From an uncultured Alphaproteobacteria bacterium (lineage in GTDB: Bacteria > Pseudomonadota > Alphaproteobacteria > Rhodobacterales > Rhodobacteraceae): a stretch of DNA of 38,129 bases. A model generated the notes under the pieces. The model worked only from the letters and a program-made list of their open reading frames with translations, made no database searches and had not been told where the DNA came from. The translations under genes were made by a program, and so were the position numbers. Positions within the stretch are counted from its first letter, which is position 1, and every line of letters starts with the position of its first letter. Below are positions 1 to 38,129 of the stretch, piece after piece. The stretch spans positions 1 to 38,129 of the forward strand of contig CACLZW010000014.1 in NCBI GenBank assembly GCA_902611475.1, in the 5' to 3' direction.

Positions 1-549
1 CATTCAAACTGGTTCTTACAAATAAATCCCAATGGACGAATTCCAGTGTTAAAAACAATGGGAAAAGACAGCACCATCATTTTTGACTCAAACGCCATCC
101 TTATTTATTTGGCAGAAAAGTTTGGCCAGTTATTACCAATTAATGAACCTGATAGAACATTAGTCTTACAATGGTTAATGTTCCAAGCAAGCGGGATAGG
201 GCCAATGCAAGGGCAGGCAGTGGTTTTTGAACGGTACTTCCCAAACGATGTTCCTGCCGCGCGCAAACGATATCATAATGAAACGAGAAGATTATATGAA
301 GTCTTAGATTTACGGCTCAGTCAATCTGAATGGCTAGCTCGGGACTTTTCTATCGCGGATATTGCCAATTGGTCTTGGATAAGGAGTCATAAATGGGCAC
401 GAGTGTCGACTGAGGGTCTAGAAAGTTTGGAAAGATGGATGGAACAAATGCGTATACGTCCAGCTTGTGACAGAGGTCTTAACATTCCTCCATCGCCAGG
501 AAAAGCAGATAAGGTAAAGTCTTTTGGAAGTGCGATGACTACGACATGA
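1..549 (+). CDS. Glutathione S-transferase family protein, 5' end outside window
   Basis: The frame is open from base 1, so the gene is cut by the window edge. Its first visible residues include the GST thioredoxin-fold segment NPNGRIPVL followed by FDSNAILIYLAEKFG, the glutathione-contacting cis-Pro and acidic-Ser region. The rest is an all-helical GST C-terminal domain with the N-capping-type motif FSIADIANW. About 182 residues are visible; family members are about 200-230, so only the beginning, with the catalytic Ser/Cys/Tyr, is missing. The closest type I recognise is the YfcG/YghU-like (Nu-class) disulfide-bond oxidoreductase group, which uses glutathione in the cytoplasm; the exact substrate cannot be read. 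A GTG at 46 is an internal codon and not the start. The stop overlaps the next gene's ATG (ATGA), implying translational coupling with the VOC protein. Confidence 0.85.
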   Translation, partial: HSNWFLQINPNGRIPVLKTMGKDSTIIFDSNAILIYLAEKFGQLLPINEPDRTLVLQWLMFQASGIGPMQGQAVVFERYFPNDVPAARKRYHNETRRLYEVLDLRLSQSEWLARDFSIADIANWSWIRSHKWARVSTEGLESLERWMEQMRIRPACDRGLNIPPSPGKADKVKSFGSAMTTT

Positions 550-1028
550 GTGAAATTGAGATTAATGGTATGGCTCATGTAATATTAACGGTTTCACGTT
601 TTAGTGAAGCAAGACAATTTTACAAAAGCCTTTTGCCAAAATTTGGAATGATCTGTGTTATGGATGGACAGGATTTTTGCTATCATGTTGGAGGTAGAAC
701 GGCTATAGGTATAAGAAGGTGTGATCCTGAATTTTCAGCCGAAACCTTCCAACAATATAGGGTTGGTCTTCATCATCTATGTTTAAGGGCTAAAAGTCGT
801 GATGATGTCGATAGAACTTATGAGCTTTTGACACAGATCAATGCAAAAGTTGTACGTGGCCCCGAAGAACGAGATTGGGCTCCAGGTTATTATTATGTAT
901 TATTTGAAGACCCAGATGGAATTCGGATAGAGGTAAATTTCATTTCTGGTGCTGGTCTATTAAAGGAGGGCGAAGAGTTTAAATCAAAAGATGATTACAT
1001 TCGAAAGGATGGTAAGGATATAAAGTGA
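546..1028 (+). CDS. VOC superfamily (glyoxalase/dioxygenase-fold) protein
   Basis: A 160-residue protein with the vicinal-oxygen-chelate fold. It opens with a MAHVILTVSRFSEARQFYKSLL beta-alpha unit (about residues 9-30), carries GLHHLCLRA in the middle and ends with FEDPDGIRIEVNF. Probable metal ligands are His11, His77 and Glu128, spaced as in glyoxalase-type proteins. The family includes glyoxalase I, fosfomycin-resistance proteins and extradiol dioxygenases, and the reaction here cannot be assigned. The ATG overlaps the stop of the upstream glutathione S-transferase gene, so the two are coupled. The pairing hints at a glutathione-dependent detoxification step, which is inference. Confidence 0.85.
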   Translation: MSEIEINGMAHVILTVSRFSEARQFYKSLLPKFGMICVMDGQDFCYHVGGRTAIGIRRCDPEFSAETFQQYRVGLHHLCLRAKSRDDVDRTYELLTQINAKVVRGPEERDWAPGYYYVLFEDPDGIRIEVNFISGAGLLKEGEEFKSKDDYIRKDGKDIK

Positions 1029-1061
1029 TTAATATTAGGTTAAATCAAAATAGGGTAAAAA

Positions 1062-1469
1062 ATGCAACAAAATTTGCTAGAAGAGTATACGGATTTCGTA
1101 GATCAAGTTACAAGTGAAGCTTCAAAATCATCTGATAAAATGAGGGAACGTATCAATTATCTTAATTCCAAAGATATCGAGATGTCACGATTGCTGACAG
1201 CTGGTATTGGTTTATCTGGAGAGGTTGGAGAGTTTAATGAAATAATAAAGAAAATAATTTTTCAGGAAAAGACTTTTGATGTTGTCGCGCATGAACACAT
1301 GAGAAGAGAATTGGGAGATATAATGTGGTATGTAGCGCAAGCTTGTCTAGCGCTGAAGGTTGACTTAGTGGATATTATAAATGGTAATAAAGAAAAATTG
1401 TCAAAGCGATTTCCACAAAGACAATTTAATGAAAAATTTGACACTAACAGAAATAAAGGGGACGTTTAA
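1062..1469 (+). CDS. MazG-like nucleotide pyrophosphohydrolase
   Basis: A 135-residue all-alpha NTP-PPase protein. The MazG-type metal-binding pattern is visible: GLSGEVGEFNEIIKK (Glu54, Glu57, Glu60), then RRELGDIMWY (Glu83, Asp86). Family members hydrolyse nucleoside triphosphates to monophosphates and pyrophosphate, often non-canonical or damaged nucleotides, in the cytoplasm. The single short domain matches the small MazG-like/phage-type group rather than the two-domain E. coli MazG. The start ATG lies 33 bases after the VOC gene, so it may be co-transcribed. Its stop lies inside a hairpin shared with the convergent doxX-like gene. Confidence 0.85.
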   Translation: MQQNLLEEYTDFVDQVTSEASKSSDKMRERINYLNSKDIEMSRLLTAGIGLSGEVGEFNEIIKKIIFQEKTFDVVAHEHMRRELGDIMWYVAQACLALKVDLVDIINGNKEKLSKRFPQRQFNEKFDTNRNKGDV

Positions 1470-1476
1470 GGTCCCC
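1458..1476 (-). terminator. Probable intrinsic terminator between convergent genes
   Basis: GGGGAC and GTCCCC form a 6-bp GC stem around a 7-base loop. Read on the minus strand the stem is followed by TTTATTT, which suits termination of the leftward DoxX/CDGSH unit. On the plus strand the tail is not T-rich. The mazG-like stop codon lies in the loop. Confidence 0.5.
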
Positions 1477-1484
1477 TAGATGTA

Positions 1485-1913
1485 TTAAGCACGGTTTCCA
1501 CGTAGAGCGAAAAATAAACCTCCCACCCACATAAAAACGTGAAGATTGTCATATAGAATGACGTCTAGAAAACTTTCGGGTTCGCCAATCCATATCACTC
1601 CCGTTGTTATGCAACCTATAGTAAACCCGCTGAAGCGCGTTAGGGTGTCTCCCAACCAGCTTGGTATTTTTCTTGTGTTAAATAATCCGCCCGCGATCAA
1701 ACCAAGTCCACTACCTAACTCACCAAGAGCTACGACCCACCAAACAAGAACAGAAAGACCATAGGACTCTGCTTCAGCAGGGTCTATGGGCAACTTCATC
1801 AATCCCATTTGTATAAACAATAATGCTAAAGGTACTCTTAACAACCAATGAGACGTGCAAAATTCCGGTATAGCGCTGTTAAACCGTTCTAATCTTTTCA
1901 CAATTGCATTCAT
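1485..1913 (-). CDS. DoxX-like small integral membrane protein
   Basis: A 142-residue protein with about four hydrophobic segments. A first helix with LLRVPLALLFIQMGLMKL is followed by a WWVVALGELGSGLGLIAGG helix and two more, the arrangement and size of DoxX/DoxD-type proteins. DoxX-family proteins are membrane proteins linked in some bacteria to thiol or redox stress; a precise role cannot be assigned. It is the last gene of a leftward unit, starting 13 bases after the CDGSH gene stop and ending at the shared hairpin. Confidence 0.65.
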   Translation of the reverse strand: MNAIVKRLERFNSAIPEFCTSHWLLRVPLALLFIQMGLMKLPIDPAEAESYGLSVLVWWVVALGELGSGLGLIAGGLFNTRKIPSWLGDTLTRFSGFTIGCITTGVIWIGEPESFLDVILYDNLHVFMWVGGLFFALRGNRA

Positions 1914-1926
1914 GTCGTTACTCCTA

Positions 1927-2142
1927 TTAAGCGCAGTCGCAAACGACTGTTTTTAAATCATTGCATCCACAGACACTCACGGAAGTGTTTGCGGACGCGA
2001 CAAATTTTTCAGGACTTAAGGAGGTGTTTTTATGACTTCCATCGCACAATGGGTACTTTGCGCTCTGACCACATCGGCAAATGAAATACGACTTTCCGCT
2101 CACGACGTCAAGCTTAGTAAATTTCTTGTCTTTGCTGCTCAT
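1927..2142 (-). CDS. CDGSH iron-sulfur domain protein
   Basis: A 71-residue protein with a complete CDGSH signature, CRCGQSAKYPLCDGSH. The predicted 2Fe-2S ligands are Cys22, Cys24, Cys33 and His37 (three Cys, one His, as in mitoNEET). A second cysteine cluster, CGCNDLKTVVCDC, lies at the C-terminus. I chose the ATG at 2142 because a good Shine-Dalgarno (TTTTGGAG) lies 8 bases upstream; a longer frame starts at 2199 but has no site and overlaps the neighbour. CDGSH proteins act in Fe-S or redox handling. It sits between a small secreted Cys protein and a DoxX-like protein in what looks like one operon. Confidence 0.85.
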   Translation of the reverse strand: MSSKDKKFTKLDVVSGKSYFICRCGQSAKYPLCDGSHKNTSLSPEKFVASANTSVSVCGCNDLKTVVCDCA

Positions 2143-2176
2143 ACTATTACTCCAAAATCCCAATTTAATATCAATC

Positions 2177-2428
2177 TTAGTTGACAGCGACCAAATCAAG
2201 CGCCTTGTTGCATGAGCTTATCGCATTGACAGACATTCCCATGTCATGCTGTCTTTTGCATTCAGACTGCAAATTTCTAATATCTGCTAGAGTTTTTTCG
2301 TTGAAAGATGCAGTTTTTAATGCTTTCTTTATTTTTGTATTAAATGCTGCCATTTCGCTACAGCCACTTGCATACACGCTTGAGCCAAAAAGTGAAAGGG
2401 CGAATACCAACGCTATAAATTTGTTCAT
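2177..2428 (-). CDS. Small secreted protein of unknown function
   Basis: An 83-residue product with a clear signal peptide: MNKF, a hydrophobic stretch ALVFALSLFGSSV, then YAS/G as a likely signal-peptidase I site near residue 21. The mature part is about 62 residues, charged and helical-looking, with three cysteines. I do not recognise a family. It is the first gene of the leftward CDGSH/DoxX unit, with 34 bases to the next start, and its promoter should lie in the 162-base divergent gap before 2591. A periplasmic location is inferred from the signal peptide only. Confidence 0.6.
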   Translation of the reverse strand: MNKFIALVFALSLFGSSVYASGCSEMAAFNTKIKKALKTASFNEKTLADIRNLQSECKRQHDMGMSVNAISSCNKALDLVAVN

Positions 2429-2590
2429 TTGTAGATCTCCGTTTTAAATTTGTACGCTGTTAGGTAAGTCTATTTTTTTAAAAACCAAGCTAAAAAAAAT
2501 TTTTTTCCAAATCTGAGGCAAAATGACACACCCAGTTGTTATCTTTTCGATCTAGAACATATCTGAGTAACAAAATATGGAGAATTAATT

Positions 2591-2812
2591 ATGAGAACTA
2601 GGCGAACTTCAACCGCAGCTATGAAAACAAAAGGTCAATATCCAAGTGATAGAGAAACACTTCAAGACTCTGTTGAACTAATTTTCGGGTCAGATCCCGA
2701 AAAAATGAAAGAAATGGCAGCAAAAATGAGAACTAGGTTTGTTCAAGCAGCAATAGCAGGCGCTGTTGGTTCTATAGTTTTTTATTACTTACTGCTAAAT
2801 CATCATATTTAA
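2591..2812 (+). CDS. Small membrane-anchored protein, unknown
   Basis: A 73-residue product with a basic N-terminus, a charged middle (residues about 20-45) and one C-terminal transmembrane segment (AAIAGAVGSIVFYYLLL). A GGAG site lies about 9 bases before the ATG. Its stop (TAATG) overlaps the start of the TIGR03643-type gene, so the two are coupled and lead into the photolyase gene. I do not recognise the family. A tail-anchored topology with a cytoplasmic N-terminus is inferred. Confidence 0.6.
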   Translation: MRTRRTSTAAMKTKGQYPSDRETLQDSVELIFGSDPEKMKEMAAKMRTRFVQAAIAGAVGSIVFYYLLLNHHI

Positions 2813-3012
2813 TGCAAAGCGGTGAAAGAAACTTGTCTCAAGCGCGTTTGTCTGAATTAATTGAACTAGCACTCAGCGACAAAGTAAGTTTCAAGGCTAT
2901 AAAAGATGAATTCGGGCTAAAGGAGATCGAAGTAAAAAATTTAATGCGAAAAAATCTTAGATCGGGAAGCTACACTGCGTGGCGTAAAAGAATTTTTCGT
3001 AAAAGAAAGTAG
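2812..3012 (+). CDS. TIGR03643/DUF2805-type small conserved protein
   Basis: A 66-residue basic protein with the pattern LSEARxSELIELAxxDKVSFxAI..FGL.E.EVKNLMRKNL...SYxAWRKR. This corresponds to the short conserved family I know as TIGR03643 (DUF2805), which has a helix-turn-helix-like look. Genes of this family are frequently found next to photolyase/cryptochrome genes, as here. Its biochemical role is not established. The ATG overlaps the upstream stop, and only 8 bases separate it from the photolyase start, so all three are likely one transcript. Confidence 0.75.
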   Translation: MQSGERNLSQARLSELIELALSDKVSFKAIKDEFGLKEIEVKNLMRKNLRSGSYTAWRKRIFRKRK

Positions 3013-3020
3013 GTCGCTAG

Positions 3021-4526
3021 TTGAATATCGTGTGGTTCAAAAGAGATCTGAGGATGCTCGATCACGGGCCTCTGTCAGATGCTTGCGCAAACGAAAAAAT
3101 ATTACCCCTTTACATTTTAGAGCCAAACCTCTGGAAACAGCCCGATGTTTCATACCGGCATTTTCTACATCTTCAGCACTACCTCAGCCAACTTGACGAT
3201 ATGTTCATTAAAAGAGGCGCTAAGCTAGTAATCAAAGTTGGAGAAGCGCTTCCTGTATTAAAGACTTTGGCAACCCGACATAACGTCAAAGCAATTTTTT
3301 CTCACTATGAAACATGGAATAAATTTTCAAAAGATCGCGATTCAGCAATCCGAAAGTGGACCGATGAAAACTCTTTAGACTGGAAAGAATATCAACAAAA
3401 TGGAGTAGTGAGGAATTTGAATTCTCGTGATGGATGGTCAACCCTTTGGCGCAGTCATATGCGAAAAAAAATTTATGAGGTACCTGAAAAAATACTATGT
3501 GTATCTGAAGACTCCGATAATTTACCATCATGTCAAGACATGTCCCTGGAATTTGATGGTTTCGAACCAAATTCTAACCTTGGCAAAATTGAGCCAGGTA
3601 TTGTTTTAAAAAGTTTTTTGACTGAGCGGGGTGAAAACTATCAGAGAGAGATGTCTGGACCTTTGTTATCTGCAGATTCTTGTTCTAGACTGTCTACACA
3701 TATTGCCTTCGGGACTATTTCTATCCGAACTATTTTCCAGAGGACACAAGAACAAACCCAAAGAAAGCTAGACCTAGTTGATGATAAACTAAAAAACTGG
3801 CGAGCCTCTTATAATTCATTCCAGAAAAGACTCCGATGGCATTGTCATTTTATCCAAAAATTGGAAGATTTAAGGAGCATAGAGTGGAAAAACATTCATC
3901 CTATTTATGATAAATTGGAAAGAGAAACCTCTTATTCGGAAAATTTTGAAAGATGGAAGCGTGGAGAAACAGGTTTCCCCTTCGTTGATGCCTGTATGCG
4001 ATCATTGATATCAACTGGATGGATAAACTTCCGTATGCGAGCAATGCTTGTTAGCTTCGCTAGTTACAATTTATGGATAGATTGGAGACAAACATCTCTT
4101 TATCTGGCGCGTCTATTCTCAGACTATGAACCTGGCATTCATTATTCTCAAGTGCAGATGCAGTCAGGTACTACCGGTATTAATACAATAAGAATTTACA
4201 ACCCAATCAAGCAAGGATTGGAACATGATCCTCAAGGAAAATTTATAAAAAAATGGGTTCCAGAGTTAAGGCATATGCCTCGGGCAAACGTACATACGCC
4301 CTGGGAGACACCAGAATTATTGGGTAAATATTATAGCCCCATTGTTGATGAGAAACTATCAAGGGAAAGTGCTTCGACAAGAATTCATCAAGTGAAAAAC
4401 TTAAAAATAGCGAGATCTCAATCGGAAGCTATTTGGAGGAAGATAGGTAGCAGAAAAATTTCTGAAAACGATTATCTTAAAGCAAGAAAAAAGAAGTCAA
4501 AATTACAAAAAGAATTTGAGTTTTAA
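3021..4526 (+). CDS. Photolyase/cryptochrome-family flavoprotein with atypical FAD pocket
   Basis: 501 residues. The N-terminal Rossmann-type photolyase domain begins with WFKRDLRMLDHGPL. The C-terminal FAD-binding domain contains GETGFPFVDACMRSL (about residue 315), TGWINFRMRAM (about 332) and RIYNPIKQGLEHDPQG (about 390). Photolyases use blue light and FADH to split pyrimidine dimers; cryptochromes are photoreceptors. The usual NNGxWQW stretch facing the flavin and lesion is replaced by HYSQVQM here, so the N5-proximal Asn and the lesion-stacking Trp appear to be missing. It may be a divergent repair enzyme or a photosensor. The start is TTG, 8 bases after the upstream stop, with AGG ahead of it; no ATG is near. 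Confidence 0.85.
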   Translation: MNIVWFKRDLRMLDHGPLSDACANEKILPLYILEPNLWKQPDVSYRHFLHLQHYLSQLDDMFIKRGAKLVIKVGEALPVLKTLATRHNVKAIFSHYETWNKFSKDRDSAIRKWTDENSLDWKEYQQNGVVRNLNSRDGWSTLWRSHMRKKIYEVPEKILCVSEDSDNLPSCQDMSLEFDGFEPNSNLGKIEPGIVLKSFLTERGENYQREMSGPLLSADSCSRLSTHIAFGTISIRTIFQRTQEQTQRKLDLVDDKLKNWRASYNSFQKRLRWHCHFIQKLEDLRSIEWKNIHPIYDKLERETSYSENFERWKRGETGFPFVDACMRSLISTGWINFRMRAMLVSFASYNLWIDWRQTSLYLARLFSDYEPGIHYSQVQMQSGTTGINTIRIYNPIKQGLEHDPQGKFIKKWVPELRHMPRANVHTPWETPELLGKYYSPIVDEKLSRESASTRIHQVKNLKIARSQSEAIWRKIGSRKISENDYLKARKKKSKLQKEFEF

Positions 4527-4562
4527 TGTTTCCATTTTCTTAAGACAAACTATATTTTTTTC

Positions 4563-5297
4563 ATGGATAAATCAGGCAACAGAACAATAGCTTTATTTTA
4601 TGGTTTATTGTGCCATGGCATTTTTCTAGTGGCTGGCGCAGTAATGTTTATTACTATTTTGACCGGGTTTCAATTTTCAGTTGGACCCTTCCAAGGCTTT
4701 GGTGCAGTGGTAATAAATCTATTGTTATTAATTCAGTTTCCTATGGGCCACTCATTCTTTCTATCTAACCGTGGTATGAAGATATTAGAGATTTTTGCGC
4801 CTAAAAGTTATGCCAAAACTCTTAGAACAACGGTCTACGCTACTATAGCTTCCATACAACTTATACTCTTATTCTCTCTCTGGAATTTTTCTGGAGTTTT
4901 TATTTGGCAAATTGAAACACCAGCAAGCTTATACATGATCATACTTAACTTACTTAGTTGGGCTTTATTATCTATTTCATCTATACAGGCGGGATATAAA
5001 GTTCAAACTGGTTCCTTAGGCTGGACATCTGTATATCAAGGGAAAACCCCCATTTTTCCCGATATGCCTACTCGTGGTCTTTTTTCGATAATAAGGCAAC
5101 CCATTTATTTATCTTTCAGTCTAGTCCTTTGGACAAGTCCATCTATGAGTTTGGACTTATTTATCGTTGCGTTGTCATACAGTCTTTATTGCTACTTTGG
5201 TCCTTTGTTGAAAGAAAAAAGATTCCAAAAAATTTATGGTAAAAGATTTTCCGATTACAAAAAAAAAGTGCCTTATTTTATGCCATATATTTTTTGA
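4563..5297 (+). CDS. ICMT/PEMT-like membrane methyltransferase (MddA/NnrU-like)
   Basis: A 244-residue polytopic membrane protein with about five to six hydrophobic segments. The C-terminal region has the isoprenylcysteine/phospholipid methyltransferase hallmarks: TRGLFSIIRQPIYLSF (about 175-190), the downstream KEKRFQKIYGKRFSDYKKKVP and a final FMPYIF. That region binds S-adenosylmethionine in the family. Substrates in relatives include isoprenyl-Cys, phosphatidylethanolamine or methanethiol (MddA); none can be chosen here. It lies 36 bases after the photolyase gene on the same strand, so co-expression is plausible. Confidence 0.65.
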   Translation: MDKSGNRTIALFYGLLCHGIFLVAGAVMFITILTGFQFSVGPFQGFGAVVINLLLLIQFPMGHSFFLSNRGMKILEIFAPKSYAKTLRTTVYATIASIQLILLFSLWNFSGVFIWQIETPASLYMIILNLLSWALLSISSIQAGYKVQTGSLGWTSVYQGKTPIFPDMPTRGLFSIIRQPIYLSFSLVLWTSPSMSLDLFIVALSYSLYCYFGPLLKEKRFQKIYGKRFSDYKKKVPYFMPYIF

Positions 5298-5416
5298 TGC
5301 ACGTGATAATTCATATGGCAATAAATGTAACGAAAGAGTTGAAAAACCTGGTAGGACCGTTAATATCGTACCCAAATAAAGGGTTTATAAACTAAACTTT
5401 TAGAAAGAGGATTTTT

Positions 5417-6244
5417 TTGGACATTTACAGTGATTTTTCACCAGCTCCTATTCCGAGCAACGAAACTCGACGACTTGAGGCAGTTCGAAAGACGGGGGTA
5501 ATGGATGTTGCCAACGAAGAGTTATTTTTAATCTACACAGAGCTAGCAAAAGAAATATCAAATATGCCTGTTAGCTACACTGGCCTTATCGATGAAGAAA
5601 GGCAGTATATGTTGTGTCACGTTGGCTTGCCCGAGGATGGGTCAGATAGTGCACCAAGAGAAAGAACATTTTGTCAATTTGCTTTAAACAGCACTGACCC
5701 GATAATAGTTGAGGATTGTAGTAAAGACGAGAGGTTTAGAAATCATCCCGTTGTTACTGGCAACCCATTCGTAAAATTTTACGGGGGGTTTCCTTTAGTT
5801 ACTCAGGGTGGACTAATATTGGGAACGCTATGCGTTGTAGATACGGAGTTGGGAAAAAAACTCGACGAAAACCAAATTACTTTAATACAAAAGCTCGCAG
5901 CAAGACTAGCACATCAACTTGAAACACAGGGTGATCAAAGAGAAATTACTGCATCTCGAGCTATTGATATGCTCAAGGTGGTTATTAAACATAATCCAGA
6001 TATGACTATTAAAGACACAATTAATTTTTTGACGGTAATTGAAGGTAGACCTATAGATGAATCAGGAAAACAAAGTCTGATGAAATACGACTTGCTCGAC
6101 GCATCTGGAGTGATGACTAAGAGAGCTAGGGAGTTCCAAAGTGAATTAGATCTTGATCAAGGAATATTCAAGAGAATATCAATTTCTAAAGAACAAGCTC
6201 AAGTCAATCTCGATAATATGCTTTCTGAACTAGGAGATGTTTAG
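5417..6244 (+). CDS. GAF-domain sensor-type protein
   Basis: 275 residues. The region from about 10 to 175 is a GAF domain of the soluble light/redox-sensor type: NETRRLEAVRKTGVMD at the front, then RTFCQFALN, VEDCSKDERFRNHP, FYGGFPL and GTLCVVD. The C-terminal 90 residues are helical and unrecognised, with no kinase, GGDEF or HTH domain. It may bind a small ligand or chromophore and act by protein contacts, which is inference. The start is TTG with a strong AAAGAGG site; no ATG is close. It directly abuts the next small gene (TAG-ATG) and follows the photolyase and methyltransferase genes. Confidence 0.75.
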   Translation: MDIYSDFSPAPIPSNETRRLEAVRKTGVMDVANEELFLIYTELAKEISNMPVSYTGLIDEERQYMLCHVGLPEDGSDSAPRERTFCQFALNSTDPIIVEDCSKDERFRNHPVVTGNPFVKFYGGFPLVTQGGLILGTLCVVDTELGKKLDENQITLIQKLAARLAHQLETQGDQREITASRAIDMLKVVIKHNPDMTIKDTINFLTVIEGRPIDESGKQSLMKYDLLDASGVMTKRAREFQSELDLDQGIFKRISISKEQAQVNLDNMLSELGDV

Positions 6245-6586
6245 ATGTTTGCAGTGATTTATCAGTTTAAGTTTCCTGGTGTTAGTGAAGCAAAAGTAGC
6301 GGCGGGTTTTTGCTCAGAGTCCTTGGGTGGAAAAATAGCAGAATATGATTTTCTAGGACTAAATATACTAATAAGTAAAGATGGCGATTTAAATATTCAC
6401 GTGAAATTTGAAGATGCTAAAGCCTTGAAAAAGTTCGAAGATGACTCAGAAAAACTGCTAGGTGATTTGAGGAATAGCTTCGTTTTTAAGGAAAATAAGG
6501 TTTCTGGCGTTTTTGCCTTTACCTATGAAAAAGAAGCAGTTGCAACAGATATTAAAATTGAAGGTGCCTCTGTTGTAAGGAATTAG
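6245..6586 (+). CDS. Small protein of unknown function, coupled to the GAF gene
   Basis: A 113-residue soluble protein whose ATG follows the GAF-gene stop with no gap. It opens with a beta-strand-like MFAVIYQFKFPG, then alternates strands and charged helices, a little like dimeric alpha+beta barrel (antibiotic-monooxygenase-like) proteins. I cannot assign a family. Tight coupling suggests that it works with the GAF protein. It ends with no obvious terminator, and 174 bases without recognisable features follow before the next gene. Confidence 0.55.
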   Translation: MFAVIYQFKFPGVSEAKVAAGFCSESLGGKIAEYDFLGLNILISKDGDLNIHVKFEDAKALKKFEDDSEKLLGDLRNSFVFKENKVSGVFAFTYEKEAVATDIKIEGASVVRN

Positions 6587-6760
6587 TAGCCAAAATTTTT
6601 ATCTAAACTGGTTGTTAGACTTAGATGAAAATACCCTTAAATTGAAAAAATTTGAAAATGTGATATCGTAAACCGTGTAAACAGTTCACCAATTTATTTT
6701 TTGTGTCTTTATTATGTTCTAAGAAATTGAGGGAAGTAACTGAGATTAGTAGCACAAATA

Positions 6761-7141
6761 ATGATCTTTCTACTTGGGGTCTGGGCGCTCTTTGCAGGTA
6801 TAGTTGCACTGTTGGGCTACTCTTTTTCTTTCCCTTTTGAATTTAATCAATCAATAGAGGAAATTCCCTTTCATCGATGGCAAATCGTACGGGTGAGTGT
6901 TTTTCTTACCTTTGGTTATCTTGCTATAAGACACTTTTTGTTTGGTAAGGAAAGAATGTTCCCGATCCAGTTTCTTGATATATATTTAAAGTCTATAGGA
7001 GGCTCGGGCCTTGTTATTTATTATCAGCAAGGAATAACTGATTATCGTGAGTATGCGACGCTCGGTTTCTTTCTATTAGCAGCGTTACTCTCCCATTTTT
7101 TAGCAAGACCAGAATATAAAAAGATTTTTTTCAAAAGATAA
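6761..7141 (+). CDS. Small polytopic membrane protein, unknown
   Basis: A 126-residue protein with about four hydrophobic segments (residues about 2-22, 44-62, 72-88, 95-112) and a basic C-terminus. There are no catalytic motifs I can identify. It stands alone between two short gaps on the plus strand. It is probably a real inner-membrane protein given the regular alternation of helices and short charged loops, but I cannot propose a function. Confidence 0.5.
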   Translation: MIFLLGVWALFAGIVALLGYSFSFPFEFNQSIEEIPFHRWQIVRVSVFLTFGYLAIRHFLFGKERMFPIQFLDIYLKSIGGSGLVIYYQQGITDYREYATLGFFLLAALLSHFLARPEYKKIFFKR

Positions 7142-7171
7142 AAATTCCATTGAAGATTGGTTGAAAAATAA

Positions 7172-7288
7172 TACTATTGGATTGTAAACGATTACCTAGA
7201 AATGTTATTTGCGGGAAAAATGGATCTAACAGAAGGAGCCCTAAAGCTTCAGGCTGGTCGTTTCTATAAGTTAAAAAGGAAAAAATGA
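7172..7288 (+). other. Short open frame, possible gene remnant
   Basis: Between two stops the frame encodes about 38 residues ending in MLFAGKMDLTEGALKLQAG and a basic tail, with an internal ATG at 7202. It reads like the C-terminus of a helical or SCP2-like protein, but no upstream part is present. The stop lies 10 bases before the cyclase ATG, so it could also be a leader peptide. The evidence is weak. Confidence 0.15.
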
Positions 7289-7298
7289 AGGGTTAAAA

Positions 7299-9062
7299 AT
7301 GGCTAGTGTAAACAGAAGACTAACATCTATTTTGGCAACTGATTGTGTGGGATTTAGCAGTCTAATGGAAAAAGATGAAGAGAAAACACTAGATAATTTA
7401 AAGGCCTGTCGTTCTATTATAGATCCCTATATTGAAGAATTTGGTGGAAAAATTTTCTATACCGCCGGAGACTCTGTTATTGCTGAATTTGCGAGTCCCG
7501 TTTCCTGTGTCAACGCTGCGATAAACTTTCAAAAAGCTATTGATGAAAGAAATAAAGTAACCGAAGAAAGCTCAATCATGACATGGCGAGTGGGAGTGCA
7601 TATGGATGATGTGATTGTTGAAAAGGATAACATTTATGGTAGTGGTGTTAACATAGCTGCACGGTTGGAGGCTGCTTGCACTCCTGGCCAAATACTAATT
7701 TCATCAACAGTAAAGGATCAAGTTGATAATAAAATAGAATTCAAAGTTGAAGATGCGGGTACTAAGGCATTAAAGAATATTTCCGATAGTTATCAGACGT
7801 TTGGCATTTCTCCAACAGGTGGAAAAGTAGAGAAGACTGATGGTAGGAGCTACGCAAAAAAGGAGTCTGAGAAAAATTATAAGCCAAAGCTAGCTGTCAT
7901 GCCGTTCTCGAATGCTAGCAATGACGAAGATAGTGGCTATTTAGTAGATGGAATCGTAGAGGACTTAATAACTGAATTTTCCATGATAAGAGAATTAGAG
8001 CTAGTCTCTCGACAATCATGCTTCGATTTTAGAGACAACGAGATGGATCTGAAAGCATTCTGTGAAAAGTTTGGTGTTGATTACGTTGTTGTTGGAAGTA
8101 TTCGTTCATCTGGTAAAAGGGTAAGAATCTCAGTTGAATTATCTGACGCAAAAGATGATAGCCAGATATGGAGCCAAAAGTTTGATAAAATCATCGAAGA
8201 TATCTTTGATGTACAAGATGAAATAGTTAGACAAATTTCTGGAAAACTTCTGGGAGAGATTGAATTATCGAGCCTGGAAAGAGCTCAAAGAAAACCCACT
8301 GAAAATTTGTCTTCTTACGAACTACTTTTGAAGGGCAAAGTTTTACACCACAAAATACAAAAGGATGCGTTGCAAAACGCCTTAACCACTTTTGATGAAG
8401 CTATAAAAGCTGACGAGACTAACGGCCAAGCGTACGCTTGGAAAGCCTGTGCACTTGGTCAAGGGTTGAGTAGAGGTTTTATTGAAGGTGATATGGCTGA
8501 AATATGGAGTGAAGCGGAAGGATGCCTTAAAAAGGCACATGAACTTAATGACAATGATTTTGAGGTTCATCGATTGATGGCCGAGGTTAATTTATCGGGT
8601 AGAAATTTTAGAGTGGCAGAAAGGCATGCTGCCAAGGCATATAAGATGGTTCCGAATGACCCACGTGTCTTATCAGTTTATGGAGAAGTGTCGCTACGGC
8701 TAGGTAAAATCGATCAGGGTTTAGATGCCTTGAAATTAGCTTTAGAGATCGACCCAATTGCACAAGGTAAAACAAATTCTGACTCCAGAACATCTCCAGT
8801 ATTGTTCGGTGAGTATTTGGCCAGAAATAAAGACAATTGTCTCGAGTTAATAGAAAAATTAGAAGATATAGACTCTAAATCATGGCTTTTAACTGCAAAG
8901 CTCTGTAGTGATGAGGAACACGATATAAAAGAAGAAGGATGGTATAAACGCGGAAAGGAAGAGTTTAATGATAAAGATTGGGCAGCTGAAGTTGATAGCT
9001 TTCGGCTTAATAATGAAGGAGCAAAAGAGTCGCTAATAGAGTTTGCTGAAAGTCTTTTTTAA
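7299..9062 (+). CDS. Class III adenylate/guanylate cyclase with TolB-like and TPR regions
   Basis: 587 residues. The N-terminal cyclase domain (1-175) has metal-binding Asp15 (ATDCVGFSSLM) and Asp58 (YTAGDSVIAEF), Lys51 as a candidate purine contact, and Asn118/Arg122 in GSGVNIAARLE. The active site therefore looks complete. Residues about 195-320 form a TolB-N-like domain (KPKLAVMPFSN, LVDGIVEDLITEFS, DYVVVGSIR), followed by tetratricopeptide helices (about 330-500). This architecture is common in alphaproteobacteria. The cyclase should make cAMP (or cGMP) in the cytoplasm, with the C-terminal part as sensor or scaffold. There is no transmembrane segment. It has its own ATG, 157 bases after the previous gene, and converges on the FAD gene. 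Confidence 0.9.
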   Translation: MASVNRRLTSILATDCVGFSSLMEKDEEKTLDNLKACRSIIDPYIEEFGGKIFYTAGDSVIAEFASPVSCVNAAINFQKAIDERNKVTEESSIMTWRVGVHMDDVIVEKDNIYGSGVNIAARLEAACTPGQILISSTVKDQVDNKIEFKVEDAGTKALKNISDSYQTFGISPTGGKVEKTDGRSYAKKESEKNYKPKLAVMPFSNASNDEDSGYLVDGIVEDLITEFSMIRELELVSRQSCFDFRDNEMDLKAFCEKFGVDYVVVGSIRSSGKRVRISVELSDAKDDSQIWSQKFDKIIEDIFDVQDEIVRQISGKLLGEIELSSLERAQRKPTENLSSYELLLKGKVLHHKIQKDALQNALTTFDEAIKADETNGQAYAWKACALGQGLSRGFIEGDMAEIWSEAEGCLKKAHELNDNDFEVHRLMAEVNLSGRNFRVAERHAAKAYKMVPNDPRVLSVYGEVSLRLGKIDQGLDALKLALEIDPIAQGKTNSDSRTSPVLFGEYLARNKDNCLELIEKLEDIDSKSWLLTAKLCSDEEHDIKEEGWYKRGKEEFNDKDWAAEVDSFRLNNEGAKESLIEFAESLF

Positions 9063-9091
9063 AGGCTTAAATAAACAAGTCTTAAAAAATT

Positions 9092-10039
9092 TTAACGAGT
9101 TAATATATGTTCCGCTAACGTTATTCCACTAGAGGCGGCATCTAGAATTGTTCCACCTAAACACCAATCACCGCAAATGCCGACATTTTCTTCGTTATAA
9201 AATAGCCAAGATTTCCCCAAAGATCGTTCGGTGAATCCATAAAGCCAACGGTGGCCAGCTTCGTAAGTTGGTTTAGGTAAAGAAAAGGGGACGGCATCTA
9301 CTATCTCTTTAAGCAACAGCTCTTTAATTGTATCTTTGTCATTTTTAACGACTTTCTTGGCAAAAGGTTCTTTAGTGTGAACAGTTAAGCAGAATAACTG
9401 CTGCTTACATTTGAATCGATTATTTTCTACGTGAACATGAATTTTTTCGTTCGAGAAATATTTATCTTTTATAGGTTTTGGATTTAGATCAAAGGAAAAA
9501 AGAGCAGCTGCAGAGCTCCTCATTTGGACACTTTCTAATAGACCATCAAACTCATTGATTTGTTTATTAATTAACGTTTTAGCTTGATACGGAGGTATTG
9601 AAAGTATTAATAAATCATAAGGTGTGTTTTCGTAAACTCTACCCCTACACTGTATACCTATAGTCTTATTTTGTAAATTTAACGAAATAGCCTCACAGCT
9701 CTCCTGTATATTTAAATTCGCCCCACAATAATTTACAAAGTCGGCAACTGAATTTATGGGCTCAAATAGATTTCCTTTGCGCTGAATTATTTTTTCTTTC
9801 TCTGCTCTTTTGAATATTTCTAACCCAAATTCTGGCAATTCTTTATGACCGTAAAAGTCAGGTAAGGAACTTGCACCATGATGGAATACAGCTCCATCAG
9901 TTCGTCGTGTACTAAGCCTTCCACCTATATTCCTGCCTTTATCAAGTATAAGAACTGAATGACCAGCTTCGGCTAATCTTTTGCCACATAATAATCCAGA
10001 TATTCCAGCGCCAATTACTACAATTTTCTTCTCATTCAT
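9092..10039 (-). CDS. Renalase-like FAD-dependent amine oxidoreductase
   Basis: 315 residues. The N-terminal dinucleotide-binding motif GAGISG (10-15) is followed by Asp33 for the ribose and the GG-R motif IGGRLSTRR (38-46) of monoamine-oxidase/renalase-type flavoproteins. The C-terminal flavin motif ENVGICGDWCLGGTILDAASSG (about 285-306) closes the fold. Relatives oxidise amines or aberrant reduced nicotinamides; the substrate here is unknown. It is the last gene of a leftward run, 13 bases after the small zinc-ribbon-like gene, and may be co-transcribed with it. Confidence 0.8.
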   Translation of the reverse strand: MNEKKIVVIGAGISGLLCGKRLAEAGHSVLILDKGRNIGGRLSTRRTDGAVFHHGASSLPDFYGHKELPEFGLEIFKRAEKEKIIQRKGNLFEPINSVADFVNYCGANLNIQESCEAISLNLQNKTIGIQCRGRVYENTPYDLLILSIPPYQAKTLINKQINEFDGLLESVQMRSSAAALFSFDLNPKPIKDKYFSNEKIHVHVENNRFKCKQQLFCLTVHTKEPFAKKVVKNDKDTIKELLLKEIVDAVPFSLPKPTYEAGHRWLYGFTERSLGKSWLFYNEENVGICGDWCLGGTILDAASSGITLAEHILTR

Positions 10040-10052
10040 ATTTAGATCACAA

Positions 10053-10319
10053 CTAGGTTTGACGTTTATTTTTGTTAGACTTATTCAAAATAAGAGATAA
10101 ATTATTCAATTTTGATAAATAAGCAATGAGGGGGTAACCTTTTTTTTCAGAACATTCTTTATGCATAAAAAAGCAATTTATACATAGGGCTAGTTTTCTT
10201 TTTTTTCCAATATCTATTCTGGTTATTGGAATTGTTTCATCATAATCAGGATGAGGATTTTCTGTTGCCTTACAAAAATCACACTTTGCTTCAGGTTGGT
10301 TATAAATAAAGTTTTGCAT
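10053..10319 (-). CDS. Small Cys-rich putative zinc-binding protein
   Basis: An 88-residue protein from the ATG at 10319. I chose this start because it lies 2 bases after the upstream stop with an AAGAG site; a longer frame from 10340 overlaps that stop. It carries CDFCKATE and, about 35 residues on, CINCFFMHKEC: two CxxC-type knuckles typical of a zinc ribbon. The C-terminus is basic. I do not know the family. It is paired with a second Cys/His-rich small gene immediately upstream. Confidence 0.6.
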   Translation of the reverse strand: MQNFIYNQPEAKCDFCKATENPHPDYDETIPITRIDIGKKRKLALCINCFFMHKECSEKKGYPLIAYLSKLNNLSLILNKSNKNKRQT

Positions 10320-10321
10320 TT

Positions 10322-10567
10322 TTAGCTCTTTTCTAAGCATCTGAAGTCAGCTGGAGGTCTATTTCCTTCAAAATCAATATGACAGATATTTTTCTCATGA
10401 CGTTGGCACCAAACTTGAATGCCAATTCGAGTAAACCCGACATCAACCTTTATATAATCTCTCAGAGCTATGTCTGGGTTATCTAAATTTTTATATTCTT
10501 TGAGGCACGCTTCGCAGACGATGGGCTGATTTACATTATACAATAGATTTTCGTAGTTTTCGTTCAA
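10322..10567 (-). CDS. Small Cys/His-rich putative zinc-binding protein
   Basis: An 81-residue protein with CEACLKEY near residue 18 and a distal VWCQRHEKNICHIDFEG segment with Cys and His residues, suggesting a metal site. It resembles small uncharacterised proteobacterial proteins with the VWCxRHxxNxxHIDFEG pattern, which I recall only as hypothetical. It is translationally close (2 bases) to the next zinc-ribbon-like gene, and both precede the FAD oxidoreductase. A 94-base AT-rich gap separates it from the acyl-CoA ligase stop. Confidence 0.55.
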   Translation of the reverse strand: MNENYENLLYNVNQPIVCEACLKEYKNLDNPDIALRDYIKVDVGFTRIGIQVWCQRHEKNICHIDFEGNRPPADFRCLEKS

Positions 10568-10661
10568 AACATCTCCTTAACAATCAAAATAAGTTTTAAT
10601 AAAAATTTTCAAATCAACAAATGATCTTAGTTTTAAAAAATTAAAAATTAATATTGGAAAA

Positions 10662-12269
10662 TTATAATTTTTTGTAAGCCCTCTCTCTAAGAGAAGCCTT
10701 GATAATTTTACCATTTACATTCCGTGGAAGTGGTTCTGTGGTGATTGTAATTTTATCGGGAACCTTGTAGTCGGCAACTTTTTTCGACAGTTGGAGCCGA
10801 ATTTCATTAGGCTCGAGTGAGGCTGATGAAGGAAACACAAAAGCGTGTGATCTTTCGCCAAGTATGGGGCAAGGGTAGGGCACCAGAGCGGCCTCTTGGA
10901 CATCATCCATTAAGATCATTAGGTTTTCTATTTCGGCGCTAAAAATTTTATATCCACCACGATTTATCATGTCTTTTTTTCTATCATGAATTCGTATAAA
11001 ACCATTTTCATCTTGGCTGGCGATATCACCAGACTTCCAGTAACCGTTTTCGAAGGAGTTCTGAGTAGCCTTTTCGTTTTTCCAATATCCTGGTACAACC
11101 ATAGGACCTTTAATCCATAGCTCTCCAGGCTCACCTTGATTTATCTCTTCATTATTTTCGTTAACAATCTTTATTTTACCGCAAGGTACTACTAGACCTA
11201 CGCTATCACCTTTGTCATTGCAATTAATTGGAATGATAGTGGTAGGGGAAGTGGTTTCAGTTGCACCGTATGCATTAATTAAACTTAGGAATGGCAACTT
11301 TGAAGCCAATTTCTTCCTAACAGCATCAGGCATTGGAGCTCCCCCAAAAGCACCTATTCTCCACGATTGTAGATCTTCACTAATTAACGCATTGCGATGA
11401 AGTAGTAATGCGTACATTGCTGGAACAAGTATTGAATATGTTAATCCATGTTTCTTTGCAAGACTTGCAAACTCTTGTACTTCAAAATGCTCCATAATGA
11501 CAATTTTCCCTACACATCCAATTAAGGTCAGAATTTGAGCTACTAGTCCAGTAACATGGCTTGCAGGTACAGCAAGAATAGTGCATTCACCATCTTTAAG
11601 TCCGAGCTCCATTTGGAAATGTAGAAAAGAATGGACTAGCCCAAGATGGGTCAATATAGCTCCTTTTGGGCGACCGGTAGTACCAGAGGTATATAATAGT
11701 ATGGCTGGGTCTTCCTCATCAATCTTTTTTAAAGTGATGTTTACCCCAACGCCTTTTTCAAGTAATTCATTAAATTTTAGACATCCAGTTCGAGTCTCAG
11801 CTTGCGTAGTTATAAAAAGAATAGAGTTACCATCTTCACTAAAAGGCTGTTCTTTCTCGGTTTCTTTATCAAATAAAACTGCGTGTACCCCTGCATCATC
11901 ATAAAGAGAAATAAGCTCCTCTTTTTTATGTCTATGACTAACAGGCATAGCAATTAGCCCGGTTTTGAATGAAGCAAATAGAGCGACAACAAACTCAATA
12001 CTATTTGCAAGATTGATAACAAGGATATTTTTCTCTTTTAGCCCAGATTTCAACAACCCTCCAGCAAAGCTATCGGACAACTCATCGAGTTTTTTATAAC
12101 TTACGGTTTTATCTTTGAAAACTAGAGCCGTTCGGTTTGGATATTTGTCAACGACGTTTTTATAAATTTCAAGAAAGTCATTTGGTCTATTGCCAAAACA
12201 TAAAAAGTCTCGACCATTATAATGAGTTTCGAATTTTTTTTTTAATCCTATTGAACTATTCCTTGGCAT
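10662..12269 (-). CDS. Class I AMP-dependent acyl-CoA synthetase/ligase
   Basis: 535 residues of the ANL (adenylate-forming) superfamily. The P-loop motif LLYTSGTTGRPKGAILTH lies near residue 200. NAYGATETTSP (about 345), YWKSGDIASQDENGF (about 425), HDRKKDMINRGGYKI (hinge) and the catalytic lysine region PRNVNGKIIKASL at the C-terminus are all present. It activates a carboxylic acid to its acyl-AMP and then CoA thioester in the cytoplasm; chain length cannot be read. I preferred ATG 12269 with AAGGTG 6 bases upstream over the GTG at 12275. It is not part of the repeat-flanked ligase cassette at 21374 and is only distantly similar to it. Confidence 0.9.
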   Translation of the reverse strand: MPRNSSIGLKKKFETHYNGRDFLCFGNRPNDFLEIYKNVVDKYPNRTALVFKDKTVSYKKLDELSDSFAGGLLKSGLKEKNILVINLANSIEFVVALFASFKTGLIAMPVSHRHKKEELISLYDDAGVHAVLFDKETEKEQPFSEDGNSILFITTQAETRTGCLKFNELLEKGVGVNITLKKIDEEDPAILLYTSGTTGRPKGAILTHLGLVHSFLHFQMELGLKDGECTILAVPASHVTGLVAQILTLIGCVGKIVIMEHFEVQEFASLAKKHGLTYSILVPAMYALLLHRNALISEDLQSWRIGAFGGAPMPDAVRKKLASKLPFLSLINAYGATETTSPTTIIPINCNDKGDSVGLVVPCGKIKIVNENNEEINQGEPGELWIKGPMVVPGYWKNEKATQNSFENGYWKSGDIASQDENGFIRIHDRKKDMINRGGYKIFSAEIENLMILMDDVQEAALVPYPCPILGERSHAFVFPSSASLEPNEIRLQLSKKVADYKVPDKITITTEPLPRNVNGKIIKASLRERAYKKL

Positions 12270-12275
12270 GAGCAC

Positions 12276-12572
12276 CTTACAGAGAAAGCTTTCTTTTATT
12301 AAACTTATTTTTAGATTGTTTTAAAGTTTTATTTAAAAATTATGCTGCCTGCAATAATTACGATATTATCAATAACATGGCAAATTGAGTGCTTTAATAC
12401 AATTTTCCCCACCAAGAAAAAGCCAATTTTGTATTTCTTTGGATTTTATTTTCAATTTTAAATCCTTTGAATTGGAAAATAGCAATCTCGACAACAGTTG
12501 TAGGCATTTATTTTGTAGTGACTGACTTAAATTTAAGAAAAAGCGTTGAATAAAAGCGCATCGAGTTTTGCT
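12276..12572. other. AT-rich intergenic region, possible membrane-peptide remnant
   Basis: About 300 bases between two leftward genes. It should hold the acyl-CoA ligase promoter. On the plus strand 12398-12553 is open without an ATG and would encode about 51 residues with two hydrophobic stretches (VFLWILFSILNPL and ISTTVVGIYFVVT). It may be a decayed membrane gene or chance. I see no other feature. Confidence 0.3.
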
Positions 12573-13562
12573 TTAAAATGGCTTACTTTTTATCCATTCA
12601 ACAGTTTCACGCATGATCGTAGGGAAATCCCTTATCTTAATTCCAAGACTATCTCTTCGTTTAAAATCAAATTGTGTTGGTGGTACGGGATCTCCTGACA
12701 TCGGTTCAGGCATTTGCATGTCTGGTATTAACTTCTGACACTCCTTATAAATGTCATTCCAATGGAAACTTTCCAAGACCCCAAAGTATCGACCAGAAGC
12801 TGAAGGGTTTTCGTATGCCGCCATAAACAGCTTTGCTAAGTCTTGGAGATGTATTAACGAAGCTGAGTCATTTGGAACTTTTTGGTGTCTCGGAGGTCCC
12901 CCTTCGAGGACACTTTTAATCCATAAAAATGGATTATGTTTAAAATGCTCTGGTAATATGGCGGGCCCGTACAATCCAGTAGGCAGAAACACGGACAGCC
13001 GCAAATTATTTTCATTACAAAATTTGAACGCTGCTTTCTCCATATATGTTTTAGCAGCTGACGTATACTTTTTTGAATTGCATTGCTCTTTTTCATCAGA
13101 CCAATGATCCAGCTCGTTTTTTATTAGAACTTGGGGAATGGGGTTTGTACTAGAAGTAGAGGAACAAATTAAGATATTCTTAACGTTATTTATTTTTGCT
13201 GACTTAAGAATATTGAGGCACCCATCCACTGTGGGCTTGATGATTTCATTATAGCCTCTTTCATCATCAAGCTCTTTTGCAGGTGTTCCATCAAAGCCTT
13301 TATATGTGGGTATAAGACAACAGATAATAGCCGCATCGGAATTGATGAGAGGATTATCCAATGAAGAAACTTCCGCCATATCTGCCGGGAAAAATTTGGC
13401 ATTATTCCCAGAAGGAAGGCTTTTTAATCTGGTAATTCTATCTTGCCTCTCGATATCTCTAAGTGTGCCATTGACATGATACCCTCTATCTAATGCCTCT
13501 CTTAAAATGCTTGAACCAACTAAACCGCTAGCCCCAAAAATAGTTAATAACTTTTTCTCCAT
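12573..13562 (-). CDS. Extended SDR (NAD(P)-dependent epimerase/dehydratase family)
   Basis: 329 residues. The N-terminal Rossmann motif is GASGLVG (about 10-16). ADMAEV and CSSTSSTNP mark the central strands, and a C-terminal substrate domain contains LPTGLYGP and SLIHLQDLAKLF. It resembles the dihydroflavonol-reductase/aldehyde-reductase branch. The catalytic region reads KKYTSAAKTYMEKAA: the Tyr-Lys spacing is one residue longer than the usual YxxxK, so activity or alignment deserves checking. ATG 13562 is preferred (GAGGTG five bases upstream) over the adjacent TTG. It lies 50 bases after the antiporter gene in the same direction. Confidence 0.8.
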   Translation of the reverse strand: MEKKLLTIFGASGLVGSSILREALDRGYHVNGTLRDIERQDRITRLKSLPSGNNAKFFPADMAEVSSLDNPLINSDAAIICCLIPTYKGFDGTPAKELDDERGYNEIIKPTVDGCLNILKSAKINNVKNILICSSTSSTNPIPQVLIKNELDHWSDEKEQCNSKKYTSAAKTYMEKAAFKFCNENNLRLSVFLPTGLYGPAILPEHFKHNPFLWIKSVLEGGPPRHQKVPNDSASLIHLQDLAKLFMAAYENPSASGRYFGVLESFHWNDIYKECQKLIPDMQMPEPMSGDPVPPTQFDFKRRDSLGIKIRDFPTIMRETVEWIKSKPF

Positions 13563-13615
13563 CAATTCACCTCTTAAAATTTAATTTCAGTATTCCTTAG
13601 TTTCCTAAAATCAGT

Positions 13616-15151
13616 TTAGTCCTTTAGAAAAATTTCAGTTACGCCAATACCCGTTGCTTGATAAGCATCATATATTTCATCAGCTCCTGAAATTTTAAGC
13701 GTCTCAGGATTGCCTTGAGATCGCGTGGGCACAATTATTTTTCCCTTGAAGCCGTAACGCCTTGCTTGTTGTGTAGACCAATTTTGAGCATGAAATTCTG
13801 GTAAAGCTAAGATAATGGCTTTTAATTTTCCAAATCTTAGCTTCGACCAAAACCCTGGATCCTCTGCATCAGCAAATGTAACCCTTTTCCCAGATTTTAA
13901 CTGTTCCTTAACAAGATTAGTATCAGCATCAAAACCTACGACTTTTACATTGTTAGCTGACAAATTATCAAAAATCGCACTACCGACTCTTCCCATGCCT
14001 AGCACCATAACATCGGCTCCGCCACATGTGTGAGGTTGCTCGTCTGGATGGTGTTGACGTCTTTCGAAGGTAACTAAATACTTTTCAATTACCACAAAAA
14101 TCTCATGTACCGAATTATTCAAGATAGCACCTAAAGCAAAGCTAAAGCATATAGTGCATGTTAGAATGGAGAACGTCTCTGAATTTAACAGCCCACTTTG
14201 TTCCCACGACGATATAAGTATTAATGAAAACTCTGAGTAAGTTGCTAATGAAATGACTATTAAAAAAGCGGTGTAGGCTCTTAGCTTAAACACCAATAGA
14301 AGGCCAAATAAAATAATAGATTTAATAAATATTAGGCTCGTTATCAAAAATGCGCTTTGAATAATTTGTAAATTTAGATCTAAGCTCATCCCGAGAGAGA
14401 AGAAAAATGCTACTAATAAGATCTCTCTAATTGTCCATATTCTTTCCCCGAGCTGTTTTGCAGACTTATAATTAGCCATTAACATACCAAGAGTGAGGGC
14501 ACCTATTTCTCCTGATAATCCAGCGTATTTAAAAAGAGCAGAGCCTAATAACAAAGCCAATAAGATTGTAGCAATAAGCTCTAATTCTTCACTCGGGTTA
14601 AATTTCTCTAATAATATTTTTAGTATTGGAATTAATAGGGGTAACGCAAGAAGGTAAAGCGTTGAAGGTGTCCATGATGAGTCATTTGTAAGTAACAGTA
14701 CTATAAGAGCTAAGATATCTTGAAAAATTAACAATGATATAGCTAGTCTGCCGTGAAAGGTTGTTAGTTCATTTCGATTTTCGAGAGCCTTTGAAGCTAT
14801 GATGGTGCTGGAGAAGGTAAAAGCTAAACAAATGAGCACCTTAATTTCTATGCTTATACCAAGATTAAGAAGTATAAGAAAAACAAAAAAAACGGCGGTA
14901 GAGTGCATCAAGAATACTAAAAATAGTGAGGTATTTAGCAGTGATGAGGGTTTGATTTTCAAACCAATTGAAAATAACAGGAGTTCTACGCCAATCTCTG
15001 ATGGTATGTCTAATAATGATTGTCCGCTTCCATCATAAAGTGAGAACAAGTAACCCGATAGAATAAAGCCTACTATTGTTGGGATAAATATCAACCTGCA
15101 CAAATAGCCAGCAAAAAGTGCACCCGCCATCCATAACAGTATTGTTTCCAA
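13616..15151 (-). CDS. CPA2-family K+(Na+)/H+ antiporter with TrkA-N domain (KefB/YbaL-like)
   Basis: 511 residues. About 12 transmembrane helices (residues 1-365) include the CPA2 features GFILSGYLF, EIGVELLLFSIGLKI, AFTFSSTIIASK and LLIFQDILALI with the conserved ion-binding Asp. A cytosolic RCK/TrkA-N domain follows (about 380-500), with VMVLGMGRVGSAI as the nucleotide-binding glycine motif and VVGFDAD. The protein should exchange K+ or Na+ for protons across the inner membrane, gated by nucleotide. The TrkA-C domain seen in some relatives is absent. It is 50 bases upstream of the SDR gene. Confidence 0.85.
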   Translation of the reverse strand: METILLWMAGALFAGYLCRLIFIPTIVGFILSGYLFSLYDGSGQSLLDIPSEIGVELLLFSIGLKIKPSSLLNTSLFLVFLMHSTAVFFVFLILLNLGISIEIKVLICLAFTFSSTIIASKALENRNELTTFHGRLAISLLIFQDILALIVLLLTNDSSWTPSTLYLLALPLLIPILKILLEKFNPSEELELIATILLALLLGSALFKYAGLSGEIGALTLGMLMANYKSAKQLGERIWTIREILLVAFFFSLGMSLDLNLQIIQSAFLITSLIFIKSIILFGLLLVFKLRAYTAFLIVISLATYSEFSLILISSWEQSGLLNSETFSILTCTICFSFALGAILNNSVHEIFVVIEKYLVTFERRQHHPDEQPHTCGGADVMVLGMGRVGSAIFDNLSANNVKVVGFDADTNLVKEQLKSGKRVTFADAEDPGFWSKLRFGKLKAIILALPEFHAQNWSTQQARRYGFKGKIIVPTRSQGNPETLKISGADEIYDAYQATGIGVTEIFLKD

Positions 15152-15241
15152 GTTTTATCCCTTATTTAATTTATTTAAGATTAGTTTTAAAAGACACTCC
15201 GTCAAATTAGTTTCCTCGATATTGGTTTAAAAGTTTTCTTC

Positions 15242-16156
15242 CTACTGTAGTTTTTCATCTTTATGGCTTTTATGCTTTAGAATGCCCGAAGCCAAGAATA
15301 CACCAATGGCAACCAAAAAAATTCCAATCATCTTGATTGCAGGTACAGTTTCTTCTAAAAACATAATCCCTCCCAGCATTGCAAGTATTGGTGTTAATGC
15401 ACCGAACGCGCCCATCTCCGATGCTCCTATTAATCGAACCCCATAGTTGAAAAGAATGGTAGCTAAAATACCGATTATTAAACTTTGAATAACTATAGTA
15501 ACGCCTATATCAAACGCAGATACATCATTGAAGTTTACTCTTCCTGTGAGGAGTAATATAGGGGTAATAAATAGAGTGCCCCAAAACAAACCTATCACAA
15601 GACCGTGAAGGGGAGTAAGCCCACTTTGCCGAAAAATAACTGAATAGACGGCAAATAATCCCGACCCAACAAGAAAAAGAATATGGCCCCTCCAAACTCC
15701 TTCGTCAGAATGAAATAAAATTTGCCATAAGCCAACTAATAGTGCCCCAACCAATATAACAAACAAGCCAGTTCGACGTATTTGGTCAAACTTTTCGCCT
15801 AAAATCAAAAAAGCAGCCAACGCGGTCCAAAAAGGTAGCATACCAGGAGCAAGCACCCCACCATCGGACGCTGGTGCAAACGATAGTCCACTTGAAACAA
15901 TGTATGGGAAAATAGCGCTAGCACCAATCATCAACATTCCAGCTTTAAACCAAGATAGACCTCTGGGGATCAAATCATATTTGATCATAAAAGGTGCCAT
16001 GATCAAGGTGCTCGGTACTAATCTTAAAAATAAAACCTCCTCGACTGTAAAGCTAGTGCTTACAGAAAATCTGGTAGCAACTATAAAAACAGCCCAGATA
16101 AAAACTGTCATTAAAGCAACAATAATTCCTAAATATCGGTGATCTAAATTAAGCAT
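15242..16156 (-). CDS. EamA/DMT-superfamily exporter
   Basis: 304 residues with ten predicted hydrophobic helices arranged as two EamA repeats (about 8-145 and 155-295). The motif FIWAVFIVATRFSV opens the first repeat, and GALTPILAMLGGIMFLEE marks the second. Drug/metabolite transporters of this family export amino acids, nucleosides or unknown metabolites; the substrate is not readable. It is the start-most gene of the leftward block, divergent from the GFA gene across a 114-base gap that should hold both promoters. Confidence 0.85.
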   Translation of the reverse strand: MLNLDHRYLGIIVALMTVFIWAVFIVATRFSVSTSFTVEEVLFLRLVPSTLIMAPFMIKYDLIPRGLSWFKAGMLMIGASAIFPYIVSSGLSFAPASDGGVLAPGMLPFWTALAAFLILGEKFDQIRRTGLFVILVGALLVGLWQILFHSDEGVWRGHILFLVGSGLFAVYSVIFRQSGLTPLHGLVIGLFWGTLFITPILLLTGRVNFNDVSAFDIGVTIVIQSLIIGILATILFNYGVRLIGASEMGAFGALTPILAMLGGIMFLEETVPAIKMIGIFLVAIGVFLASGILKHKSHKDEKLQ

Positions 16157-16270
16157 GAGTTATTTCTATATATATTCAGCGATCTTTCTAGGTTTATTTT
16201 TAAAATTAGTTATACTCGTGTGGTTAAAGGCTCCATACTATGAAGAATTTGAGGATTAGAAAGGTGCTGA

Positions 16271-16687
16271 ATGAATATAGATGGAACATGTCTGTGTGGG
16301 CAAATTAAGTTTGAAGCGAATGTTGACCCAGAGACAACAACAATTTGTCACTGTACGGATTGCCAAATAAATTCTGGTACTGCATTTGGTTATGTCGTTG
16401 GTGCTATTAATGATAGCTTCAATCTTTTAAAAGGAGAATTGAGTTTTTATATCAAATTAGCAGATAGTGGTGCAAAACGTGAATTGGCATTTTGTGGAAA
16501 GTGTGGAACAAGAATTTATGCTAAACCTGAAAATGGGAAATCTGGTTTTTTTGGGTTGAGAGTCGGGACAATTAGACAAAGAAAGAGTCTCCATCCCAAG
16601 AGACAAGCATGGAAAAAGTCTTGTTTGGATTGGGTGGACTGTATCGAAACGGATCAGACATTTGATACGCAGCCAAAAATAAAGTAA
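16271..16687 (+). CDS. GFA-family (glutathione-dependent formaldehyde-activating-like) zinc protein
   Basis: 138 residues with the GFA/CENP-V zinc fold: GTCLCGQIKFEA (Cys7, Cys9), ICHCTDCQINSGTAFG (Cys26, Cys28, Cys31) and FCGKCGTRIY. Most of the structural and second-site cysteines are present. The founding member binds glutathione and was linked to S-hydroxymethylglutathione formation, but most family members have unknown roles. It probably forms a unit with the DUF1330 gene 29 bases downstream. Confidence 0.85.
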   Translation: MNIDGTCLCGQIKFEANVDPETTTICHCTDCQINSGTAFGYVVGAINDSFNLLKGELSFYIKLADSGAKRELAFCGKCGTRIYAKPENGKSGFFGLRVGTIRQRKSLHPKRQAWKKSCLDWVDCIETDQTFDTQPKIK

Positions 16688-16716
16688 ATGAAATATGAGA
16701 ATACTGAGGTTGAACT

Positions 16717-17007
16717 ATGAAAAAAGGCTACATTATTGGACAGATAACAATTACGGATCCAAAAAAATATCAACAATACGCCTCCGAAACAGAAAACATA
16801 ATAAAAAGTTTTGGGGGTAGGTACCTAATAAGAGGTGGCGATCAAATTATTGCCGAAGGAACTCCTCAGGGTAATCGTGATGTAGTAGTTGAATTTGATA
16901 CTTTAGAAAAAGCAAAGCAATTCTATGAGTCAGAAGAATACGCAAAAATAATTGATATTCGCAAAGAAAATTCAACAGGATATATTCTCATGGTCGAGGG
17001 GTATTAA
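16717..17007 (+). CDS. DUF1330 family protein
   Basis: A 96-residue protein matching the DUF1330 dimeric alpha+beta-barrel pattern: KKGYIIGQITITDPKKYQQY at the front (the residues commonly read as GY..v.vtD...Y..Y), GGRYLIRGGD in the middle and VVEFDTLEKAKQFYESEEY near the end. The biochemical role of the family is unknown. It lies between the GFA and exporter genes on the same strand. A diverged relative occurs as cassette cargo at 23225. Confidence 0.85.
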   Translation: MKKGYIIGQITITDPKKYQQYASETENIIKSFGGRYLIRGGDQIIAEGTPQGNRDVVVEFDTLEKAKQFYESEEYAKIIDIRKENSTGYILMVEGY

Positions 17008-17077
17008 TTTTAAATATATTGTTAAATTTTTTAAAATAGTCCATTAGTTGGACTGTTTTCAATTTATAGCTTCAATT

Positions 17078-17935
17078 ATGACCACTTCATCAAAAAAAGG
17101 AATAATCACTTTGATTATAGCAACATTCTTTCTTGCATTGATGGATGGTATGTCGCGGTATATGGCCGAACTTTATGATGTATTAAACATAAATATGTTC
17201 CGATTTTGGATAATTGGAAGTTTTGTGATTTTAGTCAGCTTAAGAGGCCGAGGTGTTTTACGGTCAATTTTAAAGACAAAGCAGCCAGTTGCCCAGGTTT
17301 CTAGAGGGCTTTTATTCATTTCGTCTTTATTAATGGCTATCTACTCATATACCCAAGTTGGATTAATAGTAACACACGCACTAATGGCGGTTTTTCCTCT
17401 CCTGACAGTGCTGTTGTCTGGGCTATTTTTAGAAGAGAAAATTACAAGAATAAAAATAGTAGCGGTCGGGGTAGGATTTATAGGAGTAACTATTATTATT
17501 AATCCAATAAATCTTGAATTCTCTTTTGTATCTGTCTTGCCTTTGATCTCTGCAGTTACCTTCGCAATTTATGCAGTGCTTACAAGAAAGGTAGCTTCTA
17601 CTGATAATACTGAAACCAGTTTTTTCTGGGTATCTCTAGTCTCCGCAATTGCGATCACAATTCCCAGCCCTTTATTTTATAAGCCGATACAATTATCTGA
17701 TTTATACTTTCTAATTTTGTTATGTACGTTTAGCTTAGTAGGCCACTTTTTGCTTACCAACGCTTATCGCCATGCAGAAGCTAGTGTGTTGCAACCATTT
17801 TCATATTTTCATCTTTTCTTTGCATCTATAGTAGGGATTATATTTTTCCAGGACCCTCTAACGATCTCAACGGTTGCTGGGGGTGGTTTAATTGTTTTTG
17901 GTGGGATTTTAATTTCTAGAAAAAGTAAATTGTGA
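17078..17935 (+). CDS. EamA/DMT-superfamily exporter (RhaT/YdcZ-like, second copy)
   Basis: 285 residues from ATG 17078 with ten hydrophobic helices in two EamA halves. FFLALMDGMSRYM and the first-half end LLSGLFLEEKIT are typical, and AYRHAEASVLQPFSYF opens the last conserved part. I chose ATG 17078; an upstream in-frame TTG at 17048 gives ten extra polar residues, but neither has a strong ribosome site. It is an inner-membrane metabolite exporter of unknown substrate. It is only distantly similar to the 15242 exporter, so the two are not a recent duplication. Confidence 0.8.
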   Translation: MTTSSKKGIITLIIATFFLALMDGMSRYMAELYDVLNINMFRFWIIGSFVILVSLRGRGVLRSILKTKQPVAQVSRGLLFISSLLMAIYSYTQVGLIVTHALMAVFPLLTVLLSGLFLEEKITRIKIVAVGVGFIGVTIIINPINLEFSFVSVLPLISAVTFAIYAVLTRKVASTDNTETSFFWVSLVSAIAITIPSPLFYKPIQLSDLYFLILLCTFSLVGHFLLTNAYRHAEASVLQPFSYFHLFFASIVGIIFFQDPLTISTVAGGGLIVFGGILISRKSKL

Positions 17936-18041
17936 ATCAGGATATATCTTTAAGGGATTTCAGTTTGTTTTACATTCATGTATCTTGGGAAAATGGAATT
18001 TAATTTAAACCTGAAAAAAAATGAAAATATAAAAAATAATT

Positions 18042-18983
18042 ATGTGGGATTATAAAGATACAGAACTACCCTTCAATACAACCGATCGTTCATCTCATAT
18101 GAAAGATATGGGTGGTAAGGGCTGGGAGTTAGTTTCTGTTTCTCCAAATCCCGAAAGTAGATGTCACGTATTCTTTTGGAAACGTCCTCAAAATCTTGAT
18201 CTTAAAAATGGAAAAGATTTGTTGCAACCTAAAGTAAATAAATCTGAGGATCAAAATGTCCCATTAGAGGCAGGAAAGGTTTCCAACAACGGCCTTATTC
18301 CTTCTCCTATTTATAAATCTAATCGAGAAATATCTGATCATGAATATGAAAAATTTCCTGATCCACAAGTGGTTATGATTGTTAAGTATCGACCAAAGGA
18401 TGGATGTTTTGATCAGTTCAAAACTGAACTTTATACTAGAGAATACCCAAATGTTATTACACGTCACATGGGCTTCAATAAAAAAAACGAATTTGTTTGT
18501 GTAAGTTTTATGGAGAGTATTGATGCTGCTCTCGATTTAGAAGGAGTCGGTACCAGCTGGTTGGACTCTGTAGATCACCTTTTAATTAAATATCCTAATG
18601 GAAGTCGTACCGAATCTTTTTCTGGACCTGTTTGGGGGTGGTTCCCAAACTATCAAAACTTGAGTAGGTTTATTGCCGAGGCGAAAGCGTTCACTGTATT
18701 AGTAATAAAGATGAAAGATAGTTTTATTCAAGAAGTAAAAGATATCGTTCTTCAACCGTCAATATTACCAAGCAACCTTTTTTCTTGTATTGCTCAGTAT
18801 AAAGATACTGAGGACACATATATCTATATAGGGATGGATACGGTAGAGAATAAACAAGACGCCAACACATACTATTCGAGTGGTTGTAGTAAACCCATTA
18901 CTTCTTTAATTGTCCCTGAAAAGTCTTTGGAATTTTTTAGTGACGCTGAGGATTTTGTTTGGGTAAATTCTAAGTATTTTTAA
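18042..18983 (+). CDS. Protein of unknown function with DUF4177-like N-terminus
   Basis: A 313-residue soluble protein. The first 50 residues (WDYKDTELPF, then MGGKGWELVSVSP and CHVFFWKRP) match the short DUF4177-type pattern in which a GWELV core ends with a basic FKRP. A linker (55-100) precedes about 210 residues I cannot assign. Those contain a VVMIVKYRPKDGCFDQFKTE segment reminiscent of dimeric alpha+beta-barrel domains, possibly repeated at about 225-300. DUF4177 domains are usually whole small proteins, so an extension of this size is uncommon. No signal or membrane segment is visible. Confidence 0.6.
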   Translation: MWDYKDTELPFNTTDRSSHMKDMGGKGWELVSVSPNPESRCHVFFWKRPQNLDLKNGKDLLQPKVNKSEDQNVPLEAGKVSNNGLIPSPIYKSNREISDHEYEKFPDPQVVMIVKYRPKDGCFDQFKTELYTREYPNVITRHMGFNKKNEFVCVSFMESIDAALDLEGVGTSWLDSVDHLLIKYPNGSRTESFSGPVWGWFPNYQNLSRFIAEAKAFTVLVIKMKDSFIQEVKDIVLQPSILPSNLFSCIAQYKDTEDTYIYIGMDTVENKQDANTYYSSGCSKPITSLIVPEKSLEFFSDAEDFVWVNSKYF

Positions 18984-19394
18984 CTCAAGAAACCTTTTCA
19001 TTTTAACTTTAACTTATGAAGATCATTTACATTATCCGTTGAAAATTTTTTTGAAAGATTAAGATTTGAATAATTAATTTACGCAGAAGAATTTTTTTAT
19101 TTCTTTTTTTTTAAAATTTTGTATACATGCGCTTACGCACGTGTCTCTAACCCCTGAAAATTTCAGATAATGGTTATGCAACGGCGTAAATGTTTTTAAT
19201 TCGGGGCGGGCTTTTGTTCGATGCTTGCTGCATAAAGTCCCATCCGCCTAGTTTTGAGAGGGTTTGCGTTATTAAATAACGTTGTATGCCATAACTGGTG
19301 ACATTACCATTAGAGCATTTGACGTTTAAACCTTTTATCGCGAGCTTTTTCTTTATCGTACGTTGGCCTATGCCAATCATTAAAGGAGAAAGAA
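18984..19394 (+). promoter_or_regulatory. Long structured leader upstream of the polyamine operon
   Basis: A 411-base gap before the polyamine genes. Its second half is more GC-rich than the surroundings. A strong imperfect hairpin runs from 19203-19214 to 19234-19248 with an inner ATGC/GCAT stem. CGTTATT-A-AATAACG (19267-19281) is a perfect inverted repeat. TTGGC-CTAT-GCCAA (19363-19376) sits just before the AAAGGAGA ribosome site, and ACCTTTT at about 19330 could pair with that site. This suggests RNA-level control, for example by polyamines. A minus-strand open frame (stop at 19174) covers the same DNA and is an alternative reading. Confidence 0.4.
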
Positions 19395-19847
19395 ATGACG
19401 ACACAAAATGAAACAAATTTGGCGCGAGCACCATGGGGTCAGCATTTAGTATTAGACTTTAATGGTTGTCCCAAAGAGTTACTAGAAGATAAAGAAAATA
19501 TACTGAATTGGAGTAAAGAGCTAGTACATGCTATTGACATGGTAGCTTACGGTGACCCAGTAATTGAGCATTTCGCCACGCATTCCCATGAGGCCGCAGG
19601 CTATACTTTACTTCAGATGATTGAAACTTCCAATATTGCCGCACATTTTGCTGAAAATATCGGACAGGTGTATATTGATGTTTTTTCTTGTAAAGCATTT
19701 GACGTCGAAGCTGCACTTGGGATTTGTAAAAAATATTTCAAACCTACTCAAGCCAATATACATAATATGGAAAGGGGATTCCATAAGGCAAATCAGGCTC
19801 ATGTAAAAAATTTTACCAAGGAGGGACGAAATGCCTGCGCGGCGTAA
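19395..19847 (+). CDS. AdoMet-decarboxylase-like pyruvoyl enzyme (paralogue, function open)
   Basis: A 150-residue protein of the class 1 SpeD/SpeH superfamily. Its core GYTLLQMIETSNIAAHF and YIDVFSCK align with the processing site of AdoMet decarboxylases: Ser79, His84 and Cys99 have the same +5/+20 spacing as Ser78, His83 and Cys98 in the true SpeH at 20744. The context differs (T-S-N rather than E-S-H). Some divergent SpeD homologues are known to have become pyruvoyl-dependent arginine or ornithine decarboxylases. Since no ornithine or arginine decarboxylase lies in this operon, a putrescine/agmatine-supplying role is an attractive inference. It overlaps speE by 17 bases. The ribosome site AAAGGAG is strong. 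Confidence 0.8.
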   Translation: MTTQNETNLARAPWGQHLVLDFNGCPKELLEDKENILNWSKELVHAIDMVAYGDPVIEHFATHSHEAAGYTLLQMIETSNIAAHFAENIGQVYIDVFSCKAFDVEAALGICKKYFKPTQANIHNMERGFHKANQAHVKNFTKEGRNACAA

Positions 19848-20742
19848 TTTCATAGAAGATGTTGAAAGCATTTATACCCTTAAAGGAACCAAGGCATTTC
19901 AGGGTTTTGAAATCAATAGAACCTTATTTGAGGGAAAGAGCGAATATCAAGATATTGCAATTTACGAGAACGATACACTTGGTCGTGTGCTAGCCATTGA
20001 TCGTATAATTCAGATCACAGAATGTGATGAATTCGTTTATCAAGAGATGATGACGCATGTACCCCTTTTTTCACATGAAAAACCAGAGAATATTCTAATT
20101 ATTGGCGGTGGTGATGGTGGGATTTTACGCGAGGTTCTTCGCCATAAAGGCATAAAAAGAGTTGTCATGGCAGAAATTGATCAGATGGTAATTGATGCCT
20201 GCGTGGAATATATACCTAGCGTTAATAATGGAGGTGAAGTTTACCAAGATACTAGAGTGCAACTAATAGTTGGCGATGCTTTTGCGTATGTGAAAGAAAC
20301 AGATTTAAAGTTCGATGTGGTTATAATTGACTCAACTGATCCTGTAGGCCCTGGGGAGAAATTATTTAGCCATGAATTTTATAAAAACTTAGTTGAAATT
20401 CTTAAAGAAAATGCTGTGGTTTCCACCCAAGGAGGTGTCCCTCAATTTCAATCAGGTGAGGTTGGAAGTACTCTATCTTGCCTTGAGGAGGCAGGATTGA
20501 GCGCTAGTTGTTATATTGCTGCGATCCCAACGTATTATGGCGGATACATGACGCTGGGCTTTGGAGTTCTCAACTCCACTTGGTCACTACCCCTTTTAGA
20601 AACACTCAACAAACGTTTTAAAAGAGCATGTTTTAAAACTAGACATTACAGTCCAGAAATGCATTTGGCATCTTTTGTTCTTCCTCCCTGGATCCAAGAT
20701 GACATTAATAGAAGATCCAAGAAAGAAGAGGAGGCAGGATAA
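19831..20742 (+). CDS. speE: Spermidine synthase
   Basis: 303 residues. The aminopropyltransferase features are LFEGKSEYQDIAIYEN at the N-terminal strand domain, ECDEFVYQEMMTHVPL, the AdoMet-fold glycine loop IIGGGDGGILREVLRH (about 90-105), DQMVIDACVEY, and the catalytic DSTDPVGPGEKLF. It transfers an aminopropyl group from decarboxylated AdoMet to putrescine (or a similar diamine). It overlaps the upstream AdoMetDC-like gene and is followed after one base by speH, which makes the decarboxylated AdoMet. The ATG has AAGGAGG upstream, inside the preceding gene. Confidence 0.95.
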   Translation: MPARRNFIEDVESIYTLKGTKAFQGFEINRTLFEGKSEYQDIAIYENDTLGRVLAIDRIIQITECDEFVYQEMMTHVPLFSHEKPENILIIGGGDGGILREVLRHKGIKRVVMAEIDQMVIDACVEYIPSVNNGGEVYQDTRVQLIVGDAFAYVKETDLKFDVVIIDSTDPVGPGEKLFSHEFYKNLVEILKENAVVSTQGGVPQFQSGEVGSTLSCLEEAGLSASCYIAAIPTYYGGYMTLGFGVLNSTWSLPLLETLNKRFKRACFKTRHYSPEMHLASFVLPPWIQDDINRRSKKEEEAG

Positions 20743-20743
20743 A

Positions 20744-21157
20744 ATGAACCATCTCGATAGCGATTATTTCGTAACATGTTCAAAAACAGGCGATCAATTT
20801 GCAGGAAGGCACATACTTGCTGATTTTTGGGGCGTGGAACAAATGGGTGACTTAGATTTTATAAAAGAAGCAATAGAAGAAAGTGCTCGCAAGGCTGGCG
20901 CGACCATTCTGCATTCCTACTATCATCCTTTTGGTGAAGGAATGGGCGTAAGCGGTGTAACAGTTTTATCTGAAAGTCACATAAGTATACATACTTGGCC
21001 AGAACGTGATTTTGCTTCACTTGATATTTTCATGTGTGGGAATTGTGATCCACAGGATGCATTGGATTATTTAAAAAAGATATTGAACCCATCGTCAGTT
21101 AATCAAAGCCTGAACCGTCGAGGAGTGATCCCTGTGATTGCGCAAATGTATAAGTAA
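20744..21157 (+). CDS. speH: S-adenosylmethionine decarboxylase proenzyme (SpeH type)
   Basis: 137 residues from ATG 20744 (GAGGAGGCAGG site); a longer frame from 20675 overlaps speE and adds an unlikely N-terminus. The sequence carries RHILADFWG, AGATILHSYYHPF, the self-cleavage site LSESHISIHTWPE with pyruvoyl Ser78, His83 and DIFMCGN with Cys98, the full catalytic set of class 1B enzymes. The proenzyme cleaves itself before Ser78 to form the pyruvoyl cofactor and decarboxylates AdoMet for speE. It is the last gene of the polyamine operon; a decayed cassette repeat begins about 50 bases downstream. Confidence 0.95.
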   Translation: MNHLDSDYFVTCSKTGDQFAGRHILADFWGVEQMGDLDFIKEAIEESARKAGATILHSYYHPFGEGMGVSGVTVLSESHISIHTWPERDFASLDIFMCGNCDPQDALDYLKKILNPSSVNQSLNRRGVIPVIAQMYK

Positions 21158-21205
21158 AATTTCAGGTTTGCACCTCATAATAGGTAAAAAATCATTGATC
21201 AGATA

Positions 21206-21344
21206 TACATGGGAAAGACCCTGTAAGATTGGCACATAATAATTGAAATAAATATAAACTTTTTATAAGTAGTCAAATAATTGCCAAGTTTCTTATGGTA
21301 CATAATTTTCAGAGAAATCACGAAAACTGTTGTCAAAAAGTTAA
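21206..21344 (-). repeat. Cassette repeat, decayed leftmost copy
   Basis: The right end, AATCACGAAAACTGTTGTCA (within 21315-21338), is identical to the copy at 23001, and only the second GTTGTCAAAA is lost. About 95 bases upstream, CATGGGAAAGACCCTGTAAG (21208-21227) matches the anticodon-arm core with several changes, at the spacing expected for a full copy. The tRNA 3' portion further left is not recognisable. It lies just after speH and marks the outer edge of the array. Confidence 0.6.
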
Positions 21345-21373
21345 ATTTTTAGAATAAAAATGGAGTCATAAAA

Positions 21374-22987
21374 TTGTATGAAGTCGAGCTAACGAATTCG
21401 TATTTTCCGGCACAAGATGATGCAGATATACGAGACATCACCATAGGTGATTTTCTTCAGGAGACTGCTAACGCCTTTCCTGATAATGTTGCCATGGTTG
21501 ATATCGATGATAATGGCGACGCTTGTTCATTATGGACTTACAAAGAATTATTTTTAGAAGCTGAAAAACTCTCGACAAGCCTCTCCAGCCGGTTTCAAAA
21601 AGGGGAGAAGGTCGTGGTATGGGCTCCAAATATACCACAATGGGTTTTTATGGAATATGCATGTGCGTTGTCTGGCTTAGTTCTTGTAACTGCTAATCCT
21701 TCATTTAAACAAAAAGAATTGTGTTATGTAATTGAACAATCAGGAGCAGTTGGGCTCTTTCTTATACCGGAATATCGTGGCAATAAGATGGATGAGATAG
21801 CAAAGGAAGCTATCAAAGGTAATGAGCTGTTAAGAGAAGTAACAGACCTTTATGATAGAGATAAACTATACTCGACAAATAAAGAAAATGAGCCAAGGGC
21901 TAAAGTATACCCTAGTGATCCCGCTCAAATACAATACACAAGTGGTACAACGGGCTTCCCTAAAGGAGCAGTATTAACACACAAGAGCTTACTCAATAAT
22001 GCAAAGATTTATAGTGAAAGAAAACAAATTTCACAGGAATCTGTTTGGTCAAATTTTATGCCACTATTTCATACAGCAGGGTGTGCAACAGGAACTTTGG
22101 GTTGCTTAGCTGCCGCTTGTAAAATGCTACTTATTAAACAGTACAAAGCAGATATCTTTGCGAAGCTTATAGAACAACAAAAAGTAACAATATGCTTCGC
22201 TGTTCCAACTATGTTGTTTGATCTTCTAGAGTCATTGAAGCTAAAGCCGAGAGATACGTCTTCTCTTGAGGTGATTTCAACTGGTGGTGCTCCCGTTCCA
22301 CCCGAATTAGTGACAAGAGTAAGAGAGCGCCTTGGATGTCATTTGTTGTCTGCTTTTGGTCAAACTGAGCATAGTCCAATGATAAGTCTTAATCCCATAG
22401 GAGCTACACTTGAACAAATTACGAAGACTGCTGGGCAACCTCTCCCTAAAACGGAGGTTTCTATAAGATCGACCGATACCAATGAAGTTTTGGCATTAGG
22501 AGAAGTAGGAGAAATTTGTGCTCGCTCTTACGCTATAATGTCTTGTTACAATGATAATCCTGAAGCTACTAAAAAGACTATTGATAATGAAGGCTGGTTG
22601 CATACAGGTGATCTTGGGACCATGGACAAAAATGGTTTTCTAACAATAACGGGACGAGTCAAAGACATGATCATTAGGGGAGGCGAAAATCATTTCCCTG
22701 CAGAGATTGAAGCTGTTTTAGTGACTAATCCAGACATTATGCAGGTTGCAGTAGTTGGATTACCAGACGAAAAATGGGGCGAAGTGATAGCTGCTTTCTT
22801 TACGTCAGAGACCACACCGAAAAAGGAAGATCTAAAGTCTCATGCAAGAAATCATATGTCCGCCCAAAAAACACCTTCTATTTGGGTTAAGGTTGGAGAT
22901 TTTCCTTTAACCGGATCAGGAAAAATACAAAAGTTTGAAATAGTAGATAGATATGTCAAAGGTACTTATGGGTATGTCATAAACTAG
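21374..22987 (+). CDS. Medium/long-chain-type acyl-CoA ligase (cassette cargo)
   Basis: 537 residues of the ANL family: IQYTSGTTGFPKGAVLTH near residue 187, STGGAPVPPEL and SAFGQTEHSP (about 310-335), GWLHTGDLGTMDKNGFL (about 412), GRVKDMIIRGGENHFP and the C-terminal PLTGSGKIQKFEI with the catalytic Lys. It makes acyl-CoA from a carboxylic acid and ATP. The start is TTG with GGAG 9 bases upstream; no nearby in-frame ATG exists. Translation begins 30 bases after the decayed repeat and ends 13 bases before the next one, so this gene fills its cassette exactly. Confidence 0.9.
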   Translation: MYEVELTNSYFPAQDDADIRDITIGDFLQETANAFPDNVAMVDIDDNGDACSLWTYKELFLEAEKLSTSLSSRFQKGEKVVVWAPNIPQWVFMEYACALSGLVLVTANPSFKQKELCYVIEQSGAVGLFLIPEYRGNKMDEIAKEAIKGNELLREVTDLYDRDKLYSTNKENEPRAKVYPSDPAQIQYTSGTTGFPKGAVLTHKSLLNNAKIYSERKQISQESVWSNFMPLFHTAGCATGTLGCLAAACKMLLIKQYKADIFAKLIEQQKVTICFAVPTMLFDLLESLKLKPRDTSSLEVISTGGAPVPPELVTRVRERLGCHLLSAFGQTEHSPMISLNPIGATLEQITKTAGQPLPKTEVSIRSTDTNEVLALGEVGEICARSYAIMSCYNDNPEATKKTIDNEGWLHTGDLGTMDKNGFLTITGRVKDMIIRGGENHFPAEIEAVLVTNPDIMQVAVVGLPDEKWGEVIAAFFTSETTPKKEDLKSHARNHMSAQKTPSIWVKVGDFPLTGSGKIQKFEIVDRYVKGTYGYVIN

Positions 22988-23000
22988 GAGTTATGGTTAA

Positions 23001-23177
23001 TGGCTGGGGTGGTAGGATTCGAACCTACGGTACACGGGATTAAAACCCGTGGATATTGTTGTCATAATTTATTAAGATTCTCAAAACCCTTGATAATAGT
23101 TCTTGTGTTTCTCATTTTTTGCTTATGTGTTACGAGGAAAATCACGAAAACTGTTGTCAAAAGCGTTGTCAAAAAAT
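23001..23177 (-). repeat. Cassette repeat, full copy (177 bp)
   Basis: The first 49 bases equal the tRNA-Gln 3' part (33331-33379) with one change (GATCAAAAC to GATTAAAAC). The core inverted repeat is CACGGG-ATTAAAA-CCCGTG. The rest follows the 27026 copy with about 80% identity and ends in two GTTGTCAAAA motifs 13 bases apart. The 9-bp iterons are partly decayed. The 5' half of the tRNA is absent, so no tRNA can be made. Confidence 0.85.
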
Positions 23178-23224
23178 ATCTTTTTAAAATACTACGAAGA
23201 ATAAAAAATTACTTTTAATGGAGA

Positions 23225-23623
23225 ATGAATTTGGCTGATCTACCTAATGTCAATATCGAAGAAATAGAAAAATTTAAAGAGATTGCAGGAACTTCAAAAG
23301 ATTGTTCAATTATTATGTTGAATCTTAATGAGTACAACGCAGAAGCTGAGTTTCCAAATGGCAAACTTTATAAAGACTACATTGAAATATTGAATATTCT
23401 TCTAGCTGAGGTTGAAGCCAAAGTTTTATGGCAAACAGAGGCATCAGCTACACTTATCGGCAATCAGAAAATTCATGAAGCTTTAGGGATCTGGTATCAC
23501 AGTCATCAGTCTTTTCTGGATTTGATGACCGCACCATCATCTGAGAAAAACATGAAATTAAGAAGTCTAGCTGTAAAAAAGGCTGACTTACACAAATGTA
23601 GCGATTATACAGCTATGTTATAA
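23225..23623 (+). CDS. DUF1330-like small protein (cassette cargo)
   Basis: 132 residues. SIIMLNLNEYNAEAEFPNGK, then KDYIEILNILLAEVEAKVLWQTEA and LGIWYHSHQSFLDLM resemble the alpha+beta-barrel DUF1330/monooxygenase-like group, with the pattern of an N-terminal strand, a Y..Y helix and a late F.dlm segment. No catalytic residue can be named. The ATG has TGGAGA just upstream, 48 bases after the repeat. The TAA is directly followed by a right-end repeat fragment at 23624, so the gene occupies a minimal 0.4-kb cassette. Confidence 0.65.
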   Translation: MNLADLPNVNIEEIEKFKEIAGTSKDCSIIMLNLNEYNAEAEFPNGKLYKDYIEILNILLAEVEAKVLWQTEASATLIGNQKIHEALGIWYHSHQSFLDLMTAPSSEKNMKLRSLAVKKADLHKCSDYTAML

Positions 23624-23660
23624 CGATGATTGCGAAAACTGTTGTCAAAAACGTTGCCAA
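23624..23660 (-). repeat. Cassette repeat, right-end fragment only
   Basis: The sequence GCGAAAACTGTTGTCAAAA (from 23632) followed by GTTGCCAA reproduces the terminal 37 bases of the full repeats, including both 10-bp motifs (the second with one change). No tRNA-derived or iteron part precedes it. It is squeezed between two genes: the stop of the DUF1330-like gene touches it, and the helicase stop is 6 bases away. Confidence 0.75.
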
Positions 23661-23665
23661 TATTT

Positions 23666-25060
23666 CTATCTTTTTCTGAAGTTACGTCTGGAATTTTGTC
23701 TGCCTCTTTTCTTTTTTTTTCGATCACTTTTCATTTGAACAATTTGTTCTTCGCCAAGACTTTCCACCTCCTCTATAGGAGGAAGTTTTCCCGTGAAATT
23801 TTCAATTAACGCTAAGGCTATGTCTTCATTAGAAAACCGACTTAATAGCTCATTAGCAAGCTTAAGTTCACTAGAACTTTTTTTTCGGCTTGTTGAAAGG
23901 TAGTTTATGATCTTTTCATTATCTTTAAGTTCTATTTCTTCTTGAGAAAGAAATTTGTTGATAACCGGACTTACCTTTGCCGAATTGATCAATCTTTCAT
24001 ATCTTCTTTTCTCGCCAGGTGAACAAAAAAGAATACTCCGACCCTTTTTCCCAGCTCTCCCGGTTCGCCCACTTCTGTGTATTAAGGTTTCTGGATTATG
24101 AGGGAGCTCAGCATGTATCACTATATCTAGGTTAACCAAGTCAATACCTCTTGCAGCTACGTCTGTCGCAACACATATCTTACACCTACCATTTTTTATA
24201 GATTGTAATGCCTTAAATCTCTCTGATTGATTCAATGCGCCAGATAAAGAGGCAACAGAAAAACCTCTATTTAATATTCTAGATGATATATGTGTTACAG
24301 CATTTCTAGTAGAACAAAAAATAATAATAGTCTTATCATCATGAAAACGGAGAAAGTTGAATATTGCGTTTTCAATATCATGTTTTTTTACTAAATATGT
24401 TTCATAAGAAATATCGGTATGGGCTCTGCCAAGTCTAGTTGCTTCAATTCTGACTGCATTTCTTTGGTACTTTGATGCTAATGACAATATTTTTTTTGGG
24501 ATGGTTGCTGAAAACATAAGTACCCTCTTATTCGCGGGACTTTGATCTACAATCATGTCTAAATCTTTTTTAAAGCCTAGGTCAAGCATTTCATCAGCTT
24601 CATCAAGGACAAGCGATCTTAGATAATTTAATTGTAATGTTTTCCGGCGTATATGGTCATTAATCCTTCCGGGAGTTCCTATTAAAAGATCAACTCCTTT
24701 AGAAATATTTTTTCTTTCTTTTTTTATATCCATCCCACCGATCGCCGTTGATATTCTGATCTCAGTCTTAGAAAACAGCCATGCTAATTCATTAAAAACC
24801 TGTAAAGCTAATTCTCGCGTGGGGGTAACAATTAGAGTTTTAAGTTTATTATCTGTAGCCAGAATTTCTTTAAGTCCAGCAACCGATATTGACAAACCGT
24901 AAGCAAGTGTTTTTCCAGAGCCTGTTTGGGAGCTCACCAGAAGATCTTTATCATTGTTGCTAGGATCAAGCACTAAGCTTTGAACTGTCGTTAGTTTGTC
25001 ATACCCCTTTTCTTTTATTGAAGATTGTAATTCTTCAGGAATAGATTTTGTTTCAAGCAT
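23666..25060 (-). CDS. DEAD-box RNA helicase (cassette cargo)
   Basis: 464 residues with the complete motif set: Q motif (TTVQSLVL), motif I SSQTGSGKT (43-51), Ia PTRELALQ, Ib TPGRIND, II LDEADEML, III FSATIPK, IV IIIFCSTR, V VATDVAARGID and VI HRSGRTGRAG. A lysine/arginine-rich tail of about 30 residues probably binds RNA. It should unwind RNA duplexes with ATP, for example in ribosome assembly or cold adaptation. The gene reads leftward, and its stop lies 6 bases from a repeat right end. Its promoter side faces another repeat fragment (25122). Confidence 0.9.
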   Translation of the reverse strand: MLETKSIPEELQSSIKEKGYDKLTTVQSLVLDPSNNDKDLLVSSQTGSGKTLAYGLSISVAGLKEILATDNKLKTLIVTPTRELALQVFNELAWLFSKTEIRISTAIGGMDIKKERKNISKGVDLLIGTPGRINDHIRRKTLQLNYLRSLVLDEADEMLDLGFKKDLDMIVDQSPANKRVLMFSATIPKKILSLASKYQRNAVRIEATRLGRAHTDISYETYLVKKHDIENAIFNFLRFHDDKTIIIFCSTRNAVTHISSRILNRGFSVASLSGALNQSERFKALQSIKNGRCKICVATDVAARGIDLVNLDIVIHAELPHNPETLIHRSGRTGRAGKKGRSILFCSPGEKRRYERLINSAKVSPVINKFLSQEEIELKDNEKIINYLSTSRKKSSSELKLANELLSRFSNEDIALALIENFTGKLPPIEEVESLGEEQIVQMKSDRKKKKRGRQNSRRNFRKR

Positions 25061-25121
25061 TCGCTCAATCTATAGAATAATAAAAATAATGATATAGCTA
25101 AGATTTATAATTTTCATAGGG

Positions 25122-25152
25122 TGGCTGGGGTGGTAGGACTCAGACCTACGGT
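25122..25152 (-). repeat. Cassette repeat, tRNA-end fragment only
   Basis: The sequence matches the 3' end of tRNA-Gln (CCA, acceptor, T-arm; 31 bases, three changes in the T-arm) and then stops; the core, iterons and terminal motifs are missing. The DUF924 stop codon begins 3 bases after the match ends. Confidence 0.7.
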
Positions 25153-25154
25153 TC

Positions 25155-25907
25155 TTATTTAATTTTTTGATCAAAAGAAAGATTGCCGCCTGCCCAAATT
25201 GGTAAATTCTCTTTATCATTGAGCCATTGGTCTTCTTCAGGAGTATTGGCTCTTCCAAACTCTAAATTTCTTTGTGGGTAACGCCCAAATTTTTCTAAAA
25301 CTTGCCTATGTTGATCTACCGCTTTTTTATTTCTTCCTTCAAATAAACTAAAATCAGGATAAGCACCAATTGCCATGTCAATTATTTCGCATGCGCGAAC
25401 AAGGTCGATTATTTCTTCTGAATGGGCCAAAGCCCAGGGGAGTAAATATAGTAGTGCAGGAGGCAATTTTAAAGTTTGATCAACTTTGTTTTTACTTACT
25501 AGGTCTCGAACGAGCTCACGTCCTATATAGTCAAACGAAAAAGCTTCAGCTGTACCTCGAAAACACGAGCGAGATAGTTGGTCTGCTAGCAATACCCTAG
25601 CAACTTGGCCTTCAAGGGTAAACCATTCATCTTCAATTAGGGTTTCTGGATCTGCTTTCAATTCGCGAATAACAGATGAAAATGGCTTGCAAATATCGTC
25701 CAAAGCGGTTCCACTCCTAAACCATATGCCTAATAGTGGTTCCACTGTTTCATCGTAAAAAAGGCTTTTTCTATCATTAGCATTATTTATATCGCAGCCA
25801 CACATATAATTCAAAACACTACTTGGAGAACGAGGATTAGTAAGAGCTTTCAGGACTGCGGGTTTTCTACTAAATTGTTCAGGGGTAAGATCTTCTGGTA
25901 ACATCAT
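25155..25907 (-). CDS. DUF924 family protein (cassette cargo)
   Basis: 250 residues of the alpha-helical, TPR-like DUF924 family. The conserved features are IWFRSG near the front, VLLADQLSRSCFRGTAEAF, LLPWALAHSEEIID and KFGRYPQRNLEFGRANTPEE near the C-terminus. Function is unknown; the protein should be cytoplasmic. Two ATGs in tandem (25907 and 25904) are possible starts. It is divergent from the oxidoreductase gene across 79 bases, and its stop abuts the repeat fragment at 25122. Confidence 0.85.
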   Translation of the reverse strand: MMLPEDLTPEQFSRKPAVLKALTNPRSPSSVLNYMCGCDINNANDRKSLFYDETVEPLLGIWFRSGTALDDICKPFSSVIRELKADPETLIEDEWFTLEGQVARVLLADQLSRSCFRGTAEAFSFDYIGRELVRDLVSKNKVDQTLKLPPALLYLLPWALAHSEEIIDLVRACEIIDMAIGAYPDFSLFEGRNKKAVDQHRQVLEKFGRYPQRNLEFGRANTPEEDQWLNDKENLPIWAGGNLSFDQKIK

Positions 25908-25986
25908 TTAAAATTCTTTTTTAATAGTGTATTTTAATAGTGTAACATAAATCAATCAACGTTCTATCGTAATCAAAGGAGTAGAG

Positions 25987-26928
25987 ATGCGTGCGATTGG
26001 CTTAATGAAGCATGGCGGACCTGAAGTGCTAGAGCTTATTGAAGTGCCTGAGCTTAAACCTGAAGCGGATGAAATACTAGTGCAGGTGTTTTGCGCAGCT
26101 ATAAATCCAACAGATATTTTAGCTCGTAATGGAGGTATAGCAGAACGACAAAAACCTTATGATCCTCCGTATGTTCCGGGAATGGATATTTCTGGGAAAG
26201 TAGTTGCGATTGGAGAAAACGTCAAAACAGCCCTCAAAAAAGGCGACGCGGTCATGGCAATGGTCATACCAAATGGTCAACATGGGGCATACCGCGAACA
26301 AATTGCTCTAAAATCAGGAGCAGTGGTACCAATTCCCAAGGGGGTCAGTTTTGAAGAAGCCTGTACTTTACCAATGAATGGATTAACGGCAAAGCTTTCT
26401 CTAGAACTTTTGAACTTAAATTCAGGCGATAAGTTAGCAGTTACTGGCTCTGCAGGAGCCTACGGAGGTTACATGATCCAAATTGCAAAAACTTTAGGTT
26501 TATATGTGATAGCAGATACGTCAGAGAAAGACCAAAATTTAATTAAATCACTTGGTGCAGATCTATCGCTCCCAAGAGGAGAAGAATTCATTGAACATAT
26601 ATTGGAACGGTTTCCCGAAGGCGTAGATGGCTTAGCAGATGGCGCTTTATTAAATGAAAAAGCAGTTGCCGCAGTCAAAAATGGAGGCTCCTTTACCGCG
26701 GTACGAGGTTATCAGGGGACAGGTGAGCGTGATATAAATTTTACTCAAACATGGGTAAGAACTCAAGATTGCATGTACGAAAAATTAGATGATTTAAGGA
26801 AGCTTGTAAACGCAAACAAAATTTCCTTGAGGTTAGCCGATACATTTAGTCCGTCTCAAGTGTCGGAAGCACATAAACGATTTGAAGGTGGCGGGGTCAG
26901 AGGCCGACTTGTAATTAAATTTAATTGA
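25987..26928 (+). CDS. MDR-family NADPH:quinone oxidoreductase-like protein (cassette cargo)
   Basis: 313 residues of the zinc-independent medium-chain dehydrogenase/reductase group. MRAIGLMKHGGPEVLEL at the start, VFCAAINPTDILARNG, YVPGMDISGKVVAIGENV and AVTGSAGAYGGYMIQIAK (cofactor loop, about 150) are typical of QOR/CurA-like enzymes, and RGRLVIKF ends the fold. It reduces quinones or enones with NAD(P)H. A good GGAG site precedes the ATG. It shares a cassette with the divergent DUF924 gene; the next repeat begins 97 bases downstream. Confidence 0.9.
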   Translation: MRAIGLMKHGGPEVLELIEVPELKPEADEILVQVFCAAINPTDILARNGGIAERQKPYDPPYVPGMDISGKVVAIGENVKTALKKGDAVMAMVIPNGQHGAYREQIALKSGAVVPIPKGVSFEEACTLPMNGLTAKLSLELLNLNSGDKLAVTGSAGAYGGYMIQIAKTLGLYVIADTSEKDQNLIKSLGADLSLPRGEEFIEHILERFPEGVDGLADGALLNEKAVAAVKNGGSFTAVRGYQGTGERDINFTQTWVRTQDCMYEKLDDLRKLVNANKISLRLADTFSPSQVSEAHKRFEGGGVRGRLVIKFN

Positions 26929-27025
26929 TTTTAAAGAGGGTATGATCCTTATTCAAAAACTTGCATAGCTTTCGAAATGTGAAGAATATTTTTAAGAAGC
27001 AGCAAAGTTATCTTCATTTAGGAAA

Positions 27026-27200
27026 TGGCTGGGGTGGTAGGATTCGAACTTACGGTACACGGGATCAAAACCCGTGGGTATTGTTATCAGGAGTTATCAG
27101 GATTCTCATAACCCTTTAAAATAGTTCTTATGCTTCTCATGCTTCTTATGCGTTATCAGGAAAATCACGAAAAGTGTTGTCAAAAGTGTTGTCAAAAAAT
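27026..27200 (-). repeat. Cassette repeat, best-preserved full copy (175 bp)
   Basis: Bases 27026-27074 equal the tRNA-Gln 3' part with one change. The core CACGGG-ATCAAAA-CCCGTG (27058-27076) is a perfect 6-bp inverted repeat around the 7 anticodon-loop bases. GTTATCAGG occurs at 27083, 27093 and 27152. Three tandem 9-bp units TTCTTATGC/TTCTCATGC/TTCTTATGC lie at 27125-27151. GTTGTCAAAA occurs at 27176 and 27188. This ordered set resembles the core plus arm and accessory sites of a tyrosine-recombinase attachment site. Confidence 0.85.
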
Positions 27201-27237
27201 TAACTTACACGGACCTAGTGTATTCACTTCTTTTTAA

Positions 27238-28620
27238 CTATTTGATTATTGATGTTTGTAATGCTTCGATGTAGTGAGTTCTCCATACACTTATATTAAA
27301 AGATTGTAATTGATCAAAAGCACTAAGCCATCTCCTCAAGCGTTCTTTTTTAGGCATTTTTAGGGCATGATGCAATGCATCTGCTACTCCCTCCGGATCA
27401 TGAGGGTTCACAATCAATGCGTCGGGAAATTCCTCTGCTGCGCCTGCAAATCTTGACAAAATTAGCACCCCTGGATCACTCACGCGTTGGGAAGCTATAT
27501 ATTCCTTTGCTACCAAATTCATTCCGTCTCTCAGCGGTGTTACTAGTCCAATTCTACTATTTCTAAAAAATCCCATAAGACTTTTTTGCTGGAATCCTTT
27601 ATTGAGATACCTAATTGGCGTCCAATCAAAGTCACCGTACGCACTATTTATTTTTCCAGCACTAAGCTCTAATTTTCTTCTTATTTCTTTGTATTGAAAA
27701 ACAGAGCCTCTTGAGGTCGGGGCTATTTGAAGCAAAGTTGTTGATCTGATGTGTTCACTATGATTTGTAAGAAGATGATTGTATGCCGAGAATCTAAGCT
27801 CAAGCCCCTTTGAATAGTCTAGCCTATCGACTCCGACTATTAGTTTGTCCGTTTTAATACTTTTGACTAGTCTTTTCACTTGAGGAGAGTTATCAGTTTC
27901 TTCTGATATTTTTATAATTTTGTTCGTATCTATAGATATTGGAAAATGTTTTACTTTAGACTTTTTCCCTAAAGCAAATATTGATCCATCTGGCTCAACT
28001 GAGCCTCCTAGCTCACTTATGATATAATCTAAAAAGATAAGTACATGTTTTCTAGTTTGGAAGCCTATCAAGTCAAACTCTAATAGAGCATCAACTAGCT
28101 CTCGATGATCAGGTAATGCAGTCAAAATTTCTTTTGATGGCCATGGTATATGTAAAAAAAAGCCTATTTTCTGAGTGCATTTGAGCTTTCTCAACTCTTT
28201 AGCAATTAATAAAAAATGATAATCATGAACCCATATCAAATCTTCATTATTGAGAAGTTTTTTAATCATTAAGGAAAAAGACTTATTAACCCTTTTATAA
28301 CTCTCGAATTTTTTTTTGGAATAATCTACTAAGTCCAATCTATAGTGAAAAATGGGCCAAAGTACTTCGTTACAATAACCGTTGTAGTAATTTTCATAAT
28401 CTTTTTTTGGTAAATCAACAATGGCATAAGTAATTCCTCCATCCTTTTTAACAAGTGGTTTAATATTCTTATCTGTAGTGACTGCGCCACTCCAACCAAA
28501 CCAAAGACCGTTTGTCTCCTGCAGCGTATCAAATAATGCAACTGCAAGACCGCCAGCTGCCTCAGGTTTCTTTTCCTTGGGAAGCATAACTCTGTTAGAA
28601 ATAACGACTACTCTACTCAT
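27238..28620 (-). CDS. otsA: Trehalose-6-phosphate synthase (cassette cargo)
   Basis: 460 residues of GT20 type. The N-terminus has ISNRVMLP and the UDP-glucose loop AAGGLAVAL (21-29). [51 protein letters not shown] and [16 protein letters not shown] are all family signatures. It makes trehalose-6-phosphate from UDP-glucose and glucose-6-phosphate, usually for osmotic or cold protection. A GGAGAG site precedes the ATG. It lies 15 bases after otsB, and its stop is 37 bases from the repeat at 27026. Confidence 0.95.
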
Positions 28621-28635
28621 AACTCTCCAATTGAT

Positions 28636-29430
28636 TTACCTTGATTTCAGAAGCTGCTCCATTATTTCGTGAACGGATTTAACATTAGGTAAAAAGAAGT
28701 TTGCTTTACTTCTTTTATAATTTCCAACACGAACTGACCAGCCGCCTATCTTGTTAACAGTTTCAAAACCATCTTCATCGCTTATATCATCACCGATAAA
28801 AATCGGTCTTCGCTTTATAAAAGGTTTAGTTTTCATATAGTATGAAATTGCCGTTCCCTTATTGTGGCTCAGAGGTTTAACTTCCAAAACTTCCTTTCCT
28901 TCAAGTAAAATTAATTTTGGTTCATACTTTACAATCTCCAACATTATTTTACTAATCTCTTTCCTGTCGATCGCTGAATTTCGAAAATGAACAGTTAAAT
29001 TTGAACCCTTGTTTTCAATCTCAATATTTTTTTTGCCATTAAGTAATTCACTAATCTTATAAGCAATTCCCTTTATTTTTCCAGACTCGGCTTGGTACTC
29101 CTTAAGTCGGAGTGTATCTCTCAATTGTGCTCCGTGGTTTCCAGCAACAGAAATTTTATCGTTCTCGAAAATCCTATCTAGATCGTCTAATGATCTACCA
29201 CTAATAAGCGCTAACGCACCTCCAAGTCTATTACGGATGGTTTGCAGTTTTTTTTGCAATTTAAAACAAGGTTTGATCAAGCTAGGACTACTCTCAATCT
29301 CATATAGCGTGCCATCGACGTCCAGGAATAGAGCTAGTTGTTGGATATCTTTCGGAAGTAATTTTACGGTAAATACTGATGCCACTTTCAAGGTTTCGTT
29401 TTTTTTGATTAAATCAACTTTTCTAAACAC
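28636..29430 (-). CDS. otsB: Trehalose-6-phosphate phosphatase (cassette cargo)
   Basis: 264 residues of the HAD superfamily: LFLDVDGTLYEIE with nucleophile Asp37 and Asp39, LALISGRSLDDL, VAGNHGAQLRD, the conserved Lys in VKPLSHNKGTAI and GDDISDEDGFE for the metal-binding acidic pair. It dephosphorylates trehalose-6-phosphate made by the downstream otsA. The start is uncertain: GTG 29430 is the longest, while a GTG about 15 codons in would also keep the whole domain. It is the first gene of the otsBA pair, with an inverted repeat 100 bases upstream. Confidence 0.92.
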   Translation of the reverse strand: MFRKVDLIKKNETLKVASVFTVKLLPKDIQQLALFLDVDGTLYEIESSPSLIKPCFKLQKKLQTIRNRLGGALALISGRSLDDLDRIFENDKISVAGNHGAQLRDTLRLKEYQAESGKIKGIAYKISELLNGKKNIEIENKGSNLTVHFRNSAIDRKEISKIMLEIVKYEPKLILLEGKEVLEVKPLSHNKGTAISYYMKTKPFIKRRPIFIGDDISDEDGFETVNKIGGWSVRVGNYKRSKANFFLPNVKSVHEIMEQLLKSR

Positions 29431-29529
29431 CTTACTAATTCGACGGGTTAATATACCACTCTAGAAGCAGAAAGGTGTAAAATATGCAAAACAACTATAT
29501 CGTATTAACTAAATTTATTTCTTACAAAT

Positions 29530-29544
29530 ATTACGTAACGTAAT
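29530..29544. promoter_or_regulatory. Inverted repeat upstream of otsBA, possible operator
   Basis: ATTACGT-A-ACGTAAT is a perfect 7-bp inverted repeat with a single central base, 100 bases before the otsB start and in the only sizeable non-coding stretch before it. The size and symmetry suit a dimeric regulator. No regulator can be named. Confidence 0.35.
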
Positions 29545-29590
29545 CCTAATAATTTTATTCATTGGTGAGTCTTAAACTAAGGCATTAATA

Positions 29591-29760
29591 GGTAGCATTA
29601 CAAGATTTTAAGCAACGGTGCAAAAATATAAATCCGTAGATATGGTTATCAGAAGTCACAAGATCCTCATAACCTTTTCAAAAAAGCTCTTATCCTTATC
29701 ATTCTTCTTGTGCGTTATGGGAAAATCTTTAAATCTCTTGTCAATTTTGTTGTCAATTTT
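29591..29760 (-). repeat. Cassette repeat, degenerate full-length copy
   Basis: From AAATCCGTAGATATGG (about 29629) to the paired TTGTCAATTTT motifs ending at 29760, the sequence follows the 27026 copy base by base with about 65-70% identity by eye, including GTTATCAGAAG, CCTCATAACC, CTTATCATTCTTCTTGTGCG and GGGAAAATC. The tRNA-derived part to its left is barely recognisable (GGTAGCATT for GGTAGGATT). It is clearly older or less constrained than its neighbours. Confidence 0.7.
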
Positions 29761-29791
29761 CCTTTTTAGTCTATCTAGTACTTTGCACCCG

Positions 29792-29807
29792 AGGGGCATT
29801 TGCCCCT
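29792..29807. other. GC-rich hairpin between repeat and FG-GAP gene
   Basis: AGGGGC-ATTT-GCCCCT is a perfect 6-bp stem with a tetraloop in otherwise AT-rich DNA, 52 bases before the FG-GAP gene. No T-run follows on either strand, so it is not a standard terminator. It could act on the mRNA leader or be a residue of the insertion. Confidence 0.35.
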
Positions 29808-29859
29808 GTCCCGAAAATAAGATTAAAAAAGTTCCCCTGTAAAATGATGAATAAATAAG

Positions 29860-31356
29860 ATGGATTTAAAAAAACTGTTTAAAAAAGTTGCTGCATATAT
29901 TGTCTTGGTCAAAAAAAGCACATTTGTTACAGCTATTTTTGCTGTATGTTTATGTGTAGCAGAAAACAATCTTACAGCTAATGCTCAGTTTTTTCAAAAC
30001 ATTACCGATAAAATAGAAAATAACGTACCGAGATTGTCTTATGGCGTGGCTGTAACAGATTTTAACGATGATGGAAAAATGGAGTTTATAGTTACAGGGT
30101 TTCGGTATCCTAATCTCGCACTGAGCTATGAGAATGGTTCATATACAAATATTAATTCTAGTGAACTATTTGCTGATGAAAAAAGGTCATCGATTGGAGT
30201 TGTCGCTTGTGATGTCGATCAGGATGGATATGAAGAAATTTATTTCTTGAATACCGACACTTATAGTGGAACGAAAAAATATTCCGATCGTCTAATAGAC
30301 GTGGATAAAACGATTTACGATATTTTCGGTTTTAAAAAAAATCAGGCAAACTTGAACCTTACGGCGGGTAGGTCGGTGGCTTGCGTTGATAGACATGGCA
30401 ACGGTAATTATGGAATTTATGTCTCCAACTATGGGGGTCCAACAAGATTTTACGAATTGGAAGCTGATATTATCCAAGACATCGCACCTTCACTCGGAAT
30501 AAATTCTACGACCGGTGGTCGTGCTGTCGTAGCAGGGAATATTCTATCAGGAAAAGTCGATATTTTTGCTGCGAATGAACGCGGACCTAATTTTTTACTG
30601 ATAAATAAGGGCGGCACATACACTGACAAAGCTTTAGAGTACGGTATCGATGACACACTCCAAAATGGGAGAGGAACGGCTCTATCAGATATTGGTTATA
30701 ATGGAAGCTTAGACCTTATCACAGGAAATTGGAATGGTTTCCACAGAATATACACTCATGCAAACAACACATTTGTCGATACAGCGTCTTTAAATTTTAG
30801 ACAACCTTCAAAAATTAGAACCGTTATATCCGCTGATTTCGATAATGATGGTTTTGATGAGATATTTTTGAACAATATCGGTCAACCAAATAAATTATTT
30901 AGAATTCTAGATAACAATAAACTTGAACAGTTGGAATTGACGAATGCTCTAGAAAAGATTGGTCTGGGTACTGGTGGAGCAGTAGCAGATTTAAATGGTG
31001 ACGGAATTTTGGAGCTACTGATTGCTCATGGTGAAAGTGCTCCTGAACCATTAAGCCTTTTTTCAGCTAATGTTAAAGACGATTTTCAATATTTAAGAAT
31101 AGAACCTAGAAACTCTTACGATGCGCCAGCAAGAGGCGCTACCGTAACACTTAAAACAAATTTCAGAACCCACGCTAAAACTATAGATGCAGGCTCTGGG
31201 TATTTATGCCAGATGGAACCAGTAGCCCATTTTGGAATCCGTAAAAATGAAGAGATTGAACACATTCAGATAAATTGGACTGACGGTCAAAAATCAAAAT
31301 ACAAAATTGAAAAGCTGAACCATCAATATGTTTTCAACCAAGGTAAAACAAATTGA
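29860..31356 (+). CDS. Secreted FG-GAP/ASPIC-UnbV beta-propeller protein (cassette cargo)
   Basis: 498 residues. The N-terminus is basic and then hydrophobic (STFVTAIFAVCLCVA, about 24-38), ending near NAQ: a likely signal peptide. Calcium-binding FG-GAP-type repeats follow: VTDFNDDGKMEFIVTG, CDVDQDGYEEIYFLN, SADFDNDGFDEIFLNN and VADLNGDGILELLIA. The last 85 residues match the ASPIC/UnbV domain (RGATVTLKTN, GYLCQMEPVAHFG, INWTDGQKSKY). Such proteins are exported and probably bind ligands or surfaces; the function is unknown. The following secreted gene starts 2 bases after its stop. Confidence 0.88.
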   Translation: MDLKKLFKKVAAYIVLVKKSTFVTAIFAVCLCVAENNLTANAQFFQNITDKIENNVPRLSYGVAVTDFNDDGKMEFIVTGFRYPNLALSYENGSYTNINSSELFADEKRSSIGVVACDVDQDGYEEIYFLNTDTYSGTKKYSDRLIDVDKTIYDIFGFKKNQANLNLTAGRSVACVDRHGNGNYGIYVSNYGGPTRFYELEADIIQDIAPSLGINSTTGGRAVVAGNILSGKVDIFAANERGPNFLLINKGGTYTDKALEYGIDDTLQNGRGTALSDIGYNGSLDLITGNWNGFHRIYTHANNTFVDTASLNFRQPSKIRTVISADFDNDGFDEIFLNNIGQPNKLFRILDNNKLEQLELTNALEKIGLGTGGAVADLNGDGILELLIAHGESAPEPLSLFSANVKDDFQYLRIEPRNSYDAPARGATVTLKTNFRTHAKTIDAGSGYLCQMEPVAHFGIRKNEEIEHIQINWTDGQKSKYKIEKLNHQYVFNQGKTN

Positions 31357-31357
31357 T

Positions 31358-32065
31358 ATGACTCGGTATATTTTCACACTTATTGTCATGTGCTTAATAA
31401 TTCCCCCAATAAGCTTAGGAGAGTCTCGAAGTCCTGATAGTTTAAAATTGATACGTTATTATGAAGAGTTACGAGCAGATTGGGGGAAAATATTTCCAAA
31501 CAAAAACAGAAATGCTGGCGGTGCTTTATTTTTTAAATATATTTTAGATAATTCAAATTCTAAAGATGAGTTTTTTGAGAAGAATAAGATGTATTGTAGT
31601 GTCTCTGGGTCACTTGTACGGCCCGGTTCTGAACCTGAATTTGTTTCTGTCAGAGGTCATGATGAAGAATTAATTTGCGGCTCGCTTTACAGATGTTGTT
31701 GGCCCTGCTCTTGTGATGTGATGAAATATGTTCAGGTGCAGGCCCTTGAAAAAACATTTGATGATAAGACGGAATTAATCAACGTGTTAACAATCAAAAA
31801 CCCCTGTGAAAAACCAGATTTTCCTGAAGAGGTCGATAGAGAGTCCATTTGTGTTGGCACCTCTCTAAATAAAAGAAGAGTGACTGAAATAAATGGAAGG
31901 CTTGTAGTTGGAGTACTATTCGAAAGCAAAATCTGTTCACCTAATGACATTGAAAAGATAAATAGAGAAGTTATAACAGGAAGCTACTGTCCACTTAGAA
32001 ATAATACACCACTCAAAGAGGTCAGGGGAGGTATGGGAGACATTTTCATAAAAATGGCTAATTAA
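31358..32065 (+). CDS. Cys-rich secreted protein of unknown function (cassette cargo)
   Basis: 235 residues from ATG 31358, one base after the FG-GAP stop; a longer frame from 31328 lies inside that gene and would hide the signal peptide. MTRYIFTLIVMCLIIPPISLG is a clear signal sequence. The mature part contains about ten cysteines, including the dense cluster CGSLYRCCWPCSCDVMKY, which suggests disulfides or metal binding in the periplasm. I recognise no family. Tight coupling implies that it acts with the exported beta-propeller protein. Confidence 0.65.
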   Translation: MTRYIFTLIVMCLIIPPISLGESRSPDSLKLIRYYEELRADWGKIFPNKNRNAGGALFFKYILDNSNSKDEFFEKNKMYCSVSGSLVRPGSEPEFVSVRGHDEELICGSLYRCCWPCSCDVMKYVQVQALEKTFDDKTELINVLTIKNPCEKPDFPEEVDRESICVGTSLNKRRVTEINGRLVVGVLFESKICSPNDIEKINREVITGSYCPLRNNTPLKEVRGGMGDIFIKMAN

Positions 32066-32122
32066 ATTTTTATTTGATTTTGCTTTGAAATTTGTTCACT
32101 CACCGTGCATGTTAGCAATAAA

Positions 32123-32293
32123 TGTCTGGGGTGGCAGGATGCGAACCTACAGCACACGGGATCAAAACCCGTGGATATTGTTATCAGGAGTTATCAGTTT
32201 CTTCACAACCCTTTAAAATAGTTCTTATGCTTATCATGCTTCTTATGCGTTAGCAGGAAAATCACTAAAACTGTTGGCAAAAGTGTTGTCAAA
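32123..32293 (-). repeat. Cassette repeat, full copy next to the tRNA-proximal cassette
   Basis: The tRNA-derived 49 bases carry five changes, more than in the copies at 23001 and 27026, but the core CACGGG-ATCAAAA-CCCGTG is intact. GTTATCAG occurs twice. The 9-bp units TTCTTATGC/TTATCATGC/TTCTTATGC are present, followed by GTTGGCAAAA and GTTGTCAAA at the right end. The methyltransferase stop codon lies inside the last motif. Confidence 0.85.
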
Positions 32294-33107
32294 TTTTCTT
32301 GGCGGTGACTAATCTGTAGGGGAAAGGCATACTAACACTTCCATTAATCTCAAACTCTTTAAATCTCTCAATCAGTTTTGACTCAATAGCAGGTAAGTTT
32401 TTTGGATCTTGCGAGTCTAATAAGCCCTTCGATCTTACCGCAACTTCTCTATACATCTGGGGAATTGAATTTGCAGGTACTCCTATATTAAAGATATTGT
32501 TTATAGCTTCGAAATTTGTCATTACGAGGCCTTGAGCAGATAGGCGTTCTGATGCCCGGTCTGGATCACTAAAATCATCAATAGGAGGTGCTGTTGGTAA
32601 TCCTACGTCGTAGCTCCCTAACTCACCTATAGTTTCCGCCAGCATTCCAAAAAATGGGGATTCTTGGACAGGAGCCCAAACAGTAAAAACAAAAAGTCCA
32701 TTTTGTTTAAGAACGCGCCCAACCTCCTTAATCGCTTTGTCAGGATGCGCAAAATGCAAGATGCCAAACGTGCATAAAATTTTTGTAAAAATATTATCGC
32801 TATACTTAAGATTCTCAGCATCACCTTGTTCAAATTTAAGACCTGGGTTTTGCTTTTTTGCCTCAAGCACCATAGCGTCAGCAAAATCCGTTCCTATAAC
32901 ATTATGTGATATCTTTGCTATTTCATTAGTTCCGTAACCTGGTCCAGATGCTAGTTCTAGTACAATATCTTCTTTTGAAAGGGCTAAAGCGTTTACTGCT
33001 TTAGGAATTATCTGCTTAGCGTTTGCACTAGCCCACTTATCATAAGTATACGCACGCTCTTCCCAACCTTCTTTTTCAAAGTTTTTGAAATCTTCAAATT
33101 CAGTCAT
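32289..33107 (-). CDS. Class I SAM-dependent methyltransferase (cassette cargo)
   Basis: 272 residues. The AdoMet-binding motif I is VLELASGPGYGT (about 49-60), followed by acidic IGTDFADAM, EQGDAENLKY and the UbiE/Coq5-like CTFGILHFAHPDKAIKEVGRVLK. The substrate-side C-terminus is not diagnostic. The protein should methylate a small molecule; none can be named. Its TGA stop is formed by the TTGACAAC sequence of the repeat right end, so the cassette boundary supplies the stop. It is the only gene between the last repeat and the intact tRNA. Confidence 0.85.
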   Translation of the reverse strand: MTEFEDFKNFEKEGWEERAYTYDKWASANAKQIIPKAVNALALSKEDIVLELASGPGYGTNEIAKISHNVIGTDFADAMVLEAKKQNPGLKFEQGDAENLKYSDNIFTKILCTFGILHFAHPDKAIKEVGRVLKQNGLFVFTVWAPVQESPFFGMLAETIGELGSYDVGLPTAPPIDDFSDPDRASERLSAQGLVMTNFEAINNIFNIGVPANSIPQMYREVAVRSKGLLDSQDPKNLPAIESKLIERFKEFEINGSVSMPFPYRLVTAKKI

Positions 33108-33330
33108 TTTATTAAACCGCCATTAATAGTTTTTATGTTATTCGATTAGCCAAGAAAGATAATAAAAAATAACATTTCAAAAATCAGAGTCAAAAAAAAG
33201 GTTATGCGATTGTTAACAACATTATTGAAAGTATTTTCAAAAACTATTTGCAACCAAACTGTTCCCGAAGATGGCAGTGAGTATTTTTGAATAACAGCCA
33301 ATAAATACTGTGCTTTATTTGTGTTTGATG

Positions 33331-33405
33331 TGGCTGGGGTGGTAGGATTCGAACCTACGGTACACGGGATCAAAACCCGCTGCCTTACCGCTTGGCTACA
33401 CCCCA
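33331..33405 (-). tRNA. trnQ: tRNA-Gln (UUG)
   Basis: A 75-nt complete cloverleaf on the minus strand: acceptor TGGGGTG/CACCCCA, discriminator G73 and encoded CCA, D-arm GTAGCCAAGCGGTAAGGC, anticodon arm GCGGG-TTTTGAT-CCCGT giving anticodon TTG, and T-arm GTAGG-TTCGAAT-CCTAC. It is the only whole tRNA in the window. Its 3' 49 bases are duplicated in the cassette repeats to the left, with homology ending at the 5' strand of the anticodon stem. It reads in the same direction as kdsA, 53 bases downstream of it. Confidence 0.95.
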
Positions 33406-33458
33406 ACAGTATTGTTGTAATATCTTAGAGCAAAGGATTCAAGAAAATTAATATTAGC

Positions 33459-34304
33459 TCAGTCAAAAGATTTTACGACATCATCAATTGCTCTAATTTT
33501 ACTTAATAGCCCTGATAACTGGTCAAGAGGAAGCATAGAAGCACCATCTGACGGCGCTGTCTCAGGCTTCTCGTGGGTCTCAATGAACACACCAGCGATA
33601 CCAACTGCTGTGCCTGCTTTTGCTAAAGTTTCAATGAACTCTCTTGAGCCTCCACTCTCTGAGCCTTTTCCTCCTGGTTGTTGAATAGAATGAGTAATAT
33701 CTAAAACGGTTGGGAACCCACTTTGTCTAAGAATTTCTATGGAACGCATGTCGCAAACCAAATCATTGTAGCCAAAAGTAGTGCCTCGTTCACAAAGGAG
33801 TAAATTTTTGTTACCTGTAGATATAAACTTTCCGGCCACCTGCTGCATCTCAGCGGGGGATAGAAATTGCCCCTTCTTTATATTGACGGGTTTATTCGTT
33901 TTACTAGCTGCAATGATTAAATCCGTCTGTCGGCATAGAAAAGCAGGTATTTGCAGAATATCGACTTCTTTTGCTACAAGCTCGCATTGTTCTGGTGTGT
34001 GCACATCCGTCAATGTGGATATGTGTAGACTGCTCTTCAATTTTTGGAAGATTTTAAGACCTTCTTCAATTCCAAGGCCACGCTTTGATAAATGTGAAGT
34101 TCGATTGGCCTTATCAAATGACGATTTAAAGACAAAGTTGATAGCATTACGATCACAGATTTCTATTAATTTTTCGGCGATCATCATAGCATGCTCAAGG
34201 CTTTCAAGCTGGCATGGACCAGAAATAAGCGTCAATGGGTACTTATTTGAGATTTTGAGACCATTTAGTTCAATTGTATGATCAGTGAGTTCAGTGTTAT
34301 TCAT
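33459..34304 (-). CDS. kdsA: 3-deoxy-8-phosphooctulonate (KDO-8-P) synthase
   Basis: 281 residues of usual length. The signatures are LISGPCQLES (phosphoenolpyruvate side), FKSSFDKANRTS, TDVHTPEQ, LQIPAFLCRQTDL, NIKKGQFLSP, CERGTTFGYNDLVCDMRSI, DITHSIQQPGG and FIETHEKP. It condenses phosphoenolpyruvate with arabinose-5-phosphate to make KDO-8-P for lipopolysaccharide, which shows a Gram-negative host. It lies beside the tRNA and diverges from the mnh operon across a 91-base gap that should hold both promoters. Confidence 0.96.
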   Translation of the reverse strand: MNNTELTDHTIELNGLKISNKYPLTLISGPCQLESLEHAMMIAEKLIEICDRNAINFVFKSSFDKANRTSHLSKRGLGIEEGLKIFQKLKSSLHISTLTDVHTPEQCELVAKEVDILQIPAFLCRQTDLIIAASKTNKPVNIKKGQFLSPAEMQQVAGKFISTGNKNLLLCERGTTFGYNDLVCDMRSIEILRQSGFPTVLDITHSIQQPGGKGSESGGSREFIETLAKAGTAVGIAGVFIETHEKPETAPSDGASMLPLDQLSGLLSKIRAIDDVVKSFD

Positions 34305-34395
34305 ATAAATCTCTTGTTTTAATTTACTTATTATTATTAATAATTTAATTATATGTTTACGGTATTTCTTTATTCTTGAATAGGTTAAAATTATT

Positions 34396-34875
34396 TTGAA
34401 AATCTTTGTGCTAGCAATATTATACGGTCTGATTTGGATTTCCTTTTCAGGACATTTTGATTTTCTGTTGCTATCTTTTGGTGTTATATCAGTTTTGATA
34501 GTCTTATATATACTTCGACGTATGCGAGTAATTGATGAAACTCCTATTAAGTTCCAAATGAATTTGTTTAGCTTTGTGACTTATTGTTTTTGGCTCCTCA
34601 AAGAAATATTGAAATCCAATATCGCGGTGACTAAGACAATATTAAGCCCACAAATAAAGATTAAACAAAATATGTTTGATGTACCTCTATCTCCTAAAAG
34701 TGAAGCGGCTCAGGTAATATTTGCAAATTCTATTACACTCACTCCAGGGACTATAACGGTTGAAACTGAGAAAAACAGTCTTTTGGTACACTCTCTAAAT
34801 TTCTCCGGTAGCACTGAAGATGAAATAGCAGAGATGGGTAAGAGAGTAAGTAGATGCGAGAGAAGGGAAGCATAA
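34396..34875 (+). CDS. mnhE: Na+/H+ antiporter (Mrp/Mnh) subunit E
   Basis: 159 residues with two or three hydrophobic segments in the first 70 (FVLAILYGLIWISFSG, LLLSFGVISVLIVLYIL) and the MnhE-typical middle FWLLKEILKSNIAVTKTIL. The end is VIFANSITLTPGTITVETE, then LLVHSL. It is an accessory membrane subunit of the multi-subunit antiporter. The start is TTG with no better candidate. It is the first gene of the operon; mnhF follows after 4 bases. Confidence 0.9.
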   Translation: MKIFVLAILYGLIWISFSGHFDFLLLSFGVISVLIVLYILRRMRVIDETPIKFQMNLFSFVTYCFWLLKEILKSNIAVTKTILSPQIKIKQNMFDVPLSPKSEAAQVIFANSITLTPGTITVETEKNSLLVHSLNFSGSTEDEIAEMGKRVSRCERREA

Positions 34876-34879
34876 ATTT

Positions 34880-35164
34880 ATGTTTTACGTTGCAACCATC
34901 TCAATCCTGATTTCATTTATATTGGTGCTTGTAAGATTATTTTTAGGCCCAACATTATATGACAGAGTTCTAGCGTTAAATGCATTTGGCACACTAGCCG
35001 TTTTAATGATTAGCGTCGTTGGTTTTTTATTTGGCAGACCCGATTTTCTCGATATCGCCTTATTATATGCACTACTTAATTTTATTGGCACAATCGCGAT
35101 CCTTAAATTCTTTAGATATAAAGAAATTGGTGACAAAAAAGCCTTGAGTAGAAAGAAAGCGTAA
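34880..35164 (+). CDS. mnhF: Na+/H+ antiporter (Mrp/Mnh) subunit F
   Basis: 94 residues, three transmembrane helices. It shows the MnhF pattern LVRLFLGPTLYDRVLALNAFG and FLDIALLYALLNFIGTIAILKFFRY. It is a small membrane subunit needed for antiporter assembly. The stop overlaps the mnhG start (TAATG). Confidence 0.92.
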   Translation: MFYVATISILISFILVLVRLFLGPTLYDRVLALNAFGTLAVLMISVVGFLFGRPDFLDIALLYALLNFIGTIAILKFFRYKEIGDKKALSRKKA

Positions 35165-35478
35165 TGAGTTTATTGATAGACATATGTAGTTGGATTTTTA
35201 TCCTCTTAGGATCATTTTTGCTTTTAACCGGAAGCTTAGGCTTAATAAGGTTACCTGATTTTTGGTCAAGACTACACGGTGCATCTATTAGTGATACAGG
35301 AGGTGTGCTGTTTTTAATTTTGGGAATGATGTTGCATGTCACGACCATATGGGTCTTTTTTAAACTTTTAGCTATAGCTATATTTATTTTTATTTCCTCA
35401 CCTACGGCCTCGCATGCCATTGCTAATGCAGCATTTGTTACTCTGGGATACAAAAAAAAGAAAGGGGAAAGAAAATAG
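35164..35478 (+). CDS. mnhG: Na+/H+ antiporter (Mrp/Mnh) subunit G
   Basis: 104 residues, three transmembrane helices, with the diagnostic GSLGLIRLPDFWSRLHGAS and DTGGVLFLILGMML, then SPTASHAIANAAF near the end. It is a small membrane subunit of the complex. The ATG overlaps the mnhF stop. Its C-terminus is lysine-rich, and its TAG stop overlaps the probable ATA start of the next gene. Confidence 0.92.
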   Translation: MSLLIDICSWIFILLGSFLLLTGSLGLIRLPDFWSRLHGASISDTGGVLFLILGMMLHVTTIWVFFKLLAIAIFIFISSPTASHAIANAAFVTLGYKKKKGERK

Positions 35479-36014
35479 AGTTATTTATTATAATATGTTT
35501 CTTCATAGTTTTGGTTACCATCGCAATTATGGCATTGACGTTAAAGCATCTCTTTGCAGTAATAATGTTATCGGGTGCTTTTAGCTTAGTGTCTGCAATG
35601 CTTTTTGTGGTGATGGATGCTGTCGATGTCGCTTTTACTGAAGCAGCTGTCGGGGCAGGGGTATCTACTGTTTTGATGCTTGCAACAATGGCGCTCACGG
35701 TTCGAGTTCAGAAAGAGACAAAAAGACCTATTTTATTTCCGCTTGTAGTTGTTTGCCTTGTTGGAGTTTTGCTAATTTATGGAACTCTTGATATGCCGAA
35801 CTTTGGAGCTTTTGACTCACCTGCTCAATTACATCTGGGATCTACATATCTGAGTATCACTTACAAAGATATGGGAATACCAAATGTTGTAACAGGTATA
35901 TTGGCGAGCTATCGAGGATATGATACGCTTGGCGAAACAGTGGTTGTGCTAACAGCAGGCCTCGGAGTTATTCTATTATTGAGTGGTCTCAAAGGAAGAA
36001 AAGATAAAGAGTGA
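35475..36014 (+). CDS. DUF4040/MbhD-E-like antiporter subunit (MnhB N-terminal type)
   Basis: About 179 residues. The MbhD/DUF4040 core is LFAVIMLSGAFSLVSAMLFVVMDAVDVAFTEAAVGAG with the conserved acidic TEAAVGAG helix. An MbhE-like part (DSPAQLHLG, then TGILASYRGYDTLGETVV) follows. In classical Mrp this region is the C-terminal part of MnhA; here it is a separate gene. The conventional choice would be TTG 35511, but the frame continues upstream with E-L-F-I-I-I-C-F-F-I-V, matching the family's usual MEL start, back to ATA 35475. That ATA overlaps the mnhG stop and lies 6-7 bases after AAAGGGGA. I therefore favour ATA, with the start uncertain. Confidence 0.8.
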   Translation: MELFIIICFFIVLVTIAIMALTLKHLFAVIMLSGAFSLVSAMLFVVMDAVDVAFTEAAVGAGVSTVLMLATMALTVRVQKETKRPILFPLVVVCLVGVLLIYGTLDMPNFGAFDSPAQLHLGSTYLSITYKDMGIPNVVTGILASYRGYDTLGETVVVLTAGLGVILLLSGLKGRKDKE

Positions 36015-36018
36015 GACT

Positions 36019-36459
36019 ATGAAACATCATTTAATTTTAAAAGTTATTACAAAATTCATGGTCGGAGTTATTGTTTTGTTCGGACTATATGTGCAGTTTC
36101 ATGGAGATTACTCTCCTGGAGGAGGTTTCCAAGCTGGCGTAATCATCGCGGCAGCCTTTATCCTTTATGGTATAGTCATGGGTCTGGAGAATGTACAAAA
36201 AGTAATGCCTATTTGGTTTGCACAGAAGGCGGCAGCTGTGGGCGTTTTAGTATACGCACTAACGGGTGTTTTCTCAATTATTGTTGGATTTGAATTCTTA
36301 AACTATCACGCAATTAGCCCCGAACACCCAAAACATGGACAGCACTACGGGATCATATTAGTTGAGCTTGGTGTTGGAATAACGGTGACCTTTGTGATGA
36401 TCGCTATTTATTATGGGTTTGCTGGGCGCACTCCGCGTCTAGACGATAAAGAGTGGTAA
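36019..36459 (+). CDS. mnhB: Na+/H+ antiporter (Mrp/Mnh) subunit B
   Basis: 146 residues from ATG 36019; the upstream in-frame GTG overlaps the previous gene and is rejected. Four transmembrane helices are present with the MnhB signature FGLYVQFHGDYSPGGGFQAG and the later GIILVELGVGITVTFVMIAI. It forms part of the membrane arm of the antiporter. It starts 4 bases after the DUF4040 gene, with mnhC 3 bases downstream. Confidence 0.93.
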   Translation: MKHHLILKVITKFMVGVIVLFGLYVQFHGDYSPGGGFQAGVIIAAAFILYGIVMGLENVQKVMPIWFAQKAAAVGVLVYALTGVFSIIVGFEFLNYHAISPEHPKHGQHYGIILVELGVGITVTFVMIAIYYGFAGRTPRLDDKEW

Positions 36460-36462
36460 CCC

Positions 36463-36888
36463 ATGGACAGTAATTTAAACTTTATATATGGTCACTTGCC
36501 TTATTGGTTGTTCATCATACTTATGCTGTCAGGCCTCTTTATAGTTGTCTCAAGAGGAAATCTCATTAAGAAAATTGTGGGATTAAATATTTTCCAAACA
36601 TCAGTTTTTATGTTTTATATATCAATAGGTAAAATGAAGGGTGGCACGGCCCCAATTCTACTTGATAAGTCCGATAATAATTCGGCAGTTATTTATTCTA
36701 ATCCGCTCCCACATGTTCTTATTCTTACCGCAATTGTTGTCGGTATAGCGACTACTGCTTTAGGTTTAGCCTTAATAATAAAAATTCGAGAAGAGTACGA
36801 CTCAGTTGAAGAAGATGATATCCAAAAAATGGATCAAAAAGACTTAAAGAAATACAATAAAAAGAATGTTCTGGAGACCAATAGTTAA
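36463..36888 (+). CDS. mnhC: Na+/H+ antiporter (Mrp/Mnh) subunit C
   Basis: 141 residues, NuoK-like, with three transmembrane helices: LFIILMLSGLFIVVSRGNLIKKIVGLNIFQTSV, then PLPHVLILTAIVVGIATTALGLALIIKI. The intramembrane acidic residues of NuoK are partly conserved in the family. The C-terminal 35 residues are highly charged, longer than in many homologues. The stop overlaps the mnhD start (TAATG). Confidence 0.93.
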   Translation: MDSNLNFIYGHLPYWLFIILMLSGLFIVVSRGNLIKKIVGLNIFQTSVFMFYISIGKMKGGTAPILLDKSDNNSAVIYSNPLPHVLILTAIVVGIATTALGLALIIKIREEYDSVEEDDIQKMDQKDLKKYNKKNVLETNS

Positions 36889-38129
36889 TGGCTTCAGAAA
36901 TTAAACAGGGTACCTTAGAGTTAGTTAACCATTTGCCGATTTTACAGGTTATTACTCCGATGTTGATCGCACCTATATTGGTTGTGCTTAACAATAAAAC
37001 TTTGTCTTGGTTACTCAGCTTTCTAGGCGCATTAGTGTGTCTATTTATATCAATCTTACTGATGCAAACTGTTAGTGACGGCAGCATTCTCACTTATTAC
37101 CTTGGCGGATGGGTGCCACCAATCGGAATTGAATACAGAATAGACGCCGCCAACTCTATATTATTGTTCCTCATATCGATTATAAGTGCCATCGTTCTGA
37201 TCTTTTCGTATTCTTCACTTCATGCAGAAATTCCTGAAGAAAAACATACTTTGTTCTACTCCTGCTTTCTTTTATGCCTTACCGGTTTGTTAGGTGTAGT
37301 AGCAACAGCAGATATTTTTAACGTTTTTGTCTTTTTAGAGATTTCAAGTTTATCCACCTATGTTTTGGTAGCACAAGGAGCCTATCTTGATAGAAGAGCA
37401 CTTTCTGCTTCTTTTAATTATTTAATAATGGGCACTATTGGTGCAACTTTTTTTGTGATTGGCATTGGATATATATATATGGCAACTGGATCTCTAAATA
37501 TGATGGACATTGCGGAAAGAGTTAGCCAAATAGGTGATAACAGAACTATTCAAGCGGGATTTGCTTTTATTGTTGTGGGAATGGGGCTTAAGCTCGCTAT
37601 GATTCCTCTTCATGTTTGGTTACCTAATGCGTATACCTACGCACCTACTGTGGTGACCTGTTTTTTGGCTGCAACAGCAACCAAAGTTGCACTTTATGTT
37701 TTGATCCGATTTGTATTCTCTGTGTTTAACTATGAAGACAGCTTTGTCAATGAGGTCTTTTTTCTCCTTTTAATGCCTCTTGCAGTAGTTGCAATGATTG
37801 CTGCATCAGTCATTGCCATTTTCAAACAGAACTTAAAAAAGCTACTTGCTTATTCTAGCCTTGCACAAATAGGGTATATGCTCCTTGGATTATCGTTAAT
37901 GAGTCAAAAAGGCCTTTCATCTTCATTAGTGCATATGGTTAATCATGGCTTCACAAAGGCAGCGCTATTTATGTCCCTAGGTGCTTTTATGCTTAATACA
38001 AAAAATGTTTACATTAAAAGTTTAAGAGGTTTAGGAAGATCGATGCCATTTACCTCGGGCGCTTTTGTAATAGGGGGGCTAAGCTTAATTGGTGTGCCTG
38101 GTACAGCTGGTTTTATTAGCAAATGGCTA
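36888..38129 (+). CDS. mnhD: Na+/H+ antiporter (Mrp/Mnh) subunit D, 3' end outside window
   Basis: 414 residues are visible and the frame is still open at the window edge. It is a NuoN/NuoM-like proton-translocating subunit: FVFLEISSLSTYVLVAQG with the key Glu, GLKLAMIPLHVWLPNAYTYAP with the key Lys and HVWLP helix, LLAYSSLAQIGYMLLG, and VNHGFTKAALFM. Together with B, C and E-G it should exchange Na+ (or K+) for protons. The large MnhA/NuoL-like part is not seen upstream; further D-like genes may follow outside the window. Confidence 0.93.
   Translation, partial: MASEIKQGTLELVNHLPILQVITPMLIAPILVVLNNKTLSWLLSFLGALVCLFISILLMQTVSDGSILTYYLGGWVPPIGIEYRIDAANSILLFLISIISAIVLIFSYSSLHAEIPEEKHTLFYSCFLLCLTGLLGVVATADIFNVFVFLEISSLSTYVLVAQGAYLDRRALSASFNYLIMGTIGATFFVIGIGYIYMATGSLNMMDIAERVSQIGDNRTIQAGFAFIVVGMGLKLAMIPLHVWLPNAYTYAPTVVTCFLAATATKVALYVLIRFVFSVFNYEDSFVNEVFFLLLMPLAVVAMIAASVIAIFKQNLKKLLAYSSLAQIGYMLLGLSLMSQKGLSSSLVHMVNHGFTKAALFMSLGAFMLNTKNVYIKSLRGLGRSMPFTSGAFVIGGLSLIGVPGTAGFISKWL

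Follow-up and report, generated by a model that had tools for sequence, protein, structure and literature searches.

RESULTS

An array of repeat-bounded units ends at a tRNA-Gln gene

The window analyzed here is the whole stretch of 38,129 nt, from a host group of small-genome bacteria that are probably marine. A 174-nt repeat, consisting of the 49-bp 3' part of tRNA-Gln (the core) followed by an arm of ~125 bp, is present in full or in part in eight places, namely, three full copies, one diverged copy, three fragments, and the tRNA itself, all in a single orientation. The features are as follows (columns refer to the repeat profile; genes named by family search are marked FS).

19831..21157, +, genes f0 and f1 of the left flank, speE and speD as judged by eye
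21264..21338, +, arm-only fragment, left end of the array (columns 95-163)
21374..22987, +, unit M, AMP-binding enzyme of acyl-CoA ligase type (FS)
about 22999..23172, +, full repeat, 87% identity to the copy at 27023
23225..23623, +, unit H, 132-aa protein without Pfam or NCBIfam family
23611..23660, +, arm-only fragment (columns 124-173)
23666..25060, -, unit A, DEAD-box helicase, RNA helicase families (FS)
about 25122..25154, +, head-only fragment without arm, left end of the DUF924 unit (columns 4-36)
25155..25907, -, unit B, DUF924 protein (FS)
25987..26928, +, unit C, alcohol dehydrogenase/quinone oxidoreductase family (FS)
27023..27196, +, reference copy of the full repeat; 27176-27196 match the paired arm motif exactly
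27238..28620, -, unit D, trehalose-6-phosphate synthase, OtsA-like (FS)
28636..29430, -, unit D, trehalose-phosphatase (FS)
29604..29756, +, near-full diverged repeat (columns 19-173, 69 bits)
29860..31356, +, unit E, FG-GAP/ASPIC-UnbV repeat protein (FS)
31328..32065, +, unit E, 245-aa protein without Pfam or NCBIfam family
32120..32293, +, full repeat (core and arm), 90% identity to the copy at 27023
32289..33107, -, unit G, methyltransferase (FS)
33222..33242, +, candidate P-arm motif, decayed (5 edits), ~106 bp ahead of the tRNA core
33331..33379, +, 49-bp core shared by the tRNA and the full repeats, inside the tRNA
33331..33405, -, tRNA-Gln(TTG), intact according to ARAGORN and Rfam; the array's target and its right end
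33459..34304, -, right flank gene f7 (kdsA, name taken from the original prediction)
next after f7, genes f8 to f12, read by eye as mnh/mrp

The original prediction of an array that ends at an intact tRNA-Gln was borne out by both ARAGORN and Rfam, and its description of a ~175-bp repeat starting with the 49-bp tRNA 3' part fits the three full copies. Its seven places in the same direction were correct in direction but not in number, as the eighth (29604-29756), added by a repeat profile built from 59 full copies, had been missed. Successive copies in the window lie 0.6-2.6 kb apart, near the unit sizes of 0.4-2.5 kb that had been claimed. The cargo is mostly metabolic, as proposed, but not exclusively so, given the DEAD-box RNA helicase of unit A.

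In the window's own assembly (62% complete), all six repeat matches lie on the array contig, and the other full copies, self match aside, scored 6e-64 and 2e-55; together, these values exclude chance. Inverted repeats of ≥25 nt, the arm length searched, were not found. A six-frame search of the same genome for PF00589 gave five matches, none on the array contig, consistent with the predicted integrase-free serial array of repeat-bounded units at one tRNA.

Unit content and order vary among relatives at a constant location

The repeat was matched in 20 of the 22 genus genomes, the window's own included, where 24 stretches together contain 118 repeat elements scoring ≥12 bits, whether copies, fragments, or tRNA cores (matches below 12 bits, comprising all minus-strand ones and three on the plus strand, were left out, and contigs G017 C28, G018 C42, and G019 C11 have matches that stand outside the 118). 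Within each stretch all copies lie on one strand, and the direction could be fixed by a flank gene or the tRNA in 22 of them (not in G003 C38 and G006). The median copy spacing is 1.9 kb, with 83 of 94 spacings <4 kb, and the maximum on one contig is ten copies, tRNA counted. Most units carry core and arm at one end and the next core or the tRNA at the other; some borders consist of the arm alone or part of the core alone. Units may hold several genes, and genes occur in both orientations. G008 and G013 gave no repeat match, but as kdsA is likewise unmatched there at E ≤ 1e-40, neither shows an empty site.

Across the 20 mapped genomes, the location beside the tRNA is constant and the cassettes vary between strains. 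Both orders were seen for 42/86 unit pairs, or 35/74 after removal of G002, G004, and family f37, and genomes G000 and G010 differ in unit order and content despite a mean flanking identity of 99.1%. Of 34 unit gene families examined for orientation, 33 kept the same one throughout. Thus, comparison of the locus across relatives, as the original prediction had recommended, revealed whole units that vary with joints in the repeats, and a fixed order was not seen.

A block of 7,372 bp running from a repeat start to a core end (G017 17949-25319 and G020 10990-18357; 99.1% identity) adjoins the tRNA in one genome and is internal in the other. Unit F, with seven genes, is 99.3-99.8% identical between G011 and G017, which belong to two species with 88.4% identity across six flanking genes; we dropped its reading as an osmolyte unit, as Pfam gives ABC transporter parts, SnoaL-like proteins, and a LysR regulator. 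Unit M of the window shares 94.6% nucleotide identity with G004, where eight flanking genes average 81.7%. Unit C is also repeat-bounded in another genus (G054; 93% amino acid identity, versus 56% for kdsA); the core left of its crossover is host-like in both genera, which disfavors direct one-step transfer as an integrase element. Among 280 gene comparisons, 60 lie at least 5 points above the flanks and 34 at least 5 points below (these comparisons exclude genome pairs with <5 flanking genes and alignments covering <60% of the shorter gene). Two re-joined repeats could be resolved (C|D in G000 and E|F in G020), and in both the crossover lies in the arm, to the right of the tRNA core and outside the tRNA-identical stretch, which points to homologous recombination at these two joints. 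Moreover, the order in G020 is derivable from a G012-like order via one deletion between repeats. Units come, go, move, and are transferred, with joints in the repeats.

The arm carries motifs resembling integrase arm sites

The repeat arm ends in paired TGTTGTCA motifs and looks like an integrase arm site. The exact paired motif occurs 32 times in 14 of the 22 genomes and never off an array contig; a control pattern gave 2 matches. An ungapped motif scan gave three sites outside the repeats, one of them at the right end of G003, and a scan allowing edits located a similar pair (the P motif) at four unit ends next to the tRNA, ~95 bp beyond the core. With 0-3 edits, the P motif is found 111-113 bp before the core at 4/15 tRNA ends versus 0/74 other ends. 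In the window, the decayed candidate at 33222..33242 requires 5 edits, a score reached by 0/1335 shuffled-motif trials. The repeat sites consist of a tRNA core and putative arm sites of a phage/ICE-type integrase. A recognizable P arm was found in 4 of 37 right-end clusters, and a full attL plus attR is mostly not kept; the remaining 33 have none that is recognizable (two with weak likeness), so that for most units past integrase mobility is inferred rather than shown.

A tyrosine recombinase beside the same repeat, which the original prediction had proposed to search for, is present in one relative. In G003, a tyrosine integrase (L059:2219-3388) lies at the same tRNA, in a unit that holds the shared arm and an exact P motif, and its neighbor encodes a 66-aa HTH_17 protein; G003 C8 has the only PF00589 match among the mapped arrays. 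This sole array-linked enzyme resembles ICE- and phage-type integrases. An integrase is thus seen at the tRNA-Gln locus in 1/22 genomes, 20 of which are <90% complete, and the other 21 show no close relative of the G003 enzyme. Two tyrosine recombinases, 310 and 328 aa long, are all that G002 (90% complete) shows, and both were taken for XerC/D. A search of 295 family genomes (E ≤ 1e-50) gave no G003-type integrase, a result that shows little because G003 lay outside the draw, leaving it without a positive control.

Scanning IMG/VR with the motif alone returned eight contigs, seven with two paired motifs and six with a related integrase within ~0.3 kb of the motif. In viral contigs, peptide patterns of the G003 integrase matched six stretches, none of them a relative, and neither the attachment-junction pattern nor the arm with its conserved lead was found. 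Finally, repeats are more decayed the farther they lie from the tRNA (rho = -0.62; 46 copies, 12 arrays), a gradient that holds under within-genome permutation (p = 2e-4; 6 genomes, 35 copies).

DISCUSSION

We consider it likely that the array was founded as a stack of integrase-carried elements at tRNA-Gln, lost its integrases, and was then reshuffled through its repeats. Integrative units would have entered serially at the 3' part of tRNA-Gln, each full repeat representing half an attachment site, i.e., the tRNA-identical core plus the P' arm of one tyrosine-integrase group. Integrase genes would then have been lost, most units being left without an integrase or recognizable second arm, as remnants resembling cis-mobilizable elements. 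The repeats would permit deletion, swapping, and import of whole units, for which homologous recombination within the arm appears responsible at the two resolved joints. Four observations suggest founding by a tyrosine integrase: arm-like motifs flank the core at some unit ends, one relative has a unit with an integrase at this tRNA, repeats grow more decayed with distance from the tRNA, and attachment-site-like stretches of viral contigs carry these motifs next to related integrases. Several observations count against this reading: the rarity of the integrase, given the completeness of the genomes; the 33 of 37 right-end clusters without a recognizable P arm; the host-like core left of the unit C crossover in both genera; the five PF00589 matches on other contigs of the window's own genome; the arm piece in G019 that lies away from the tRNA-Gln locus, near a tRNA-Ser; and the 34 comparisons below the flanks.

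The original prediction had likened the locus to an integron built on a tRNA site. By the features tested, the locus behaves as a cassette array would, yet it does not appear to be an integron: the arms look phage/ICE-type, genes lie in both orientations, and both resolved crossovers fall in the arm outside the core, so that integron-type machinery is unsupported. A live system of similar logic, in which an integrase acting in trans excises and re-inserts integrase-free units via the core and P' arm, appears unlikely to us. Species share repeat-to-core blocks that have neither an integrase nor a recognizable P arm, the exact paired motif is preserved on array contigs only, and one congener carries an integrase flanked by these arms, all of which such a system would accommodate; the position of both new joints to the right of the core, the 21 genomes that show no close relative of the G003 integrase, and the two presumed XerC/D enzymes of G002 speak against it. 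Doubtful to a similar degree is a genus-wide pool, at one locus, of recombinase-free metabolic units that cross species and genera of streamlined bacteria, with a rare trans-acting integrase that inserts and excises them and requires only the tRNA core and one arm.

Homologous recombination alone, whereby the 175-bp repeats of an old one-locus element exchange with imported DNA, would account for the joints in the arm, for the derivation of the G020 order by a single deletion, and for the constant orientation of unit gene families, but it leaves unexplained why the repeat joins a tRNA 3' half to integrase-type arm motifs, why a second motif stands at a fixed distance at tRNA-adjacent ends, why repeats decay with distance, and why the same motifs lie beside viral integrases. 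We regard it as improbable. Carriage by gene transfer agents, which are known in the presumed family, followed by recombination at the repeats, is very improbable; the median copy spacing would suit their particles, yet the sole marker searched, GTA_TIM (PF13547), was absent from all 22 genomes (controls, match in 1/14, Caulobacter). An assembly or amplification artifact can practically be dismissed, since flanks, orientation, and unit set recur in 20 mapped genomes, even though, among the 21 matching stretches that bear a name, 19 come from AG-numbered assemblies, presumably of the single-cell type that can hold chimeras.

Integrase founding followed by repeat-driven reshuffling separates two steps that are usually lumped together. 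The array suggests how small genomes keep a shared, exchangeable gene stock at one locus without mobility genes. Its anatomy (core, two arms, and matching integrase) offers a template for searches elsewhere, and the occurrence of unit C in a second genus represents a datable transfer.

Repeated tRNA ends are contained in Prochlorococcus islands. The tRNA-Gln array itself was not found described in a limited literature search that included the available part of PMC12416821. The original prediction held that tRNA-targeted islands normally occur singly; this is not a rule, as stacks at one gene, some recombinase-free, are already described in the portions available of PMC3146451, PMC7563491, and PMC7771536. 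Dehalococcoides ssrA islands, CIMEs, and additive genomic islands come nearest to the array among described systems. According to the available part of PMC3146451, Dehalococcoides ssrA islands likewise lie in tandem beside one small-RNA gene, with direct repeats of its 3' end and metabolic cargo; 16 of 31 have an integration module, and the others were suggested to be cis-mobilizable. They differ in having a serine recombinase (here, a tyrosine integrase in 1/22 genomes), a 20-bp repeat (here, 174 bp with arm motifs), and a size of ~12 kb for vcrABC islands (here, a median spacing of 1.9 kb). Streptococcal CIMEs, as described in parts of PMC7563491 and PMC5704250, are also recombinase-free, att-flanked, and stacked at one target gene with the most decayed elements furthest from it, but their stacks hold two or three elements, compared to up to ten copies per contig here, and the order differs between close relatives here. 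Additive flexible genomic islands of aquatic bacteria share cassettes at tRNAs and direct repeats of the tRNA end, with neither a shared arm nor unit reordering in the excerpted descriptions (PMC7771536, PMC4119200, PMC10872708). Tycheposons are likewise tRNA-targeted cargo elements with a tyrosine recombinase, but span 4-200 kb in the description available (PMC10872708), whereas 83/94 spacings here are <4 kb and an integrase was seen in one genome. Integrons and CALINs, the latter without integrase, also combine short cargo units with a common recombination site in the part of PMC11389934 available; in contrast, the sites here are tRNA-derived with arm motifs, units of several genes occur, and genes lie in both orientations. 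The tRNA-Gln array is a clear, unusually dense case of a known mode of bacterial gene collection.

A repeat-bounded gene array at tRNA-Gln and its spread across the genus

The array in the window spans 12 kb. Its ten cargo genes are divided by a single repeat, present as seven full or partial copies, and its right end is an intact tRNA-Gln gene holding an eighth core. In the full repeat, the first 49 bp (the core) are identical or near-identical to the 3' part of the tRNA, reaching the anticodon stem, and are followed by ~125 bp of non-tRNA sequence (the arm, P'); the DNA left of the core differs among unrelated units (i.e., the repeat-bounded gene packages), a second arm (P) excepted. The left flank consists of gene families f0-f1, read as speE-speD, and the right flank of kdsA (f7) followed by genes read as an mnh/mrp operon. 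The assembly itself comprises 1.59 Mb at an estimated completeness of 62%, the window being its contig C14. FG-GAP repeat proteins, perhaps surface or secreted proteins, are encoded in three different units (29860-31356 in the window, and families f36 and f56 in other arrays).

The repeat was matched in 20 of the 22 genus genomes, including our own, and neither of the two genomes lacking a match yielded a kdsA match. Across 24 mapped stretches from 20 genomes, we counted 118 copies, fragments and tRNA cores at ≥12 bits, all on a single strand per stretch; the 94 spacings range over 0.5-10.5 kb, and their median is 1.9 kb. These stretches were anchored by f0/f1 (14 stretches), kdsA (13) or the tRNA (15); contig C9 of genome G003 was placed through f2-f4, older neighbours on the left side, whereas G003 C38 and the G006 stretch carry no anchor. 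Three further matching contigs were examined separately: G017 C28 represents the left end of this locus, with the array directly after f4; G018 C42 is a short contig on which the match adjoins a gene also present in the G004 array; and G019 C11 (L168) is the exception, in that an arm piece and a small gene (1636-2061 and 2879-2968) lie off the tRNA-Gln locus. The latter piece, 92% identical over 439 bp to part of the G018 array, is located ~0.8 kb from a tRNA-Ser, has no core, and is oriented opposite to the copy in the tRNA-Gln array. Since two genomes have the array right after f4 without speE-speD-like genes (L058, i.e., G003 C9, and L166, i.e., G017 C28), the left flank is itself variable.

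The DEAD-box helicase of unit A (window 23666-25060) was present in 13 of the 24 stretches, in varying slots, and directly at the tRNA in G014. Of the 21 matching stretches in a GTDB-based collection, 19 belong to AG-numbered uncultured Alphaproteobacteria, which their naming suggests are open-ocean single-cell genomes, and two to one MAG contig labelled Rickettsiales. Judged by naming and family size, the family is probably Rhodobacteraceae. Elsewhere in the family, in G111 C8 (308352-323429), the tRNA-Gln 3' part is matched at two places separated by 15 kb, which suggests that this tRNA carries an ordinary island there.

Units are reordered between close relatives and transferred between genomes

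The same units were found with different neighbours across arrays. Among unit pairs present in at least two arrays, both orders were seen for 42 of 86, and for 35 of 74 after leaving out G002, G004 and family f37, and orientation was fixed in 33 of the 34 unit gene families compared. The sole family in both orientations, f37 (e.g., L035:9408-11321), comprises proteins combining a cyclase domain with TPR; by eye, the window ORF at 7299-9062 resembles it. In the closest informative pair, i.e., the window and G010 (mean identity of flanking genes 99.1%), the unit order is B-C-D-E (DUF924, alcohol dehydrogenase/quinone oxidoreductase, trehalose, FG-GAP) in the window versus D-E-B-C in G010, and each array has units absent from the other's at the same place. 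The order of shared units was kept between G005 and G016 (99.1%) and between G009 and G010 (97.3%), with differing intervening or following content. Identity blocks stop at repeats: a 7,372-bp block (G017 17949-25319, G020 10990-18357; 99.1%) runs from column 1 of the 174-bp repeat profile to the core end, and adjoins the tRNA in G017 and another unit in G020.

The seven genes of unit F, whose products include a LysR regulator, ABC transporter parts and SnoaL-like proteins, share 99.3-99.8% identity between G011 and G017, the mean for six flanking genes being 88.4%; likewise, unit M of the window and that of G004 are 94.6% identical, with eight flanking genes averaging 81.7%. Genome pairs with five or more flanking genes provided 280 gene comparisons, of which 60 lay ≥5 points above the flanks and 34 lay ≥5 points below, the latter indicating that some units are older or faster-evolving than their flanks. 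In G054, a genome of another genus in the same family (kdsA 56% amino acid identity), unit C is repeat-bounded at that genome's own tRNA-Gln and shows 93% protein and ~89% DNA identity. By these identities, units have been transferred between genomes, and also between genera. By eye, the cores at 6097, 7396 and 23020 of G054 C10 (L118/L119) match the tRNA-Gln anticodon arm of their own genus, and at 6097 the neighbouring arm, unlike the core, sides with the element. As the core is host-like while the arm is element-like, the exchange would lie near the anticodon loop, but the right core of unit C is host-like in both genera, which one-step direct transfer of the unit would not leave.

Stacking order at the tRNA and probable recombination in the arm

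Near-full repeats are best kept beside the tRNA and decay with distance (Spearman -0.62 over 46 non-independent copies from 12 arrays), and a within-genome permutation (6 genomes, 35 copies) gave p = 2e-4. Such decay is expected from serial insertion at the tRNA, and the same trend away from the target is described, in an excerpt of PMC7563491, for CIMEs (cis-mobilizable elements without a recombinase, flanked by att sites).

Two joints could be resolved. The E|F repeat of G020 and the E|A repeat of G012 have common variants at columns 22, 30 and 53, none of them present in the repeats that precede F on its left side in G011, G012, G017 and G021. Column 53 is situated beyond the right end of the tRNA-identical core, and a few further copies share its variant. 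The C|D repeat of the window resembles post-C repeats elsewhere up to the last motif, directly after which D starts, and the G010 repeat ahead of D is a decayed copy. Because a crossover within the core would yield neither pattern, homologous recombination in the arm seems the likelier origin of both joints. Units B and J, where the left side is a core of 33-36 nt without an arm, are preceded by six and two different units, respectively. One gene-transfer-agent marker was found in none of the 22 genus genomes.

An integrase-encoding unit and its putative attachment site

The tRNA-adjacent unit of G003 encodes a tyrosine integrase of 389 aa (L059:2219-3388), which matches PF00589 and also, slightly under the Pfam cut-off, an arm-binding domain. 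The unit further encodes an HTH_17 protein of 66 aa, a pair of HTH_36 proteins and a flagellin. The flagellin (L059:133-2130; 665 aa) has a long insert between conserved ends. Best PDB matches of the integrase were 3nkh and 6emy (Tn1549 Int); among phage proteins, the best matches were near 30%. The integrase is present in one of the 22 genus genomes, 20 of which are <90% complete, and matches in 17 other genomes had E values of 1e-5 or worse. G002 (90% complete) has just two tyrosine recombinases (310 and 328 aa), and in G007 (91% complete), PF00589 was matched seven times and the G003 integrase not at all; the five PF00589 matches in our own genome all lie off the array contig.

At the left edge of the G003 integrase contig, the arm is identical in kind to that of integrase-free units. 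At the right edge, TTGTTGTCAAAGTGTTGTCAAAA lies 111 bp ahead of the tRNA core, and versions with 1-3 edits lie 111-113 bp ahead of the core in G007, G009 and G010. This P motif was found at ≤3 edits in 4 of 15 tRNA ends versus 0 of 74 other ends, and shuffled motifs reached 5 edits in 0 of 1,335 trials. The tRNA-adjacent unit of the window carries a possible decayed P motif (5 edits), and two internal ends show P-arm likeness, i.e., G017 7618 (5 edits), itself one of the seeds for the P-arm profile, and G017 5298 (18.8 bits). A recognisable P arm is absent in 33 of 37 right-end clusters, two of the 33 being weakly alike over 54-69 bp. The exact paired motif occurred 32 times in 14 of the 22 genomes, always on array contigs, relative to two matches for its backwards control. 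The repeat resembles one half of an attachment site.

Using the paired motif as the sole query against 2.9 million viral contigs (IMG/VR), we found eight contigs. In six of them, an integrase related to that of G003 is encoded within ~0.3 kb of this motif. The available stretch of the seventh (L163) stops ~50 bp beyond the motif; in the eighth (L164), the motif is close to a tRNA-Thr, and the stretch gave no integrase match. Seven of the eight carry two paired motifs (≤2 substitutions), in six cases one 19-bp and one 20-bp version, like the G003 unit. In L159, L160, L162 and L163, two paired TGTTGTCA motifs 177-178 bp apart flank, by eye, a tRNA/tmRNA-like 3' end; these stretches are apparent attachment sites, and we infer that integrases of this group bind the motif. 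Paired motifs at this spacing provide a simple search handle for the group.

Comparison with known systems

The array works like a cassette array, and is best fitted by a tandem accretion array of cis-mobilizable-type elements at an RNA gene. It is not classed here as an ordinary CIME array, because both arms, a defining feature, are not kept in most units. Among described cases, the Dehalococcoides ssrA stack comes closest; there, according to an excerpt of PMC3146451, the recombinase class differs. The original prediction had likened the array to an integron; among the features covered (make-up of the repeat, inverted repeats of ≥25 nt and type of the array-linked integrase), none makes it one. 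The array also differs from tycheposons in size and recombinase features. Within the literature searched, its density, small units, shared 174-bp site, reordering at 99% identity and copy in another genus seem to be new.
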